The notes under the pieces: model-generated
Databases searched by the model: none
What the model was told of the DNA's origin: nothing
Seen by the model: only the letters and a program-made list of their open reading frames with translations
Origin: Mucilaginibacter arboris
GTDB lineage: Bacteria; Bacteroidota; Bacteroidia; Sphingobacteriales; Sphingobacteriaceae
Direction of reading: 5' to 3'
DNA: 64,000 nucleotides
Assembly (NCBI RefSeq): GCF_009754915.1
Contig: NZ_WPIK01000003.1
Location: 62,001-126,000, forward strand
Shown here: piece after piece, positions 1 to 64,000 of the stretch
How the letters are laid out: every line of letters starts with the position of its first letter
Position numbering within the stretch: position 1 is the stretch's first letter
Made by a program: the position numbers and the translations under genes

Positions 1-182
1 ATAGCCATTTCCATTTCTCTTTGAAAATTTAGCTTATCCAAACTCATTTCTATTGCTAAAGCTCTTTGATAAATTACTTCCTGAAAGCCGTTTCCTAATG
101 TTGAATGAACACGCATTGAACAACCTATAATCTTTCCTGTGCAATCATTAAACTCTTCGGAAGTTCTTTTTAAGTTATTCAT
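1..182 (-). CDS. GxxExxY family protein, partial (C-terminus beyond window)
   Basis: The open frame runs from an ATG at 182 leftwards off the window edge, giving about 60 residues that begin MNNLKRTSEEFND. Residues near 31-37 read GFQEVIY, the G-x-x-E-x-x-Y signature that names this small family, which belongs to the PD-(D/E)XK nuclease-like fold (PDDEXK_3) and has no firmly established role. It starts 21 nt after the leuC stop on the same strand and may be co-transcribed with it. The recognition rests on the signature and the typical N-terminus; the C-terminal half is not visible. Confidence 0.75.
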   Translation of the reverse strand, partial: MNNLKRTSEEFNDCTGKIIGCSMRVHSTLGNGFQEVIYQRALAIEMSLDKLNFQREMEMA

Positions 183-203
183 TTTCTCGAAATTTTGCTA
201 ATT

Positions 204-1625
204 CTAAAATTCCACAAATTCCGGTTCAGACAGCATTTCCCGAACATCCGTAACCCTACCCGTAACCGCCGCCGCTGCCGCCGTAAGCGGACTGGCCAAA
301 AACGTACGTGCATTAGGCCCTTGTCTTCCTTCAAAGTTTCTGTTTGAGGTTGATACACAATATTTTCCTGCCGGAATTTTATCTTCATTCATTCCTAAAC
401 AAGCGCTGCAACCGGGTTCGCGAAGAAAAAATCCTGCAGATTCAAATACTTTGTCCAATCCTTCTGCAATGGCCTGTAATTGCACTTGTTTTGATCCTGG
501 AACAATCCACGCGGTAACATGCGGCGCTTTATGTCTTCCTTTTACAAACTCGGCAACCTGGCGTAAGTCTTCAATACGGGAATTGGTACAACTGCCGATG
601 AAAACGTAATCAATTGGTTTGCCCAGGATTTCGGTATTGTCCTGCAAAGCCATGTAATCGAGCGCTTTCTGATAAGAATTTTGCTCATGCTGTTCCAATG
701 CTTCTTTTGCAGGTATATTTTGGGTGATGCCAATGCCCATTCCCGGATTGGTACCGTAGGTGATCATTGGTTCGATATCTGCTGCATTGAAATATAAAAC
801 CTCGTCAAAAACAGCATCCTTGTCAGAGTACAACGTTTTCCACCATGCCAATGCTTTATCCCAAGCTTCGCCTTTTGGTGCAAATTCTTTATCTTTTACA
901 TAATCAAAAGTAGTTTGGTCGGGAGCGATCATGCCGCCGCGTGCACCCATTTCGATGCTCATATTACAGATCGTCATCCGGCCTTCCATACTCAAACCTC
1001 TGATCGTGTCGCCTGCATATTCCACAAAATAACCCGTGCCGCCGGCAGCAGAAATTTTAGAAATAATGTAGAGGATAATATCTTTTGCGCCTACGCCAAA
1101 CGGTAACTTTCCGTTCACTTCAATCTTCATTCGTTTTGGTTTAGATTGAAGGAGGCATTGTGTTGCTAAAACCTGTTCTACCTGCGAAGTGCCGATGCCA
1201 AAAGCAATCGTTCCGAATGCGCCATGTGTTGAAGTGTGGCTATCACCGCAAACAATGGTTTTTCCCGGAATGGTTATGCCTAATTCTGGCCCGATTACGT
1301 GTACAATTCCCTGATATGGATGGCCGAGGCCGTATAGTTCTACACCAAATTCTGCACAGTTTTTGGTCAGCATATCTACTTGCTTGCGCGAAAGTTCTTC
1401 GCGTATCGGTTGGTCCTGATGAATGGTTGGAACGTTATGATCTGCCGTTGCAACGGTTTGTTTCGGACGAAAAACCGGAATTCCACGTACACGCAAACCA
1501 TCAAAAGCCTGCGGACTGGTTACTTCGTGGATAAAATGCGTATCAATATATAAAACATCCGGAAAACCTTCTGAACGGTTGACTATATGCGCATCCCAGA
1601 TTTTATCAAATAATGTTTGTCCCAT
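204..1625 (-). CDS. leuC: 3-isopropylmalate dehydratase large subunit
   Basis: Aconitase-family enzyme that isomerises 2-isopropylmalate to 3-isopropylmalate in leucine synthesis, acting with LeuD in the cytoplasm. The 473-residue product has the usual LeuC length. The three [4Fe-4S] cysteines are visible, one in IGSCTNSR and two in [12 protein letters not shown], and the N-terminal DKIWDAHIV and [12 protein letters not shown] blocks are typical. It is the sixth gene of the minus-strand ilv/leu run. LeuD is not in the window and probably lies beyond the left edge. The 113-nt gap to ilvC contains one dispersed TGCTTCTTTTA motif and degenerate ACTTACAACC repeats. Confidence 0.97.
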
Positions 1626-1683
1626 TTTCTTTCAGTTTTGTGTTGTCGGTTGCGGGTTCCCAGTTCTGGCTGACTTCAGCGCT

Positions 1684-1740
1684 ATGCTTCTTTTATCACC
1701 CTAAAACTTACAACCCGCAACTTACAACCTACAACTTCTT
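1684..1740. repeat. Dispersed motif plus degenerate ACTTACAACC repeats between ilvC and leuC
   Basis: ATGCTTCTTTTATC occupies 1684-1697 and is followed after five bases by CTAAAA, the half-palindrome form of the dispersed family. At 1706-1735 the unit ACTTACAACC recurs with small changes. Low-complexity repeats of this kind also precede obgE and atpC. No function can be read from the sequence. Confidence 0.6.
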
Positions 1741-2797
1741 ATGCTTCTACTTCCTGATTTTCAGGACGAAGGCTTCTTACTGTTTTACCAGCCTGCCAGA
1801 TTTCGCTGTCACGTAATTCTGCTAATTCAGCATCAAGTTTTTCGCGGTAATCCGGTTGGCTGTTAGAATCGATAGAACGTTGAGATTCTTTTCCTGTTGC
1901 TACGCTTTCATATAATTCTTCGAAAACAGGTTTGGTTGCATCACGGAATTTTTTCCACCAGTCCAGAGCGCCGCGTTGTGCTGTGGTTGAGCAATTGGCG
2001 TACATCCAGTCCATGCCATTTTCTGCAACCAATGGCATTAATGATTGGGTTAACTCTTCAACCGTTTCATTAAATGCTTCGGAAGGAGAGTGCCCTTTGC
2101 TGCGTAAAACATCATATTGAGCAGCAAAAATTCCCTGGATACAACCCATTAAAGTACCGCGTTCGCCGGTTAAATCGCTGTAAACTTCTTTTTTGAAATC
2201 AGTTTCAAACAAGTAACCGCTTCCAACGGCAATTCCTAAGGCAATTACACGCTCAAATGCCTTACCGGTTGCATCCTGGAAAATAGCGTAGCTTGAATTT
2301 AAGCCGCGGCCTTGTAAAAACATGCGGCGCAAGGAAGTTCCGGAACCTTTTGGCGCCACTAAAAATACGTCAACATCTTTTGGCGGAACGATGCCGGTTT
2401 GCTCATTAAAAGTAATCCCGAAACCATGAGAAAAATATAAGGCTTTGCCTGGTTTTAAATGTTTTTGAACCGTTGGCCACAATTTTATTTGTGCCGCATC
2501 ACTTAAAAGGTAGCAAATAATGGTCCCTTTTTCTAAGGCTTCTTCAATTTCAAACAAAGTTTCGCCTTCAACAAAACCATCACGAACAGCTTTGTCCCAT
2601 GATTTTGAATTTTTACGCTGACCAACAATTACGTTAATACCGTTGTCTTTTTGATTGAGCGCCTGACCAGGGCCTTGAACACCGTAACCAATTACCGCTA
2701 CCGTTTCGTTTTTTAATACTTCCTGTGCTTTAGCTAACGGAAATTCTTCGCGGGTTACTACATTCTCTTCAGTTCCGCCAAAAGTTAATTTTGCCAT
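1739..2797 (-). CDS. ilvC: Ketol-acid reductoisomerase (NADP+)
   Basis: Catalyses the alkyl migration and reduction of acetolactate or acetohydroxybutyrate in valine and isoleucine synthesis. The 352-residue protein has a Rossmann nucleotide-binding loop GYGVQGPGQALN near residues 37-48 and a GQRKNSKSWDKA segment that should contact the NADPH phosphate. The middle block VAPKGSGTSLRRMF and the C-terminal metal-binding region (SDLTGERGTLMG) are in place. It lies between a VOC gene and leuC on the minus strand. The start at 2797 gives a family-typical N-terminus. Confidence 0.95.
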   Translation of the reverse strand: MAKLTFGGTEENVVTREEFPLAKAQEVLKNETVAVIGYGVQGPGQALNQKDNGINVIVGQRKNSKSWDKAVRDGFVEGETLFEIEEALEKGTIICYLLSDAAQIKLWPTVQKHLKPGKALYFSHGFGITFNEQTGIVPPKDVDVFLVAPKGSGTSLRRMFLQGRGLNSSYAIFQDATGKAFERVIALGIAVGSGYLFETDFKKEVYSDLTGERGTLMGCIQGIFAAQYDVLRSKGHSPSEAFNETVEELTQSLMPLVAENGMDWMYANCSTTAQRGALDWWKKFRDATKPVFEELYESVATGKESQRSIDSNSQPDYREKLDAELAELRDSEIWQAGKTVRSLRPENQEVEA

Positions 2798-2812
2798 TTT
2801 TTTAATTGTTTG

Positions 2813-2843
2813 TGATTACACCGATTTTGTTGATTACACCGAT
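2813..2843. repeat. Direct repeat TGATTACACCGAT x2 upstream of ilvC
   Basis: TGATTACACCGAT occurs at 2813-2825 and again at 2831-2843, an 18-bp period, just upstream of the ilvC start on the minus strand. It could be an intergenic tandem-repeat family or a protein-binding array. The sequence alone does not decide. Confidence 0.6.
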
Positions 2844-2888
2844 GCTTTGATTTATAATGTTTGTTTTAATCTGATTATTATTTTATAA

Positions 2889-2933
2889 ATGCTTCTTTTA
2901 CCACACTAATTTTAGGTTGATAAAAGAAGTATC
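2889..2933. repeat. Paired TGCTTCTTTTA motif forming a hairpin after the VOC gene
   Basis: ATGCTTCTTTTA at 2889-2900 faces GATAAAAGAAGTATC at 2919-2933 with about 19 bases between, so a 12-bp stem with one mismatch can form. It sits immediately 3' of the VOC stop and upstream of ilvC on the minus strand. It could act as an attenuating hairpin, but there is no clear T-run after it. Confidence 0.7.
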
Positions 2934-2934
2934 G

Positions 2935-3303
2935 CTATATTTTCTTCTCGTCAAATATCAATTGGTTTCCAAACGGATCGTGAACGGTTACGCTCCATGT
3001 TTCGTAAAAAGTTTCTTCCAAACCTGGCCGCCCATATTTGTAATTTTTATTGATCAAACTTTGGTGATACTCTTTCAACCCGGTACAATTAATATGCAGA
3101 TGTGTTCCCGGAGTTCCATCGCCATGATGTTCACTTAAATGAAGTTTGATCCCTTCCGCAGAAATCTGCATATATAAAGGTGCGTTTTCATCAAACCGGT
3201 GTTCCCAGTCAATTTTAAAACCAAGCCAGTTAACATAAAATTCAACTGCTTTGGCATAATCAAAAATCCGGAGAATAGGAGTAATGCTTTGTACCTTCAT
3301 CAT
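2935..3303 (-). CDS. VOC/glyoxalase superfamily protein
   Basis: A 122-residue protein with the beta-alpha-beta-beta-beta fold pattern of the vicinal oxygen chelate superfamily (glyoxalase, bleomycin resistance, dioxygenase). Visible are an N-terminal ITPILRIFDYAKAVEFYVNWLGF module and a C-terminal VTVHDPFGNQLIF strand-turn typical of these proteins. The specific substrate is not recognisable. It is inserted between ilvN and ilvC, 7 nt after the ilvN stop, so it should be co-transcribed with branched-chain amino acid genes. The second methionine at 3300 is an equally possible start. The first ATG overlaps a dispersed repeat. Confidence 0.8.
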   Translation of the reverse strand: MMKVQSITPILRIFDYAKAVEFYVNWLGFKIDWEHRFDENAPLYMQISAEGIKLHLSEHHGDGTPGTHLHINCTGLKEYHQSLINKNYKYGRPGLEETFYETWSVTVHDPFGNQLIFDEKKI

Positions 3304-3313
3304 GCTTCTTTTA
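3302..3313. repeat. Dispersed motif bridging ilvN stop and VOC start
   Basis: On the minus strand the motif reads TAAAAGAAGCAT: its first three bases are the ilvN stop TAA and its last two begin the VOC ATG. The AAGAAG inside it lies where a purine-rich ribosome contact would be for the VOC start. Confidence 0.75.
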
Positions 3314-3958
3314 CATGGTAAAAACCTTGTCGCGTTTGCTTAAAAACTCATTTTCACTCACTTCCTGTCCGGGTTCCAGTTGCTCAAATTCACGCAGTTT
3401 CCGGTTAAAACCTTCGCTGCTTTTGATAATGGCAATGCGCGCGCTTCTTACAAATTCAATCAAGCCAAAAGGTTGCAACGCGTAAAGCAAATTATCGGTT
3501 TCGGTACGATGGCCGGTAGTTTCAAAAACGGTATAATCTTTACGGATCACAACTGCGCGCGCGCCATGTTCGCGCAGCAAGCGTTCTACTAAAACCTTTT
3601 CGGCAATAGTATCTGTAGGAACTTTGTACAAAGCCATTTCCTGCCAGATAATTTCGTCATTAGTGTGATAGTAAACCTTTAAAACCTCAACCTGCTTTTC
3701 AATCTGGCGCGCCAGTTTGCGCACTACATCTTCTGTTTCAGTTAAAACAATATCAAAACGATGAATGCTGTCGATCTCGGAAGGAGAAGTGTTCAGGCTC
3801 TCAATATTGATTTTCCTACGGGTAAAAATGATCGCGATACGGTTAAGCAAACCGATCTGGTTTTCTGTGTAAACCGTTATATTATACTCCTGCTTGGCCT
3901 CAGCCCGGCCCTCTCCAAAGGAGAGGGAGCTGGCAGCCTGCGCTTTTTTTATATCCAT
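3311..3958 (-). CDS. ilvN: Acetolactate synthase regulatory (small) subunit
   Basis: Regulatory partner of IlvB. An N-terminal ACT domain (ITVYTENQIGLLNRIAIIFTRRKINIESLN begins near residue 26) should bind the feedback amino acid, and a C-terminal ALS small-subunit domain follows. The length is 215 residues. Residues about 8-23 (AASSLSFGEGRAEAKQ) are encoded by a copy of the CCCTCTCC-AAA-GGAGAGGG dispersed repeat, so the extreme N-terminus appears to carry an in-frame repeat insertion ahead of the ACT domain. It lies between ilvB (71 nt upstream) and the VOC gene. Confidence 0.93.
   Translation of the reverse strand: MDIKKAQAASSLSFGEGRAEAKQEYNITVYTENQIGLLNRIAIIFTRRKINIESLNTSPSEIDSIHRFDIVLTETEDVVRKLARQIEKQVEVLKVYYHTNDEIIWQEMALYKVPTDTIAEKVLVERLLREHGARAVVIRKDYTVFETTGHRTETDNLLYALQPFGLIEFVRSARIAIIKSSEGFNRKLREFEQLEPGQEVSENEFLSKRDKVFTM
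3898..3927. repeat. GGAGAGGG palindromic repeat inside ilvN
   Basis: CCCTCTCC (3909-3916) and GGAGAGGG (3920-3927) form an 8-bp stem with an AAA loop, preceded by CCTCAGCCCGG. Two related copies lie head-to-head upstream of argS at 43732-43763 and 43787-43818. Here the element is translated as part of the IlvN N-terminus. Confidence 0.8.
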
Positions 3959-4029
3959 TTTTTAATGTTTTTAAGCTTTAATTTTAAGAAGTTATCGGCC
4001 TTTAACCTTTTTTCCTTTCAGCTTTCCCC

Positions 4030-5772
4030 TTATTTTAGCCTGATTTCACTAACACTGCAACCTTGCGGCACCATCGGGAACACATTGTTTTCTTTGGTTA
4101 CCATTACTTCCAGCAGGTAAGAGCCTTTATGTTCCAGCATTTCTTTTAGTGCATTTTGCAGTTCTTCTCTTTCAGAGATACACTTTCCATCGATGCCGTA
4201 AGCCGAAGCAACTTTAACAAAATCAGGACTTTGGATATCAACGAAAGAATAACGCCTTTCGTTAAAAAGCTCCTGCCATTGCCTCACCATTCCTAAAAAG
4301 CGGTTATTTAGTACAAGAATTTTAACATCAATCCCGCATTGCATAATTGTTCCAAGTTCCTGGATCGTCATCTGGAAACCGCCATCTCCGGCTATCGCAA
4401 CAACTGTCCGGTCTTGTGCGCCAAATTTAGCACCAATTGCTGCTGGCAAAGCAAATCCCATCGTACCTAAACCGCCGCTGGTAACGTTGCTGCGTGTTTT
4501 GTTAAACTTAGCATACCGACATGCAACCATTTGATGCTGACCAACATCTGTTACAATAATTGCTTCTCCCTGGGTTAAGATATTAAGCTGATTGATTACT
4601 TCTCCCATAGTCATCTCTCCGGCCGTTGGGTTCAGTTCTGCATCAATTACCGCTTTAACCTCTTTTTGCTGATATTCTTTAAATTTTTGCAGCCATTCAG
4701 TATGCTTTTTCTCTTCTATTAATTTGGTTAATAAAGGAAGTGTTTCTTTACAATCGCCCCAAACCGGTACAGTAGTTTGTACGTTTTTATCGATTTCAGC
4801 CGGATCAATATCTAAATGAATGATTTTTGCCTGCTTGGCGTATTTATCTAAACGGCCTGTCACGCGGTCATCAAAACGCATTCCGATAGCAATTAAAACA
4901 TCGCATTCGTTTGTTAATACATTCGGGCCGTAGTTTCCGTGCATTCCTAACATGCCTACGTTTAATTCATGGTCTGTAGGAATTGCACCAACGCCTAAAA
5001 TAGTCCACGCAGCAGGCAGATTTCCTTTTTCGATGAATGCCTGAAACTCCTTTTCTGCTTTCCCTAAAATTACACCTTGCCCCCAGATTACAAATGGTTT
5101 TTTTGCCTGATTGATCAATTCGGCTGCTTGTTCAATATATTCATTACGAACAATTGGTTTTGGCCGATAGCTGCGGATATGGTTTGATTTAACATATCCT
5201 TCAAAATTAAACTTCTGTATTTGAGCATTTTTGGTGATGTCGATCAATACCGGTCCCGGACGGCCACTTTTGGCAATATGAAAAGCTTTTGCCATTACTT
5301 CCGGAATTTCATTCGCATCAGTTACCTGATAATTCCATTTGGTTACTGGCGTAGTAATATTGATAACATCCGTTTCCTGAAAAGCATCTGTTCCTAATAA
5401 ATGCGCGAAAACCTGGCCGGTAATGCAAACTAAAGGCGTACTGTCTATCTGCGCATCAGCCAAACCCGTAATCAGGTTCGTTGCGCCCGGTCCGCTGGTT
5501 GCAAATACAACACCCACTTTTCCGGATGAACGGGCATAACCTTGTCCGGCATGAATACCACCTTGCTCGTGGCGTACCAAAATATGGTTCAGCTTTTCTT
5601 TGTAATCATATAGCGCATCATAAATTGGCATGATGGCACCGCCAGGATAACCAAAGATAGTATCCACACCTTCAGCAACCAGGCCTTCCAGCAATGCTAC
5701 AGAGCCTGAAACTTCTTTGATTTTCTTTGTTTCAGGTACGATGGTCAATAATTCCTCTTGTGCAATTTCCAT
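4030..5772 (-). CDS. ilvB: Acetolactate synthase catalytic (large) subunit
   Basis: ThDP-, FAD- and Mg-dependent enzyme condensing pyruvate with pyruvate or 2-oxobutyrate, the first common step of valine, leucine and isoleucine synthesis. The 580-residue protein shows the catalytic glutamate in LVRHEQGGIHAGQGYARSSG (about residues 65-84), the ATSGPGATNL pocket and the thiamine diphosphate motif GDGGFQMTIQEL...NN near residues 464-490. It has full family length. It is the second gene of the minus-strand operon, 53 nt after ilvD. Confidence 0.97.
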   Translation of the reverse strand: MEIAQEELLTIVPETKKIKEVSGSVALLEGLVAEGVDTIFGYPGGAIMPIYDALYDYKEKLNHILVRHEQGGIHAGQGYARSSGKVGVVFATSGPGATNLITGLADAQIDSTPLVCITGQVFAHLLGTDAFQETDVINITTPVTKWNYQVTDANEIPEVMAKAFHIAKSGRPGPVLIDITKNAQIQKFNFEGYVKSNHIRSYRPKPIVRNEYIEQAAELINQAKKPFVIWGQGVILGKAEKEFQAFIEKGNLPAAWTILGVGAIPTDHELNVGMLGMHGNYGPNVLTNECDVLIAIGMRFDDRVTGRLDKYAKQAKIIHLDIDPAEIDKNVQTTVPVWGDCKETLPLLTKLIEEKKHTEWLQKFKEYQQKEVKAVIDAELNPTAGEMTMGEVINQLNILTQGEAIIVTDVGQHQMVACRYAKFNKTRSNVTSGGLGTMGFALPAAIGAKFGAQDRTVVAIAGDGGFQMTIQELGTIMQCGIDVKILVLNNRFLGMVRQWQELFNERRYSFVDIQSPDFVKVASAYGIDGKCISEREELQNALKEMLEHKGSYLLEVMVTKENNVFPMVPQGCSVSEIRLK

Positions 5773-5801
5773 AATGGTTTATCTTTTTTAGAGAATTTTT
5801 T

Positions 5802-5815
5802 ATGCTTCTTTTATC
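5802..5815. repeat. Dispersed motif ATGCTTCTTTTATC between ilvD and ilvB
   Basis: An exact copy of the dispersed family lies in the 53-nt gap separating the ilvD stop from the ilvB start. Confidence 0.75.
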
Positions 5816-5825
5816 GGTATATTTC

Positions 5826-7529
5826 TTATAAATCAGTAACACAACCTTCGGCTGCGGTTGATACTTGCTTAGCGTATTTATACAGGATGCCTTTTGTTGC
5901 TTTTAAAGCAGGTTGCTGCCATTTTGCACGGCGGTTTGCTATTTCTTCATCAGAAACCATTAAGCTGATATTTCTGCTGATGGCATCGATTTCAATTCGG
6001 TCTTCGTCTTTTACTAAGGCAATCAATCCGCCGTCAAAAGCTTCCGGAGTAATGTGTCCAACCACGAAACCATGTGTACCGCCGCTAAAGCGGCCATCCG
6101 TAATTAAGGCAACACTGCTGCCTAAACCAGCGCCAAAAATAGCCGAAGTTGGTTTGAGCATTTCCGGCATTCCGGGTGCTCCTTTTGGCCCAACATTTCT
6201 GATCACCACAACATCTCCCGGTTTTACACGGCCGCTTTGAATACCATGGATCAATTCAAATTCACCATCAAAAACACGTGCCGGACCTTCAAAGCGTTCA
6301 CCTTCTTTTCCTGTGATCTTGGCAACACTTCCGCCTTCTGCCAAATTGCCGTACAGAATTTGCAAGTGCCCCGTTTGTTTAATTGGGTTTTCTACAGGAA
6401 GAATAATTTTTTGAGTTTCGAAACTTAGCTTCGGAACTTTTTCCAGGTTTTCGGCAATCGTTTTTCCGGTAACCGTTAAGCAATTGCCATGCAGCCATCC
6501 TTTGTTAAGCAGATACTTCATTACTGCAGGCACACCGCCAACGTTATGCAGGTCATCCATCATATATTTTCCACTTGGCTTCATATCTGCCAAAACCGGA
6601 ATTTTATTGCTGATGGTTTGGAAATCATCTTGTGTTAGAGGTACATCAACACTTTTTGCCATGGCAATTAAGTGCAAAACTGCATTGGTTGATCCGCCTA
6701 AAACCATGATCAACACGATAGCATTTTCAAATGCTTCGCGTGTCATGATATCGCTTGGTTTAATATCTTTCTCCAGTAAAATTTTAATTGCTTTTCCGGC
6801 AGCTAAACATTCTGCATCTTTTTCCGGGCTGATTGCCGGATTGGAAGAGGAATAAGGCAAGCTCATGCCTAAAGCCTCGATAGCGGCAGCCATGGTATTA
6901 GCGGTATAAATACCACCGCAGGCGCCAGCACCCGGACAAGCATTTTTGATCACTTCTTTAAAATCGAAATCATCAATTTGTCCGGCAATCTTTTTACCAA
7001 GAGCTTCAAAAGCAGAAACGATGTTTAAATCTTCCCCTTTATAATGGCCGGGTTTAATTGTTCCGCCATAAACCATAATAGAAGGGCGGTTTAAACGGCC
7101 CATCGCCATAACAGATCCAGGCATATTTTTATCGCAACCTGGAAGTGCAATTACAGCATCATAATACTGTGCGCCACAAACCGCTTCAATGGAATCTGCA
7201 ATGATATCGCGGCTGACCAAAGAGTAACGCATACCATCCGTTCCGTTGCTCATGCCATCGCTTACGCCAATCGTGTTAAATACTAAACCAACTAAATCTT
7301 CTTCCCAAATACCTTTTTTTACAATTTGTGCCAAATCGTTCAGGTGCATATTACAAGTGTTGCCATCGTAACCCATACTTGCAACACCAACCTGTGCTTT
7401 TTGCATATCTTCATCGGTTAAGCCAATGCCATAAAGCATTGCTTGCGCGGCAGGTTGCGTTGGGTCTTGGGTAAAGGTTTTGCTATAACGGTTTAATTCT
7501 ACTGCTTCTTTTGTTTCTATGTTTTCCAT
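5826..7529 (-). CDS. ilvD: Dihydroxy-acid dehydratase
   Basis: Dehydrates 2,3-dihydroxy acids to the 2-keto acids in valine and isoleucine synthesis. The 567-residue length fits IlvD. Cluster-ligand cysteines are visible in TCNMHLNDL (about residue 58), GCDKNMPG (about 130) and [16 protein letters not shown] (about 198). The C-terminal [19 protein letters not shown] block is diagnostic. It is the first gene of the ilv/leu run, so the promoter should lie in the AT-rich region 7530-7900. Confidence 0.97.
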
Positions 7530-7904
7530 TGGTTTAGATAATGGCTTTATATTTTTATTTTTCTATCAATCTGTTTTCTGCAAAAAATATCCTGATTATT
7601 ATCTCAACTGAAATAAATTGAAAATTTGCTGTTCAGTTATTTTTATTGACTATTTGTAAGGTAGACACTTGCCGCAGTTTTACCAATACTAAATTAAAAA
7701 AAAATGAAAAAATATTTTATTTTTAATTTACACGAAATTTAAGAATAATATACTTAATAATAGAAGCATATATTACTTTTAATTTTAATGCTACTATACC
7801 AAAGTTGATTTTGGTATTCGGTATGTTTTTGTAAGGGTAACCTGGCGGGCCTGTTTTTCTGCTTAAAATATGATATTAATCAGAAAAACTGCTCAAAAAA
7901 TGGC
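7530..7904. other. AT-rich intergenic region upstream of ilvD
   Basis: About 375 bases without an ORF separate ilvD from the atpC terminator, and the region must carry the ilv operon promoter. I see no full TAnnTTTG box with a well-spaced TTTG on the minus strand; the nearest candidate is the complement of CAAAAAATA at 7581-7589, with a three-base instead of two-base gap. The stretch 7690-7800 is extremely AT-rich. No leader peptide or riboswitch could be recognised. Confidence 0.4.
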
Positions 7905-7935
7905 AAAAAAAAACCTGACTGAATGGCCAGGTTTT
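7905..7935 (-). terminator. Rho-independent terminator of atpD-atpC
   Basis: AAAACCTG (7910-7917) and CAGGTTTT (7928-7935) form an 8-bp stem with a 10-base loop. Read on the minus strand it is followed by a run of T. It lies 19 nt beyond the atpC stop. Confidence 0.75.
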
Positions 7936-7940
7936 ATACT

Positions 7941-7955
7941 GATAAAAGAAGTATC
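7941..7955. repeat. Dispersed motif at the atpC stop
   Basis: GATAAAAGAAGTATC overlaps the last bases of the atpC stop codon and is preceded by GTTTTATACT, so TTTTA-n-TAAAA half-palindromes are present. Confidence 0.7.
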
Positions 7956-8202
7956 AGTGTATTTCTACACCTTCGGCCAAAAGCATTACTTTATTGTTTA
8001 ACACTTCTATAACACCACCTTTAATAAAAAAAGTTTGGGTTTTAGCGTTGGTACGGATAATGATTTTGCCACGGTCCAACGTAGAAATAATAGGGGCATG
8101 GTTATTCAATACTTCAAAAGAACCCATAGAACCGGGAACGGTTACAGAAGTAACTTCTCCATCAAAAAACTTTTTATCCGGGGTGATGATTTCTAATGTC
8201 AT
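7954..8202 (-). CDS. atpC: ATP synthase F1 epsilon subunit
   Basis: An 82-residue protein beginning MTLEIITPDKKFFDGEVTSVTVPG, the canonical beta-sandwich domain of the epsilon subunit in the central stalk. The frame is open up to 8271, but the upstream residues come from a heptamer repeat region and the atpD spacer, so the ATG at 8200-8202 is chosen. The C-terminal helical hairpin of longer epsilon subunits is absent, as in many Bacteroidota. It follows atpD after 78 nt, separated from the rest of the ATP synthase operon. Confidence 0.93.
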   Translation of the reverse strand: MTLEIITPDKKFFDGEVTSVTVPGSMGSFEVLNNHAPIISTLDRGKIIIRTNAKTQTFFIKGGVIEVLNNKVMLLAEGVEIH

Positions 8203-8210
8203 TTTATAAT

Positions 8211-8237
8211 AGGTATGAGGTATGAGGTATGAGGTTA
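8211..8237. repeat. Heptamer tandem repeat AGGTATG x3 upstream of atpC
   Basis: AGGTATG is repeated at 8211-8217, 8218-8224 and 8225-8231, followed by a partial AGGTTAA, directly in the 5' region of atpC. Its copy number could vary by slippage. Confidence 0.8.
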
Positions 8238-8280
8238 ATTTAGGTTTTTTACCTGATATCCCAAACCTCACGCCTGATTA

Positions 8281-9863
<1,583 letters not shown>

Positions 9864-9948
9864 GCTTTTATAAAGAAATACTCAGTTAACCTATAATTAT
9901 TTATAAAGTAAAAAGGATACTTAAAACTATGTAATTTCGACAGGGAAA

Positions 9949-10027
9949 GATGCTTCTTTTAGCACTATAAAATTGTTGTTTGTATGATTAAAAAAGTTTA
10001 ATGTTTTTTATGGGATAAAAGAAGCAT
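9949..10027. repeat. Full-length paired dispersed element upstream of tRNA-Arg
   Basis: GATGCTTCTTTTAGCAC at 9949 faces GATAAAAGAAGCAT at 10014-10027. The first 36 bases match 56049-56084 with two differences, and that copy also ends in GATAAAAGAAGCAT. The two therefore look like copies of one bracketed element. Confidence 0.75.
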
Positions 10028-10128
10028 AGGCATAGGTTTATGAAAAGTGCCGGGACCGTCCATCTTATTGTTATTAATGCCGGATAAAGGAATTTTTAAA
10101 AAAATTATAAAGGATTGAAAAGATATTC

Positions 10129-10136
10129 TATTTTTG
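10129..10136 (+). promoter_or_regulatory. -7 box TATTTTTG for tRNA-Arg
   Basis: TATTTTTG fits TAnnTTTG exactly and lies 16 bases before the tRNA 5' end. No convincing TTTG was found 19-23 bases further upstream. Confidence 0.5.
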
Positions 10137-10152
10137 TATTCCGTTTAAAAAA

Positions 10153-10226
10153 GCACTTGTAGCTCAATTGGATAGAGCATCTCACTACGGATGAGAAGGT
10201 TTGGGGTTCGAATCCCTACAAGTGCA
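10153..10226 (+). tRNA. tRNA-Arg (anticodon ACG)
   Basis: A 74-base cloverleaf with acceptor stem GCACTTG/CAAGTGC and discriminator A, D arm GCTC/GAGC, anticodon stem TCTCA/TGAGA with loop CTACGGA (anticodon ACG), five-base variable loop, and T arm TGGGG-TTCGAAT-CCCTA with one G-T pair. The 3' CCA is not encoded. It is followed by its own terminator. Confidence 0.97.
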
Positions 10227-10233
10227 CTCTATT

Positions 10234-10268
10234 AAAGCCTTTCTGGTAATTTGCCAGGAAGGCTTTTT
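10234..10268 (+). terminator. Rho-independent terminator after tRNA-Arg
   Basis: AAAGCCTTTCTGG (10234-10246) pairs with CCAGGAAGGCTTT (10254-10266) with one G-T wobble and a seven-base loop, and the T-run continues into TTTTT. It separates the tRNA from adk, so adk probably needs its own promoter or read-through. Confidence 0.85.
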
Positions 10269-10281
10269 AAATGAAAATTAC

Positions 10282-10851
10282 ATGCTTAATTTAGTATTGT
10301 TTGGCCCTCCGGGTGCAGGAAAAGGTACACAATCTCAAAATTTGATTGACCATTACCACTTAGTGCATATTTCTACAGGTGATATTTTTCGGGCGCATAT
10401 TAAAAATCAAACAGCATTAGGACGTGAAGTAAGCCAGTTATTGGCCGACGGCAAACTTGTTCCGGATGATATTACCATTGCGATGCTGGAAGAAGAAGTT
10501 AAGAAAAACCCAGGTGCAAAAGGTTTTATTTTTGATGGCTTTCCGCGTACCGTGCCACAAGCAGAAGCATTAGACGTTTTTTTATCCAGCATAAACGAAA
10601 AAATTACAGCGGTAATTGCTTTGGATGTGACGCAGGAAGAGTTAACCCGACGAATTGCTGAACGTCATAAAATAACAAATCGACCTGATGATGAGGCCGA
10701 TAAACTTAAAAAACGTATCGACGAATATTTTACAAAAACGATACAGGTATTGCCTTATTACGAAGCGCAGGGCAAACTGGATAAGGTGAACGGAATCGGT
10801 AATATTGATACGATCTTTGCTGATTTACGCAAAGTAATTGACGCCCTATAA
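10282..10851 (+). CDS. adk: Adenylate kinase
   Basis: Interconverts ATP plus AMP and two ADP. The 189-residue protein begins MLNLVLFGPPGAGKGTQ, with the P-loop at residues 8-15. The AMP-binding region (STGDIFRAHIK) and FDGFPRTVPQAEAL follow. The LID is the short, zinc-free type (RIAERHKITNRPDD). The frame is open from 10201, but that stretch is tRNA sequence and its terminator, so the start at 10282 is correct. Confidence 0.97.
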   Translation: MLNLVLFGPPGAGKGTQSQNLIDHYHLVHISTGDIFRAHIKNQTALGREVSQLLADGKLVPDDITIAMLEEEVKKNPGAKGFIFDGFPRTVPQAEALDVFLSSINEKITAVIALDVTQEELTRRIAERHKITNRPDDEADKLKKRIDEYFTKTIQVLPYYEAQGKLDKVNGIGNIDTIFADLRKVIDAL

Positions 10852-10870
10852 GACTGACTTAATTTTATTT

Positions 10871-10883
10871 GATAAAAGAAGCA
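10871..10883. repeat. Dispersed motif just upstream of the adk terminator
   Basis: GATAAAAGAAGCA lies between the adk stop and the terminator stem. Its last three bases (GCA) are also the first bases of the stem. Confidence 0.7.
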
Positions 10884-10910
10884 GCAAAAATCATCTTTGC
10901 TGCTTTTATT
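10881..10910 (+). terminator. Rho-independent terminator after adk
   Basis: GCAGCAAA (10881-10888) pairs with TTTGCTGC (10896-10903) across a seven-base loop and is followed by TTTTATT. It overlaps the end of the dispersed motif at 10871-10883. Confidence 0.8.
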
Positions 10911-10962
10911 GTATATAAAAATACAACATCCCGCAAACTCCAGCAGCTAAGTTTGTTCTACT

Positions 10963-11011
10963 TTAACCATTAACCATTAACCATTAACCATTAACCATTA
11001 ACCATTAACCA
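10963..11011. repeat. Seven tandem copies of TTAACCA abutting the obgE start
   Basis: Seven perfect heptamers fill 10963-11011, ending one base before the obgE ATG at 11013. They therefore occupy the whole ribosome-binding and spacer region. Copy-number change would alter the distance between any promoter and the start codon. Confidence 0.95.
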
Positions 11012-11012
11012 C

Positions 11013-12011
11013 ATGTCCCAGGGTTCTAATTTTGTCGATTACGTAAAAATCTGTTGCCGGTCTGGTAACGGTGGTGCTGGTTCTGCACATTTACATCGGG
11101 ACAAACATACAGCAACAGGCGGACCAGACGGAGGAGATGGCGGACGTGGCGGACATATTATTGTAAAAGGAAACGCCCAGTTGTGGACAATGCTTCACCT
11201 TAAATTCCGAAAACATGTTATTGCTGAAAGCGGCGGATCAGGTGGGAGTTCAACAAGTACCGGCAAAAGCGGGAAAGATGAAATTTTAGAAGTTCCGTTG
11301 GGAACTATAGCCAAAAATGCAGAAACAGGTGAAGTTTTATTCGAGATCACCAAAGATGGGGAAACCAAAATATTAACCGAAGGTGGCCGCGGCGGATTAG
11401 GAAACTGGCATTTTAAATCGGCCACCCAACAAACGCCACGTTTTGCACAACCCGGCGAACCGGGAAAGGAAGAATGGAACGTTTTGGAGCTGAAAGTATT
11501 GGCCGATGTAGGTTTGGTGGGTTTTCCGAATGCCGGAAAATCAACTTTATTATCCGTAGTAAGCGCAGCCAAACCGGAAATTGCTGATTATGCCTTTACT
11601 ACTTTGGTCCCAAACTTAGGAATTGTGGCTTATCGCGGTAATAAATCTTTTGTGATGGCCGATATTCCCGGAATTATTGAAGGCGCTTCTGCTGGAAAAG
11701 GATTGGGTTTCCGTTTCCTTCGGCACATTGAGCGTAATTCTGTATTGCTTTTTATGATTCCTGCGGATACAAATCGCACTTTAACCCAGGAATACGAAAT
11801 TTTACTGAACGAGCTGCAGGAATACAATCCGGAACTGATGCAGAAACCCCGCGTTCTGGCAGTTACTAAAGCTGATTTGTTGGATGAAGAACTGCAACAG
11901 GAGATGAAAAGCGAATTGCCCAAAAATATTCCTGCTGTTTTTATTTCTTCCGTTCAGCAAAAAGGTTTGATGGAGTTGAAGGATTTGCTTTGGAAAGCGA
12001 TAAACAGTTAA
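11013..12011 (+). CDS. obgE: GTPase Obg/CgtA
   Basis: Ribosome-associated GTPase of 332 residues. It has an N-terminal glycine-rich Obg fold ([28 protein letters not shown]) and a GTPase domain with G1 GFPNAGKST near residue 170, G2 around FTTLVPNLG and G3 DIPGIIEGA. The G4 motif reads TKAD (AVTKADLL). The variable C-terminal extension is absent, as is common. Its 5' flank is a heptamer tandem repeat. Confidence 0.96.
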
Positions 12012-12026
12012 GATGCTGTTTTTATC
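12012..12026. repeat. Sister motif GATGCTGTTTTTATC between convergent genes
   Basis: A TGCTGTTTTTA-type copy, followed by CAACCTAAAAAC, occupies the 26-nt gap between the convergent obgE and acetyltransferase genes. It could form a short shared hairpin. Confidence 0.6.
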
Positions 12027-12037
12027 AACCTAAAAAC

Positions 12038-12604
12038 TCAATCTTCAATTTGTCTTTTTCTAACCTTTACCGCAGGGTTTCCCTGGTAAACAAAATATGC
12101 TTCCATGTTTTTGGTAGCGATGCTTCCGGCAGCTAAAACCGCATGTTCATCAGCATAAACATTCGGACAAACTATTGCTTTTGCGCCAATCCAAACACCA
12201 TTTGCCAAAAAAATCCCACCGGTAATTAGATCAAAGTTTTTTTTAGAATAATTATGATTGCCGGTAAGCAGCACTGCACCTTGCGACAAGCAAACATTTG
12301 CACCAAATTTTACCGGAACCAAGTTGTCGATCCAAACTTCTTCCCCAATCCAGCTAAAATCGCCAACGGTTAAAAACCAGGGGAATTTAATATTGAGCCG
12401 ATGCCTGACTACAACGTTTTTTCCAATTTTCGAACCAAACATCCGCAGTAAAAAAACTTTGAAACCTGAAGATGGGAAAAAAGAAGTTTTAAAAATAATT
12501 GCACTGATGTAGAACCACAAAATACGTTTCAACCAATTTGCCCCCGGCTGATAATTGTGGTTTTGATATTCTGCTAAATTTGTTTTTCCAATCATCTTTG
12601 CCAT
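12038..12604 (-). CDS. WcaF-like colanic acid-type acetyltransferase
   Basis: A left-handed beta-helix acyltransferase of 188 residues, with an N-terminal hydrophobic segment (LKRILWFYISAIIF) and hexapeptide turns from about residue 60 (IGKNVVVRHRLNIKFP, VGDFSWIGEEVWID, GVWIGAKAIVCPNV). It resembles WcaF, which O-acetylates exopolysaccharide precursors. The donor should be acetyl-CoA; the acceptor is unknown. It is the last gene of the minus-strand polysaccharide cluster and overlaps the end of the glycosyltransferase-exosortase gene by 13 nt. Confidence 0.85.
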   Translation of the reverse strand: MAKMIGKTNLAEYQNHNYQPGANWLKRILWFYISAIIFKTSFFPSSGFKVFLLRMFGSKIGKNVVVRHRLNIKFPWFLTVGDFSWIGEEVWIDNLVPVKFGANVCLSQGAVLLTGNHNYSKKNFDLITGGIFLANGVWIGAKAIVCPNVYADEHAVLAAGSIATKNMEAYFVYQGNPAVKVRKRQIED

Positions 12605-14010
12605 GCTTCTTTTATCGTACTTTTTTCTATAAAGAAGTATAATGTTAGGGCAATTAATACATAAATTATCCCGTTAAAAACAGTATGGTGGTTAATCCTG
12701 TCCATTTCTTCGCCTTTCCAATATAAAGCAAGCAGCATAAAACGTAAAATGTTAAGTAATTGAAACCCAATTATACAACCAATCCAAAGTTGTATCCTGG
12801 ATTTGATTTTTGTTGGAAAAGTTAGGGCAAATGCAGTTAAAAAACTCATCACGCCCAAACCCAAACAATCATACGCAAGGTTAATTTTGTTGTAACCAAC
12901 AGCCATCAGCGAGTAACTATTGATTTTGGTTTGATATCCGAATAATTGCAAACCTGCCGAACTGCTATCGAGCAAAAAGTTGCGGAGCCATTGGATATAG
13001 TTAAAATGCTGCGATAAAAAAGCATTGTAATTTCCGCCTGGTTGCATTAAACCGTTATAAAAAAGGTTGGACCCATAGAAAATTGCAAATAAGAACAAAA
13101 AATGAAAGGCGAATTTAATTGCTGGTTTCTGAGATGAAATTTGTTTAATTTTTTGATTTGGTTCCTGCTTCTGCATCAATTCATCTATTTTTACATCTAC
13201 CATCAGCCTGAACCAAAATCCTTGTAAAAAATGAAAGATAATGCCTTTTTTACCGTCCAAAAATCCGCGTTGAATAATTAGCCGGTAAAAGAAGTATATC
13301 AGCGGGCGCCAGTAGCGAGGTAATTTCCACCAGATATTTTTTAGCCAGGCTGTTCTTTCATCGGGCGTTCCTCCAAACTTTGGTTTTAAAGTTTGCTGCC
13401 TGATTTTTTGCATACGTTCTACTTCTTCAAAAGCTAATAAATCACTGTAATTGTTATGTTTATCGATCCAAAATCTGATCTGGTTTTCTTTTAAATTTTC
13501 TTCGCGGAGATAGCCATCTTTCCAAATAACCGTTTTGCCGGGCGCAATAAAACGATGGTCCATATTCTCGTTCAGATCAGAAAAACCAACATCATACCGG
13601 AACATTTTTAACTGATAAAACGGATAATAACCGCCATGCTTGATCCAACTTCCCTTAAAATAATTTTTTCGGTTGAAGTAGATGCCATTTACTTCGGAAA
13701 ATTGCTGCTCCTCAAAATTTTGCAGCCGTAAAAGAAGCTCCGGAGAAACCTGCTGATCGGCATCCAGACAAATTACCCAAGGTGTTTTGATGTCGAAATT
13801 TTTAAGTGCAAAGTCCCATTGTTTAGGATGGTTTTTGAAAGGATGAGAAGCGGTAACAATATCAAACTGTTTACAAATAGTTAAAGTTGCATCTGTACTT
13901 CCTGAATCCAAAATAAAAACAGGTGCATTTAAAGTTTGGATAGATTGCAGCAAGCGCGGCAAATGTACTTCTTCATTAAAAGTAAGAATGATGAAAGAAT
14001 ACGGCCTCAT
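12592..14010 (-). CDS. Glycosyltransferase family 2 fused to an exosortase (XrtY-like)
   Basis: Residues 1 to about 260 form a GT2 domain (YSFIILTFNEEVHLPRLLQS, ILDSGSTDATL, CLDADQQV) like WaaE/KdtX-type sugar transferases. After a polar linker, residues about 300-470 are a multi-pass membrane domain with the exosortase/archaeosortase triad: Cys in AYDCLGLGVMSF, Arg in LLNILRFMLLALYW and His in NHHTVFNGIIY. Exosortases are transpeptidase-like membrane enzymes tied to exopolysaccharide loci. The start at 14010 is preferred over 14034 because the latter overlaps the upstream gene and lacks family similarity. The extreme C-terminus (IKEAW) is encoded by a dispersed motif (12603-12616). Confidence 0.88.
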   Translation of the reverse strand: MRPYSFIILTFNEEVHLPRLLQSIQTLNAPVFILDSGSTDATLTICKQFDIVTASHPFKNHPKQWDFALKNFDIKTPWVICLDADQQVSPELLLRLQNFEEQQFSEVNGIYFNRKNYFKGSWIKHGGYYPFYQLKMFRYDVGFSDLNENMDHRFIAPGKTVIWKDGYLREENLKENQIRFWIDKHNNYSDLLAFEEVERMQKIRQQTLKPKFGGTPDERTAWLKNIWWKLPRYWRPLIYFFYRLIIQRGFLDGKKGIIFHFLQGFWFRLMVDVKIDELMQKQEPNQKIKQISSQKPAIKFAFHFLFLFAIFYGSNLFYNGLMQPGGNYNAFLSQHFNYIQWLRNFLLDSSSAGLQLFGYQTKINSYSLMAVGYNKINLAYDCLGLGVMSFLTAFALTFPTKIKSRIQLWIGCIIGFQLLNILRFMLLALYWKGEEMDRINHHTVFNGIIYVLIALTLYFFIEKSTIKEAWQR

Positions 14011-14020
14011 TTTATAGTGA

Positions 14021-15172
14021 TTAAGCAGTTGCAATTACTGCCTGATATAACTCCAAATACTGTTTAACCAACTGCCCGTCCGCAAAATCCTGTCGGATTT
14101 GCTTTGGAGATTGCAAGCGAATTTCATCAAGCCATTGTCGGTTACTGTTAATTTTTATCAATTGCTCCTTAAGCATTTTTGGCTGGTTATCAAACGTCCA
14201 ACCTAAATAATTACGGTTAACATAAGCTGCCAGCCCGACATTGCTGCTGATTAAAACTGCAGTTCCAACAGCCAAAGATTCGATTACCACATTGCCAAAG
14301 TTTTCGTTATACGAAGGAAGGACTAGCAAATCATGTGCTTGCAATACGTTGAATTTATTTTCGTATTCCTGAAATCCAATCCAACTTACAAAAGCTTCCA
14401 TGCTTCTTTTATGCACTATTTTTTTGAGTGAGTTGATGTATTCCGGTTCGCCGGTCCCGGCAATCGTTAATAAGTAAGGAAAGCTGATTTTATCCAAAGC
14501 TTCCAGCAAAATTTCTAAGCCTTTTTTAGCTTCTATCCTCGATAAGAAAAGCAGTTTCAGTAGAGTAGTTTTATCAGTTGAAACTTGTTGGGGAAGTTCT
14601 GGAAGACTGATAAAATTAGGGATTATTTTAATCTGTTTTGGATGAACGAGGCTGAGAATTTCCTGTTTTTCCTGCTCACTTGTAACGTGGAAACAGCAGT
14701 TGGCAAGTAATTTTTTGCCTGCTAAAAAATGCATCCATTTTTTAACCAGATGATGTTTATTGCCGAAAGAATAACTGCTTAATGTTCCTCTGGGCGATAA
14801 AACAACCGGCACTTTTTTAATTTGTGCGATCAGGCAAGCCAAAACAGAAACCAGGTTCCACCAGGCATGAATATGGATAACCAAAGGTTCATCTGTTTTT
14901 TTAATTGCTAAAAAAAGATGTTTTAACAAGGCTGGAGAAAAATGAGAATGATCTTTGGTAAGCCGTTTAAAAAAGCGGACTGCCACGCCTTCAATCCAAG
15001 TTATTGCTCCCGCAGTAAAAGAAAGTTCTGATTTACCGTTGGCTAATGTGGTTAATACTTCCACTTGCAAACCGCTTTTAACCAGTTCTTCGCTTAGTTT
15101 AGAAACAGACATGGTTGGCCCGCCGTAAACTACAGCAGGTTTATAAGATGCACTGATCTGGATAATTTTCAA
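14021..15172 (-). CDS. Glycosyltransferase family 4 (exosortase-locus type)
   Basis: A 383-residue GT-B enzyme. The N-terminal SASYKPAVVYGGPTMSVSKLSEEL loop binds the acceptor side, and the C-terminal domain holds LLFLSRIEAKKGLEILLEAL and the E-x7-E motif in PSYNENFGNVVIESLAVG. The N-terminus resembles the XrtY-associated glycosyltransferase described in Sphingobacteriaceae, which fits the adjacent exosortase fusion; that match is from memory. It overlaps the Wzy-like gene by 4 nt and lies 10 nt before the fusion gene. Confidence 0.85.
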   Translation of the reverse strand: MKIIQISASYKPAVVYGGPTMSVSKLSEELVKSGLQVEVLTTLANGKSELSFTAGAITWIEGVAVRFFKRLTKDHSHFSPALLKHLFLAIKKTDEPLVIHIHAWWNLVSVLACLIAQIKKVPVVLSPRGTLSSYSFGNKHHLVKKWMHFLAGKKLLANCCFHVTSEQEKQEILSLVHPKQIKIIPNFISLPELPQQVSTDKTTLLKLLFLSRIEAKKGLEILLEALDKISFPYLLTIAGTGEPEYINSLKKIVHKRSMEAFVSWIGFQEYENKFNVLQAHDLLVLPSYNENFGNVVIESLAVGTAVLISSNVGLAAYVNRNYLGWTFDNQPKMLKEQLIKINSNRQWLDEIRLQSPKQIRQDFADGQLVKQYLELYQAVIATA

Positions 15173-16578
15173 TCGGCTTTTTTAAGGATACGGATGATAA
15201 ACAAGAACCGGGCAATGAGCAGCATGGTGATGTAACTCCAGAAAACAGAGTTTAGCAAAAATTCAAAACTCAGGCCGCGCCATAAAAACTGGAACAAACC
15301 CGAATAAATTAAAGCTGTACCTAAAATATATCCGCCAAAAAGGCTTTCTGCTTTTAACGCAATAAGCTGGGCAACAACGCCATATAGAAATAAAATCAGG
15401 AAAATGCCAATTCCGCCTTCAAACAGATAAGCATCGGCAATCAGCGCAGGTTTGGCAGAAACGTTCATTCCTTCAGCAGCGATTCCGGCATTGTAAACAC
15501 GTTTCATCACCAGATCTTCTGTGTTTGGTTTGTTTGGCCAAAATACACGTGGTATTAAAGATTGAACAGATTGGCTGATCATTTTCATTTCATAAAAATC
15601 AACAGTTTTAGGAGTGGTTTGAAGATATTTGATGAGCATATCAATCTCACTCAACCTGAACACCAAAAAGCCCCAGTTGCTGTATTTTACTTCTTCTGAG
15701 TTATCAAAAGCAGCGTTTAAAGCAATTTTTGAAGCTGCTTCGGCAGAAAGGTTTCCCGACCAGGCGTTTTGCCTAAAAACCTGGTTGTAGGTTGGCAAAA
15801 CCATAAAAATAAGCAGGAGCAAGGGCACAAAAATAAAGGTTACGGTACGTTTATAAACCGGATAAAGGAAAATAGCCAGTACCAGCAAGCTTACTATAAT
15901 AGGTTCTTTATATCCTGATAAAAACGATTTGTAAAAATTAAACAAAAAAAGAACGCCCGAAATAATAATGTTAGGCAATTGCTGAAGCGGAATGGCAAAA
16001 GCCAGCGCCAGGGTTGCTGCAATAAAGCTTAAAGCGGTAAATTGTGTAGAAACCTGCTCTAAACCGGGAACAAAAGCAAAAAAAGCCGAAACCAGAACCG
16101 TAATAACAGCGATGTAAAGCAGCAGATCGGCAAGGTTAACCGTTTGTAAAATATACTTTTTTTTAACCGGATAATTCATAAAAAGCAAAATACCGGAAAC
16201 AAAAACAGCATGGCCGAGGCAGTAATAACGCTGACATTGCGCAATCAGGATTAGTTTTTTGGGATCGGGTTTAAATAAGTGGTTTAACAGATGGAAGTTT
16301 TCATAACCAATTGTATCCAGGTAATAAAAAATGGTAGAGCAGCACATATAACCGGCAAAAATTAATTGCGTTAAAAATAGTGGCCGCATTAATTGTTCGC
16401 CCAAATTCCGGTCGGCTGGTATTGGTTTAACCCATCCGGTCATGGTTATTAAAAAGATAAAAAACGACCCGGACCAGGCAACCAAATAGGAACTTTGAGG
16501 AAAAGAGCTTAAAATCCAGGAAAATATCCAGGGAAGATAAAGCACAAAAAATCTTTCAATACGGATTGGATTACGCAT
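15169..16578 (-). CDS. Wzy-like polysaccharide polymerase, integral membrane protein
   Basis: A 469-residue, highly hydrophobic protein with about ten to twelve membrane segments (for example IFSWILSSFPQSSYLVAWSG and TVTFIFVPLLLLIFMVLPTY) and a large extracytoplasmic loop around residues 270-370 carrying VFWPNKPNTEDLVMKRVYN. Topology and position next to an exosortase suggest the exosortase-Y-associated Wzy-like family, which should polymerise lipid-linked repeat units. Sequence motifs of Wzy proteins are weak, so the call rests on topology and context. Confidence 0.75.
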   Translation of the reverse strand: MRNPIRIERFFVLYLPWIFSWILSSFPQSSYLVAWSGSFFIFLITMTGWVKPIPADRNLGEQLMRPLFLTQLIFAGYMCCSTIFYYLDTIGYENFHLLNHLFKPDPKKLILIAQCQRYYCLGHAVFVSGILLFMNYPVKKKYILQTVNLADLLLYIAVITVLVSAFFAFVPGLEQVSTQFTALSFIAATLALAFAIPLQQLPNIIISGVLFLFNFYKSFLSGYKEPIIVSLLVLAIFLYPVYKRTVTFIFVPLLLLIFMVLPTYNQVFRQNAWSGNLSAEAASKIALNAAFDNSEEVKYSNWGFLVFRLSEIDMLIKYLQTTPKTVDFYEMKMISQSVQSLIPRVFWPNKPNTEDLVMKRVYNAGIAAEGMNVSAKPALIADAYLFEGGIGIFLILFLYGVVAQLIALKAESLFGGYILGTALIYSGLFQFLWRGLSFEFLLNSVFWSYITMLLIARFLFIIRILKKAD

Positions 16579-17731
16579 ATGCTACTATTTTTTCCTGCAT
16601 GGCCTTTACCGCGTTTATAAAATTCCAGTTTTTAATGATCTGGGCAGAAGCTTGTCCGTATTGCTTCAGTAAAGCTTTATCCTGACATAAAAACTGTAGT
16701 TTTTGGGTTAAATCATCTGCATTTCCCGATTGAAAAATTGCGCCGTTTTCCTCTTCCAAAACTAAATCTGCTGCACAGCCAACTTTATCAGAAACTAAAA
16801 CTGCTTTTCCGCAAGCCATGGCTTCGTTTACGGCCAAGCCCCAGGTTTCGCTGTTCGAAGAAAGGCAAAACAAATCGCAGGATTGATAAATAAATGGCAT
16901 AGCAGACTGGTTCTGAAAATCCAGAAAATGAATGTTCGATGCTGTTTTTAGCAACCTTTTTTTTGCCTGCAGTTTTTTTTCCAGCGGCCCGTTTCCAACT
17001 AACAGCAAATGTGTATTTTGCTGGTTTAATCTTTCTAATCCTTCCAGTAGTAAAGCTGCATTTTTCACAGCTTCGAACTTTCCGGCAAAAAGGATTAAAA
17101 TACCTTCATCTTCAATTCCAAGTTTTTGTCGAAGTGATGCTGCTTCTGCTGATCGATCTTCTGCAAACCTCTCATTATCAATAGCGTGAGGAGCAAAAGT
17201 AAGCTGATATGGCTTCAACCCAAACTTTTTAAAATAATCCTTATTGTTTTTGCCGACAAAAAAAGCATGATCAACCTGTTTATAAACCCATTTTAAAAAA
17301 AGGTTTTTTAAAGTAGCTTTCCATCCCGAAGGCCGGTTTAACAAAGTAGAATCACCGCGAAAAAAAACAGGGATTTTTCCTTTAAAATAGCAAATTGCTT
17401 TTAAATGGGCAAGATATGCCCAGCCGTAAACCAAAACGGCATCAGCTTTCCAGCTTTTAATTTCTTTGATCAGATCTGGGTTTTTAATCCCCAGGAAACG
17501 ATCAGAACCAGGATTTTTAGCTGTATTTTTTTGAAACTGGTACGGATAACCTTGCAGCAATGGAATATCCCAGCTAATGCTTCTGCCAAAACCAGGGTCT
17601 GTTTGTTTTAATCCGGCTTCTCCCAAAGTATAAAAAACCTTGATCTCTATTTTTTTTTGCTGATGCAGCAGGCTAAAAACAGGCGCATAATATTGAATAG
17701 GATGTGTGGTGATGATTGCCAGCCTTTTCAT
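16571..17731 (-). CDS. Glycosyltransferase family 4
   Basis: A 386-residue GT-B enzyme starting MKRLAIITTHPIQYYAPVFS. The donor-binding domain shows LILFAGKFEAVKNAALLLEGL and the E-x7-E signature in SNSETWGLAVNEAMACGKAV. It overlaps the Wzy-like gene by 8 nt and the next upstream gene by 4 nt, so translation is probably coupled. A sister-type dispersed motif (16938-16953) encodes LLKTAS inside it. Sugar specificity cannot be read. Confidence 0.85.
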   Translation of the reverse strand: MKRLAIITTHPIQYYAPVFSLLHQQKKIEIKVFYTLGEAGLKQTDPGFGRSISWDIPLLQGYPYQFQKNTAKNPGSDRFLGIKNPDLIKEIKSWKADAVLVYGWAYLAHLKAICYFKGKIPVFFRGDSTLLNRPSGWKATLKNLFLKWVYKQVDHAFFVGKNNKDYFKKFGLKPYQLTFAPHAIDNERFAEDRSAEAASLRQKLGIEDEGILILFAGKFEAVKNAALLLEGLERLNQQNTHLLLVGNGPLEKKLQAKKRLLKTASNIHFLDFQNQSAMPFIYQSCDLFCLSSNSETWGLAVNEAMACGKAVLVSDKVGCAADLVLEEENGAIFQSGNADDLTQKLQFLCQDKALLKQYGQASAQIIKNWNFINAVKAMQEKIVAYA

Positions 17732-19020
17732 CCTTTAACTATTGCTTCAAAAATTTCTACCTGCTTGCGCACCATTTGCCTTGCCGTAAATTCTTCAAAT
17801 GTTTTACGGTCAAGAGAATTTTTGGTTGTAGAAAATTTTGCCCAATGGTTTAAAGTTTCTCTGACTTGTTGTTTTGCCTTAACAGGATTGTCCGGGAAAG
17901 TAATAACAGAACTGTGCGGGGAACAAGAGCGGATAATTGGAACGGCGCTGCTTTGCTGATGAAAAATAGTCAGCAAAGGTTTTTGCGCCATTAAATAAGG
18001 ATAAATTTTTGAAGCCGTATATTGAGGATCATTGGAACCGGGAATAAACAAAGCATCGGCAGCAAGCAAAGTATTAATGGTGCTGTAAAAACCGATGCGA
18101 TCTGTAACTTCTGTAACCTGTTTTTCTACGCCGCATTTTATTGCGAGAGGAAATATAGTCTGTTTCGCTAATTCTTTGGGAGCATAACTCGTTCCGATAA
18201 AATAGAGATGAAGTTTGCTGAACACTTCCGCTTCATCCTGCAATGCTTCTTTTAAGGCATAAAAAAGTAGTTGAACTGCGGTTTGCATATCTGCACCTCC
18301 GCGGCCAACATAAACCACATTAAAATTATCGGAGTTGAATTGAATTGCCGGCGGACAAGTTGCTATGTTTTTTTCGGCTATCTCAAAATCTTTTTCAAAA
18401 GCGCCAAAAGGAATTACCGCAGCAGGTTTGTTTTTGAGCTGCGGATAACGCTGTTGTAAAGTATCGATATAAGCCGGAGAAACGCTGATTAAACCATCGC
18501 ATTTTTTCATGGCAATTGGTTCCAGATATTTGTGTAAACGATAGGAAAACCAGTATTTTGGCGGACGTTCTTCTTTTGGTTTATCCTGATAATAAGTTGA
18601 ATGCCACGCATCCTGCATATCAATTACATAAGGAACAGCAAAACGTTTTTTCCAGTAAGCGCCTAAAACGCAAACCGGAAACTCTGTTGTAGAAAAATAA
18701 ATCAGGTCGTATTTTTTTGCCGGTAAAAGAAGCATCACTTTTTTATGGTAGAACCAGAGCGAGCGTAAAGCCAAGCTTCCCAAACCGAATTTGGAAGTCC
18801 ACTTTTTAGAAAAAGCTTTAACCTGATGAACGATCACATTTTTCGGAACGCTTTGCAGCAGCAATTCATCTTTCGGTATTTCCGAATATTTTTCATCCAC
18901 ACAAACTACTTCTGCTTCCCAGCCAAAATCTTTAAAAAATGACAAGCTCATTCTAATCCTTTGGCTGTCAGCCAAATTAGAAGGAGGGAAATAAGGTGAA
19001 ATAATAAGAACGCGTTTCAA
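17728..19020 (-). CDS. Glycosyltransferase (GT-B, family 4-like)
   Basis: A 430-residue protein opening MKRVLIISPYFPPSNLADSQRIRMSL, the usual GT4 N-terminal strand and glycine-free acceptor loop. The mid-region holds YVIDMQDAWHSTYY and FNVVYVGRGGADMQTAVQLL. The classical E-x7-E motif is replaced by PQYTASKIYPYLMAQKPLL, a variant shared with the next gene upstream. It is translationally coupled to both neighbours by 4-nt overlaps. Two dispersed motifs lie inside (18243-18254 and 18724-18736). Confidence 0.8.
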   Translation of the reverse strand: MKRVLIISPYFPPSNLADSQRIRMSLSFFKDFGWEAEVVCVDEKYSEIPKDELLLQSVPKNVIVHQVKAFSKKWTSKFGLGSLALRSLWFYHKKVMLLLPAKKYDLIYFSTTEFPVCVLGAYWKKRFAVPYVIDMQDAWHSTYYQDKPKEERPPKYWFSYRLHKYLEPIAMKKCDGLISVSPAYIDTLQQRYPQLKNKPAAVIPFGAFEKDFEIAEKNIATCPPAIQFNSDNFNVVYVGRGGADMQTAVQLLFYALKEALQDEAEVFSKLHLYFIGTSYAPKELAKQTIFPLAIKCGVEKQVTEVTDRIGFYSTINTLLAADALFIPGSNDPQYTASKIYPYLMAQKPLLTIFHQQSSAVPIIRSCSPHSSVITFPDNPVKAKQQVRETLNHWAKFSTTKNSLDRKTFEEFTARQMVRKQVEIFEAIVKG

Positions 19021-20264
19021 ATAGCGATTGTTTCTTCTACAACTTTTAAAAATTTCAGGCTTTCGGTTTCCCAGTTTAAATCGTTGCGCGCAGCTTTAAA
19101 AGCTTCTTGTTTTGTTTGTAGTAATAAACCTGGTTCGTTAATCAAGCGTTTTAAAATAGCTGTCAATTGTTGTCCGTTTCCTTTTTCGTAACAAAAACCT
19201 AACGCTGGATTTTTATTTATAAATTGTTTTTGTGCTGTTGTATCACTTGCAACAACCGTAAGTCCTGCTTGTAAATAAGTGAATATTTTATTGCTGAGGG
19301 CAACGTTGTTATTGAGGGAAAAGCCAGGTTCAAGCGCAAGTCCAACATCAAATTGTGCAGCAAAAAGTGGTATTTTATCCGGGTTAATGGGTTGATGAAA
19401 AACTATATTAGGCTTATTTGCGAACTGTAATTCCTGAATTATTATATCCAGTTGTTTTCTTGTTTCTTTATCTATAAAACCTAATAAATGCAGTTCAATC
19501 TGTTTATCTTCCAGAAATTTTAATGCGGATAAAACATCCTGCAAACCGCGGTTTAAACCAATAGTTTGCGAAAACCAGAAGAGTTTTAAAGGTTCCGCTG
19601 CTTTAACAGCAGGTAACGATACTTCTTTTACCACAGGAAAAGCATTAAGCACGGTAACAGCTTTTTTTGAAGGGAAAAGCTGCTGATAAAGTGCTGCAAT
19701 AGCTGGGCTGCTGGCTGTTAAATAATCAGTCTTAGGAATGTATTTTTCTTCCAGAAAAGTTTTTAACCGAACATCCATGTGGTACGGATTATTTGTGATT
19801 TCATTTCGGTGAAAATCCTCCGCATCAAAACCACATTTAGCTTTATTTTTTTTAGCTGCGATGACTGCAACCGGCAAAGCTGCCAGGTTATGTGCTATAT
19901 ATAAATCGGCACGTTGCCGCAATGCATCTTTTAACAGTAAGAAAGTGCACCTGCTTAATGACCTTTCTGCAAGCCAGTATTTAAAACCGACCAGCTTAAT
20001 TAATATTTTTACTGCTTTATGCCGAACTCTTGTTATCCAGTATAAAGCTTTATGTGTTTCCGGAGTGCCTCCAATACGAATAGCGTTCCATTTTTTTACA
20101 GGAAGTATTTGTTGATCTATTTCTGTTCCCCAAGCGTTCCAGTACTGGTAAATTACTGTAACCTTATACCCGGATGTTGTTAAAGCATCGGCTTCTTTTA
20201 CCAAACGCGGATTAAGTGCTGGCTGGCCGGACGTGACCAAAACGATATGAAAAGTAGCCTGCAT
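19017..20264 (-). CDS. Glycosyltransferase (GT-B, family 4-like)
   Basis: A 415-residue protein with a GT4-type N-terminus (FHIVLVTSGQPALNPRLVKEADALTTSGY) and a donor domain with LKLFWFSQTIGLNRGLQDVLSAL. In place of E-x7-E it has NNNVALSNKIFTYLQAGLTVVAS, like its downstream neighbour. It starts 3 nt after the stop of the upstream glycosyltransferase and overlaps the next gene by 4 nt. A dispersed motif (19619-19630) encodes VKEV. Confidence 0.8.
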   Translation of the reverse strand: MQATFHIVLVTSGQPALNPRLVKEADALTTSGYKVTVIYQYWNAWGTEIDQQILPVKKWNAIRIGGTPETHKALYWITRVRHKAVKILIKLVGFKYWLAERSLSRCTFLLLKDALRQRADLYIAHNLAALPVAVIAAKKNKAKCGFDAEDFHRNEITNNPYHMDVRLKTFLEEKYIPKTDYLTASSPAIAALYQQLFPSKKAVTVLNAFPVVKEVSLPAVKAAEPLKLFWFSQTIGLNRGLQDVLSALKFLEDKQIELHLLGFIDKETRKQLDIIIQELQFANKPNIVFHQPINPDKIPLFAAQFDVGLALEPGFSLNNNVALSNKIFTYLQAGLTVVASDTTAQKQFINKNPALGFCYEKGNGQQLTAILKRLINEPGLLLQTKQEAFKAARNDLNWETESLKFLKVVEETIAI

Positions 20265-20267
20265 CTT

Positions 20268-21296
20268 TTAATGCGTATTATCAAAAATATTTAAGTATTG
20301 CCGGGCAATAACTTTTATATCAAATTTTGCTTCTGCTCGCTTTTTGCAAATGTAACGGTCAATAAAAACAACTTTATCTACAGCATTAATCATTTCATTT
20401 ATAGTGTTTACGATTAAACCAGTAATACCTTCTTCTATCACTTCAGCAACAGAACCTTTTTTAAAACCAATAACCGGTGTTCCGCAAGCCATTGCTTCAA
20501 TCATTACCAATCCAAAAGGTTCGTTCCATTCGATTGGAAAAAGCAATGCTTTAGCTTTCCTTAAATACTGATTTTTTTGAACGTTATTTAAGGCACCGAG
20601 GTAAATAATCTGTTTGCCATCAATATATGGCTCGATTTCCTGCTTATAATATTGATAGTTATCGAGCGTATCAGGTATATTTCCTCCAATCCATAAAGTA
20701 TGATTGGTTGCTTTTGCAACTTTAATAGCTGTATGTACGCCTTTAATTTTATCTAATCTTCCCAGAAACATTAGTGGTGCTTCTTTTAGCACCTGTTTTT
20801 GTATAAAGTAATCAGAAAAATTGATGGCATTATAAACAGTTCTCCAGTTTCCGGCAACATTTCCGGTAGAAACGCAATAGTTACTACAAGCTGTAAATAT
20901 TAAGTTTTTTGGGTTGAAGGTTGAAATTTTCTGAATCCCATTAGCAGAAACCCCTCTGCCATAAGTCATGATTTTCTTTACTGGATTTTTTAATACCGGA
21001 AGCAAATACAATAAGCGGCCAAAATTATGTATAACATCAAACTGGTTTCTTTTTAAAGTTAAAAGGTACCAGACGTATATTAACTCGCGTATTTTTTGAA
21101 TTTTTGAACGTTTTAAATCATTCCTGCCAAAAGTATAAACCTTTCCACTGATACTTGATTCTGGTCCGGCAAGCAGAGTAACCTGATGTCCCAAACGCTG
21201 GTATTCTTCAGCAAAAAGATAAACCAAGCGCTCATGTCCGCCATAAAATTCTGGTGGCACCGGAATACCTGGATCTGCTATTAACAGAATTTTCAT
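20268..21296 (-). CDS. Glycosyltransferase family 4
   Basis: A 342-residue GT-B enzyme. The acceptor-side loop PPEFYGGHERLVYLFAEEYQRLGH and the donor domain with E-x7-E in EWNEPFGLVMIEAMACGTPV are clear. MFLGRLDKIKGVHTAIKVAK is the typical inter-domain strand. A GCAC-type dispersed motif (20777-20792) encodes VLKEAPLM immediately before this strand. It lies within the minus-strand polysaccharide run. Confidence 0.87.
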   Translation of the reverse strand: MKILLIADPGIPVPPEFYGGHERLVYLFAEEYQRLGHQVTLLAGPESSISGKVYTFGRNDLKRSKIQKIRELIYVWYLLTLKRNQFDVIHNFGRLLYLLPVLKNPVKKIMTYGRGVSANGIQKISTFNPKNLIFTACSNYCVSTGNVAGNWRTVYNAINFSDYFIQKQVLKEAPLMFLGRLDKIKGVHTAIKVAKATNHTLWIGGNIPDTLDNYQYYKQEIEPYIDGKQIIYLGALNNVQKNQYLRKAKALLFPIEWNEPFGLVMIEAMACGTPVIGFKKGSVAEVIEEGITGLIVNTINEMINAVDKVVFIDRYICKKRAEAKFDIKVIARQYLNIFDNTH

Positions 21297-21324
21297 TTAT
21301 ATTTACCTTTAGCTCTACTCGCGC

Positions 21325-22044
21325 TTAACTCCATCTTTTATCAGCACGAAATTCAGCGCTTTCTTTAATAAATAAAAAATCAGATTGGAACAAAGCTTTA
21401 TCTAAAGGCCGACGCATTAATGAGCAAATATCATAAAGTACAAATCCTTTCGTTTGCATAAAGGCCATTACTTCTGCTGCTAACGGGCAGTCTTTGTAAA
21501 TATCTATCATTGATACTTCTAACAGAATAAACTGTGCAAGTTGTATAGTTTGTTCGGCACCTTTTAAAATCTCAAGTTCGAAACCTTGTGTATCAATTTT
21601 AATAAAATCTGGTTGTGCAAAAGGTGTATTTGCAATAAGCTTATCCAGTGTTGTAAGCGTTCTTATTTCAATTTTGGCCCCGGTTTCATTATGCTCTTTT
21701 AACACAGAACTGGCTGTATCGTAAATGTTAAAATTAATTTCTTTTTCTGCCGAACCTAAAAGCGAGATATTAAAATCAAGCTGCTTGTTGGCAACAGTTT
21801 TTTGATTTAATAAGCCCCTTTTGCTTTCCTGGCCTTCAACCATCATTATTTTTGCTTCCGGAAAAACAGTTAAAAAGAGATTTGCCCAGTTGCCTTCATA
21901 AGCACCAATATCTAACACCAATTTGGGTTGATAACCTAATTTTTTTAAACGTTTAAAAGTATATTCCTGATCGGGAACGCCAAGCTTTTCTTTTAGTTTG
22001 TTTTTTAATGTTACAGGAAACAGGCGTTTTAATAGTTGTAGCAT
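21325..22044 (-). CDS. FkbM family methyltransferase
   Basis: A 239-residue SAM-dependent methyltransferase. Motif I is VLDIGAYEGNWANLF near residue 42, followed by MMVEGQESKRG and the FkbM-typical PDFIKIDTQGFELEILKGAEQTI. Such enzymes in polysaccharide loci generally O-methylate sugars, possibly capping chain growth; this is inferred from context. It sits 28 nt upstream of the GT4 gene. Confidence 0.87.
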   Translation of the reverse strand: MLQLLKRLFPVTLKNKLKEKLGVPDQEYTFKRLKKLGYQPKLVLDIGAYEGNWANLFLTVFPEAKIMMVEGQESKRGLLNQKTVANKQLDFNISLLGSAEKEINFNIYDTASSVLKEHNETGAKIEIRTLTTLDKLIANTPFAQPDFIKIDTQGFELEILKGAEQTIQLAQFILLEVSMIDIYKDCPLAAEVMAFMQTKGFVLYDICSLMRRPLDKALFQSDFLFIKESAEFRADKRWS

Positions 22045-22098
22045 AAAAATTAATTAGCAAAGGGTTATTGTAAGTGCTATTATAAAGATCAAGACAAC

Positions 22099-23073
22099 TT
22101 AAAACCCATAACGGATATAACTGATGTAACGCAATATTCGCCAGCCAAAAAACCTGCTTAAAAAAAAACTTATTGGGCCGCCACTGTATTTTCTGCCCGT
22201 ATAATTGCCTGCTTTTGCTTGTAAAATTGCCCTTGCAGATAATTTTTTAAACCGTGGGTAAGCGGAAAGTGCAAAATCCCAATAATGCCTGGCAAAAATG
22301 TTATTAACCAGTTCCTGAGTATCAATTGCTGCAAGATGTTGTTGCTTCAATTCTAAAGCGTTTAATCTGGACTCAAATCCTTCTATGTTTAATTGTGAGG
22401 ATAAACTAATCTTGTTTTGATATTTGCGGTAATAACATAGGGTTTCATTTGTACACACAATTTTACTTGCTGCTAAAACAACACGGCAAAAATATTCACC
22501 ATCATCATCAACCGTTAAGCTTTCGTTCCAAAAACCAGCTTTTTTTATTAATTCCGCCGGAGTAAGCCATGCGTGTAAGGCAATCATTCCTCCCTGGTTA
22601 TTTTCTGCCCCGTAAAGTTTTAGTAAAAATTGGAGAGGGTTGGAATTGCTTTTATAGAAGTTTTTTTCATAGTCTGAAGGTGAAAAGTTTTTGTAAGACT
22701 GCCCGTCCGGAAAGTGGATTACCGGACAAATACCCAGTTGACTGTTACTAAAATTAATTGCTTTTAACTGCTGCTCAATTTTAGTTTCTTCCAAAAGGTC
22801 ATCGGCATCTAAAAACTGGATGTAATCGCCTTTTGCTTCTTTTATCCCCTTATTTCTTGCGGCGCTTGCACCCTGTTTTGCTTGTAAGAAAACTTTTATG
22901 GTTTTAGATTCATAAGATTTAGCAATGCTAAAAGAAGCATCTTCAGAGCCATCATCAATAATTAAAATTTCTTTATTTTCCCACGTTTGTTTTATAGCCG
23001 AAGTAATTGTTTCAGCAATATACTTCTGTGCATTGTAAACCGGAATAATAATGGAAACTAAGGGTTTAGACAT
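22099..23073 (-). CDS. Glycosyltransferase family 2
   Basis: A 324-residue GT-A enzyme with VSIIIPVYNAQKYIAETI, EILIIDDGSEDAS and the DXD-type QFLDADDLLEE, consistent with an inverting nucleotide-sugar transferase at the inner membrane. It carries two copies of the dispersed motif in opposite orientation (22834-22846 and 22929-22941) that encode IKEAK and DASFS, both close to the active-site region. Confidence 0.88.
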   Translation of the reverse strand: MSKPLVSIIIPVYNAQKYIAETITSAIKQTWENKEILIIDDGSEDASFSIAKSYESKTIKVFLQAKQGASAARNKGIKEAKGDYIQFLDADDLLEETKIEQQLKAINFSNSQLGICPVIHFPDGQSYKNFSPSDYEKNFYKSNSNPLQFLLKLYGAENNQGGMIALHAWLTPAELIKKAGFWNESLTVDDDGEYFCRVVLAASKIVCTNETLCYYRKYQNKISLSSQLNIEGFESRLNALELKQQHLAAIDTQELVNNIFARHYWDFALSAYPRFKKLSARAILQAKAGNYTGRKYSGGPISFFLSRFFGWRILRYISYIRYGF

Positions 23074-23123
23074 ATTTTAATTTGCAGGCAATAGTTGTAT
23101 TTTAAATGATTTAAACCGAATAA

Positions 23124-24125
23124 TTAAAGTTGCTGAAACTTTTGTGATAAATGTTGCTGCACCTGTTGGTAAATAGCCAAGTACTTTCGGGCACTAATTT
23201 CTAAGGATAAGTTTTCTGTAATATAACTTCTGGGTGTAAACTTTTTTTCGGATAGAAGCTTTAAAAATAAATTGAGTTTTGATGGAAATTCTTCAATAGA
23301 CTTAAATTTTAACCCGCAACGTTTATCCCAATAAGGGGTAGAGCTTACAGGTTCATATTGAACAGTATGTGGATAATAAGAAGGATCCTCCCAAAAGCTG
23401 CCTTTGTCCCATGCTAAAATAGGTGTATTTGTAGCTAAAATCTGTTGATAAGCCATTCCCTGCGTTTCGTGCTCGCATAGATAAATCACAGCTTTACTTT
23501 GTCTTATTTTTGCACGTAATATTTCATGATTATAAAAACCGTAATTTATTATTTGATAATTAAGCTTCTGTAATTCAAGCGTTTCTAAAATTGGCTTTAA
23601 TAAAATTTGTGTTTTAATTTCCTTATCCCACATAATTTTATTGTAGATTAAAAAATCGAACTCGTTACTTTTCGGTTCAGGAAACCAGTACTTTGTATCA
23701 ATTCCGGCTGGCCAAATGCTTACTTTATCACTATAATACGGATCAAACATGTCTTTCATCCAATTGCCAGGAACCAAAATTTTTTGAACAGAAGGATACT
23801 TTTTAAAAAAAGATGGTTGGTCTGAGGGATGAGAGAAAATACCTGCACCAAACAGAATGGGATTTTTCCATTGATATTTATCAAGCACTTGAGGTTTGCC
23901 GATTATACATGCAATTTCCAAAGGGTTTTTTTTGATAAACTTGTAATCATTAAACCTGTAAGAAACGCCGATTTTATCTAAACCCTTCATTAGCTGCAGT
24001 GCAATCATCATTACACCGCCAGGACGGAATTTTCCACGTAAAACTTTTCTGATTATTTTTCTTGGATACCTATCAAAAGGAAACCATCGATCAGGATCTG
24101 GTTCTTCGTAAAAAATATTTAGCAT
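23124..24125 (-). CDS. Probable GT-B glycosyltransferase
   Basis: A 333-residue protein. The order of blocks (GGVMMIALQLMKGLDKIGV, VPGNWMKDMFDPYY, DFLIYNKIMWDKE, IYLCEHETQGMAYQQILATNTPILAW) follows a GT-B fold with a nucleotide-binding C-terminal half, and the last block replaces the usual E-x7-E. Family 1/4 assignment is tentative. It is part of the minus-strand cluster, 50 nt upstream of the GT2 gene. Confidence 0.7.
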   Translation of the reverse strand: MLNIFYEEPDPDRWFPFDRYPRKIIRKVLRGKFRPGGVMMIALQLMKGLDKIGVSYRFNDYKFIKKNPLEIACIIGKPQVLDKYQWKNPILFGAGIFSHPSDQPSFFKKYPSVQKILVPGNWMKDMFDPYYSDKVSIWPAGIDTKYWFPEPKSNEFDFLIYNKIMWDKEIKTQILLKPILETLELQKLNYQIINYGFYNHEILRAKIRQSKAVIYLCEHETQGMAYQQILATNTPILAWDKGSFWEDPSYYPHTVQYEPVSSTPYWDKRCGLKFKSIEEFPSKLNLFLKLLSEKKFTPRSYITENLSLEISARKYLAIYQQVQQHLSQKFQQL

Positions 24126-24203
24126 GGTTTATTAATTAAGTTATTTGCAGCAATATTTAGTGCGCAAAAAATGGAAATCTGAGTAAAAAACCAAAGGAGG
24201 GGA

Positions 24204-25211
24204 TTACTTGGAATTAAATATTTTAATCCATTGGTTTTTGGTTGAAATTACTTCTTTAGCCATGTTATTGTTTAGCCAAGGTTGCACAACATATTGTAAG
24301 TATAAATCCTGATTTTTATCCAGTTCGATAATCTTATCAATCAAATCAGAAAAATCAGTTTTATTAAAGCTAAGCTTCATTTTAATATTGCGGCCTCGCA
24401 TTTTTAAATGTCTTTTAAAACGGTGATAGGGCGAATGATAAAATTCTGGCCTAATGTCTTCAAAATCCTGCTGGCAATTCTTTTCAACCCAATTAATAAA
24501 AGGGGTTTGATTAAGCTGCAAATATTCCCTTGCATGAATAAAGCTTTTGGTGTTAAAAATATCACCAATGTATGGATCTCCGAGATAAATTGGGATACTT
24601 CCTGCCAACATTGCATCATAAAGTTTTTCTGTTTGATAGCCTGGAAACAAATCATTTTCAAATGCAATAGTAAACTTGTATTGCTGTAAAAAACTTCTTT
24701 TAGCAGTCCATTTATCAGTTTGGTTTAACTGATAAATTTCCGGCATATTGTTCATGGATTTTCCAGGGGCATCTACTTTTTTGTATTTATTTAATGCTTT
24801 AAAAAAGGCTTCCCGGTATGGAACCGGATTAGAATACAGAAAGTTGCAAAACTTACTTTTATTTTTTAAAATGCCTTCTGCATCTGTTATTATTGGTTTT
24901 ACAAGTGACTTTGGATCGAAACCATGCCATTGAATGCGTTTATAATTTTCCTGGTTAATAGTTTCTTCTCTTGAAATGCCAAAAGCATATTCGCAACAGT
25001 TAAAATCAGGTTTTACATTTTCGCAGAAATAACCAATCCGTGTGTAGTTTCCTTTCTGGGGTATATCATTTCCGTATGGGCCAAAAACAATAAAATCAGG
25101 CTGGCTGCTTTCCCTGAAATCAAAAACATCATCTAATTCATTTAAAATTTCTGCTTTGGCAGTTTCAAAATCAAGGCCATTCTGAAATTTTATGTTTACT
25201 GTTTTCAGCAT
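24204..25211 (-). CDS. Glycosyltransferase family 10 (alpha-1,3-fucosyltransferase-like)
   Basis: A 335-residue protein with the GT10 donor-binding signature in KFTIAFENDLFPGYQTEKLYDAMLAGSIPIYLGDP (about residues 180-215), including the conserved FEN and E-K-x-x-x-A pattern. KFCNFLYSNPVPYREAFFKALNKYK upstream is the usual preceding block. GT10 enzymes transfer fucose from GDP-fucose. No GDP-fucose synthesis genes are in the window. Its start overlaps the preceding GT2 gene by 7 nt. Confidence 0.88.
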   Translation of the reverse strand: MLKTVNIKFQNGLDFETAKAEILNELDDVFDFRESSQPDFIVFGPYGNDIPQKGNYTRIGYFCENVKPDFNCCEYAFGISREETINQENYKRIQWHGFDPKSLVKPIITDAEGILKNKSKFCNFLYSNPVPYREAFFKALNKYKKVDAPGKSMNNMPEIYQLNQTDKWTAKRSFLQQYKFTIAFENDLFPGYQTEKLYDAMLAGSIPIYLGDPYIGDIFNTKSFIHAREYLQLNQTPFINWVEKNCQQDFEDIRPEFYHSPYHRFKRHLKMRGRNIKMKLSFNKTDFSDLIDKIIELDKNQDLYLQYVVQPWLNNNMAKEVISTKNQWIKIFNSK

Positions 25212-26110
25212 ATAAAATCAAAGTCGGTTTTCTGGTTTTCATGCTCTAAAATATTATATAATTTGTTGTAAATGCTTTCTAAGTCAGTATATTCATGTAA
25301 AGCGCTGCTATTATTGTTATTTTTAAAAGAAGCATTTTTCTGAACCCACTGTAGTTTTAGTCCGAGAGCAATTTTTAGATTCGACCATATAGAGATTTCC
25401 GCATCATCTCCAGGATACCCGTATTTTACTTTAGCAATCATTGCTTCATATTTTAAAACTCTCCGGGTTGATAAGCTGGTAATATTACCAGGCGTATCAA
25501 CTGTTAATGAATTATAACCAGTGTAGTAGCCTATTTTTGCCTTTAGAAAAGAGCAACGCAGGGAAAACTCCCAATCAATCATTCGAAATTGAGTATCATA
25601 TAAACCGGTAAAACTTAAAGCTTCTTTTCGGATTAGTATATAAACATCACTAAAGGTAAAACACGAAGTTTCGTCTTTTTGCCACTGTAAAAAGTACGAT
25701 AGCCTGCTTGCTTTATTTATTTGTTCAGAATATTGCAGGTTAGTTTGTAAGGTATTGGAAATACAAATATTAATTTCAGGATGTTCAATCATCCAGTTTT
25801 TGCACTTCCTGATGGATGCAAAACAAAAAATATCATCGTCCATAATTTTTTTAATAAACTTTCCGTTTGCAAGTAACATACCTTTATTCCAGGCATGTGC
25901 CTGATTTTGGTCGGGTTCGTTTATATAACAATGAATTTTTTTATCTATGTACAATTGTTTCAGATAAGATGATGTTCCATCGTTGCTATTGCCATTAATG
26001 ACAATTATTTCTTCGTCTGCCAAAAGTTCATTTATCAGCTTTTCTAATGTGATTTTTAGAAAAGGCAGACGGTTGCGTGTTGCAAGTATATAAGAAATAT
26101 TAAATGTCAA
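25205..26110 (-). CDS. Glycosyltransferase family 2
   Basis: A 301-residue GT-A enzyme: ISYILATRNRLPFLKITLEKL, EEIIVINGNSNDGTSSYL, AHAWNKGMLLANGKFIKKIMDDDIF. The acidic DDD takes the DXD position. It overlaps the GT10 gene by 7 nt, indicating coupling. A dispersed motif (25324-25335) encodes NASFK near the C-terminus. Confidence 0.85.
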   Translation of the reverse strand: MTFNISYILATRNRLPFLKITLEKLINELLADEEIIVINGNSNDGTSSYLKQLYIDKKIHCYINEPDQNQAHAWNKGMLLANGKFIKKIMDDDIFCFASIRKCKNWMIEHPEINICISNTLQTNLQYSEQINKASRLSYFLQWQKDETSCFTFSDVYILIRKEALSFTGLYDTQFRMIDWEFSLRCSFLKAKIGYYTGYNSLTVDTPGNITSLSTRRVLKYEAMIAKVKYGYPGDDAEISIWSNLKIALGLKLQWVQKNASFKNNNNSSALHEYTDLESIYNKLYNILEHENQKTDFDFIC

Positions 26111-26127
26111 AATGAAAAAAAGGTTGT

Positions 26128-26139
26128 TAAAAGAAGTAT
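26128..26139. repeat. Dispersed motif between two glycosyltransferase genes
   Basis: TAAAAGAAGTAT lies in the 64-nt gap between the stop of the GT-A gene at 26175 and the start of the GT2 gene at 26110. Confidence 0.65.
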
Positions 26140-26174
26140 TCTTATTCTAAATAAATAAGTTTCTTGTGAAATTT

Positions 26175-27107
26175 TTATCTGTTAAATTTAGAAAAAATCC
26201 AGTATTTAGATTTATAAGGAATATGGATAAGCAACATAATCAAAACTGTAGCTATTCGGGGATGTACATTTTTAGCTTTTAAATTAAGCAAAAAGTGTTG
26301 TGATATATATGGATACTTGTATAAGTTGGCACTTCCAAAATGTACAATTAAAGGTTTCAATTTTCCTTTCGGGTACCAGGAACGATGCAAGGCGGCACCA
26401 GGTTCCGGATTGTTGATTTCGCGGTAACCAGTAAGCACATTTAATTTAGAGGTATGTTGGTCTGTGTACAAATCTGTCATCAGGATACTGTTGTCTGCAA
26501 CGGGGGATTGTTTATGCAATGCCATCGCTATAGAAATCAGGATTTCTTCATTTATCCAATTGTCATGTATCCGCTGAAAACCTAACTGATCATAATCCAA
26601 TGCAATTTCCCTGACTGTCTCAAAGATTTTTGTTGAGCGGGTTGATTTTAAAATATAATAAACACCACCGTTAAAGCGGGCAAGTTTGGTAATGCCAAAT
26701 GTTTTATAAATTGTGGAAGCTTGTTCTTCGCCGCACCAGTCTGCGGCTTTAACCAGGTTGCCTACAACAGAAACATTTTTGCCCTTAAATACATCAAACG
26801 CTGGTTGTAAAGAACTATAGCACAAACAATCTGCATCTATAAATAAAGTATGTTTGGTTTGAAGGTACTGGTCGATGTATAATTTAATTCCGGTGCCCTG
26901 GTCTAAATGTTCTGGTTTGGCTTCAATAATAGAAACACTTTTTTTTAGTGTGGCAGGTAGATCAAATCGCAAATCTGTTACAATATAAAACTTAATTTCA
27001 TTGGAACGTAAAACAGAGCGGGCACAATTTAAAGCAAATTTAACATAATTAACTTTGCTTGTAGCAAAAGTAATTACCGAATAATCTGCTGTAAAAACTG
27101 TTTTCAA
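26175..27107 (-). CDS. Putative GT-A nucleotide-sugar transferase (GT8/GT77-like)
   Basis: A 310-residue protein. VITFATSKVNYVKFALNCARSVLRS followed by HTLFIDADCLCYSSLQPAFD gives a DXD-centred nucleotide-sugar site; RFNGGVYYILKSTRSTKIF and the C-terminal KPLIVHFGSANLYKYPYIS (HFxxxxK) resemble GT8-type retaining enzymes. The family is not certain and the sugar is unknown. It is embedded in the polysaccharide run between two GT2 genes. Confidence 0.7.
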   Translation of the reverse strand: MKTVFTADYSVITFATSKVNYVKFALNCARSVLRSNEIKFYIVTDLRFDLPATLKKSVSIIEAKPEHLDQGTGIKLYIDQYLQTKHTLFIDADCLCYSSLQPAFDVFKGKNVSVVGNLVKAADWCGEEQASTIYKTFGITKLARFNGGVYYILKSTRSTKIFETVREIALDYDQLGFQRIHDNWINEEILISIAMALHKQSPVADNSILMTDLYTDQHTSKLNVLTGYREINNPEPGAALHRSWYPKGKLKPLIVHFGSANLYKYPYISQHFLLNLKAKNVHPRIATVLIMLLIHIPYKSKYWIFSKFNR

Positions 27108-27116
27108 AATGTAATT

Positions 27117-27866
27117 TTATTGAAATGCCTGCTTTAATGTAAAGATCAACTTTTCTGCTTTGTATCTTAAGATACTACGGTGGTGCCATTTATAATTGTA
27201 ATATAGTTGCGGCAGTAAAGTAAGTTTATCATATAATTTTTGATCTGCACCTTTCAAAGATTCGCTGCCCAAATGCCTGATAAAAGAAGTAGGTACCAAG
27301 ACATTCTTTATTTTATATTGCAGCAACAATTGTAAGTAATCATTATCACAATACCAGAAAAGAAGTTTTTCATCCAGCTTTCCTATCGTATCGAAAATTG
27401 TTCTTTTTACAAAAAAACACCATCCTGTAAAAACGCCAAAATAACCCTCGGCAGGTGTTGTATAAGCTGTATATCCTATAGATTGATGATAGTTTCGGCA
27501 ATAAGGAGTAGCGCTTAATATAGTATTATCACCTTCCATAGCTGCTAATATTTCAGAAGCCCAATTTTGATAAAATATCAAATCGTTGTTACATAAACAT
27601 ACAAATTTATTATTTGTGCTTTTTAAACCAATATTAAGATATTTATTAAAGCCAAATTTTCCTTCAGGATAAACAGTTCTTGTGTTATTAAATTGAAACG
27701 GGAACAAGCTTTTTTCAGATTCGATTACAAGTACATCAAACTTAATTTTCGCCGGATTTTCTGATGCAAGCACGGTTGCAATAGTTTGCTCCGTCAAACT
27801 TTTTAAATAACTATTTTTAGCATAACTTAAGATAATAATATCGATATGTACCGGCAATGTCTCCAA
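27117..27866 (-). CDS. Glycosyltransferase family 2
   Basis: A 249-residue GT2-like protein: IDIIILSYAKNSYLKSLTEQTI, FDVLVIESEKS, FVCLCNNDLIFYQNWA (DXD-equivalent NND), and GWCFFVKRTIFDTIGKLDEKLLFWYCDNDYLQLL, the substrate-binding block of rhamnosyl/galactosyltransferase-like GT2 enzymes. It ends 9 nt before the next gene. Substrate unknown. Confidence 0.82.
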   Translation of the reverse strand: METLPVHIDIIILSYAKNSYLKSLTEQTIATVLASENPAKIKFDVLVIESEKSLFPFQFNNTRTVYPEGKFGFNKYLNIGLKSTNNKFVCLCNNDLIFYQNWASEILAAMEGDNTILSATPYCRNYHQSIGYTAYTTPAEGYFGVFTGWCFFVKRTIFDTIGKLDEKLLFWYCDNDYLQLLLQYKIKNVLVPTSFIRHLGSESLKGADQKLYDKLTLLPQLYYNYKWHHRSILRYKAEKLIFTLKQAFQ

Positions 27867-27910
27867 ATTGTTTGTATGCAGAAATATAATATCGGTAAAA
27901 AATTCTGAAC

Positions 27911-29695
27911 TTATGTATTAGCAGCAAAATGCAATGCAAGCAGTTTAGACCAGTGCATTTTATCCTGCAAAAAGCGTTGTGTAAAAGAAGCAACCGCAAG
28001 GTTTGTACTCGTATTTAACTTAACTGTAAGCGGATGTTGTTTAAGCCATTTTTGTAAAGGGAAAGAGAAACCCATTTTTTTTCTGTTCCAGATGGTTGCC
28101 GGCAATTGTTGCTGATAGCTGCGGACGAGTAAACCTTTAGCTAACTTTTTATCAAACCTTAAATTGCTGCTGATGCTGTTAACTGCAAGCAGAAATTCGG
28201 TATCTAAAAAAGGCATCCTTATTTCTATGCCGTGCTGCATGCTCATAGCATCGGTATCGCGCAGCAACTGGTTTTTCATGTAAAAATCCTGCTCTAAATT
28301 AGCAGCAAACAGCTCAGGGTTTGTTTCTGTAATTGCAGGGTATTTAAACTCACTAATTTTAGCCCATACTTCTTTTACCGGTATATTTAAGATAGCTGCT
28401 ATTTGATGCGGTGCAAAATAGCCACGCAAAGCAAGATAGTAGCCAACCTCGGAGCGGAGCGATAAATAGGCCAGTTTTTGATAAGCTTCTTTTGGAGATT
28501 GCTGAAACCACTTTAAAACACTTATTGATAATTGGCTTTCCATTTTTTTAAGCAAATGCATTCTTTTAAAAGATGGATAACCGCCAAATAGTTCATCTCC
28601 GCCTAAACCTGAAAGCACTGCTTTTAGCCCTTGTTTTTGAGCAAGCTTTGCTACCAGCCAGGTATTTATCCCATCGGCTGATGGTTGGTCCATTGCCTGT
28701 AAAATAGCTGTTGCCTGTTCGTTAAAATCTGCTGCTGTAATTTGTTGCTGCTGATGCCGGCTTCCCAGTTTTGTTGCCATGATCTGTTGAAACTTCGATT
28801 CATCATATCCTGCTTCTTCAAAAGTAAGCGATAAGGTATGTAAAGCCTTACCTTTTACTGCTGATGCTTCCAGGGCAATAATACCGGAATCAATTCCTCC
28901 GCTTAAAAAAACGCCAATCGGTGCATCTGCAATTAAATGCCGGTTTACGGCTTTGTGCAATTTTTGCTGCACCAGTTGTTCTGCTTCCTTCTGGTTGCAA
29001 ATTAATTGTACTGTTTTGGGTTGAAGATAGCTGCTGGTCCGATAAGTTTCCGCATCAATTTTCCACTCCAAGAAACTTCCTTTTGGCAGCATTAAAACCT
29101 GGTCTAAAATTGTGACAGGTTCGGGTATAAAACCAAATGCTAAAAAGAGTATTTTCCAGTCGGGCCGGTTCTGGCTAAAGCCGATTTCACGAAAAGCCCT
29201 GATTTCTGAAGCAAAAATCAGTTCTTTATTTTTAATATGATAATACAACGGTTTCATTCCGCTGCCATCCCTTACTAAAAAAACCTTTTGCAAACGTTTA
29301 TCATATAGGGCAAAAGCAAACATGCCGTTAAAACGATGGAAAGCATTTGTTCCCCAAGAAGCATATGCAACCAGGATAACTTCCGTATCAGATTTTGTTT
29401 TGAACTGGTAGCCAAGATTTTGCAACTCAGCTTTAAGTTCCAGGTAATTATAAATTTCGCCGTTAAAGGTAACCGTATAATTTTCCGTAATATCCTGCAT
29501 GGGCTGAGTGCCATCAGCAGAAAGGTCGATCAAGGCTAAACGGCGATGGCCAAAGCAGATACTGTTTTTATCAGCTAAAAATAATCCTTCGCCATCTGGC
29601 CCACCGTGTTGCATAGCAAGGCACATGCGGTTAACAAGTCGGCGTTTTTGATCTGCATGTGTATTTAAAGAAACCTGGCCTGCAATTCTGCACAT
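27911..29695 (-). CDS. asnB: Asparagine synthetase (glutamine-hydrolysing)
   Basis: A 594-residue two-domain enzyme. The N-terminal class II glutaminase starts with the nucleophile Cys2 (MCRIAGQVS) and GPDGEGLF, and the C-terminal ATP-pyrophosphatase domain has the SGGIDS loop in GVFLSGGIDSGIIALEAS (about residue 265). In polysaccharide loci such proteins often amidate sugar acids rather than make free asparagine; here that is inferred from position between the regulator and the glycosyltransferases. Dispersed motifs at 27982 and 28366 lie inside it. Confidence 0.92.
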   Translation of the reverse strand: MCRIAGQVSLNTHADQKRRLVNRMCLAMQHGGPDGEGLFLADKNSICFGHRRLALIDLSADGTQPMQDITENYTVTFNGEIYNYLELKAELQNLGYQFKTKSDTEVILVAYASWGTNAFHRFNGMFAFALYDKRLQKVFLVRDGSGMKPLYYHIKNKELIFASEIRAFREIGFSQNRPDWKILFLAFGFIPEPVTILDQVLMLPKGSFLEWKIDAETYRTSSYLQPKTVQLICNQKEAEQLVQQKLHKAVNRHLIADAPIGVFLSGGIDSGIIALEASAVKGKALHTLSLTFEEAGYDESKFQQIMATKLGSRHQQQQITAADFNEQATAILQAMDQPSADGINTWLVAKLAQKQGLKAVLSGLGGDELFGGYPSFKRMHLLKKMESQLSISVLKWFQQSPKEAYQKLAYLSLRSEVGYYLALRGYFAPHQIAAILNIPVKEVWAKISEFKYPAITETNPELFAANLEQDFYMKNQLLRDTDAMSMQHGIEIRMPFLDTEFLLAVNSISSNLRFDKKLAKGLLVRSYQQQLPATIWNRKKMGFSFPLQKWLKQHPLTVKLNTSTNLAVASFTQRFLQDKMHWSKLLALHFAANT

Positions 29696-29775
29696 ATAGC
29701 TGCTTACTTTATAAAGCTTCGCCCTTTCAGTTACATTTTATTATGCAACTAATTGGTTTTTAAAGAGAAAAAAGG

Positions 29776-30282
29776 CTACAGCCGATCTACCAGGGCAGAA
29801 GAGGCATTAACCAAAATAGATTGTCCCAGGTTCTCTAACCGTACAACCAATTGTTTTTGTGATTTATAACTCACCATCTCGCCCGATAGTCCTTTTAAGG
29901 GGCCAGCTTTAATCACTACTTTTTCTCCGGGGGCAATATGTTCTGCTGTAACTTCCAGGTCGATTTCGTTTGATAAAAGCAACTGTATTTCGTTAATCTG
30001 CTGGTCTGGCATGGCTGCAATCCTGCCAGCGTGATATAGAAAACGCACGATGCCTTTGGTCATTAAAACTTCTGTTTGCTGTTGCTGTGTAATCCGTACA
30101 AATAAATAAGATTGAAAGAGCGGTTCGGTTACCCATTTCTTGCGGTCGCTCCATTGTTTAAGTGTTTTTTGCAAGGGCAAATAAGATTCGACACCTTTTT
30201 TTTGCAGCAGTTCAAAAGCTTGTTTTTCGGCCCTCGAACGGGTATAAACGGGATACCATTTAGGTGATGCTTCTTTTAACAT
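29776..30282 (-). CDS. NusG-like specialised antiterminator (UpxY/RfaH type)
   Basis: A 168-residue NusG paralogue: NGN domain from KWYPVYTRSRAEKQAFELLQKKG, with the PLFQSYLFVRI strand, then a KOW motif in APGEKVVIKAGPLKGLSGEMV. Proteins of this type (UpxY, RfaH, LoaP) let RNA polymerase read through long surface-polysaccharide operons. Its place between the kinase and about 15 downstream genes fits that role. The frame is open to 30468, but that would overlap the kinase gene; the ATG at 30282 (MLKEASPKWYPVY) is chosen. Codons 2-5 are a dispersed motif. Confidence 0.9.
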   Translation of the reverse strand: MLKEASPKWYPVYTRSRAEKQAFELLQKKGVESYLPLQKTLKQWSDRKKWVTEPLFQSYLFVRITQQQQTEVLMTKGIVRFLYHAGRIAAMPDQQINEIQLLLSNEIDLEVTAEHIAPGEKVVIKAGPLKGLSGEMVSYKSQKQLVVRLENLGQSILVNASSALVDRL

Positions 30283-30304
30283 GGTTTTTTTTAGAATAGA
30301 AGTT

Positions 30305-32719
30305 TTAGTTAATCCAACGGCTGATTTTCCACCATTTGGGTGCAATATCATCCGAATAATAACCAGAACTTGCATAGCCATTATAATCTGTATAATAATA
30401 ACTTCCGGACTGGTCTTTTTTACCGGAAGTATAAATTCGGGAATGAAAGTTTTCCTCAGCATAAGCATTCAGGATAATAACGGTATTGTTTAAGCCGTAT
30501 TTACCAGAAAGCTGTTGTGGGATTTCGGCAGAGTAAAAAGAAGATTTTCCGGCACGGATTACAAAAATATTAATATCGCTCTGGCGGATAACCGGGATAG
30601 AATCAGAAACCAAACCAACCGGTGCAGTATCAATCATAATAATATCGTAGCTGGCTTTTAATTTTTCAATCAGCAGGTTCATATTTGGGTGATGCAATAG
30701 TTCCGACGGATTAGGCGGTACCGGACCGGAAGGTATAAAATCTATGTTCTCGTATTTGGTTTTAAAAATAATCTGTTCCATACCTATCTGGCCGGCCAAA
30801 AAGTTACTCAGACCCAACTGGTTGTCCTGCTGAAAAACATGGTGAAGCCTGGACCTGCGGAGATCTGCTGCAATCAGGATTACTTTTTTATCGATTAGCG
30901 CTAATGTACTGGATAAATTAACGGCAATAAAAGATTTGCCTTCGCCTGAAACTTCCGAAGTAATACAAATTACCTTGCTTTGCTTATCGGCAGCCATAAA
31001 ACTAAGGTTTGTCCGTACGGAACGAACAGATTCTGCAAAAACAGATTTAGGTTTAACCAATGATAAAATCTGGGTGTTGTTCTGGTCAAGCTTGTACGGA
31101 AACTTTCTGATCATACCAATTACCGGCACCTGTGTTATACTCTCTATTGTTTCTTTATCAAAAATATACGGATTTAGCATCCGTAACAATAAAATTAAAC
31201 CAGAACCAATGAACAGGCCAATTAAAATTGATTTTTGATAGATGCTGTTTGCATCAGGTGCAACCGGAATAAAATTAGGTTGTGCCTGTTCGATAATTGT
31301 AGCGCCGGCAAGGATAGAAGAGCGGCTGATCTGCGCTTCCAGTTTTTTTTCAGACAAAAAAGAATACACTTTATCGTTAATTTCAAAATCGCGTTTCAGG
31401 CTTACAATATCGCGTTCTGCTGTTGGTAATGCCGCCACCTGCTGGTTTGCCAACTGCAACTGGTTGTTTAAATAAGTAGTAGTTAGTTCAATGCGTTTAA
31501 CAGAAGCATTGATGTTGGCAAGCGCGGCATTACGTACTTCGGCCAACTGTTTATCAATTTCTGTTACCTGCTGCGATGCACTGGTATAAGTTCTAAGCAG
31601 GTCTGTTTTTTCTGAAAGCAACAGGTTGAAGCGTGTCAGCAGTCCGTTTAGCAGCGGGTCTACCGTTCCCTGCATATTTAAATTAAGGCTAACGGCATTT
31701 TTTTCGTTACTAATTTGTTGTTTCAGTTGGTTAATACCAATCAGTTGTATGTTTAATAAAGATTTTTGTGCTTCGGCATCCTGCACTTTACTGAGCATAA
31801 GTGTAGCAGAATTGCTGACATCAAAAACTTTTGAGCTCTTTTTATAAGCTTCCAAGGATTTTTCTGATGATTTTACCTGCTTGGAAAGATAATCGAGCTG
31901 GTTATCAATAAAAGTAATGATCTGGGAAGCCGAAAGCATTTTGCGGTTTCTGTCGAAATCCAGATATTCTTTCATAATAGCATTTAAAATATCCGATGCA
32001 AACTGTGGGTTAGAATCTGTTTCCTCTATGTTAATTACATTAGAATTTTTGATGGCCTCGCTGGTATTTAATCCGGCAGCTACACGCGGATAAAAATCTT
32101 CAGGCGAATTAAACCGGAAGAGGTAAACCGATTTTGGCTCAAAACGAACCTGGGAAGGATGCAGTAAAAAACTTGTTTTACCAATAATAATAGGTTGGTT
32201 ATAGGTAAAAATTGCCTTTATATCACGGTTATCAATTTTATAGCTGAGGCTGAACTTATCAGGATTTATGGCTTGAAAACTAATGAGTTCTTTGTAAAGT
32301 GTAGCACTATCTTCCTGCAAAATCTCGATGTCCAGCGGTTTGTCGGGATAAGTTTCATAGGTGCGGATGCGGCCAGCTATAAAAAAGCTGATTTTATAAT
32401 CCAGGTCTTTAACCGCATTAATAATCAGGCTTCGGCTTTTTATGACATAGCTTTCGCTTTGTACTTTATTAGTTGCGCGGTCTGCAGTGTTCATTACGCT
32501 TACCAGCTCAGAAATTTCCGATTTCTTTTCATCAAACTTCATTATCGCACTTGTAGCGTACGATTTTGGCGTGTACCACAAATACAATCGGCCAAGCAAA
32601 AAACAAAGCAGTACCGAAAAAGCAACCAGATACCACCTGCTTAAAATAACACGGAACAAACGCATATAATTAATGCTGTCATTCGGTTTTTGAGGATTGC
32701 TTGTATTAATTTCCTGCAT
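30305..32719 (-). CDS. Polysaccharide biosynthesis tyrosine autokinase (Wzc-like)
   Basis: An 804-residue co-polymerase/BY-kinase. A Wzz domain with a first membrane segment (LVAFSVLLCFLLGRLYLW, about residues 31-48) is followed by a long coiled region (300-450), a GNVR-like block, a second membrane segment (SILIGLFIGSGLILLLRM) and a cytoplasmic kinase domain: Walker A VSGEGKSFIAVN, Walker A' ILIAADLRRSRLH and Walker B IIMIDTAPVG. The C-terminus has a tyrosine cluster (SYYYTDYNGY, GYYSDD) for autophosphorylation. It should control chain length and export. No OPX (Wza) gene is next to it. Confidence 0.95.
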   Translation of the reverse strand: MQEINTSNPQKPNDSINYMRLFRVILSRWYLVAFSVLLCFLLGRLYLWYTPKSYATSAIMKFDEKKSEISELVSVMNTADRATNKVQSESYVIKSRSLIINAVKDLDYKISFFIAGRIRTYETYPDKPLDIEILQEDSATLYKELISFQAINPDKFSLSYKIDNRDIKAIFTYNQPIIIGKTSFLLHPSQVRFEPKSVYLFRFNSPEDFYPRVAAGLNTSEAIKNSNVINIEETDSNPQFASDILNAIMKEYLDFDRNRKMLSASQIITFIDNQLDYLSKQVKSSEKSLEAYKKSSKVFDVSNSATLMLSKVQDAEAQKSLLNIQLIGINQLKQQISNEKNAVSLNLNMQGTVDPLLNGLLTRFNLLLSEKTDLLRTYTSASQQVTEIDKQLAEVRNAALANINASVKRIELTTTYLNNQLQLANQQVAALPTAERDIVSLKRDFEINDKVYSFLSEKKLEAQISRSSILAGATIIEQAQPNFIPVAPDANSIYQKSILIGLFIGSGLILLLRMLNPYIFDKETIESITQVPVIGMIRKFPYKLDQNNTQILSLVKPKSVFAESVRSVRTNLSFMAADKQSKVICITSEVSGEGKSFIAVNLSSTLALIDKKVILIAADLRRSRLHHVFQQDNQLGLSNFLAGQIGMEQIIFKTKYENIDFIPSGPVPPNPSELLHHPNMNLLIEKLKASYDIIMIDTAPVGLVSDSIPVIRQSDINIFVIRAGKSSFYSAEIPQQLSGKYGLNNTVIILNAYAEENFHSRIYTSGKKDQSGSYYYTDYNGYASSGYYSDDIAPKWWKISRWIN

Positions 32720-32725
32720 CGTATT

Positions 32726-32956
32726 TTAAGTAAGAATATTAATAGAAAATGCAGTATTTGAACATGCCAAAACAGGCTGTAAATTATCTGAAAGCTTTTT
32801 TAAAGAATTAGTTTGTAGGAAACTAACAGGCAGCAGGTTTAAATGCTGCTTTACCAGCTTGTAGCTATTGTTTAATTTGGCCAACCGCACTTTATCAATA
32901 TATAAAATCTGTATTGCTTTTTCTGTTAATCTGCCTGCTTCTCCAATCATATCCAC
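32726..32956 (-). CDS. Small hypothetical protein
   Basis: A 76-residue frame with no recognised domain, beginning MDMIGEAGRLTEKAIQILYIDKVRLAKL. It ends 6 nt before the kinase start and overlaps the upstream ORF by 10 nt, the kind of coupling seen for real genes in this cluster. Composition is soluble and helix-prone at the start. It could be spurious. Confidence 0.45.
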   Translation of the reverse strand: MDMIGEAGRLTEKAIQILYIDKVRLAKLNNSYKLVKQHLNLLPVSFLQTNSLKKLSDNLQPVLACSNTAFSINILT

Positions 32957-33291
32957 AGATTTGTTTTATCTTTTAACAATAAGTAATTTCCTTTTCTACG
33001 TGCTTTGCCTAAAACGGTTACCTTTTGATTAATAATTTTAAGAGTGATTGCTGTTCTTGCTAATAAAACCTTTTTGCACTGGTTTTTAACTTTTTGTTGC
33101 AGCAACCGTATTTGGATTGGCCATGAAACAGACAAACTCTTAGCTGTAGATTTTATATTTTGCAGGTTTTGCGTTAAGCATCTATCTTCCGCAAAAATTT
33201 TACAAGCACAATTTAATGTACGTCGTATAGTATTAAATAATTTAAGCTGAAGACAAGCAACTAAAAAAAACAGTGCTAAAAGAAGCATCAA
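32947..33291 (-). CDS. Small hypothetical membrane-anchored protein
   Basis: A 114-residue frame with one N-terminal hydrophobic segment (LLLALFFLVACLQL) followed by a very basic, Lys/Arg-rich region and an all-beta-looking C-terminus (LLARTAITLKIINQKVTVLGKARRKGNYLLL). No family recognised. The first codons are encoded by a GCAC-type dispersed motif (33277-33289), so the start or the whole ORF may be accidental. If real, it is the promoter-proximal gene of the polysaccharide operon. Confidence 0.45.
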   Translation of the reverse strand: MMLLLALFFLVACLQLKLFNTIRRTLNCACKIFAEDRCLTQNLQNIKSTAKSLSVSWPIQIRLLQQKVKNQCKKVLLARTAITLKIINQKVTVLGKARRKGNYLLLKDKTNLWI

Positions 33292-33356
33292 GCTAAAAGG
33301 TTAATTAAATTTTACTTTTTATAATAGTTGGTTAAACTATTAGTTAATATTCGGAA

Positions 33357-33370
33357 TGTCAAATATGACA
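33357..33370. promoter_or_regulatory. Palindrome TGTCA-N4-TGACA in the divergent promoter region
   Basis: A perfect 5-bp inverted repeat with AATA between the arms lies in the roughly 110-nt gap between the minus-strand polysaccharide run and the plus-strand glycosyltransferase. Position and symmetry suit an operator for a dimeric regulator controlling both directions. No regulator gene is adjacent. Confidence 0.4.
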
Positions 33371-33403
33371 AATAATATTCTTTTTGCATGCATAATATAA
33401 GTG

Positions 33404-34141
33404 ATGAAGATTTCTGTTATAACCGTGTGTTACAATGCCGTTTCTACAATAGAATCTTCTATTCTTTCGTTGCTTGAACAGGATTATGAAGATGTTGAAT
33501 ACATTGTAATAGATGGCGGATCTGCTGATGGTACAGTTGGTGTTATCAATCGTTATTTATCGCACATTTCCTATTTCAGTTCGGAACCGGATAATGGAAT
33601 TTATGATGCCTTAAACAAGGGGATTGAACATGCCACCGGTGATGTAATCGGCATTCTTCATGCTAATGATTGCTTTGCTTCACAAAATGTGTTAAGCACA
33701 ATTGCACAGGTTTTCCAGTCAAAAGATGTAGATGCTGTTTATAGCGATTTAATTTTCTATAATGATAAAGGCGAGACGGTTAGAAAATGGAAATCAGCAA
33801 CAAGTAAGCGCCTGCTTTTGGAACTCGGTTGGATGCCACCACACCCTACTTTGTTTATAAAGAAAAAAATTTATGATCAATACGGAAATTATCGGCTTGA
33901 TTTCGGCACGGCAGCAGATTATGAACTGATACTTAGGTTCTTTTATCGGTATAGAATAAAAACCGGCTATGTTAACCTGGTTTTTGTAAAAATGTTAACT
34001 GGCGGATTAAGTAACAAAAGTATTTTAAGCCACGTAAGAGGAAACATCAACGACTTTAAAGCAATGAAAAAGCATGGTTTACATGCTCCTTTTATCGCTG
34101 TTTTTTTAAAGCCGTTGCAAAAGTTAATCCAATATTTATAA
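33404..34141 (+). CDS. Glycosyltransferase family 2
   Basis: A 245-residue WcaA-like GT2: MKISVITVCYNAVSTIESSI, EYIVIDGGSADGTVGVI, GIYDALNKGIEHATGDVIGILHANDCF, and the C-terminal acceptor block LGWMPPHPTLFIKKKIYDQYG. A GTG three bases earlier (33401) is also in frame, but the ATG is preferred. It is divergent from the main cluster and 57 nt upstream of the WecA-like gene. Confidence 0.88.
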   Translation: MKISVITVCYNAVSTIESSILSLLEQDYEDVEYIVIDGGSADGTVGVINRYLSHISYFSSEPDNGIYDALNKGIEHATGDVIGILHANDCFASQNVLSTIAQVFQSKDVDAVYSDLIFYNDKGETVRKWKSATSKRLLLELGWMPPHPTLFIKKKIYDQYGNYRLDFGTAADYELILRFFYRYRIKTGYVNLVFVKMLTGGLSNKSILSHVRGNINDFKAMKKHGLHAPFIAVFLKPLQKLIQYL

Positions 34142-34198
34142 TTTATATTAATTTAAAGTTAAATTTTTATAGCTTTAAATAATATTAAATAAAGTATT

Positions 34199-35278
34199 AT
34201 GTTTCCATTTATCTATTATCTTACAGTTACTGGTGTTTCTATTTTGTTGGTACTAATTATTTTACCTTCAGTTATCCACATTGCACGACAAAACAATTTA
34301 TTTGATGATCATTCTGTTGACCGGAAAGAACACGGATACGGAATTCCACGCTTAGGCGGAGTTGCATTTTACATCAGTATTGTTTTAGCATCATTATTAA
34401 TAGCCAAAAACGGAACAGGGCTTCCTTTTTATGAACTCTATGCAGCAAGTATTATTTTATTTGCAATCGGTATTAAAGATGATTTATCTGGCGTGCATTG
34501 CCATACAAAACTGGCCGTTCAGGCATTGGTTTCTTATATTCTTACTGTTCCCGGTAACATCCGCATCACCAATTTGCATGGTATTTTTAATGTTTATCAA
34601 CTTGGCTATCTGCCAAGTGTTATTATTTCTATGCTGGTTATTATATTCATCATCAATTCTTTTAACCTGATTGATGGCATCGACGGACTTGCAGGAACGC
34701 TGGGCGTAATTGCTTCCTGCGCATTTGGCTTTTACTTTATGGTTGCCGGCCAAACCCAGTTAGCTGCCCTTGCTTTTTCTACTGGCGGTTCGCTTATTGC
34801 TTTTTTGGCTTACAACTATTCGCCGGCAAGGATTTTTATGGGCGATGCAGGTTCCTTGTTTATCGGAATGCTCTGTGCTGTTTTTGCCATCAAATTTATA
34901 TCGATAAACGAAGTATCGACTGTTTACAACCTGCCCGCTGCTCCTGCATTTGCGGCTGCCGTGCTGATTGTTCCTGCATTTGATACTTGCAGTGTAGTTA
35001 TTACCCGTATTTACAACAAAAAATCTCCTTTTAAGCCAGATCGTAACCACATCCACCACCGGATGCTGCTTTTAGGTTTAACACATCTGCAAACAACATT
35101 TATATTAGGCATTGTAACCCTTTTATTTATTGGTTTGGCACTAGTATTTAAACAGGAAGACAATGCTTTGTTACTGCTCCTTTTTGTGGCTATATTACTT
35201 TTGATGAATGGCTTATTAAACCACCTGCTGAGCGCAAAAAGCAAACAAGTATTCCAGGTTGGCAATTTAATAGGCTAA
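34199..35278 (+). CDS. WecA/TagO-like undecaprenyl-phosphate sugar-1-phosphate transferase
   Basis: A 359-residue polytopic membrane protein of the MraY/WecA superfamily with about ten or eleven helices. The catalytic landmarks are present: DD in KDDLSG, NLIDGIDGLAG, GDAGSLFIGM and the HIHHR loop (RNHIHHRML). It should load the first sugar phosphate onto undecaprenyl phosphate, making it the probable initiating enzyme for the neighbouring cluster. HIHHR distinguishes WecA/TagO from MraY. Confidence 0.9.
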   Translation: MFPFIYYLTVTGVSILLVLIILPSVIHIARQNNLFDDHSVDRKEHGYGIPRLGGVAFYISIVLASLLIAKNGTGLPFYELYAASIILFAIGIKDDLSGVHCHTKLAVQALVSYILTVPGNIRITNLHGIFNVYQLGYLPSVIISMLVIIFIINSFNLIDGIDGLAGTLGVIASCAFGFYFMVAGQTQLAALAFSTGGSLIAFLAYNYSPARIFMGDAGSLFIGMLCAVFAIKFISINEVSTVYNLPAAPAFAAAVLIVPAFDTCSVVITRIYNKKSPFKPDRNHIHHRMLLLGLTHLQTTFILGIVTLLFIGLALVFKQEDNALLLLLFVAILLLMNGLLNHLLSAKSKQVFQVGNLIG

Positions 35279-35298
35279 CGTTTCGTTGCATCTTTTAA

Positions 35299-35306
35299 TA
35301 ACTTTG
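35299..35306 (+). promoter_or_regulatory. -7 box TAACTTTG upstream of gap
   Basis: TAACTTTG fits the TAnnTTTG consensus and lies 20 bases before the gap ATG. The -33 element is not clear. Confidence 0.45.
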
Positions 35307-35325
35307 TTCTTCAATAATTAAGAAC

Positions 35326-36330
35326 ATGAAGATTGCTGTAAACGGTTTTGGCCGTATCGGACGTATTTTTTTAAGAAACATATTACTTCGGCCGGATATA
35401 GAAGTTGTTGCTATAAATGATCTGGGAGATACCAAAACCCTTGCCCATTTATTTAAGTATGATTCTGTTCACCGCGGTTTTAAAGGAGAAGTTACTTCGG
35501 ATGAAAACTATCTCATCATCAACCACAAACCAATTCGTGTTTTCAGGGAAGCAGATCCATCGCAATTGCCCTGGAAAGAACTGGAAATTGATCTGGTAAT
35601 CGAATCGACCGGAAAGTTTATAACAGAGGCAAAAGCTTCTTTGCATTTAAAAGCAGGGGCAAAACAGGTAATTATATCAGCGCCATCTCCCGATAAAAAT
35701 ATTCCATTCGTAGTTTTAGGCGTTAATGATGATTCGGTGGATTTGAGTTCACCAATCCTGTCCAACGCTTCCTGCACCACCAATAATGTTGCTCCTTTAG
35801 TTAAAATTTTGGATGATAATTGGGAAATAGAAGACGGTTATATTACCACCGTACATTCCATGACCAGCGACCAGAACCTGCACGATGCCCCGCACAAAGA
35901 CCTCCGGCGTGCCCGGGCCGCATCAAGTTCCATCATTCCAACCACAACTGGTGCAGCCAAAGCTATTACCAATGTTTTTCCGCATTTAGAAGGCAGGTTA
36001 GGCGGGGCGGGAATCCGTGTGCCTGTACTTAACGGTTCGCTAACAGATTTTACCTGTACCTTAAAACATCCGGCTACGGTAAAAGAAATTAACGAAGTAT
36101 TTTTAAAAGCGTCGCAAGGTTTCCTTAAAAATATTTTGGAATACACAGAAGACCCGATTGTTTCTGTAGATATTTTGGATAATCCGCACAGTTGCATTTT
36201 TGATGCGCAGCTAACTTCGGTTGTAGGCAGTTTGGTTAAAGTAGTTGGCTGGTACGATAACGAAATGGGTTACTCCAGCCGCTTAACAGATCTGGTAGCA
36301 AAAATTGCCTTGCTAAAAGAAGTATATTGA
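35326..36330 (+). CDS. gap: Type I glyceraldehyde-3-phosphate dehydrogenase
   Basis: A 334-residue glycolytic enzyme. The Rossmann start is MKIAVNGFGRIGRIFLRN. The catalytic cysteine lies in SNASCTTNNVAPLVKIL (about residue 149) and the phosphate-site loop in HSMTSDQNLHDAPHKDLRRARAA. The C-terminal WYDNEMGYSSRL is intact. Its last codons (LLKEVY) and stop are encoded by a dispersed motif (36314-36325). pgk lies 1.3 kb downstream on the same strand. Confidence 0.97.
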   Translation: MKIAVNGFGRIGRIFLRNILLRPDIEVVAINDLGDTKTLAHLFKYDSVHRGFKGEVTSDENYLIINHKPIRVFREADPSQLPWKELEIDLVIESTGKFITEAKASLHLKAGAKQVIISAPSPDKNIPFVVLGVNDDSVDLSSPILSNASCTTNNVAPLVKILDDNWEIEDGYITTVHSMTSDQNLHDAPHKDLRRARAASSSIIPTTTGAAKAITNVFPHLEGRLGGAGIRVPVLNGSLTDFTCTLKHPATVKEINEVFLKASQGFLKNILEYTEDPIVSVDILDNPHSCIFDAQLTSVVGSLVKVVGWYDNEMGYSSRLTDLVAKIALLKEVY

Positions 36331-36444
36331 GTAAACCTACATCCATAAAAACCAGAAAAGCGGAATTAACCGCTCTCCTGGAATCACCACAAAAAAAAGG
36401 ACTGTTTGTAAAATTTAGGTTTATAATTGGTTGGGAAGGATAAT

Positions 36445-36810
36445 TTATAACACAAGTTTTAGGGATGTTTGCGGATAGCTTTTAAACCGGAATTCTTGAT
36501 TTTGCACAGGCGCTTCTTTTTGAATATGCAGTTTGTAATACGCCATTCCTTTGGTAGTAATTGATGCGGTTAAGCTTAAATATTTAGTATCGCTTGCTTT
36601 TTTTGCATCGATAAAAAGAGCAACATCTCCGTGCAGTTCGATCAAGCCTTTGTAATACAGTTCCTCTAAAACCACAAATTTAAACCTGCTGAAAAATAAA
36701 GAAATACTTAAAATCAGGTATGGCCTTAAAATATCGGTACTGCGGGAAGGGACCGGATTGTTAACAATCATTTTGATGATTTTATGGCGTAAAGAAGTGA
36801 AGTTAAACAT
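36445..36810 (-). CDS. Hypothetical protein, possible winged-helix fold
   Basis: A 121-residue frame: MFNFTSLRHKIIKMIVNNPVP at the start, then a segment FVVLEELYYKGLIELHGDVALFID and SITTKGMAYYKLHI that reads like the recognition helix and wing of a small winged-helix domain. No family recognised with confidence. It is transcribed against gap and stands alone between repeats. Confidence 0.55.
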   Translation of the reverse strand: MFNFTSLRHKIIKMIVNNPVPSRSTDILRPYLILSISLFFSRFKFVVLEELYYKGLIELHGDVALFIDAKKASDTKYLSLTASITTKGMAYYKLHIQKEAPVQNQEFRFKSYPQTSLKLVL

Positions 36811-36889
36811 GACTGTATTGATTATTGATTTGTTAATCTATAGCCAATAAAAATGCCAGGTAAAACTTCTCGCAATTGCAAAAGCCACA

Positions 36890-37009
36890 ATGCTTCTTTT
36901 ACCGGGTAAAAATTGATACCAATATGCCTTTTCCTGTTCCCAAAGTTTTTCGTTAAAGTAAATAGATGTTAAACCTTATATTTGGATTTTTTAGCTGTAA
37001 AAGAAGCAT
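36890..37009. repeat. Paired dispersed motifs bracketing the GNAT upstream region
   Basis: ATGCTTCTTTTACC at 36890 faces TAAAAGAAGCAT at 36998-37009, a 120-base bracketed element like those at 9949 and 56049 but with an unrelated interior. It ends 48 bases before the GNAT start, so it probably contains or abuts that promoter. Confidence 0.6.
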
Positions 37010-37057
37010 TTTTGAACTTAAACCGAAGCTGAAAATCAAGGAAAATAAACTAACAAA

Positions 37058-37492
37058 ATGATTAAATTTATTCCGGTAGAAGAAATATTAGAAGTGCGTA
37101 ACCAGGTGCTGCGCGAAGGAAAATTAAAACCAGATGAATGCCGTTTTCCGTCAGATTTAAATGAAGGTGCTTTCCATTTGGGGAATTTTGGGGAAAATCA
37201 ACTCCTTTCTATCGCATCTTTCCATCCACAAAATATAGAACCCTACACCGGCAAAGGTTACCAGTTGCGCGGAATGGCAACAGTTCCGGGTTTTCAGGGA
37301 AAAGGTTACGGCAACCAGATCCTGAATTTCGCTATCGTTTACCTTCGCAGGCAAAAAGTGAATTATTTATGGTGCAATGCCCGCAAAAAAGCGCTTAACT
37401 TTTATGCTGGTATTGGCTTTGAAATTATTTCGGATGAATTTGATGTTCCCGGAATTGGCCCGCATCACGTTATGTACCTCAAAATCCAATAA
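37058..37492 (+). CDS. GNAT family N-acetyltransferase
   Basis: A 144-residue protein with the acetyl-CoA pyrophosphate loop in GMATVPGFQGKGYGNQILNFA (Q-x-x-G-x-G) and a C-terminal ARKKALNFYAGIGFEIISDEFDVPGIGPHHVMYL block. Substrate unknown. It resembles small YitI/ElaA-like acetyltransferases. It stands alone, upstream of pgk. Confidence 0.88.
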   Translation: MIKFIPVEEILEVRNQVLREGKLKPDECRFPSDLNEGAFHLGNFGENQLLSIASFHPQNIEPYTGKGYQLRGMATVPGFQGKGYGNQILNFAIVYLRRQKVNYLWCNARKKALNFYAGIGFEIISDEFDVPGIGPHHVMYLKIQ

Positions 37493-37502
37493 CAGCACTG
37501 AT

Positions 37503-37525
37503 TTTTATCCGATAAAAACAGCATC
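37503..37525. repeat. Sister-type hairpin TTTTTATC-C-GATAAAAACAGCATC
   Basis: TTTTTATC and GATAAAAA around one central C form an 8-bp palindrome (37503-37519) that continues as the TAAAAACAGCA motif (to 37525). It lies 10 nt after the GNAT stop and could act as a weak terminator. Confidence 0.6.
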
Positions 37526-37605
37526 TGCTAAAAGGCGTTGTTAATCTGTCGAACCAGGAAAAAGATAAACAGCAAATTTGTACTTTTCCGCCTTAAAACA
37601 CCTTT

Positions 37606-38796
37606 ATGAAAACAATAGACCAAGCCAGCTTTGCCGGCAAAAAAGTTTTGATCCGCGTAGATTTTAACGTTCCGCTGGATAAAGATTATAATATTACGGA
37701 TGATAACCGCATTACGGCTGCTTTGCCCACCATCAAAAAGATTTTGCAGGATGGAGGCGCAGTAATTTTAATGTCGCATTTAGGCCGGCCAAAAGATGGG
37801 CCGACGGAAAAATATTCCTTAAAACATATCGTTCCGCATCTATCTGACTTATTAGGACAACAAGTAGAATTTGCAGATGATTGCATCGGTCAGGAAGCAA
37901 CAGATAAGGCAAAAGCACTGCAAAGCGGCGAAGTTTTATTGCTGGAAAACCTGCGTTTTTACAAAGAGGAAGAAAAAGGCGATGTCGGGTTTGCTAAAAA
38001 ACTGGCTGCCCTTGGAAATATCTATGTAAATGATGCATTTGGGACGGCGCATCGTGCACACGCTTCTACTTCTATTATTGCGCAGTTTTTTCCGGATGCC
38101 AAATACTTTGGTTATTTAATGGCTTCTGAATTGGAAAATGCAGAAAAAGTTCTGAACAATCCGGTAAAACCGTTTACAGCAATTATGGGCGGCGCAAAAG
38201 TTTCTGATAAAATCCAACTGATTGAACGTTTGCTGGATAAAGTTGATAACCTGATTATTGGCGGCGGCATGACTTACACTTTTTTTAAAGCAGAAGGCGG
38301 AAAAATCGGGAAATCTTTAGTTGAAGAAGATAAACTGGATTTAGCAAAAAGCCTCGTTCAAAAAGCAAAAGATAAAGGTGTAAATTTGATTTTACCGGTA
38401 GATTCTATCATTGCAGATAATTTTTCTAACGATGCCAATACCGAAATTGCCAAAAACGATAACATTAAAGAAGGCTGGATGGGATTGGATATCGGACCGG
38501 AATCAATCGAAGCATTCTCCAAAGTAATTGAAACATCAAAAACCATTTTATGGAACGGGCCAATGGGGGTTTTTGAAATGGATAAGTTTGAAAAAGGGAC
38601 CAAAGCTGTAGCCGAAGCCATTGTAAAGGCAACAGAAAATGGCGCTTTCTCGTTAATTGGGGGCGGAGATTCTGCAGCGGCAATTTCCAAATTTAATTTA
38701 ACCGATGAAGTAAGTTACGTTTCTACCGGCGGCGGTGCTTTACTGGAATATATGGAAGGCAAAGAATTGCCAGGCGTAAAAGCAATTAATGATTGA
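37606..38796 (+). CDS. pgk: Phosphoglycerate kinase
   Basis: A 396-residue two-domain glycolytic kinase. [14 protein letters not shown] begins the N-terminal substrate domain; [21 protein letters not shown] and [14 protein letters not shown] follow. The C-terminal nucleotide domain has [26 protein letters not shown] and the [12 protein letters not shown] loop. Length is standard. It is followed by a hairpin terminator. Confidence 0.97.
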
Positions 38797-38876
38797 TGCT
38801 GTTTTTATCGGCATAAAAAGAGTATGAAAGCCTTTGCCTGTTATGGTAAAGGCTTTTTGTTTGATTGCTTCTTTTA
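38795..38876. repeat. Sister motif and first-form motif flanking the pgk terminator
   Basis: GATGCTGTTTTTATC (38795-38809) overlaps the pgk stop, and TGCTTCTTTTA (38866-38876) follows the terminator. The two forms thus bracket the terminator in the same orientation. Confidence 0.65.
38827..38860 (+). terminator. Rho-independent terminator after pgk
   Basis: AAAGCCTTT (38827-38835) pairs with AAAGGCTTT (38848-38856) across a 12-base loop and the T-run continues to 38858. Confidence 0.75.
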
Positions 38877-39002
38877 TTTTGAATAGTAATAGTGAAAGGC
38901 ATCCCACTACAAAAAATTTAATAGAAAATGGCTATTAGAACAAAAAATGTAATTCTTTCAGTAATTATAAAGTTAATGGCAAGGTTATAGAAGAATCCCC
39001 CC

Positions 39003-39127
39003 ATACCAAAAAAAGCCCCGTCATTTTTGATGGGGCTTTACGCTTTAACTTGGTTACGTTATCCGAAGACAAGAGGCTTTACCAAGCATCACGGGACAAA
39101 AGCAGTTATATTTGTTGAAATAACAAA
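39003..39127 (-). ncRNA. Candidate small structured RNA with own promoter and terminator
   Basis: On the minus strand a promoter-like pair TTTG (complement of 39124-39127), 19 bases, TGCTTTTG (complement of 39097-39104) is followed by CTTGGT...ACCAAG pairing (39081-39086 with 39049-39054) that encloses a TTGTC-TTCG-GATAA hairpin with a C(UUCG)G tetraloop (39059-39072). About 12 bases later comes a strong terminator, AAAGCCCC...GGGGCTTT (39032-39039 with 39012-39019), and seven Ts. The predicted transcript is roughly 85-90 bases, starting near 39090. No protein is encoded and the RNA family was not recognised. Confidence 0.45.
39012..39039 (-). terminator. Strong intrinsic terminator of the candidate small RNA
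   Basis: AAAGCCCCGTCA and TGATGGGGCTTT pair over 12 bp (one G-T) around a TTTT loop. The T-run is on the minus strand (complement of 39008-39014), so it ends leftward transcription. Confidence 0.8.
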
Positions 39128-39155
39128 TATAATATAGTAATGCAATTTCGATATT

Positions 39156-39392
39156 TTGAACAATACTTTACATTTTGAACAATACTTTTCAGCACCAAGG
39201 GTAAATAGATATCTTATTGCGACTGGAAACTTTACAGGAAAAGCAGTCAAATTATATAAAGCAAACCTTAAAATATCTCCAGCAATCCGTTGGGTGCTTT
39301 TGAAAGATGTCCAGGGCAAAGGTGGAGCGGCCAACCATCCTTTTTACACATCTGCACAAAACGGCCAGGTTACGCAAATATCCACCACCTAA
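39156..39392 (+). pseudogene. Abi-like (AbiD/F, Abi_2 family) N-terminal remnant
   Basis: The first 45 codons, beginning MNNTLHFEQYFSAPRVNRYL and continuing GNFTGKAVKLYKANLKIS, match the N-terminal pattern of Abi_2/AbiD-F abortive-infection proteins as I remember it. Homologues continue with a PLLGxxEVxLRN block. Here the following codons do not; a shift near 39285 into the +1 frame gives NPLGAFE, which looks like the lost continuation. Full members have about 250-350 residues, so the gene is degenerate and truncated. No alignment was run. Confidence 0.45.
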
Positions 39393-39436
39393 TGGATCAG
39401 CTTCCTTACTGAAACTTTAGCCCAGGCAGCCTGATT

Positions 39437-39455
39437 TGGCTAAAGTCCAGCTAAG
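39437..39455. repeat. TGGCTAAAGTCCAGCTAAG repeat overlapping the speA stop
   Basis: The same 19 bases recur exactly at 56668-56686, and an inverted near-copy is at 56576-56590. Here a single arm lies at the 3' end of the decarboxylase gene and includes its stop codon. Confidence 0.75.
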
Positions 39456-40845
39456 TAGTATAACCTAAAATTTTAAGCACTTGCTTACTGTTTTGTTCTT
39501 CGCCAAAAACATCAAAGTTGAAAGTTTCGTCGCGGTTTCTGCGGATGATCACATGTTTTGGCGAAGGCAGCAAACAGTGATGGATACCACCGTACCCGCT
39601 TAAAACTTCCTGGTAAGCGCCGGTATTAAAGAAACCCAGGTATTGCACTTTACGTGTTTTTGGCATGTAAACGCTGTTCATGTGCGCTTCCTGGTTGTAA
39701 TAATCCTGACCGTCGCAAGTAATCCCTCCTAAATTTACACGCTCATATTCGGCATCCCAATTGTTAATGGGCAGCAAAATATATTTTTGGTTCAATGCCC
39801 AAACATCAGGCAAATTGGTGATGAAAGAACCGTCCAGCATTAACCATTTTTCGCGGTCGTTTTGCTGTTTACGGCCTAAAACCTTGTATAAAATTCCGGA
39901 AGCTTCGGCAACCGTATATTTCCCGAATTCGGTAATAATATCCGGTTCTTCTACTTCGTTTTCGGCACAAATTTCTTTGATCCGGCTTACAATTTCGTTC
40001 ACCATATATTCGTAATCAAAATCAAAAACCAGCGAATCTTTAAAAGGCATTCCGCCGCCAATATCCAAAGTGTCTAAATCAGGATTAATCTTTTTAAACT
40101 TGCAGTACAGCGTTACATATTTCTCCAGCTCGTTCCAATAATAAGGCGTGTCCGAAATTCCGGAATTGATAAAAAAGTGCAACAACTTCACCTTAAAATA
40201 AGGATTTGCTACAATTTTACTGTTGTAAAAATCAATTACATCTTCCATTCGAACGCCAAGCCGTGAAGTATAAAACTGAGAATTTGGCTGCTCTTCTGAA
40301 GCTATCCGAATACCAAGATTGCAAGGTGTTTCCAGTTCAACTTCGTCGTCATACAAGTTAAATTCTTCCTTATTATCCAAAACCGGGATGATGTTTTTAA
40401 AACCATCGTGCAGCATATCAATAATATATTGCTTGTACTGGTAGGTTTTAAAACCGTTACAGATTACCGTAATGTCTTTAGTCAGAGCGCCTTTTTTCTC
40501 CAGCGCATCAATCATCGGCATATCAAATGCAGATGAAGTTTCGAGGTGGATTTCGTTTTTCAAAGCTTCTTCCACAATATGGCGGAAGTGCGAGCTTTTG
40601 GTGCAATAACAGTATTTATAGGAACCGCGATAATTGTTTTTAACAATGGCCGACTGGAATAGCAATTTAGCTTGTTGTATTTTTTTACTGACGATGGGCA
40701 GATACGTAAAACGCAGCGGCGTACCGTACGTTTCGATCATTTCCATTAGGTTTAAATCGTGGAAATATAGTTCATCATCAATAATTTCAAAACCTTCCTG
40801 CGGGAAACCCACGCTTAGGTCCAGGAATTCTTCGTAGCTCTGCAT
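39451..40845 (-). CDS. speA: Arginine decarboxylase (PLP fold III, short biosynthetic type)
   Basis: A 464-residue alanine-racemase-fold decarboxylase. The PLP lysine is expected in YKYCYCTKSSHFRHIVEEAL (about residues 77-96). LDIGGGMPFKDS is the phosphate loop, DIITEFGKYTVAEAS holds the GKY-type motif, and the C-terminal sheet is intact. It is shorter than E. coli SpeA, as in Bacteroidota homologues, and should make agmatine for polyamines. Diaminopimelate-type decarboxylase is the alternative. Neighbours with arginine-related roles support the call. Confidence 0.85.
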   Translation of the reverse strand: MQSYEEFLDLSVGFPQEGFEIIDDELYFHDLNLMEMIETYGTPLRFTYLPIVSKKIQQAKLLFQSAIVKNNYRGSYKYCYCTKSSHFRHIVEEALKNEIHLETSSAFDMPMIDALEKKGALTKDITVICNGFKTYQYKQYIIDMLHDGFKNIIPVLDNKEEFNLYDDEVELETPCNLGIRIASEEQPNSQFYTSRLGVRMEDVIDFYNSKIVANPYFKVKLLHFFINSGISDTPYYWNELEKYVTLYCKFKKINPDLDTLDIGGGMPFKDSLVFDFDYEYMVNEIVSRIKEICAENEVEEPDIITEFGKYTVAEASGILYKVLGRKQQNDREKWLMLDGSFITNLPDVWALNQKYILLPINNWDAEYERVNLGGITCDGQDYYNQEAHMNSVYMPKTRKVQYLGFFNTGAYQEVLSGYGGIHHCLLPSPKHVIIRRNRDETFNFDVFGEEQNSKQVLKILGYTT

Positions 40846-40921
40846 TAATTAAAATTTTGGCAAATGTGTAGTTTTTATACGGAATTTAGCACCATCCGGC
40901 CGTAATTTTTACACTTGGTTT

Positions 40922-41839
40922 TCAGGCTTTTTGTGATGCTGTTTTTACCGGCAAAAAAACTTCGGCCATCATACAGCGCGCGCTGCCGCCGCCATTGGTT
41001 TCAATGGTATTTAAAGGAGAATGAACGAGCTTACAATATTTTTCTAAAGCTTTAATTTGTGCTTCTTTTAAAGATAAAAAAGCAGTTTCGGACATTACCA
41101 ATAAACTTTCTCCTGATTTTGATTCAAGCTGAAGCATGTTTCCTGCAAAAGCGTTCATCTGCGCAAAAGATATTGCTACAATTTCTTTTCCTGATTTTTG
41201 CAATGCTTCTTTTACCAGTGTTTTTTCTGCATAATCAGAAATTGAATCCAAACAGATCACAGCAAAACGATCACCAATGGCCATTAAAACGTTTGTATGA
41301 TAAATGGCTTTTCCGTTTTCGTCTGTTGCATGAAACGGAACAGTTTTATATCCTGACAATTTACAAAACTCAGCAATTACTTCCAAGTTTGTTCTGGGAG
41401 AGATGCAAGCGTAGGCCAACTTGTTTTTCCGGTCTAAAACCAAGCTTCCCGTTCCTTCCAAAAACTGGTTTTGCTGTTCAAAATAACTTAAATCATAAAC
41501 CTGCTTTGCATCAAATACTTCTTTTATCGTATTAAAAACCTTACGTTCCAACCGCCGGTTTTCGGCCTGCATCGGATATAAAAAAACAGAACCATCTTCA
41601 TGAAAAGAAATCCAGTTGTTCGGAAAAATCGAATCCGGTGTGTGCGGTTCTGCCGTATCGTTAACCACTGTAACATCTACGCCGTTTGCACGCAGTATTT
41701 CTACAAAAGCATCAAACTCCAGCACAGCTTTTTGCTGCACGTTTGTTTGTTCGCCGTTTTTTTGGAAAGCATTGCTTCCCGCTGTTTGTTCGTTAAAACC
41801 GAAATTTACCGGCCGGACCATCAGGATGTGAGAAATCAT
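40922..41839 (-). CDS. ctlX: Citrulline/arginine deiminase-like hydrolase (CtlX family)
   Basis: A 305-residue member of the guanidine-modifying superfamily. VRPVNFGFNEQTAGSNAF starts the fold, TPDSIFPNNWISFHEDG and FLEGTGSLVLDRKNKLAYACISPRT form the active-site core, and the nucleophile cysteine lies in NGGGSARCMMAEVFLP near the C-terminus. The first ATG is used. It carries three first-form motifs (41060, 41203, 41515) and one sister motif at its end (40935), the densest gene in the window. It lies 77 nt upstream of speA. Confidence 0.82.
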   Translation of the reverse strand: MISHILMVRPVNFGFNEQTAGSNAFQKNGEQTNVQQKAVLEFDAFVEILRANGVDVTVVNDTAEPHTPDSIFPNNWISFHEDGSVFLYPMQAENRRLERKVFNTIKEVFDAKQVYDLSYFEQQNQFLEGTGSLVLDRKNKLAYACISPRTNLEVIAEFCKLSGYKTVPFHATDENGKAIYHTNVLMAIGDRFAVICLDSISDYAEKTLVKEALQKSGKEIVAISFAQMNAFAGNMLQLESKSGESLLVMSETAFLSLKEAQIKALEKYCKLVHSPLNTIETNGGGSARCMMAEVFLPVKTASQKA

Positions 41840-41973
41840 TTTTTCTTTTATCGTAATAAAGTTTTCTTTTATGTGTTAAATAATATGTAGATAGACTGCT
41901 ACTCTATTTAAAATACCTTTTTAATTAACTATTTCTTAAAAAATAGTGTTTTTAACTAATTGAAGTAATAATA

Positions 41974-42282
41974 ATGACCAAAATCATCATCCAACCTGGT
42001 AAATATCGGGGTTTATACCAAATAATTCTTTTGCAATGCCGTCGCTTCCTGATAGTTAAATGGTGGAAAGCAATAAGTATCACGGAACATTTTGAAGAAG
42101 AAGCTGTTTTAAAGCTTTGTGAACTTATAAAAAAATATAATATAAAACCATGTTCTATTTATGATTGGAGTGAAGACGGCTCTTATGAGCCTGTAATAAA
42201 AAAGCAGTTTGAAAGGCGATCAGATTTAGATGCTGTTGACGTTCACAGTTCATCTCTAAACAGCGGCATGCTCATACAATGA
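41974..42282 (+). CDS. Hypothetical protein
   Basis: A 102-residue frame from an ATG at 41974, basic at the start (MTKIIIQPGKYRGLYQI) and containing HFEEEAVLKLCELIKKYNIKPCSIYDWSEDGSY. No family recognised. Its 3' end overlaps the arginine deiminase gene tail-to-tail by 40 nt, which weakens the call, and the last 15 codons may not be under selection. Confidence 0.4.
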   Translation: MTKIIIQPGKYRGLYQIILLQCRRFLIVKWWKAISITEHFEEEAVLKLCELIKKYNIKPCSIYDWSEDGSYEPVIKKQFERRSDLDAVDVHSSSLNSGMLIQ

Positions 42283-43688
42283 AAGCCGCCGCGCGCCCTT
42301 GAAAGTTCTGCGGAAGGAAAAGTGATGACCGTATTGAGGAGGTTTTCGGGTTGCAGTTCGTTATTTTCAAATTGCTGAAGTAAATCTGCTGCTTTTATCA
42401 CTGTAAAACCTTTGTTTTTAAAAGCTGCTAAAGTTTTATCATTGCGGTCGTAAGCCAAAACCACACCTTCTTTTAAAGCTAATAAGTTGCAGCCATCGGT
42501 CCATTGTTCGCGGGAATCGTAAGGGAAAACATTGTTGCCGGAGTAGATAAACTGTGTTTTTTCGGTGCTTCCCAATTCGTTTTCGCTGATATCGCAAAGC
42601 AAATCTTCCAGTTTATTAAACCGGCGCGGCGTGTTTATTTTACCTTTTTCAAACTGGATAATTTCGGGCCGATCAGGTTTTTTTGTTTCAATCAGATGGT
42701 TGATCGGCAAAAAATCCTGATCTTTTTGCTCTGGATTAAAAAGTGAAGAAAGCAAAACCCATAAGTTCTTTTTTACCTGGGTAAAAACAGTATCCAAATG
42801 CATAAAATCTCGTTTATGAGGAATTTTGATAACTGTAACTTTTTGTACCACGTTTTTCTCAAACAAAATCTGGATTACTTCGCTGGCTGCTTGCGGAGTA
42901 GTCCGTTCTCCGCAACCAATCAGCAAATGGTTTTTGCTTACCATCATTACATCGCCGCCTTCTAAAGTATTTTGCTGATCGATTTCTCCTTCCGGAATTA
43001 AAAAATGCTGATCTGTTTGCGGCACTTCGATAATATTTTGCCGGTAAACTTCAAAAAAAGGATGGTTAAAAAAGATGTATTTGGTTAATAATGCTTCGCG
43101 GGAACGGGCTTTTTTGGCTGGTTTATTCAGGAGGACATGATTATTAATAGTTGTACCTAAATCGCGCGTAAAAATTAAATTGGGAACAGGTGCAAAAAAG
43201 ATTTTTTTGTTGGGCATCGTACCAGAAATAAACAAAGTAGCCAGATCAGCCGAAGGCAAAGCCAGTAACATTTGCTGCTGCTGGTTAGTGCAATGTTCTA
43301 CTGCACAAACTGCTGCCACCAATTGCTGCCGCACCGCTTGTCCTTCTAAAATATCTGCCAGCAAAGCTTCGAGTTCAATTACTTTGTTCGAGGCATAAAA
43401 ACCGGGCTGATTAGGTTTGTAAAATTGGCGCGTACTGTTTTTAGCATCAATATTTTTGATTTTACCTTTAACTAAATCCGGGTCTAAAAAATAAAGCAGG
43501 ACTTTGACGTACAGATCATACTCTTTTTTGCGGACTGTTTCTAAATGGACAATATCTTCAAAAAGCCAGTCTTGTGCTTTGGATGGTATTACTTGTCCTA
43601 ATCCTCTGTCTGGACTATGGATTAAAATCCGTCGTAAACCGCCAATTTCTGAACTTACCTGTAATTGAAAACCATTTTTTTGAAGCAT
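42243..43688 (-). CDS. arcA: Arginine deiminase
   Basis: Hydrolyses arginine to citrulline and ammonia. The 481-residue protein has the superfamily landmarks: IGGLRRILIHSPDRGLGQVIPSKAQDWLFEDIVHL, EGGDVMMVSKNHLLIGCGERT, MHLDTVFTQVKKN (catalytic His/Asp region) and the nucleophile cysteine in RGGFHCMSMPLFRDEL near the C-terminus. It is longer than ArcA of about 410 residues because of an insertion around 100-200 and a longer N-terminus. An in-frame ATG at 43709 is possible; 43688 gives the better N-terminus. A sister motif (42781-42794) lies inside. Confidence 0.88.
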   Translation of the reverse strand: MLQKNGFQLQVSSEIGGLRRILIHSPDRGLGQVIPSKAQDWLFEDIVHLETVRKKEYDLYVKVLLYFLDPDLVKGKIKNIDAKNSTRQFYKPNQPGFYASNKVIELEALLADILEGQAVRQQLVAAVCAVEHCTNQQQQMLLALPSADLATLFISGTMPNKKIFFAPVPNLIFTRDLGTTINNHVLLNKPAKKARSREALLTKYIFFNHPFFEVYRQNIIEVPQTDQHFLIPEGEIDQQNTLEGGDVMMVSKNHLLIGCGERTTPQAASEVIQILFEKNVVQKVTVIKIPHKRDFMHLDTVFTQVKKNLWVLLSSLFNPEQKDQDFLPINHLIETKKPDRPEIIQFEKGKINTPRRFNKLEDLLCDISENELGSTEKTQFIYSGNNVFPYDSREQWTDGCNLLALKEGVVLAYDRNDKTLAAFKNKGFTVIKAADLLQQFENNELQPENLLNTVITFPSAELSRARGGFHCMSMPLFRDEL

Positions 43689-43731
43689 AAATTTTAATAA
43701 GGAATGCAAACTTATCAGAATAAGTTAAAAG

Positions 43732-43818
43732 CCTCACCCTAAATCCCTCTCCAAAAGAGAGGGACTTCAAAAGTTAGCCGCTTTATCTCCCTCTCCTGTG
43801 GAGAGGGTTGGGGTGAGG
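43732..43818. repeat. Two head-to-head GGAGAGGG repeat copies upstream of argS
   Basis: CCTCACCC...CCCTCTCC-AAAA-GAGAGGG at 43732-43763 is followed by an inverted copy CTCCCTCTCC...GGAGAGGG...GGGGTGAGG at 43787-43818. Together they form one long palindrome in the 5' leader of argS. The third copy is inside ilvN. Confidence 0.85.
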
Positions 43819-43856
43819 TTTGTAATTCTTCTTGTCCATTTTCGTAAATTCGCCGC

Positions 43857-45626
43857 ATGGATTTTATTTTAGAAGCTGCCGTTCGCGCCGTAAAAACATT
43901 ATTTGCAACTGATATTTCTGCTGAAAGTTTAAGCCTGCAACAAACGCGTAAAGAGTTTGAAGGCGATATTACCATCGTAGTTTTTCCGCTGACTAAATTT
44001 TCCCAAAAACCACCGGAACAAACCGGAACGGTGCTTGGAGAATTTCTGGTGAACGAAGTTGAAGCTATTGAATCTTTTAATGTGATTAAAGGCTTCTTAA
44101 ATTTATCCCTTAAAAACAGCTATTGGATTAATGTTTTTTATCAAACCATTAATCAGCCTGATTTTGGTTCTTTTCCTTCCAACGGAAAAAAAGTAATGGT
44201 CGAATATTCTTCCCCAAATACCAACAAACCTTTGCATTTAGGCCATGTACGTAACAATTTGCTGGGTTATTCTGTAGCAGAAATTTTAAAAGCAAACGGT
44301 TACGAAGTAATTAAAGCCAATTTGGTAAATGATCGTGGAATCCATATTTGTAAATCTATGATTGCATGGGAGAAATTTGGAAATGGAGAAACGCCGGAAT
44401 CTTCTGGTTTAAAAGGCGATCATTTGGTAGGGAAATATTATGTAATTTTTGATAAGGAATACAAAAAACAGATTGAAGCGTTAAAAAATCAAGGCGAAAC
44501 CGAAGAACAAGCCAAAAAAAATGCACCATTAATTAAGGAAGCGCAGGAAATGCTGCAAAAATGGGAGCAGGGCGATGAGCATGTCATTGCTTTGTGGAAA
44601 AAAATGAATTGCTGGGTTTATGCTGGTTTTGAAGAAACTTATAAAAAGTTGGGTGTTGATTTTGATCAGTATTATTATGAATCGAACACTTATTTATCCG
44701 GAAAAGATATTGTAGAAGAAGGATTGGAAAAAGGTGTTTTCTTTAAAAAAGCAGATGGTTCTGTGTGGATTGACTTAACAGCGGAAGGGCTTGATGAAAA
44801 ATTGGTGCTGCGTGCAGACGGGACTTCGGTTTACATCACGCAAGATTTAGGAACAGCGCAGTTGAAGTATAACCAGTATCATGCCGATAAAGCCATTAAT
44901 GTTGTGGGAAATGAGCAGGACTATCATTTTAAAGTATTGTTTTTAATCCTTAAAAAGTTAGGCAGAAGTTGGGCGGAAGGTTTGTACCATTTATCTTATG
45001 GTATGGTTGATTTGCCATCAGGAAAAATGAAATCGCGCGAAGGCACGGTGGTAGATGCCGATGATTTAATTGCAGAAATGGAAGCTACCGCCAAAGGGCA
45101 AACCGATATTTTAGGTAAAGCAACCGATTTTCCGGAAGAAGAAAAGCAAAACTTATACCATATTATAGGTATGGGCGCATTGAAATACTTCCTCCTTAAA
45201 GTAGAGCCTAAAAAGCGTTTACTTTTTGACCCAAATGAATCTGTAGATTTCCAAGGGCATACCGGCCCATTTATACAATACACTTATGCACGTATCCGCT
45301 CAGTATTAAACAAGGGTGGGTTTAAAAGTGATACTGTTTTTATGCCGGTAAAAACAGTATCAGCAGTAGAAAAAGACCTGATTATTCAGTTAGAACAATT
45401 TCCTGCTTTTTTAACCGAAGCAGCAATCAATTACAGTCCCGCTGTAATTGCCAATTATGTTTATGAACTGGCCAAACTTTACAATAAGTTTTATCATGAA
45501 GAAAGCATTTTGAAGGCTGAGGAGGAAATGGTAAAAGGGTTTAGGCTACAATTATCTTATGTTGCTGCAAATTCAATCAAAAAAGCAATGCAAATGCTGG
45601 GAATCGAAGTACCAGAACGCATGTAA
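43857..45626 (+). CDS. argS: Arginyl-tRNA synthetase
   Basis: A 589-residue class I synthetase charging tRNA-Arg. The N-terminal ArgRS domain precedes the HIGH-like motif in YSSPNTNKPLHLGHVRNN (about residues 116-133); SGKMKSREGTV replaces KMSKS, and a DALR anticodon-binding domain ends the protein. A perfect sister-form palindrome at 45330-45361 is translated as SDTVFMPVKTVS just before the DALR region, likely a repeat insertion in a tolerant linker. Arginine supply and arginine-using genes are the upstream neighbours. Confidence 0.97.
   Translation: MDFILEAAVRAVKTLFATDISAESLSLQQTRKEFEGDITIVVFPLTKFSQKPPEQTGTVLGEFLVNEVEAIESFNVIKGFLNLSLKNSYWINVFYQTINQPDFGSFPSNGKKVMVEYSSPNTNKPLHLGHVRNNLLGYSVAEILKANGYEVIKANLVNDRGIHICKSMIAWEKFGNGETPESSGLKGDHLVGKYYVIFDKEYKKQIEALKNQGETEEQAKKNAPLIKEAQEMLQKWEQGDEHVIALWKKMNCWVYAGFEETYKKLGVDFDQYYYESNTYLSGKDIVEEGLEKGVFFKKADGSVWIDLTAEGLDEKLVLRADGTSVYITQDLGTAQLKYNQYHADKAINVVGNEQDYHFKVLFLILKKLGRSWAEGLYHLSYGMVDLPSGKMKSREGTVVDADDLIAEMEATAKGQTDILGKATDFPEEEKQNLYHIIGMGALKYFLLKVEPKKRLLFDPNESVDFQGHTGPFIQYTYARIRSVLNKGGFKSDTVFMPVKTVSAVEKDLIIQLEQFPAFLTEAAINYSPAVIANYVYELAKLYNKFYHEESILKAEEEMVKGFRLQLSYVAANSIKKAMQMLGIEVPERM
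45330..45361. repeat. Perfect palindrome of the sister motif inside argS
   Basis: GATACTGTTTTTA (45330-45342), six bases TGCCGG, then TAAAAACAGTATC (45349-45361): 13-bp arms with no mismatch. This is the most complete copy of the sister form in the window. Confidence 0.9.
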
Positions 45627-45860
45627 GGTAAATCTTCTGATTTTATCAAAATTTTTGGTAAAAGTACCTCTAAATATATATTAATTTTAAAGAAGTTTTC
45701 CTTGAATGGTCTTCTTGTTGGAATTATCGTTTTATAATATTCTTTTTTCAATAATTTATCCTTTTTAATAGAAAAAGGATTACTAAAAATTTAGTTTTAT
45801 ATTGTTTTGTAATTTTTTTATCTGTTTTGTTAATAATTATTTAATTATAGTAATTTTTAA

Positions 45861-45868
45861 TATGTTTG
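45861..45868 (+). promoter_or_regulatory. -7 box TATGTTTG upstream of the first susC
   Basis: TATGTTTG fits TAnnTTTG, 31 bases before the ATG. The nearest upstream TTTG (45826-45829) is 31 bases away, too far for the standard spacing. The rest of 45627-45860 is AT-rich with no gene. Confidence 0.45.
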
Positions 45869-45898
45869 ATAATTAAAACTAACTAAAACAAATAAAGC

Positions 45899-48800
45899 AT
45901 GAAGCAAAAATTACTTATTTTTTTTCTGTTTGCAGTTTTTTCCTTACAAGCTGCATTTGCACAAAACAGAAAAATCACGGGAACGGTAACGGGTGCCGAT
46001 GATGGACAGCCACTGCCAGGAGTATCTGTGAAAGTTACTGGGACTAACGTCGGTACTCAGACAGATAATCAAGGGACGTATAGTATTAACGTACCTGCAA
46101 ATTACAGATCGTTGACTTTTACTTATATAGGATATAGTGTAAGAACAATTCAGATAGGAAATCAATCTATTATGAATATAAGGTTAGCAACTAGCGCAAA
46201 CGCTCTTAATGAAGTTGTAGTTACAGGATATACAACAACTTCAAGGGATAAATCTACAGGTTCTGTAGGTAAAGTTACAGCTGCAAGTATAACCGATGTA
46301 CCGAATGGTTCATTTGATCAAACTTTACAAGGCCGTGTTCCAGGTTTATCTATTCTTGCTGGTTCTGGACAACCTGGCGCTAATGCCAATGTATATATTC
46401 GTGGTTATACATCAATAAGCGGCAGTACAACACCTTTGTATATAATTGATGGTGTTCCTGTTGAATCATCTGTTTTTGCCACATTAAATCCAAATGAGTT
46501 TGAAAGTATTGACGTTCTAAAAGATGCAGCAGCTACCTCCCTCTATGGTTCTCGTGGTGCAAATGGTGTTTTAGTCATTACTACAAAAAGAGGTAAGGCT
46601 GGTAAAACAACTTTTACGTACGATGTACAAGGTGGGTTTTCAGACCGTACACGTACAAAATTTGATATGATGTCAACCCAAGAATTACTTGCTTTACAGC
46701 AATCTGTTCATTTAGGTCCTGGTTATACCCTGTCAGCTGCAAATACTAATCCGGTTATTGTAACGATGAATGGACAACGTGTTACGCTTACTGCAGCCCA
46801 AAAGCAGCATGATCTTGATTCATTGGGTTCTATAAATACCCGATGGGATGATATATTTTTTCGCAGAGGTGCTTTTCAAAGTCATCAGCTAAGTGCTTCT
46901 GGCGGAAATGAAAATACCAGGTTTTATACAAGTTTGTCTTACTATTCACAGGATGGAATAGCACAAAGATCAAATTTGAATAGATATAATGCACGTTTTA
47001 ATTTGGATCATACGTCTGGTAAATTTAAAATGGGATTGCAAAGTGGGTTAGGTTATTCACAATCAAATTTTACAGAGTCTGAAGGAACTGTAACATTGGC
47101 TAACCCTTATGCAGCCGCTTATTTGGGTTTACCTTACGAAAATCCGTATCTTGCTAATGGAAGCGTCGCTACGTCTCTTTGGAGTGGTCAACCAACCTAT
47201 CCTTTTCCTCTTTTTGATAGCCGAACTGCATCAAATGCTTTAGCCCGTTTAAATGCAACTACAAATAGAAACAATCAAATAAAAGAAACTTTAGGATTAA
47301 ATGCTTCATATGAGTTTTTTAAAGGATTTAGCGTTAAAACAACTTTAGGTATCGATTTTAGAGAAACTGTTTTAGAAAGTTCGATTTACCCTAATACTTA
47401 TGTTGGTTCTACTGTCTCAAATGGTGGACAAGGAAGTTATTCAACAACTGATCAACGTAACCTTCAGCTAATTCAAACTTCAGGTTTACAATATAATAAC
47501 ACGTTTGGTAAGCATGAAATTTTTGCAACTGCATTAGCTGAAACCATTCATAATTGGTATCAAACATTTAATTATACTGGTTACGGAATAAATGCTGCTT
47601 TACTAAATACACCTGCAGGTATAACCGCTGGTACTTCTACAAATGGTGAGATACCAGCAGTTGGAGGTAGTAAAACTCAAAATGGTATCAATTCTTTGAT
47701 TGGTATTGCCCGCTATACTTATAATGATAGATATACTTTACAAGGATCATTTAGGCGAGACGGATCATCTCAAGTTGTTGCATCTAACCAATATCATAAC
47801 TTCTTTTCAATAAGTGGTAACTGGAATATAAAGAAAGAAGATTTTTTGTCTGCTATATCATGGATAGATGTATTGCGCTTAAGAGCAAGTTACGGTACTA
47901 CAGCTACTCCATTCGGTACTACTGGAACTTCTGGGAACTTTGGTTACCTTGCGTTGTATAATGCTCCTTCTTACGCAGGAACCTCTGGTATTGCACCTTC
48001 TACTCCGGGTAATCCTAATTACAACTGGGAATTTACTGCCCAGACCAATGTAGGTATTGATTTAAATGTATTAAAGAATCGTTTAAGAATCGTAGCTGAT
48101 ATATATCAAAAAGATACCCACAACTTATTTGTTCAACAAAATTTATCATACACATCTGGTTTCGCATCTCTACAAACCAATGCTGGTAAAATGCGTAATA
48201 AAGGTATAGAGGTAAGTTTAGAAGGTGATGTGTTAAGAGGTAGAGATTATGTGGTGACGCTTTTCGGCAACTTTGCATATAATAATAATAAAATTACTAG
48301 TTTAGGTCAGGTTAGTCAATTTGAGTCTGGTACTTCCATTATTCGTGTAGGTTTACCTTTAGGTTCTCATTATACTGTTAAATCAGCAGGAGTTGATCCC
48401 CAAACTGGTCAATATCTTTATTATAATAGAGATGGAAGCGTTACAAGTGTGTATAGTGCTTCTACCCAGAATGTTGCAGAGTTTGGAACATATTTAGCAC
48501 CTTATCAAGGTGGATTTGGTTTAAATGCTTCTTATAAAGGAATTTCCTTATCCAGCTTATTCAGTTATGCGCAAGGTTTCAAAAGGTTCAATAATCAGGA
48601 CTATTTCTTAGATAACCCAGCAAATGCTAGTTCATATAATATGGAAGAAATAGTTAATACAATATGGAGAAAACCGGGAGATATTACTACAATAGGCGCA
48701 ATTACTTCACAGCGACAGTTTAATTCTAACGATGTACAAGATGCTTCATTTGTACGTTTAAGAAATGTTAGATTGGGTTATTCTTTACCAAAATCATTGA

Positions 48801-48967
48801 TTGACAAAATTAAATATGTGTCAGGTGTGAGAGTTTTTGCACAAGGTGAAAATTTATATACATGGACGAAATGGACAGGATTTGATCCTGAAGACAATAA
48901 CAATATTGCTTCGTTCGAATATCCCGCAGCAAGAACTTTTACATTTGGTTTAAACGTTACTTTATAA
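45899..48967 (+). CDS. SusC/RagA-family TonB-linked outer membrane protein
   Basis: A 1022-residue transporter. Signal peptide MKQKLLIFFLFAVFSLQAAFA, then a carboxypeptidase-regulatory-like domain (ITGTVTGADDGQPLPGVSV), the TonB-box-like NEVVVTGY, a plug (TLQGRVPGLSI, VYIRGYTSISG, PLYIIDGVPV, SIDVLKDAAATSLYGSRGANGVLVITTKRG) and a 22-strand barrel ending AARTFTFGLNVTL. With SusD downstream it should import an oligosaccharide or peptide. Substrate unknown; no glycoside hydrolase or regulator is adjacent. Confidence 0.95.
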   Translation: MKQKLLIFFLFAVFSLQAAFAQNRKITGTVTGADDGQPLPGVSVKVTGTNVGTQTDNQGTYSINVPANYRSLTFTYIGYSVRTIQIGNQSIMNIRLATSANALNEVVVTGYTTTSRDKSTGSVGKVTAASITDVPNGSFDQTLQGRVPGLSILAGSGQPGANANVYIRGYTSISGSTTPLYIIDGVPVESSVFATLNPNEFESIDVLKDAAATSLYGSRGANGVLVITTKRGKAGKTTFTYDVQGGFSDRTRTKFDMMSTQELLALQQSVHLGPGYTLSAANTNPVIVTMNGQRVTLTAAQKQHDLDSLGSINTRWDDIFFRRGAFQSHQLSASGGNENTRFYTSLSYYSQDGIAQRSNLNRYNARFNLDHTSGKFKMGLQSGLGYSQSNFTESEGTVTLANPYAAAYLGLPYENPYLANGSVATSLWSGQPTYPFPLFDSRTASNALARLNATTNRNNQIKETLGLNASYEFFKGFSVKTTLGIDFRETVLESSIYPNTYVGSTVSNGGQGSYSTTDQRNLQLIQTSGLQYNNTFGKHEIFATALAETIHNWYQTFNYTGYGINAALLNTPAGITAGTSTNGEIPAVGGSKTQNGINSLIGIARYTYNDRYTLQGSFRRDGSSQVVASNQYHNFFSISGNWNIKKEDFLSAISWIDVLRLRASYGTTATPFGTTGTSGNFGYLALYNAPSYAGTSGIAPSTPGNPNYNWEFTAQTNVGIDLNVLKNRLRIVADIYQKDTHNLFVQQNLSYTSGFASLQTNAGKMRNKGIEVSLEGDVLRGRDYVVTLFGNFAYNNNKITSLGQVSQFESGTSIIRVGLPLGSHYTVKSAGVDPQTGQYLYYNRDGSVTSVYSASTQNVAEFGTYLAPYQGGFGLNASYKGISLSSLFSYAQGFKRFNNQDYFLDNPANASSYNMEEIVNTIWRKPGDITTIGAITSQRQFNSNDVQDASFVRLRNVRLGYSLPKSLIDKIKYVSGVRVFAQGENLYTWTKWTGFDPEDNNNIASFEYPAARTFTFGLNVTL

Positions 48968-48975
48968 ATAATAAA

Positions 48976-50442
48976 ATGAAAAAGAAGTATATAAAAATAT
49001 ATTATATAGCATTTGTTTCAATAGCACTTTTTTCAATTCCCTCTTGTAAAAAGAATATTAACTTAATACCAACTGACAATATTACAAGTGCAAATGCTAT
49101 AACATCTACCAGTACTGTAGAACTGGCTATTGTTGGGGCATACGCAGGTTTGAGCAATGTAAATACAACAACTTCTATTAATGCAGTTTCTACAACTCCT
49201 GGAGCAGCTTACGATAATTCTATTTATGCAAACGCTATAATGAGTGATGAGGTAAGAAGCGGCCTTGATAATAACAGTAGAAATTATGGTGCTGAACAAA
49301 AATGGCAATTTGATGCAAGTAATCCAGGTGCATCAGATGTTACTGCTGCTTGGATTAACTTTTATAACGTTATTGATCGTGTTAACCGTGTTTTAGCTGT
49401 TATAGATAATATTCCTGGAGATCAGGCAACCAAAGACAGACAAAAAGGAGAGCTATTAGCTCTTAGAGCTTTCTGCCATTTTGAATTACTAAGAAATTAT
49501 GCACAAGCTTATGATGCAAATGCATTAGGTATACCCATTGTATTACAATCCAGTGTATTCGGATTGCCTGCGAGAAACACATTTGCGGAAGTGATTAGTC
49601 AGGTTAAAAAAGATTTAACATCTGCTAAAAGCTTAATTCCTACTACTTTTAGTATAACAGACCCTACCAGAATTGCAAAGCTTGCAGTATCTGCCATGCA
49701 GGCACGTGTTGCCTTATATGAAAAAAATTGGACTGATGCTATTACTTATGCTACCGAAGCAATTAATGGTGCTCCTCTTGCTACAAGAAGCCAATTTCCA
49801 TCCATTTGGACTGATGTTTCAATCGCTGAAGTGATTTTTGAAATTAAAAAATCAAGTAATACTTACTACATAGGTGTACTATTTCGTGATACTAATAATG
49901 ATGTATTCTTTTCACCATCTTACAAAGAGATTGATTTGTTTGATAAAGTAAACGATATAAGGTACAATTCCTACATTAAACAAGATTTAACTATTGCAGC
50001 AACTAAAGAACAATGGTTAGTAAATAAATACCCGGGTTCAGGATCAAATAAATATAATAATACAAAAGTATTCAGAACTGGTGAAATGTATTTAATTAGA
50101 GCTGAAGCTTATGAACAAAGTGGTGATTTAGTTAGTTCAGCGGCTGATTTAAATACATTAAGAGCATCTCGTATTACTGGTTACGTAGCACAGACTTTTG
50201 CATCAAAAGATATAGCTGAATCCGCAATCCTAACGGAAAGAATGAAAGAATTGTTTTGCGAAGGTCATCGCTTTTTTGATTTAAAAAGAAAAGGATTACC
50301 TGTTGTAAGAGATGACAGAGACCTTGTTGTTAATCCAACAATTCCTAAAACACTTAACCCAACAGATAGAAATTATGATTTACCTATTCCCCAAGCGGAA
50401 GTTTTTGCTAATCCAAATATCAAAAACAATCCTGGGTACTAA
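48976..50442 (+). CDS. SusD/RagB-family outer membrane lipoprotein
   Basis: A 488-residue glycan-binding lipoprotein. The signal ends in the lipobox SIPSC (Cys about residue 24). N-terminal tetratricopeptide-type helices and the C-terminal signature (ILTERMKELFCEGHRFFDLKRKG... NPGY end) are typical of SusD/RagB. It starts 8 nt after susC, so the two are co-transcribed, and a strong terminator follows. Confidence 0.94.
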   Translation: MKKKYIKIYYIAFVSIALFSIPSCKKNINLIPTDNITSANAITSTSTVELAIVGAYAGLSNVNTTTSINAVSTTPGAAYDNSIYANAIMSDEVRSGLDNNSRNYGAEQKWQFDASNPGASDVTAAWINFYNVIDRVNRVLAVIDNIPGDQATKDRQKGELLALRAFCHFELLRNYAQAYDANALGIPIVLQSSVFGLPARNTFAEVISQVKKDLTSAKSLIPTTFSITDPTRIAKLAVSAMQARVALYEKNWTDAITYATEAINGAPLATRSQFPSIWTDVSIAEVIFEIKKSSNTYYIGVLFRDTNNDVFFSPSYKEIDLFDKVNDIRYNSYIKQDLTIAATKEQWLVNKYPGSGSNKYNNTKVFRTGEMYLIRAEAYEQSGDLVSSAADLNTLRASRITGYVAQTFASKDIAESAILTERMKELFCEGHRFFDLKRKGLPVVRDDRDLVVNPTIPKTLNPTDRNYDLPIPQAEVFANPNIKNNPGY

Positions 50443-50491
50443 CTATTATTAAAAAAGGTTTGTAGGGAATTAATTAAAAACTTATATTTAT

Positions 50492-50525
50492 AAGGAGGCT
50501 ATTTAAAAAATAGCCTCCTTTTTTG
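50492..50525 (+). terminator. Terminator after the first susCD pair
   Basis: AAGGAGGCTATTT (50492-50504) pairs with AAATAGCCTCCTT (50508-50520) across AAA and is followed by TTTTT. It is a 13-bp perfect stem. Confidence 0.9.
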
Positions 50526-51092
50526 TTAAGAAATAGAATATAAGTAAACTAAACTATAGATAAACATATTTTATATCAGCGTAAAACTATAATTATAGAA
50601 TAACCAGTTTCTTTTCTATCAATATTTTTTAATGAAGTAAGAATAGTACAGAAAATGGTATAGTATATTTATTATGTGTTAAGAATCTGTTTTAATTTTC
50701 TACAGCCTGTTTTACATGCTTTTTTTATTACTTAAAATTTAGCGTGTTCTGTTTTCTTTTATTAGGAAAGTAAAAATGACTTCCCCATACAAATTAAAGG
50801 TTTCTGTAATTTTTGTTATCACGTATAAAGGTACAACAGCGGTTTATAGTGCTAAAAGAAATATTACAGTTTTTTGAATTGGTGCAAAAACATTTCGAGT
50901 TTTAAGAATAGATACTCCCCCATTCCTGGAATGGCTTTCCAACTGATGCCATAAAAATTATCCCATAAATGCATAGAAAGAAATAAGGTTAAACAGATAT
51001 TATAAAAATCTATCGTTTATTTATTGACAATTCTAACACTGTAACAAATTTATTATTACTTTCGATAATTATAATAACTAAAAAAATAAAGC
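50526..51092. other. Gene-free region between the two susCD pairs
   Basis: About 570 bases without a credible gene. A 33-codon frame at 50776 has no recognisable similarity. GCTAAAAGAAATATT at 50851 is a decayed dispersed-motif copy. TACTTTCG at 51057-51064, a one-mismatch -7 box, lies 29 bases before the second susC. Nothing else was seen. Confidence 0.4.
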
Positions 51093-54000
51093 ATGAAGCA
51101 AAAATTACTTATTTTTTTTCTGTTCGGATTGTTCTCATTACAAAATGCGTTTGCGCAAAACAGAAAAATTACAGGGTCTGTAACCGGGAGTGATGACGGG
51201 CAGCCTTTACCAGGTGTATCGGTAATAGTTACAGGAACTAACATCGGTACTCAAACAGATGCACAAGGATTATATTCAGTCAATGTTCCATCTAATGCCA
51301 GATCATTAACTTTTACTTATATAGGTTTCGGACAAAGGATTGTTCAAGTGGGGGGTCAATCCTTAATCAATGTAAAACTAACTGCTGATAATAAAACCTT
51401 AAATGAGGTAGTAGTGGTTGGTTACGGAACACAACAGCGTAAAGATGTAACTGGTGCTGTTGGTAGCCTTAAAGGTTCTGCAGTAACCGATCAGCCTGTG
51501 GCTAGTTTTGATCAGGCGTTGGCTGGTAAGGTGTCTGGTGTTCAGGTAACTGTACCAAGCGGTATTTTAGGTCAGCCGCCGCGTATCCGCATACGTGGTA
51601 CTAACTCTATTTCCAGTGGCGCTGATCCATTATATGTATTGGATGGCGTGCCAATTATTACTGGTAACCAAGGGGCAAATACGTCAAATAACCCATTAGG
51701 GGACATTAACCCAAATGATATTCAAAGCATTGATGTGCTGAAAGACGGTTCTGCAACAGCTATTTACGGTTCCCGCGGTTCTAATGGTGTAATTATAATA
51801 ACTACTAAAAGAGGTATTCTTGGTAAACCAAGGATCAATTATGATTCGTGGTTTGCTTCTGCTCAGCCTTCAAAAAGGTTTAAACTTTTGAATGCTGCAG
51901 AATTTATCACAGTAGCAAACGAAAAACTTTTTAATGCCGCTTCTGCTGCCAACCAGGCTTCAGGGGCATACAAAAAGGCCTTTCCAACTCTGGATCCCAA
52001 TGGCAATCCTTATGATACAGACTGGCAAAGTGTAGTATTTAATAATCACGCATTTCAGCAAAACCATGCTTTATCTATCAGTGGAGCTACAGATCAATCT
52101 AATTATTTCTTTTCCTTAGGTTATGCAGACTTACAGGGTATTATCAATTCAAACAGTCAGCGTAAATACCAGGTAAGGGGCAAAATTGAGCAGAAAGCAT
52201 TTAATAATCATGTAACCTTTGGTGTAAATACTTCGGCATCCTATATTGATAATCATGGATTAAATACAAGTACCACAGGTTTATCCGGCAACGTTTCTAC
52301 AGCAATCCGTGACCTTCCTAACGTTCCTGTATTTAATGCAGATGGTTCATATAATTTAAGCAATGTTAATAGCTTAGGGGCAGGTGCAAATACGCAAAAT
52401 ATTGATGATAATTATACAAACATTAAGTATATCATTGATCATAATATTTACCGTAACCAGAATGTAACCCTTAATGGCGATGCTTTTGTAAATGTAAATA
52501 TCATTAAAGGGTTAGACTTTAGAACCCAAATTGGTACAAATGCCCAATTTGGGGAGGATTATTTGTATTGGAACCCTGTGCATGGTGATGGCGGAAGCTC
52601 AACAAAAGGTTATGAATCTCAATATTATATTCCTAACTTCAGGTACGATTGGATTAATACATTAACCTATAATAAGTTGATCGGCGATCATAACATTAAT
52701 GTGGTAGGGGGTATAGAATTTCAAAAATCAAGGTACAGGTACTTTTATGCTAATGGTTCGCAAATATCCAGTGATTTCTTCGGAGGGCAGAATATTATTA
52801 GTAACTCTTTAACACAATCTACTTTCGGAATAGGTGGTAACGTTTCTGAACAAGCATACAAGTCCTTTTTTGGCCGTGCTAACTATTCATTTAAAGATAG
52901 GTATTTGTTAAGCTTTACTTTCCGTGCCGATGCTATATCTTCTTTACCTGCTGGCCATCAATATGCTTATTTGCCAGGAGGATCTATTGGTTGGCGGATC
53001 TCTAAAGAATCATTTTTTACTCAAAGCGAGGGACTTAAGTTTATTAGCGATTTGAAAATAAGAGGAGGTTATGCAAAAACGGGTAATACAGACATTGGTA
53101 ACTACCCTTTTGCCGGTACATTTGGCGCTGCCACTTATGGCTCACAAAGCGGCTTAGCTTATACACAAGTTGGCAACAGTAACCTTAAATTTGAAACTAC
53201 CGGTAAATTTGATGTCGGATTGGATGTTTCCTTTTTAAACGACCGGATCAGCCTTACAACAGACTATTTTTATAATAATGATAATAACCTGATCTTAGCT
53301 GCCCCTACAGCTCCTTCATTAGGTGTACCGGGGAATTCTATCAATCAGAATATTGGCACGATGACCAATAAAGGGTTTGAATTGGGTATAAATTCTGTAA
53401 ATATTAAAACAAGTAATTTTACCTGGTCAACAGATTTTAATTTAACGTTAGTTAAAAATAAAGTTACCGCGTTAGCCAATAATAATACTGATGTAACTTA
53501 TACTTATAATATTAACCGGGTTGGTTCTTCTGTAGGATCTATTTACGGATATCAATATGCAGGTGTAAACCCGGCAAATGGTAACCCATTGTATATAAAA
53601 GGTAACGGACAATTGATACAAGGTAACATACCTAATCAGCTTTACTATACTTATGACCCTGCAAATCCTACCGTAATGACCACCGCGAACCAAACTACGC
53701 TAAGTGCGGCTGATAAAAGGATATTAGGCAATTCTAATCCAACTTATATTGGTGGCTTAAACAATACTGTAACGTATAAAGGCGTGGATTTAAGTTTGTT
53801 CCTTATTTTTTCTGGTGGCAACAAAATAATGAATGTTACTCGGCAGGAAGTATTATTGAACCAGAAGTTCCAGAATGGCGGTACGGAACTTTTAAACCGC
53901 TGGACACCAACTAATACGAACACAGATGTTCCAAAATTGTATTACGGACGTGATGCATTTATTAATAATACGGCAAATGCAACCTCAAGATTTGTAGAAG

Positions 54001-54260
54001 ATGGTAAATTTATCCGCGGCCAAAATATTATATTAGGATATAGCTTACCAAAGTTATTGTTAGATAAAATAAAGCTAAGCCGTGTACGTGTATATGCAGA
54101 GGTTCAAAATGCTTTTGTTATCACGAAATATACAGGTTTGGATCCTGAACTTACTCAAAATGTTACCACAAATGCTCAAGCAAATACCCAGGCTGGTGTA
54201 GATTACAATACTAATCCAAAAGCCCGTACATATACTATTGGTCTAAATGTTGGATTTTAA
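51093..54260 (+). CDS. SusC/RagA-family TonB-linked outer membrane protein
   Basis: A 1055-residue transporter paralogous to the first, with signal peptide MKQKLLIFFLFGLFSLQNAFA, carboxypeptidase-regulatory-like domain, TonB box NEVVVVGYGTQQRKDVTGAVGS, plug (ALAGKVSGVQV, RIRIRGTNSISSGADPLYVLDGVPI, SIDVLKDGSATAIYGSRGSNGVIIITTKRG) and barrel ending ARTYTIGLNVGF. The plug is closer to the family consensus than the first copy. The first 33 coding bases are identical to those of the upstream susC. Substrate unknown. Confidence 0.96.
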   Translation: MKQKLLIFFLFGLFSLQNAFAQNRKITGSVTGSDDGQPLPGVSVIVTGTNIGTQTDAQGLYSVNVPSNARSLTFTYIGFGQRIVQVGGQSLINVKLTADNKTLNEVVVVGYGTQQRKDVTGAVGSLKGSAVTDQPVASFDQALAGKVSGVQVTVPSGILGQPPRIRIRGTNSISSGADPLYVLDGVPIITGNQGANTSNNPLGDINPNDIQSIDVLKDGSATAIYGSRGSNGVIIITTKRGILGKPRINYDSWFASAQPSKRFKLLNAAEFITVANEKLFNAASAANQASGAYKKAFPTLDPNGNPYDTDWQSVVFNNHAFQQNHALSISGATDQSNYFFSLGYADLQGIINSNSQRKYQVRGKIEQKAFNNHVTFGVNTSASYIDNHGLNTSTTGLSGNVSTAIRDLPNVPVFNADGSYNLSNVNSLGAGANTQNIDDNYTNIKYIIDHNIYRNQNVTLNGDAFVNVNIIKGLDFRTQIGTNAQFGEDYLYWNPVHGDGGSSTKGYESQYYIPNFRYDWINTLTYNKLIGDHNINVVGGIEFQKSRYRYFYANGSQISSDFFGGQNIISNSLTQSTFGIGGNVSEQAYKSFFGRANYSFKDRYLLSFTFRADAISSLPAGHQYAYLPGGSIGWRISKESFFTQSEGLKFISDLKIRGGYAKTGNTDIGNYPFAGTFGAATYGSQSGLAYTQVGNSNLKFETTGKFDVGLDVSFLNDRISLTTDYFYNNDNNLILAAPTAPSLGVPGNSINQNIGTMTNKGFELGINSVNIKTSNFTWSTDFNLTLVKNKVTALANNNTDVTYTYNINRVGSSVGSIYGYQYAGVNPANGNPLYIKGNGQLIQGNIPNQLYYTYDPANPTVMTTANQTTLSAADKRILGNSNPTYIGGLNNTVTYKGVDLSLFLIFSGGNKIMNVTRQEVLLNQKFQNGGTELLNRWTPTNTNTDVPKLYYGRDAFINNTANATSRFVEDGKFIRGQNIILGYSLPKLLLDKIKLSRVRVYAEVQNAFVITKYTGLDPELTQNVTTNAQANTQAGVDYNTNPKARTYTIGLNVGF

Positions 54261-54272
54261 TAAAAATATAAG

Positions 54273-55919
54273 ATGATTTTAATAAAAAATATATTTAAAC
54301 AGTCGGCTCTGCTAATAGGCACTGTTGCTATGATTTCAGTATCATCATGCAAAAAATATACGGAGTTAAGCCCTATAAGCTCCCCGTCTGAGACTACGGC
54401 TTTTACTACGCCAGCTAACATTGCATTAGTTGCTGCTGGTGTTTACAGTACAGCATCATATGGGTTTTATTATGCAACTACTGCAAGTGCCAATGCTCCG
54501 CGAGGCTATCCTTTTGGTTCAGCCTCTACTATACAAAGTGAGATGCGTGGTGAGGATATGGTTAACTTGGCCACATTTTACCAATTAACTTATGAAAGTT
54601 TGATCGATCCTACTACGGCCAACAATGTAAATATGTGGAATAATTTGTATGCATTAATCAATCAATGTAATATTTTAATTGCAGGGGTTCAGGGAGCAGC
54701 CTCTAATGGTACTATAACAACAACCGTAGCTACGCAATATGAGGGGGAAGCCCGTTTTTTGCGTGCATTGGCACACCACGAGTTGGTCATAAACTTTTCA
54801 CGCCCGTATGTGGACGGTAATGGCAGTAAACCAGGTGTACCTTACCGTAATGTTGCGATAAATGACCCTGCTGTTGTTGCTCCTGCAACAGCTATTGGCC
54901 GCGGTACTGTTGCTGATGATTATACCAAGATTTTAGCCGATCTGGATTTTGCTGAAGCGAACTTGCCTGCTACAAATGCTGTAAATTCCATTACCCGTGC
55001 TACAAAGGGAGCGGCAATTGCTTTAAAAACCAGGATAAAACTACACATGCAGGATTGGGCAGGTGTAATTGCAGAGGGAACTAAGTTAGGTACAGCATCA
55101 GGAACTGTATTTACAAGTCCAATTGGCAATTATAAACTTACGGCTTCGCCGGATGGTCCTTTCGTGTCGTTTATGAATAATACTGAATCTATATTTTCGA
55201 TAGAAAACAGTGCAGCTTCAAACGGAGGGGTAAATGGTGCATTGCCTAATATGTTTGGTGCAGCGTCTAATACTATAAACCCAGCTTTTGGCGGCCGTAC
55301 TTTAGTTGTGACAAGCCCGAACTTATACAATGCATCTTTTTGGGTAACCGGCGATACCAGAAGGACGTTATTACAGGTACAAGGTACAGGAACAGGTAAT
55401 AAATACTTCTTTAATTACAAATATCGCGACCCTTTAAATAAAACCGATTATAACCCTATCATCAGGTATGCAGAAGTTTTATTAAACGTAGCAGAAGCTT
55501 ACTCCCGTACAACAGCATTAGATGTTAGGGCACTTAATTTATTAAATGCCGTACGAAACAGGGCAGTTCCTGTTGCTTCACAATTTACTGCTGCAAGTTT
55601 CACTACACAAAATAGCTTAACCCAAGCCATATTAAACGAACGTCGTATTGAGTTTGCCGGCGAAGGACGAAGATGGGCTGATATTACCCGTTTGTCTCAG
55701 GACCCTAATTTCCAGGTAGCTGGTGGCGGTATTCCGGCAAAAGTGTTGGTGATAGATCTGGTGGGAGATGGAAGTCAATATAATGTAATTACACGACCGG
55801 TAGTTAATACTTCTAAGGCAGCCTTACCTTATTCAGATATTCATTATGTATGGCCAATACCTACACAAGAAATAACAGCTAATCCAACATTAGCAACACA
55901 GCAAAACCCAGGATATTAA
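54273..55919 (+). CDS. SusD/RagB-family outer membrane lipoprotein
   Basis: A 548-residue lipoprotein with lipobox SVSSC (Cys about residue 27) followed by KKYTELSPISSPSE. The C-terminal signature block (LTQAILNERRIEFAGEGRRWADITRLSQDPNF... ITANPTLATQQNPGY) is diagnostic. It begins 12 nt after its susC partner, and a terminator follows. Confidence 0.95.
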   Translation: MILIKNIFKQSALLIGTVAMISVSSCKKYTELSPISSPSETTAFTTPANIALVAAGVYSTASYGFYYATTASANAPRGYPFGSASTIQSEMRGEDMVNLATFYQLTYESLIDPTTANNVNMWNNLYALINQCNILIAGVQGAASNGTITTTVATQYEGEARFLRALAHHELVINFSRPYVDGNGSKPGVPYRNVAINDPAVVAPATAIGRGTVADDYTKILADLDFAEANLPATNAVNSITRATKGAAIALKTRIKLHMQDWAGVIAEGTKLGTASGTVFTSPIGNYKLTASPDGPFVSFMNNTESIFSIENSAASNGGVNGALPNMFGAASNTINPAFGGRTLVVTSPNLYNASFWVTGDTRRTLLQVQGTGTGNKYFFNYKYRDPLNKTDYNPIIRYAEVLLNVAEAYSRTTALDVRALNLLNAVRNRAVPVASQFTAASFTTQNSLTQAILNERRIEFAGEGRRWADITRLSQDPNFQVAGGGIPAKVLVIDLVGDGSQYNVITRPVVNTSKAALPYSDIHYVWPIPTQEITANPTLATQQNPGY

Positions 55920-55941
55920 TCAACACCAAATTAATATTTCA

Positions 55942-55980
55942 AATCCCCGGCAGATTTTTCTGGCGGGGATTTTCTTTTTA
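55942..55980 (+). terminator. Terminator after the second susCD pair
   Basis: AATCCCCGGCAG (from 55942) pairs with CTGGCGGGGATT across ATTTTT with one G-G mismatch and is followed by TTCTTTTT. Confidence 0.85.
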
Positions 55981-56048
55981 ATTTTTATCGGCATAACCAC
56001 CTATTTAAATTTATCTCAGAGCCTTCAATATTCTCATAGATTGGTTCT

Positions 56049-56144
56049 GATGCTTCTTTTAGCACTGTAAAATTGGTGTTTGTAACTTGCTGACGGTAAA
56101 AAAAGTAAATGGCCTTACTGATTTTTAGGTGATAAAAGAAGCAT
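56049..56144. repeat. Full-length paired dispersed element
   Basis: GATGCTTCTTTTAGCAC at 56049 faces GATAAAAGAAGCAT at 56131-56144. Its first 36 bases match 9949-9984 with two differences. The right halves are less similar. Confidence 0.75.
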
Positions 56145-56200
56145 ATTAAATAATTTGAATATCATTTAAACAGCTAAGTAAGCCTTTAAGTTAAACCTGC

Positions 56201-56212
56201 ATGCTTCTTTTA
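56201..56212. repeat. Single dispersed motif, GCAC type
   Basis: ATGCTTCTTTTAGCACCTTAAAA: the motif followed by a TAAAA half-palindrome, in the gene-free region after the sus genes. Confidence 0.7.
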
Positions 56213-56289
56213 GCACCTTAAAAATTTACTTTTTAAACCTTTGTGGTCAGGTTAAGAAACTGTTTGAAATTTATTGTGTAATTTTTTGT

Positions 56290-56507
56290 ATGCTTCTTTT
56301 TTTGGCTAAAGCCGCTACTGTGTTTATACCACCCACGGCCTGAAGGCCGTGGCAATTTTAAAGCTTGGTTTTACTGCAAATCTTTGTTTGTTAATGCTGA
56401 ATTTACCCTGTGCGGACAGAACGTCCATTCTCATGTTAACCTTCGGTTGCCACGGCCTTCAGGCCGTGGATAAAGGATAACCGGCAACAGGCTTTAGCCA
56501 AAAAAAC
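56290..56507. mobile_element. REPIN/MITE-like palindromic element
   Basis: Terminal inverted repeats TTTTTTTGGCTAAAGCC (about 56297-56313) and GGCTTTAGCCAAAAAAAC (56490-56507) enclose two 20-bp perfect palindromes, CCACGGCCTGAAGGCCGTGG (56333-56352) and CCACGGCCTTCAGGCCGTGG (56450-56469). It is about 210 bp with no ORF, so it would need a transposase in trans such as a REP-associated tyrosine transposase, which is not in the window. It directly abuts a truncated dispersed motif ATGCTTCTTTT at 56290-56300. Confidence 0.7.
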
Positions 56508-56572
56508 AAAACATTTAAAAAATTATAGCATAAAAGGGGCATTAAACAAAAGGGCAAAATTTAAACAGGCTC

Positions 56573-56686
56573 TATGCTGGACTTTGGCCATTTTTAACAT
56601 AATTAATAAGTTACAATAACCGACGTTTTTTTAGTAATTATTGAAAGTCGAGTAATTATAACAAAAATGGCTAAAGTCCAGCTAAG
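56573..56686. mobile_element. Second MITE-like inverted repeat element
   Basis: GCTGGACTTTGGCCATTTTT (from 56576) and AAAAATGGCTAAAGTCCAGC (56663-56682) are inverted copies with one mismatch, bracketing an AT-rich 67-bp core. The right arm recurs singly at 39437-39455. No ORF. Confidence 0.65.
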
Positions 56687-56708
56687 ATCTGGTATAATTT
56701 TTACAGGG

Positions 56709-56720
56709 TAAAAGAAGTAT
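56709..56720. repeat. Dispersed motif TAAAAGAAGTAT
   Basis: Preceded by ATTTTTACAGGG, so again a TTTTTA-n-TAAAA half-palindrome, between the MITE-like element and the efflux operon terminator. Confidence 0.65.
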
Positions 56721-56795
56721 TTCAATCTTCTCAGTTTAAATTATATTTTACATGAAATCAATACATGTGTAGGTTTTTGCCAATCAGGCGTAAAA

Positions 56796-56828
56796 AAAGC
56801 TGTCTCAAATAAATTTTAAGACAGCTTT
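56796..56828 (-). terminator. Terminator of the metal efflux operon
   Basis: AAAGCTGTCT (56796-56805) pairs with AGACAGCTTT (56819-56828) and, on the minus strand, runs into TTTTTTTA. It lies 28 nt past the czcA stop. Confidence 0.8.
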
Positions 56829-56856
56829 CTATGCAAACAAGCTCTATTTTAAAGGT

Positions 56857-59800
56857 TTACCCCCTCACCGCGCCAATCTTCTTCAGCAATTTCCTGTTTT
56901 CCCTTTTGTGGATCAAACTATAAACCATCTTATAAATAATAGGTAAAAGAAGCAAGGTTAAAATAGTAGAAGTAACCAAACCGCCAATAACCACAATGGC
57001 TAAAGGTTTTTGCGTTTCTGAGCCAATTCCCGTTGATACAGCGGCGGGCATTAAACCAATGGCAGCCATCAGGGCAGTCATTACCACCGGTCGGACCCTC
57101 GATAAAACACCTGTTAAGATCGCTTTATCTATAGGGATGCCTTCTAATAGGTTTTTACGAAACACGGAGATCAGGATTACACCATTCTGGATACAAACAC
57201 CAAATAAAGCGATAAAGCCGATACCTGCCGAAATGCTGAAGTTGGTTTGGGTAATATGTAAAGCCAAAATCCCGCCTATTAAAGCGAATGGTACGTTCAG
57301 GATTACCAGTACCGCATCTTTTACATTGCCAAAAGTGGTGAAGAGGATCAGGAATATGACCAATAAACACACAGGGACAACATGGGCCAAAGTGTTTGAA
57401 GCCCTGATCTGATTTTCGAATTCACCGTTCCAGGAAAAAGCATATCCCTGGTCCAGTTTTACGGCCTGGTTAACTTTTTGCTGGGCTTCTGCAATGGTAC
57501 TGCCTAAATCACGCCCCCTGACAGAAAATTTAACGGCAATATAACGCATGTTGTTATCGCGGTAAATAAATGCCGGCCCGGTTAATTGAGTAATCTGGGC
57601 GATTTCTTTAATAGCGATTTTAGAACCGTTTAAAGTGGGGACCATCAAATTCTCAATTTTCTCCTCGGTATCCCTGAAATCTTTTTGATAACGGATACGG
57701 ATATCAAACTTCCTTTCTCCCTGATAAAGTGTTGTGGCTGCCTTACCTCCGATAGCCATTTCGATAACCGAGTTGGCATCAGCAGTAGAAACGCCGTACA
57801 AGGCCATTTTGCTCTGGTCAAGTTCTATCCGAAACTCTGGCTGACCAAGGTTACGCAATATTCCCAGGTCTTCAACACCTTGAATTTTACTTAAAACCCG
57901 CATCACTTCATTCGCCTTGCCGTCTAATACTTTAAAGTCCGAGCCAAATATTTTTACGGCCATCGAAGCCGGAACGCCAGCAACAGCTTCAGCCACGTTA
58001 TCAATAATAGGTTGTGAATAATTAAAAATAATACCGGGAAACTGGCTTAGCTTTTTATCCATTTGTGCGATCAGTTCTTCCTGGGTAATGTGGCGTTTCC
58101 AGTCGTCTTTTGGAAGAAGATCTACCTGGATTTGCACATTAAAAAAACCTTTCGGGTCCGTGCCGTCATTGGTTCTGCCAACTTGAGATAAAGTTTGTTT
58201 CACTTCAGGGAAAGAACCTAAGATGCTGCGCATTTTATTGGTTGTACTTACAGAACTTTCTAAAGATGTACTCATGGGTAACTGAGCTGTAACCCATAAG
58301 GCGCCTTCATTTAATTGCGGAAGAAATTCGGTTCCTAATAATTTGGCCGATAAAAAGGTAAGCACCATGAAAATCAAAGCTACAATGATGCTCAGCTTCT
58401 GATTTTTGTAAGTGAAATTGAACATCTTATGGATCCCACTTTCAAAGAAAATAACAACCGGGTTATGTTTTTCGCGAACATTTTTACGCAGCAGGATACT
58501 GGATAAAGCCGGAACAAATGTTAAGGTGAAAATTAAGGCGCCTAACAAAGCAAAACTTAAAGTATAAGCCAGGGGCGAGAACATTTTGCCTTCCACCTTT
58601 TGAAAAGCAAAAATGGGCATCAAACAAGTAAGGATGATCAGTTTGGAGAAGAAAATTGCCTTTCCCATTTCTGACCCCACATTTTTAAATAAGCCTAACT
58701 TGGCAAGCTTATTAAATTTCTCCATGCCTACTTCCTTGGCCTTATGGTCGAGGGCAACGTAAATCCCTTCTACCATCACCACGGCACCATCGATGATTAT
58801 ACCAAAATCTACCGCGCCCATAGAAAGCAAATTGGCGCTCATGCCTTTCAGCCTCAAACAAATAAAGGCAAAAAGCAGTGATAAAGGAATAATGATGGCT
58901 ACGGTTAAGGTTGTACGCCAGTCGGCCATAAATAAAAATACGATCACGGTCACCAGTACAATACCTTCGATCAGGTTATGGATAACCGTATGTGTAGCAA
59001 AATTCATGAGCGTAGTACGGTCATAAAAGACATCGATTTTAGTGTCTTTGGGCAAAATATGCGCATTAAGATCTTTTACTTTATCTTTTATCCTGACTAA
59101 TACTTCTGACGGGTTTTCTCCCTTTCGCATTACCACAATGCCTTCTATCGCATCGTTTTCTTTATCACGGCCTACCTGCCCCAGGCGTGGCAAGCCCCCT
59201 TCATGAATATCTGCAACGTTTTTTGCCAGGATAGGAACATTGTTCACATTTTTGATAATGATATTCTGGATCTCATCAATGTTATTGATCACACCAATAC
59301 CTCTTACCACATAAGCCTGGTTGTTTTTTTCGATCACATCGCCGCCTACATTGATATTACTTCGGTTAATGGCATTATAAACATCTAACGAAGTAAGGCC
59401 ATATTTTTGTAATAGTGCAGGGTTAACACTTACTTCATAATCTTTTTCTTCTCCGCCAAAGCTGTTCACATCGGCAACGCCTGGTATAGATTTAAACTGG
59501 CGGTCAAGCACCCAATCCTGTAACTCGGTGAGTTCATGGATGCTTCTGATTTTACTGCGTAATGTATAACGAAAAATTTCGCCGGTAGGGCCATACGGCG
59601 GTTCTACTTCCGGTTTTACGCCGTCTGGTAAATCGGCATTTAATAAACGGCTTAATACTTGCTGACGTGCAAAAGCATCGTCCACATCGTCATCAAAAAT
59701 AATGCGGACATAAGACAACCCGAAGGAAGAAGTAGTACGAAGATTAGACTTTTTCTGGACCGAATTTAATACCGTTTCCATCGGAATGGTAATCATCTTT

Positions 59801-59994
59801 TCCACTTCTTCTGCACTACGGCCCGGCCATTGTGCAATAATGATGATCTGGGTATTGGTTACATCCGGAAAAGTTTCAATAGGTGTATTTAAATAACTCC
59901 ACACGCCTAATGCCGCAAGTGCCGCCGTTAAAAAAAACACAAAAAAGCGGTGTCTTAACGAAAAGTATATAATGTTTTTAATGAAGCTATTCAT
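56857..59994 (-). CDS. czcA: Heavy-metal efflux RND pump (CzcA/CusA family)
   Basis: A 1045-residue inner-membrane proton antiporter with twelve membrane helices and two large periplasmic domains. The helix-4 signature AVDFGIIIDGAVVMVE (about residues 401-416) keeps the DFG...DGA...VE acidic pattern of divalent-cation pumps (Co/Zn/Cd/Ni) rather than the Cu/Ag version. FPDVTNTQIIIIAQWPGRSAEEVEKMITIPME is the N-terminal porter block. It is the last gene of a czcC-czcB-czcA set. A dispersed motif at 56944-56954 encodes LLLLP. Confidence 0.93.
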   Translation of the reverse strand: MNSFIKNIIYFSLRHRFFVFFLTAALAALGVWSYLNTPIETFPDVTNTQIIIIAQWPGRSAEEVEKMITIPMETVLNSVQKKSNLRTTSSFGLSYVRIIFDDDVDDAFARQQVLSRLLNADLPDGVKPEVEPPYGPTGEIFRYTLRSKIRSIHELTELQDWVLDRQFKSIPGVADVNSFGGEEKDYEVSVNPALLQKYGLTSLDVYNAINRSNINVGGDVIEKNNQAYVVRGIGVINNIDEIQNIIIKNVNNVPILAKNVADIHEGGLPRLGQVGRDKENDAIEGIVVMRKGENPSEVLVRIKDKVKDLNAHILPKDTKIDVFYDRTTLMNFATHTVIHNLIEGIVLVTVIVFLFMADWRTTLTVAIIIPLSLLFAFICLRLKGMSANLLSMGAVDFGIIIDGAVVMVEGIYVALDHKAKEVGMEKFNKLAKLGLFKNVGSEMGKAIFFSKLIILTCLMPIFAFQKVEGKMFSPLAYTLSFALLGALIFTLTFVPALSSILLRKNVREKHNPVVIFFESGIHKMFNFTYKNQKLSIIVALIFMVLTFLSAKLLGTEFLPQLNEGALWVTAQLPMSTSLESSVSTTNKMRSILGSFPEVKQTLSQVGRTNDGTDPKGFFNVQIQVDLLPKDDWKRHITQEELIAQMDKKLSQFPGIIFNYSQPIIDNVAEAVAGVPASMAVKIFGSDFKVLDGKANEVMRVLSKIQGVEDLGILRNLGQPEFRIELDQSKMALYGVSTADANSVIEMAIGGKAATTLYQGERKFDIRIRYQKDFRDTEEKIENLMVPTLNGSKIAIKEIAQITQLTGPAFIYRDNNMRYIAVKFSVRGRDLGSTIAEAQQKVNQAVKLDQGYAFSWNGEFENQIRASNTLAHVVPVCLLVIFLILFTTFGNVKDAVLVILNVPFALIGGILALHITQTNFSISAGIGFIALFGVCIQNGVILISVFRKNLLEGIPIDKAILTGVLSRVRPVVMTALMAAIGLMPAAVSTGIGSETQKPLAIVVIGGLVTSTILTLLLLPIIYKMVYSLIHKRENRKLLKKIGAVRG

Positions 59995-60072
59995 TATTTT
60001 TTGTCAGTTAAATCGTTTTATTGTTGAAAAATATGTCAACAAACATTGTTAATTGCTTTAAAGAAGATTGAC

Positions 60073-61167
60073 TTACTCTTCCGTCAGTGCATCGTATAAT
60101 AATAGCTGATTTTTAGAGATCAGCATTTCGCCTGCTTTCAATCCCGAGGAAATGTAGCTTACGTTATCAACTGTTTTGATAACGTTTACCTCGCGTACCT
60201 CCATACTGCATTTGCTTTGATAAATAACCACAAAGTTTTTACTGTCGTTAAAAATGATAGATGATGCAGGCACAGTAACAGATTGGGTAGGTTCGTTATT
60301 AGAAATAATTACAGAAGTAAACATTTCCGGTTTTAGCAACATACCAGGGTTAGGTAAAGTAATTTTTACCTTCATTACTTTGTTATCAGGATCTAATACA
60401 GAACTAACTTCGTTTACTTTTCCCTTAAAAACTTTTCCCGGATAAGCAAGTGTAGTTACTTTAGCGGCATAGCCATTTTTTACTTTAGCAATATCGCTTT
60501 CAAAAACATTTGCCCAAATCCAAACATCCTTCATATCAGAAATGGTAAACATGCTTGCGGCGTTATCATTACGGATAAAACTACCTGCAGTAACTGCTTT
60601 TTCAACAATGTAACCACTTTCCGGTGCTTTAATAATATACTGGCCGCTTGCACTTGTACTACCGTGGCCATTAATGCTTAACTGTTCCTGAATTTTGCGG
60701 TTAGCAGCCTGCGCTTTATTATAATTTTCTTTGGCCTCGGTATAATCGCGTTCACTGGAAATACCGTTTTTGTACAAGTATTCTGTTTGTGCCAACTGGC
60801 GTTTAGCAATGGAAAGATCAGCGTTTGTAGCAGATAAATCTGTATAACTTCCGGCAACATCAGCACTTCTCATAATAGCCAGTACCTGGCCTTTGCTTAC
60901 TCTGTCGCCCAAAGAAACACGTACATCTGTTACCTGGCCGCTTGAAAAAGGGAAAACTTTTACTACCCGGTTGTCATCAAAAGAAACTTCACCCGATAAA
61001 GTCAGCTCGTCCTGCATACCTGTAGTTTTGGCTGTATCAATGCGGATTTCTTTAGCTAAAGAATCAGTAATGCAAACACTTTTCTTTTGCGCAACTTCTT
61101 CCTTTTTATGTTCACATGACGTTAAAAGCACTAATGCGGAGAGACAAGTTATTAATTCTCTTTTCAT
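60073..61167 (-). CDS. RND efflux periplasmic adaptor lipoprotein
   Basis: A 364-residue membrane fusion protein. Signal with lipobox LLTSC (Cys about residue 18), a barrel-sandwich lipoyl domain split by a coiled hairpin (about 95-150), KAPESGYIVEKAVTAGSFIRND, and a beta-barrel domain (KDVWIWANVFESDIAKVKNGY). It links the pump to the outer membrane channel. It is 78 nt upstream of czcA and 23 nt downstream of the channel gene. Confidence 0.93.
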   Translation of the reverse strand: MKRELITCLSALVLLTSCEHKKEEVAQKKSVCITDSLAKEIRIDTAKTTGMQDELTLSGEVSFDDNRVVKVFPFSSGQVTDVRVSLGDRVSKGQVLAIMRSADVAGSYTDLSATNADLSIAKRQLAQTEYLYKNGISSERDYTEAKENYNKAQAANRKIQEQLSINGHGSTSASGQYIIKAPESGYIVEKAVTAGSFIRNDNAASMFTISDMKDVWIWANVFESDIAKVKNGYAAKVTTLAYPGKVFKGKVNEVSSVLDPDNKVMKVKITLPNPGMLLKPEMFTSVIISNNEPTQSVTVPASSIIFNDSKNFVVIYQSKCSMEVREVNVIKTVDNVSYISSGLKAGEMLISKNQLLLYDALTEE

Positions 61168-61190
61168 TTTTTATGGGAGGGGATTATATT

Positions 61191-62459
61191 TTAAGGATTA
61201 ATTACGGTAGAACCAACATTAAAGTTAAGGTCGGCAATAGCTTTTTGCAGGTTATACTGCTGTTGTATTACTTTCAGTTTGGTGTCTTTGTACGATTCAA
61301 AAAAATCAACAAACTCAATTAAACTCAATTGCTTTGCCCGATAAGCCTTTACCATATTGCCAAACAGCTTATCGTAACTGTTGTAAAAATCTATGTTGTT
61401 TTTAGAAAACAACTGAAGGCTCAGGTTATATTGTTCTACCGCGGTTAACACATCATTTCTTACTTGTAAATCGCTGTTTTTTAACACGTATTCCTGGTTT
61501 TGGATGTTAAACTTCGCCGACTTAATATTTCCCTGGTTACGATTAATAAAAGGCAGCGGCAAACTAATGGCCAAACCATAATAATTAGGGACATAGTTAC
61601 TGGCACGGTCATAATCTACACCAATTGTTAAATCAGGAATGGCCAAAGCTTTTTGATAAGCTAAATTGTGTCCGGCCTGCTCGTATAAAAACTTGCTTGC
61701 CTGATAATCTCCTCGTTTAGCTTTAGCTGTATCAGTAAGTGCAGCAATATTAAGCGGAACATTACTTATCTGTGTAGTGATATCGGGTTTAATAAAAGTA
61801 GTTTCTTTAACAACCAGCAGCGTTTTAAGGTCGTTTTCAAGCTCGTTAATTTGCCTGTTATTTTCTACCAGGTCATTTTCTAATCCAAATGCTACAGCTT
61901 GTAACCGTACCACATCCCGTAAGGATGAATTACCAACGCCATATTCTGTTGTTATAGCTTTAACCAGATTGTTGGAAGAAGAAATCTCAGCATAAAATAC
62001 TTTGTTCTGTTCAATCAGATTATTTAATTGCGCAAAATCAAGCTGCATATTATAATGTAAATTACGAAGCAGGTCGTTAAATTGTGCCTGTTGTATGTTT
62101 ACATCATCTTGCGCAAGCCGTATTTGTTTACCTCTTTTGCCTGCTGTTCTAAATAACTGACTGATTTGTGCAAAAACCTGTCCGTTACCATTAGCATGAT
62201 TGAAGAAACCTGTTTCTTTGGTGTACAAATTCTGGTCGGTGCTTAACTCAGGATTGTCCCAAAGCTTTGCTTGTTGTATCAGCGCTTTGGTTGCGTCAAC
62301 ATTATATTTTTGAGCAATGAGGCTGAAGTTGTTTATCAGGAACCTTTTTTCTGCTTCCTGAAATTTAAGTGTTAAAGTATCTGTTTGGTTTTGTGCATGA
62401 AGTGCTGCAGTTATTGCCATTAAGGCAATTAAACTTGCAGCAAATTTTAGTTTAAACAT
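61191..62459 (-). CDS. TolC-family outer membrane efflux channel
   Basis: A 422-residue protein with signal peptide MFKLKFAASLIALMAITAALHAQ and two repeated OEP halves of long amphipathic helices (TLKFQEAEKRFLINNFSLIAQ start, AISLPLPFINRNQGNIKSAKF in the second half, as in CzcC). It is the first gene of the efflux operon, so a promoter should lie in 62460-62590, but no exact box was seen on the minus strand. No metal-sensing regulator is adjacent. Confidence 0.9.
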   Translation of the reverse strand: MFKLKFAASLIALMAITAALHAQNQTDTLTLKFQEAEKRFLINNFSLIAQKYNVDATKALIQQAKLWDNPELSTDQNLYTKETGFFNHANGNGQVFAQISQLFRTAGKRGKQIRLAQDDVNIQQAQFNDLLRNLHYNMQLDFAQLNNLIEQNKVFYAEISSSNNLVKAITTEYGVGNSSLRDVVRLQAVAFGLENDLVENNRQINELENDLKTLLVVKETTFIKPDITTQISNVPLNIAALTDTAKAKRGDYQASKFLYEQAGHNLAYQKALAIPDLTIGVDYDRASNYVPNYYGLAISLPLPFINRNQGNIKSAKFNIQNQEYVLKNSDLQVRNDVLTAVEQYNLSLQLFSKNNIDFYNSYDKLFGNMVKAYRAKQLSLIEFVDFFESYKDTKLKVIQQQYNLQKAIADLNFNVGSTVINP

Positions 62460-62593
62460 ATTTGATCTCTTCGGAAATTTTTAAATAAATGTTTCGGTAA
62501 CGCTCTTTATACGTAAAGGAATAAAAAATGGAAATAACTTTTGTCTGATTATAGCTTTTAACTTAGCAGTTAATAAGCTGTAACAAAGGCGTA

Positions 62594-62605
62594 ATGCTTC
62601 TTTTA
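62594..62605. repeat. Dispersed motif in the efflux/glgB divergent region
   Basis: ATGCTTCTTTTAGCAACTTAAAA: GCAC-like variant with trailing TAAAA, in the 331-nt gap between two divergent operons. Confidence 0.7.
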
Positions 62606-62721
62606 GCAACTTAAAATATAGGATTGCATTTAATATCTATTATTAAAGGGCGAAAGTTAGATATTATTACAAATATCGTTTGCAACTTTGTTGTTATTAA
62701 CTTGTATATATTATCATAGAA

Positions 62722-62754
62722 TTGTAAGCAAATACAGAAGGAAGTTTACTTTTG
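62722..62754 (+). promoter_or_regulatory. Promoter for glgB
   Basis: TTG at 62722-62724 and TACTTTTG (62747-62754, exact TAnnTTTG) are separated by 22 bases. The glgB ATG follows 36 bases after the box. Confidence 0.5.
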
Positions 62755-62790
62755 TTCTGCACTGTATTACAACCAGTAAACCTAAATATC

Positions 62791-64000
62791 ATGGCCAAAA
62801 AATCAATTTCCGGAAAGGACGAAACAGTAAATAAAACTGCTTCTGCCAAAGAAAAAAAAGTACCGGCACCCAAAAAAGTACCTGTAAAAACAGTATCATC
62901 TAATAAAAAAAATAAAAAGGCGGAAGATACAGCCTTACAACCAAGTGTTGAAACAGCCGGAATAATTTTAGCTGAGCCAGATATTGTTAAACCAGAAAGT
63001 GTCCACCTTAACGCTGTTGAAGTTTACAGCCGTTTTTCTGATTTTGATATTAACCTGTTTAAAGCTGGCAAACATTATAAGTTATACGAACTGCTGGGTT
63101 CGCATACGATGGAACATAAAGGTACGGTTGGAACTTATTTTGCCGTTTGGGCACCAAATGCACAGGAAGTTGCCGTTATTGGTAATTTTAACGGCTGGAA
63201 TAAAAATAGCCATAAACTGTTTATCCGTTGGGACGGTTCCGGCATTTGGGAAGGTTTTATTCCGCATGTTGGCCATAACGAAACGTACAAGTATTTAATC
63301 CGCTCTTTTTATGGCGAGGAACTGGAAAAAGGCGATCCATTTGCGTTGCGTTGGGAAGAACCACCACGTACAGCGTCTATCGTAACACATACTTATTTTG
63401 AGTGGGACGACCAGGACTGGATGAAAAAACGGGTACAGCATAACGCTTTAACCAAGCCGTACTCCGTTTACGAGGTGCATTTTGGTTCCTGGGCACGAAG
63501 CCCTGAAAGTCCGGAACAGTTTCTGGATTACCGGCAAATGGCTGCGGTAATGGTAAAATATGTAAAAGACATGGGTTTTACGCATGTTGAATTTATGCCG
63601 TTGGCAGAACATCCGTATTATCCAAGCTGGGGTTACCAAATTACCGGCTATTTTGCAGCAAGTACGCGTTATGGTTCTCCGCAGGATCTAATGTACCTGA
63701 TTTCAGAGTTTCATAAAGCTGATATTGGCGTAATTATGGATTGGGTGCCTTCACATTTTCCGGGAGATGCACACGGGCTTTTTAAATTCGACGGAACCAG
63801 TTTATACGAACATGAAGATGCAAGAAAAGGCTTTCATCCCGACTGGAAATCGTACATCTTTAATTACGGGAGAAATGAGGTAAAATCGTTCCTCATCAGC
63901 AACGCTTTGTTCTGGCTGGACCGTTATCATATTGATGGTTTACGGGTAGATGCCGTGGCTTCTATGTTGTATTTAGATTATTCGCGTAATGCAGGCGAGT
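62791..64000 (+). CDS. glgB: 1,4-alpha-glucan branching enzyme, partial (3' end outside window)
   Basis: The frame stays open from the ATG at 62791 to the window end, about 403 residues. After a Lys/Ala/Pro-rich N-terminal tail of some 60 residues comes a CBM48 domain (GTVGTYFAVWAPNAQEVAVIGNFNGW near 110) and the GH13 barrel: YSVYEVHFGSWAR, EFMPLAEHPYYPSWGYQ, IMDWVPSHFP and GLRVDAVASMLYLDYS with the nucleophile Asp. It forms alpha-1,6 branches in glycogen. The basic tail includes a sister-form motif (62884-62897) translated PVKTVS. Confidence 0.95.
   Translation, partial: MAKKSISGKDETVNKTASAKEKKVPAPKKVPVKTVSSNKKNKKAEDTALQPSVETAGIILAEPDIVKPESVHLNAVEVYSRFSDFDINLFKAGKHYKLYELLGSHTMEHKGTVGTYFAVWAPNAQEVAVIGNFNGWNKNSHKLFIRWDGSGIWEGFIPHVGHNETYKYLIRSFYGEELEKGDPFALRWEEPPRTASIVTHTYFEWDDQDWMKKRVQHNALTKPYSVYEVHFGSWARSPESPEQFLDYRQMAAVMVKYVKDMGFTHVEFMPLAEHPYYPSWGYQITGYFAASTRYGSPQDLMYLISEFHKADIGVIMDWVPSHFPGDAHGLFKFDGTSLYEHEDARKGFHPDWKSYIFNYGRNEVKSFLISNALFWLDRYHIDGLRVDAVASMLYLDYSRNAGE

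Follow-up and report, generated by a model that had tools for sequence, protein, structure and literature searches.

A glycosyltransferase–exosortase Y fusion in a polysaccharide locus of Mucilaginibacter arboris and a candidate C-terminal sorting signal for exosortase Y

The stretch of Mucilaginibacter arboris DNA analysed here (64,000 nucleotides; the window) carries a polysaccharide (EPS) locus in which a family 2 glycosyltransferase (GT2) and an exosortase are encoded by one gene (Table 1). An earlier note, made from the DNA letters, had described such a single polypeptide at 12592-14010. Its coordinates proved right: the plus strand of this interval has stops throughout, and the minus strand holds one uninterrupted open frame of 472 aa from ATG, in which both domains were matched by profiles. 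For the exosortase, which the note had placed at residues 300-470, the NCBIfam exosortase Y (XrtY) model NF046083 covers residues 295-461 (profile positions 2-168 of 168) with 197.7 bits, above the cut-off of 160. The protein also scores 32.3 bits with TIGR04178 (cut-off 23) and 22.0 bits with PF09721, Exosortase_EpsH, just under the cut-off of 25.7 (residues 338-459). The fusion is real and common in its group. An assembly error or chimera was ruled out, as many independently assembled genomes, two of them from the same genus, have the same fusion; it is also present in dozens of Mucilaginibacter and Pedobacter genomes.

Table 1. Genes, domains and residues of the fusion and its EPS locus, in window positions
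Feature	Position	Strand	Basis or remark
GT2-XrtY fusion gene	12592..14010	-	472 aa plus stop; single open frame and profile matches
GT2 domain, residues 1-285	13156..14010	-	PF00535; alignment; fold matches SunS, WrtF, TarP
Exosortase Y domain, residues 295-461, four predicted membrane helices	12628..13128	-	NF046083
Cys382	12865-12867	-	exosortase active-site residue
Arg423	12742-12744	-	exosortase active-site residue
His441/442	12685-12690	-	exosortase active-site residues
WcaF-family acetyltransferase	12038..12604	-	NF007797; overlaps end of fusion gene; conserved beside XrtY
XrtY-associated GT4 glycosyltransferase XYAG1	14021..15172	-	NF046085, 543 bits
XrtY-associated Wzy-like protein	15169..16578	-	NF046084, 689 bits
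Four further GT4-type glycosyltransferase genes, same operon	16571..21296	-	Pfam; order common to relatives
Asparagine-synthase-like amidotransferase	27911..29695	-	TIGR01536; TIGR03108
Wzc-type chain-length/tyrosine kinase protein, cluster head	30305..32719	-	TIGR01007
Wza-like exporter gene remnant, frameshifted and shortened	32747..33291	-	tblastn pieces
WecA-like undecaprenyl-phosphate sugar phosphotransferase, cluster head	34199..35278	+	TIGR02380 below cut-off; conserved position

The GT2 half is matched by PF00535 over residues 5-119 (E 1.1e-12; 48.7 bits, gathering score 23.3), and its D35 and D83-A-D85 (DxD) are invariant across 34 aligned fused homologues. Foldseek recovered a GT-A fold, with matches to the solved structures of SunS, WrtF and TarP (E 1e-6 to 3e-8), and the sequence match of this half was to GmaR. 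Although SunS/ThuS, TarP and WrtF share the GT2 fold, their identity to the fusion's GT2 is low (13-17%); thus, neither donor nor acceptor can be transferred from them. AlphaFold2 modelled the whole fusion protein with a pLDDT of 81.5 and a pTM of 0.62, and the XrtY domain alone with 89 and 0.81, respectively. Comparison of the XrtY fold with solved structures returned no informative match and no solved relative.

The Cys/Arg/His set recognised in the earlier note was borne out by alignment: Cys382, Arg423, His441 and His442 are invariant in the 34 fused homologues, and the same Cys, Arg and both His are kept in 45 XrtY domains, fused and separate. Hydropathy predicts membrane helices at about residues 297-321, 379-400, 406-432 and 441-463, and charge and hydropathy together put loop 401-406, which is basic, and the C-terminus on the same side of the membrane as GT2. 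From hydropathy and charge, rather than from coordinates, we infer that the four catalytic residues lie at the outer (periplasmic) face and that GT2 is cytoplasmic. With the active sites on opposite membrane faces, GT2 could therefore not modify a sorted or exported protein directly and would need an acceptor located in the cytoplasm, for example a lipid-linked precursor of a glycan. XrtY is the only real exosortase that profile search found in this genome; a second candidate (G000:C17:6479), a weak match, was rejected as the frame of an MFS-like transporter.

The earlier note had also likened the neighbouring GT4 and Wzy-like proteins to an XrtY neighbourhood, and the families NF046085 and NF046084 indeed adjoin the fusion gene, both above their cut-offs. 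The gene order XYAG1-GT2-XrtY-WcaF is constant among relatives, usually with Wzy. Further along the cluster, the amidotransferase, which is conserved in the EPS locus, has the XrtA/PEP-CTERM system amidotransferase (TIGR03108) as its second-best match, under that model's cut-off. The Wza-like exporter gene, a remnant here, is intact at the same place in a sister genome (G002, L249:12717-13460). Elsewhere in the window, positions 45899-55919 hold two SusC/SusD-like outer-membrane uptake pairs, recognised from sequence, which we take to be ordinary for Bacteroidota.

The system is thus a variant of the catalogued XrtY family, not a new kind: the match to NF046083 is full-length, the neighbour families are the same and the family, Sphingobacteriaceae, is the same. 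The difference is that the NF046083 model, at 168 aa, describes the exosortase part only, whereas the protein here adds GT2 in the same chain. Assignment to XrtX as the true family was rejected, with 47 bits for the XrtX profile (cut-off 170) and nothing above cut-off for the XrtX-associated NF046082. The XrtA/EpsH PEP-CTERM system shares with the XrtY locus an exosortase within an EPS locus, a related amidotransferase and secreted substrates with C-terminal tails; however, XrtA/EpsH has eight membrane helices against the four predicted in XrtY, the XrtY-linked tails described below have no PEP motif, and the XrtA-type model TIGR02602 was not among the matches of the fusion protein up to E 1. 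XrtF of Flavobacterium johnsoniae is, like XrtY, a short Bacteroidota exosortase (PMC10936215), but it belongs to a different family and is not fused, and the fusion protein scores 31 bits against the XrtF cut-off of 90. Deletion of XrtF in F. johnsoniae abolishes zorb formation, strongly lowers biofilm and reduces surface colonisation; its substrate is unknown (PMC10936215). Our literature search met no paper on XrtY or PID-CTERM and none joining an exosortase with Mucilaginibacter.

XrtY was found by profile search in 175 of 399 genomes of the Sphingobacteriaceae. Among 150 relatives it is mostly a separate gene of about 190-220 aa; proteins of 463-509 aa occur in eight genomes among the matches listed, including this genome and two of the same genus. 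Where XrtY is separate, the same GT2 (60-70% identity in most cases) almost always occupies the position immediately upstream. The best 80 loci in named genomes comprise 45 fused, 34 with adjoining separate genes and one without XrtY. XrtY is sometimes encoded away from this GT2, and a single locus has GT2 without XrtY; therefore, the two functions are separable. Two of the 34 separate loci, the two copies in M. phenanthrenivorans (L082:9932-11466, L083:9986-11466), look like fused genes broken inside XrtY, with the frame broken at the same place in both. In Pedobacter sp. BS3 (L115:10867-11554), GT2 and WcaF are kept and a small gene resembling a PIN-domain toxin replaces XrtY.

The sequences indicate that two genes of the catalogued XrtY polysaccharide locus have been joined (or split) repeatedly, because in most other genomes both adjoin in the same operon. 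A tree of GT2 domains calls for at least six changes between the fused and separate states, three of them forced by well-supported branches, with gain and loss not distinguishable and five long branches uncertain. The earlier note had proposed that the fusion would tether sugar transfer to a transpeptidase-like activity. This reading needs correction: with 45 of 79 best-matching loci fused and 34 of 79 formed by separate neighbours, the fusion is not unusual in the lineage, and since the separate form is as widespread as the fused one, tethering is not needed and the fusion is not essential. It may even be neutral, a stop lost between overlapping neighbours that left one chain with no gain. 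We put this at slightly less than an even chance, and it is compatible with the other readings discussed below. The interchange of the two states on the GT2 tree (at least 3-6 times) speaks for neutrality, as does the overlap, by tens of bases, of the GT2 and XrtY frames (taken stop to stop) in many separate loci. Set against these is the finding that entire Mucilaginibacter clades have kept the fused state and have conserved both halves.

According to the proposal summarised in PMC7468200 and PMC12188702, an exosortase cleaves its substrate close to a signal motif and couples the freshly made end to some unknown compound. The earlier note had recommended a search for C-terminal sorting signals. 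Candidates are indeed present, by profile search, in this genome and its relatives. The PID-CTERM model NF046080, linked to exosortase X, describes a short tail made up of a P-[I/L/V]-D or P-I-N motif, a membrane helix and a basic end, and gave two sub-threshold matches in XrtY genomes; these are small secreted proteins, once three in tandem, in which CP[LIV]D is followed by a membrane helix and then a basic tail. The XrtY-linked tails are thus built alike, but the best of them reaches 24.4 bits against the NF046080 cut-off of 26, and the others scanned gave 15.6-16.6 bits or no match. Their motif is C-[PND]-[LI]-D, in most cases with an aromatic residue next, whereas tails of the LPIN type adjoin the XrtX-like gene of a genome with both exosortases. 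In that genome, which carries an XrtY fusion, two LPIN-type tail proteins lie directly upstream of the XrtX-like gene (L245:8370-10316; 132 bits, cut-off 170); therefore, XrtY and the XrtX-like exosortase appear to have separate clients. From these sequences, the cognate XrtY signal, new here, is probably C-[P/N/D]-[L/I]-D followed by a membrane helix and a basic tail, carried on small secreted proteins. Our searches came across no signal family that bears the name of XrtY.

Tails were sought by profile search of genomes. The first profile turned up further tails in genomes of the Pedobacter type, at a distance of about 35 kb from XrtY. The short form was scarcely detected, or not at all, by profiles A2 and A3 and was resolved by a combined profile, A5. 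Of the 28 best tail matches, 26 sit at the very end of a protein that has an N-terminal hydrophobic stretch, and the other two were not indexable. Gene maps of Pedobacter show the tail genes between the WecA/GT2 and Wza/Wzc genes, at the end of the EPS cluster opposite to XrtY. In Mucilaginibacter and the genus of this genome, the tail is borne by one very small protein encoded away from the EPS locus, and no sorting-signal protein was found within the 64-kb window. The single candidate of this genome (on G000:C67), 72 aa from ATG and ending CGDPDLDCPIDTPVILLVAAVLFLTVKKMTDAKQKLKNSR, was matched by A5 with E 5.3e-9; about 20 residues separate its signal peptide from its membrane helix. This CPID-tail gene lies 63 bases downstream of one for a 940-aa protein that carries a tail for type IX secretion (both genes at L200:10122-13244, G000:C67), and in each of the eight genomes examined a related large secreted protein is encoded next to the tail. 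The two proteins may work together.

The tail and XrtY are strongly associated. With A5, tails were detected in 176 of the 399 family genomes, namely in 161 of 175 XrtY genomes and in 15 of about 224 others; family-wide, 161 genomes have both, 14 XrtY only, 15 the signal only and about 210 neither. The profile had been seeded from XrtY-positive genomes, and after removal of these source genomes the tail is present in 147 of 161 XrtY genomes. Within the Pedobacter-type genus alone, the corresponding counts are 79/18/5/43 (p 6e-17). As the association holds within one genus having both states, shared ancestry at the family level alone does not explain it. The genes are also linked: in all Pedobacter-type genomes that carry both on one contig (n=50, about 5 Mb each), the distance from XrtY to the closest tail gene stays within 48 kb, with a median of 34 kb. 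Six of the 15 signal-positive genomes without XrtY have another exosortase and nine have no detected exosortase. The 14 XrtY genomes in which the profile found no tail belong mostly to a divergent Pedobacter branch; in two of them, the 60-kb stretches around XrtY (L241-L243 of G163, L246-L248 of G411) contain no recognisable tail protein, and this branch may use another signal. In tail-positive Pedobacter-type genomes, copies of XrtY were seen whose frame is split or contains internal stops (G303:C30:19591-20076, G246:C29:155509-156025).

The best explanation, to which we assign a probability of roughly 0.6, is a two-sided EPS enzyme of the inner membrane that combines glycan extension by GT2 with the sorting of tail proteins by XrtY. 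The steps proposed, including cleavage, transfer, the acceptor, and the GT2 donor and acceptor, are as follows. On the cytoplasmic side, GT2 would add one sugar to an undecaprenyl-linked EPS repeat unit. At the periplasmic face, XrtY would cut small secreted proteins at the C-[P/N/D]-[L/I]-D signal by a Cys-Arg-His thiol mechanism and hand the cut end to a nucleophile, most likely a glycan or glycolipid of the same locus. The fusion would place two neighbouring, co-inherited genes in one chain, bringing the steps together with neither depending on it. The amidotransferase resembling the XrtA/PEP-CTERM type fits XrtY processing and joining to a glycan, without proving it. Counting against the explanation are the decay of the local Wza-like exporter gene in this genome, the separability of GT2 and XrtY, the 14 XrtY genomes in which no tail was detected, the nine signal-positive genomes in which no exosortase was detected, and the seeding of the profile from XrtY-positive genomes.

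Transfer of the sorted protein onto a polysaccharide or lipid, which the earlier note had also proposed, is the part of this scheme for which plain proteolysis would give the same genomics. XrtY might then be a processing protease only, releasing tail proteins from the membrane and joining nothing, with the GT2 fusion irrelevant. The separability of XrtY and GT2 and the tiny candidate substrate of this genome, with its roughly 20 residues between signal peptide and helix, agree with such a role; the position of XrtY inside an EPS locus with the candidate substrates at its other end in Pedobacter, together with the conserved PEP-CTERM-like amidotransferase, argues against it, and we regard it as unlikely. 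Similarly doubtful is a fully coupled, membrane-spanning machine, in which a sugar would be added to a lipid-linked glycan in the cytoplasm and this glycan would then be bonded covalently, in the periplasm, to the C-terminal end of a small secreted protein; a polysaccharide-protein conjugate would thus arise at one place, with the tail as entry ticket. A role of XrtY in EPS assembly without any protein substrate, the tail proteins merely travelling with the locus, draws on the gene order linking XrtY to GT and Wzy genes but is very improbable, since in Mucilaginibacter and the genus studied here the tail gene still co-occurs with XrtY although it is not near the EPS locus but beside a type IX secreted protein.

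The main value of the fusion is that it led to a strongly supported candidate substrate class for XrtY, a likely partner for an NCBI-catalogued exosortase family without a published substrate in the literature searched. It has long been asked to what exosortases attach their substrates. A chain that unites an EPS glycosyltransferase with an exosortase, together with candidates of 72 aa here and in multi-gene arrays in culturable Pedobacter, makes this question directly testable, as the candidates are of a size suited to intact-mass measurement.

Follow-up and report, generated by a model that had tools for sequence, protein, structure and literature searches.

In type III toxin-antitoxin systems such as ToxIN, an RNA binds and neutralizes a ribonuclease whose fold is unrelated to that of the HEPN toxin discussed below. 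A HEPN protein with an RNA partner is represented by PbAbiF-AbiFr of Prevotellaceae (PDB 8VZ6), which is reportedly the subject of Zilberzwige-Tal et al. 2025. According to the available parts of the respective articles, AbiF of C. difficile is neutralized by an adjacent RNA, RCd22, which binds it and is encoded upstream on the toxin strand and co-transcribed (PMC12373285), AbiFr likewise binds and inhibits AbiF (reviewed in PMC12737573), and PD-T4-5 (Vassallo et al. 2022) is a plasmid gene that is toxin-antitoxin-like and distantly related to AbiF/D (PMC9519451). Beyond the AbiF papers, a literature search found no RNA described with PD-T4-5 or with Abi genes of Bacteroidota, and parts of the picture presented here may already be in print.

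The minus-strand element and its RNA family

The locus lies in the window, i.e., the whole stretch of 64,000 nucleotides of Mucilaginibacter arboris DNA that was analyzed, in which the first-pass annotation had pointed out a candidate small RNA on the minus strand at 39003-39127. Comparative evidence now backs this candidate as a putative small-RNA gene with a promoter, a structured 5' domain, and a terminator, and the signal was confirmed as genuine and well beyond chance, judging from the match to a covariance model of this RNA (R1) in its own genome (E 1.5e-19, the one real copy there), strong matches in relatives, covariation, and a promoter box at a constant place. Read from 39127 to 39008, the element comprises TTTG, a spacer of 19 nucleotides, TGCTTTTG, a two-helix hairpin, and a terminator hairpin with seven T, and thereby contains the promoter-like pair described earlier (Table 1). 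The -7 box begins at -12 and deviates from TAnnTTTG at its second base. The outer stem GCTTGGT/ACCAAGT joins 39087-39081 to 39054-39048, and the inner stem TTGTC/GATAA joins 39072-39068 to 39063-39059 around the loop TTCG. Both stems and the loop are as first described, but the UUCG cap is variable among relatives, in which the stems, AAGCCUC, and CGUA are kept; the terminator hairpin and its seven T were also found, with 11 pairs (8+3, one mismatch) rather than the 12 claimed. The folding energy of the element strand is -29.5 kcal/mol (z -3.44), and none of 200 shuffles was equally stable. A leader or riboswitch of a downstream gene was ruled out, as pgk is convergent with the element.

Table 1. 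Predicted features of the RNA gene and its partner remnant (window positions)
Feature	Position	Strand	Basis and remarks
Predicted small RNA transcript, ~85 nt	39006-39090	-	5' end placed ~7 nt past the -7 box; promoter position in 78 loci, terminator, fold
-33 element TTTG of the putative RNA promoter	39124-39127	-	Sequence; TTG-like element in 48/78 related loci
-7 element TGCTTTTG, imperfect TAnnTTTG	39097-39104	-	Sequence; TAnnTTTG there (-13/-12) in 61/78 related loci
Conserved two-helix RNA domain	39037-39092	-	R1 model match, 73.7 bits, E 1.5e-19; covariation
Near-invariant unpaired AAGCCUC, 5' internal loop	39073-39079	-	79/81 toxin-linked RNAs; also in Rfam abiF consensus
Conserved unpaired CGUA, 3' side of internal loop	39055-39058	-	CGUA in 72/81 and NGUA in 81/81 toxin-linked RNAs
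Predicted intrinsic terminator hairpin and T run	39008-39039	-	Hairpin 39039-39012, seven T; sequence and fold
Remnant of divergent Abi_2/PD-T4-5-like HEPN toxin gene	39140-39299	+	Everything past ~codon 47 missing; toxin profile, DNA homology, tblastn

When 399 genomes of the taxonomic family were searched at the DNA level, relatives emerged that have the 5' domain in common and not the terminator sequence. When 11 of these were aligned with MAFFT without use of structure, 9 of the 12 helix pairs varied on both sides and 99.2% of cells were standard pairs, compared with 28-53% paired when partners were slid by 1-3 columns as a control; in 75 distinct sequences, whose alignment was fitted to R1, 11 of the 12 pairs varied on both sides. 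The compensatory changes that the first-pass annotation had suggested looking for in relatives were thus found, and where it had taken a lack of conservation as a sign against the element, a conserved family with covariation appeared instead. R1, which was built partly from the family loci, some of them lacking an intact toxin gene, gave matches with E<=0.05 in 48 of these genomes, although many of those with the poorest scores are doubtful. Forty places in 37 genomes with E <= 5.8e-8 were taken further, at which cmsearch gave 41 matches (the extra one weak), and the window copy ranked third among them. Exact AAGCCTCT is present in 78 of the 81 toxin-linked RNAs, and the promoter counts in Table 1 refer to 78 of 80 loci, two being left out for too little flanking DNA.

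The earlier remark that the element resembled no remembered RNA family agreed with Rfam 15, which at its cut-off gave no family at the element (the sole hit in the window was a tRNA elsewhere), and a permissive scan of 681 bases around it returned chance-level matches only. The abiF RNA family RF03085 was unmatched in the window, in the 681 bases at E<=5, in locus L143 at E<=10, and in the phage contig and plasmid mentioned below (L222 and L223); its positive control, phiC2, was matched with 37.6 bits, and a search of 198 genomes of the phylum gave no matches, but carries no weight since its controls were likewise unmatched. In turn, R1 does not detect the abiF motif of phage phiC2. The element belongs to a conserved two-helix RNA family that is apparently uncatalogued.

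One genome (G249) carries three copies of the RNA (L089, L094, and L104), two with an intact toxin and one without, and the similar cassettes at differing sites suggest mobility. Phage carriage comprised 2 weak records among 50,697, with one IMG/VR contig (L222) bearing RNA and toxin, and the pair is not chiefly a phage gene in the collections searched. Three other RNA-toxin cassettes (L095, L096, and L097) are nearly identical, L096 departing from both directly past the RNA terminator, a point that may mark the cassette boundary. On a conjugative plasmid of Phocaeicola vulgatus (L223:1500-2870), a recombinase and a Fic gene come after the RNA-toxin pair.

The divergent HEPN partner and the order of loss

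A single protein cluster recurs in 26 of the 40 RNA neighborhoods, just upstream and on the opposite strand. These proteins are ~226-242 aa long and carry the HEPN motif RNRxxH; residues R183, N184, R185, and H188 are invariant in 55 of 55 (56 sequences were tried and one with a stop was dropped), and the HEPN catalytic R(x4)H is present. The best match of all four proteins compared with PADLOC was the PD-T4-5 profile (E 5.9e-16 to 8.1e-13), a distant one, and one of four intact toxins exceeded the Pfam Abi_2 (PF07751) cut-off of 25.6 bits (L077, 31.5 bits vs 15.1-22.8 for the other three). A sequence search of PDB gave no useful relatives of the partner protein. An AlphaFold2 model based on the 55-sequence alignment reached a pLDDT of 93.8, and the top PDB row in Foldseek was 8VZ6, the PbAbiF dimer bound to ncRNA, with an E of only 0.0035. 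VIA-align against this structure gave Z 12.8 with 211 residues aligned (rmsd 3.1, 14% identity), the next row having Z 5.2. An AbiF-like fold is predicted for the partner toxin, although for a helical protein such a Z is not decisive alone.

The association was also approached from the toxin side, using protein only, with a profile derived from RNA-linked toxins. A search of a named genome collection gave 159 relatives, and 80 loci were kept, nearly all Bacteroidota by title with one Verrucomicrobiales MAG; a few duplicate family genomes (e.g., L111 is a contig of G002 and L137 one of G389). R1 placed the RNA immediately upstream on the opposite strand in 80/80 (E<=2.8e-9), with two copies ~1 kb apart in L147 and an extra, chance-like weak match in L145. 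Within the 399 family genomes, all 25 toxin places with E <= 6.2e-60 were at RNA loci. The next five full-length relatives (G027, G098, G370, G389:C36, and G002:C121; three rechecked) had no RNA of the window family, hereafter type A, among the matches listed and had hairpins of type B or C (see below) instead, and several weaker toxin pieces for which no RNA was listed (in G137, G303, G361, and G056, plus one in G249) are incomplete or contain stops.

At the 41 RNA places of the taxonomic family, the toxin is full-length in 17, damaged in 11, and absent within 3 kb in 13, so that 24 have no intact toxin; all 28 loci with toxin sequence are divergent, with an RNA-toxin gap of 36-68 bases in the 17 intact ones. 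The RNA gene outlives the toxin in these loci. Its median score is 51.0 bits without toxin vs 64.0 with an intact one (p 0.005, with relatedness ignored and some of these loci included in R1) and 64.8 at damaged-toxin loci (p 0.85, no difference from intact); AAGCCUC is kept in 9/13, 17/17, and 11/11, respectively. Because RNA quality drops where the toxin is gone and not where it is merely damaged, the constraint on the RNA, to judge from these comparisons, depends on the toxin. Such a pattern is expected if toxin-first loss is safe and the role of the RNA is toxin-dependent.

The window holds one such damaged pair. The toxin profile matched 39171-39299 at profile positions 5-47 (E 1.8e-9), which is the sole toxin trace in the genome, and a short tandem duplication, as read from the sequence, disrupts the frame close to its beginning. 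At the DNA level, the window resembles an intact Belliella locus (L112, 74%) from the RNA terminator to ~39273 and no further, the broken N-terminal stub running from 39140 to about that point, and tblastn gave 26/35 identities to the L077 toxin. The degraded defense gene noted earlier beside the element proved to be what is left of the gene partnered with this RNA; the two form one pair, of which the RNA is antitoxin-like, a link absent from the first-pass annotation. In the comparison with L112, the counts are 51/54 for the RNA and 79/93 for the stub, and since the divergence of both from L111-L114 is similar to that among functional pairs, the death of the toxin was probably recent. As far as sequence can tell, the RNA gene is intact and its toxin partner destroyed, which makes it an orphan and a young relic, and it may already be silent because its -7 box is imperfect.

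Two genomes of the family (G001 and G002) have their pgk and speA matches on separate contigs, which leaves no empty site to be read between them. Between the toxin stub and speA, a 52-base repeat (39404-39455) is 98% identical in G000:C5 and occurs also at contig ends of G002; it is possibly a mobile or intergenic repeat tied to the truncation. Another segment, 38779-38890, at and past the 3' end of pgk, recurs elsewhere in G001 and G000 and is apparently a dispersed terminator-like repeat.

Proposed mechanism and alternative explanations

We consider it likely that the element encodes an AbiF-type RNA antitoxin, a ~85-nt RNA that would bind and restrain a divergent HEPN toxin and that has been orphaned in the window. 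This reading builds on the conserved structure, promoter position, partnership, HEPN motif, predicted AbiF-like fold, and toxin decay, and transcription, binding, neutralization, and an anti-phage role would be its implications. In intact relatives, the RNA would be driven by its own TAnnTTTG promoter, fold as a two-helix hairpin with unpaired AAGCCUC/CGUA, and be released by its own terminator, and the divergent gene a few tens of bases off would make a small ribonuclease, a HEPN protein grouped with Abi_2/PD-T4-5. Most likely, direct binding by the RNA would keep this protein inactive, and an attacking phage or some other disturbance would release it, so that growth stops (abortive infection). 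With its toxin gene broken and truncated, the window retains an intact RNA gene that has no partner. As the strong toxin places and the named toxin loci all have the RNA and RNAs without toxin are common, the direction of dependence fits an antitoxin.

It is conceivable, though unlikely, that the orphan RNA in the window has been retained because it is useful by itself, as an anti-addiction agent that counters Abi_2 toxins arriving from outside. Its motif and both helices are intact and its score is among the highest of the family despite the dead toxin, and the genome has no other toxin of this clade; however, the divergence of RNA and stub resembles that of functional pairs and fits recent toxin loss, RNAs decay where the toxin is wholly gone, and the promoter box is imperfect. 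Control at the DNA or mRNA level, with the RNA acting as an antisense to the leader of the toxin mRNA or with polymerase at the RNA promoter blocking the toxin promoter, seems improbable. The divergent promoters are only tens of bases apart, and the toxin strand showed no consistent TAnnTTTG box (at most 6 of 78 loci at any one position), so that the toxin mRNA might begin inside the RNA gene. Nevertheless, pairing between opposite strands is always perfect and would exert no selection for compensatory changes or fixed unpaired bases, both of which are seen, and in up to 12 of the 78 loci TAnnTTTG lies between RNA and toxin, which would leave no overlap.

That the RNA activates the HEPN protein rather than inhibiting it, serving as its cofactor, guide, or sensor, is brought to mind by the AbiF lineage, reported as ancestral to RNA-guided Cas13 in the available part of a review (PMC12737573), but is highly improbable, as the entire core is conserved with no variable guide segment, and RNAs without toxin are common, yet the RNA accompanies every one of the 25 strong toxin places and 80 named loci. 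A chance hairpin with a terminator would agree with a simple sigma-70/terminator scanner, whose patterns suit Bacteroidota poorly and which listed neither element and no promoter or terminator excess in the region, but is refuted by conservation for practical purposes, given the family, its covariation, the fixed promoter position, and the 80/80 association.

Related hairpins and comparison with known systems

Two further types of divergent hairpin were recognized by eye. Type B consists of a stem, UCCCUG, an inner hairpin, the closing stem, and a U-rich tail, and looks like an antitoxin and terminator in one. It accompanies Abi_2 relatives in taxa ranging from Bacteroidota to Kocuria and Sphingobium and was seen upstream of Abi genes in L224, L226, L227, L228, L245, L246, L248, L249, L250-L252, L255, and L260; in eight such hairpins, all nine outer pairs are kept, pair 9/26 changing on both sides and others via G-U. 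Type C (L225, L229, L232, L247, L254, L261, L263, and L264, also upstream of Abi genes) carries UCCUCUCCC or a close variant of it in its 5' loop, with GGUGAYGA or a similar sequence on the 3' side, and its CCUCU again resembles the abiF motif. By eye, all 12 of 12 further short-Abi relatives from Bacteroidota, Actinomycetota, and Proteobacteria had a divergent hairpin (type B in 8, type C in 4). When 296 genomes of the phylum were searched for the type B toxin, 12 of 14 distinct places with a toxin N-terminus likewise had one (type B in 5, type A in 3, and type C-like in 4; one of the other two was cut by a contig end and one had none). Next to four longer Abi proteins on plasmids (L230, L231, L233, and L234), no RNA of type A, B, or C was recognized by eye.

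The evidence leaves evenly balanced the proposal that divergent hairpin RNAs are general partners of short Abi_2/PD-T4-5-type HEPN proteins, so far overlooked, with type A, at least two further types (B and C), and the abiF RNA forming one RNA-antitoxin superfamily marked by a pyrimidine-rich internal loop. If true, PD-T4-5 defense would be an RNA-controlled toxin-antitoxin system, and Cas13's RNA partnership would have arisen from such a pool.

To a group of defense toxins that are usually annotated as single genes, the analysis adds a conserved family of RNAs that Rfam 15 lacks. It suggests that PD-T4-5/Abi_2 systems of Bacteroidota, including those of gut Phocaeicola, are two-component and RNA-controlled, and cloning such genes without the divergent RNA could mislead on toxicity or defense. 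In addition, the asymmetric survival of RNA over toxin offers a simple comparative test of toxin and antitoxin roles, and the common AAGCCUCU loop ties the family to the abiF RNA and, through it, to the debate on where Cas13 guides came from.

Among the known systems, type III ToxIN would share the proposed logic of an RNA neutralizing a ribonuclease by binding, whereas the window family has no tandem-repeat antitoxin (one core per locus in 79/80) and its genes are divergent. PD-T4-5 is the top PADLOC match of the partner protein, but the profile match is distant, and the available part of its description makes no mention of an RNA partner (PMC9519451). PbAbiF-AbiFr resembles the window family in predicted toxin fold and in joining a HEPN protein to an RNA, but the proteins, on which the comparison was made, share only 14% identity and differ in length (297 aa vs 242 aa). 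The closest parallel on the RNA side is the abiF RNA (RF03085/RCd22), which is also a short hairpin RNA that has a promoter and terminator of its own and neighbors an Abi_2 HEPN gene, as the window family adjoins an Abi_2-type gene at 80/80 loci and a stub in the window. The abiF RNA lies on the toxin strand, upstream and co-transcribed, whereas the window family is divergent (28/28 family loci with toxin sequence and 80/80), so that read-through into the toxin is impossible; RCd22 has two cores and the window family one per RNA. By analogy, the RNA would act as an AbiF-type antitoxin, and by covariance search it falls outside RF03085. The Rfam abiF consensus, aligned on phage phiC2, reads CCCGCC-A-AGC-CUCUCA...GCU-CAAAUC-GGCGGG and that of the window family CUUGGU-[AC]-AAGCCUC-UU...AA-CGUA-ACCAAG; the 3' side of the internal loop differs (GCUCAAAUC in the abiF RNA vs CGUA), whereas on the 5' side both RNAs have AAGCCUCU after the outer stem.
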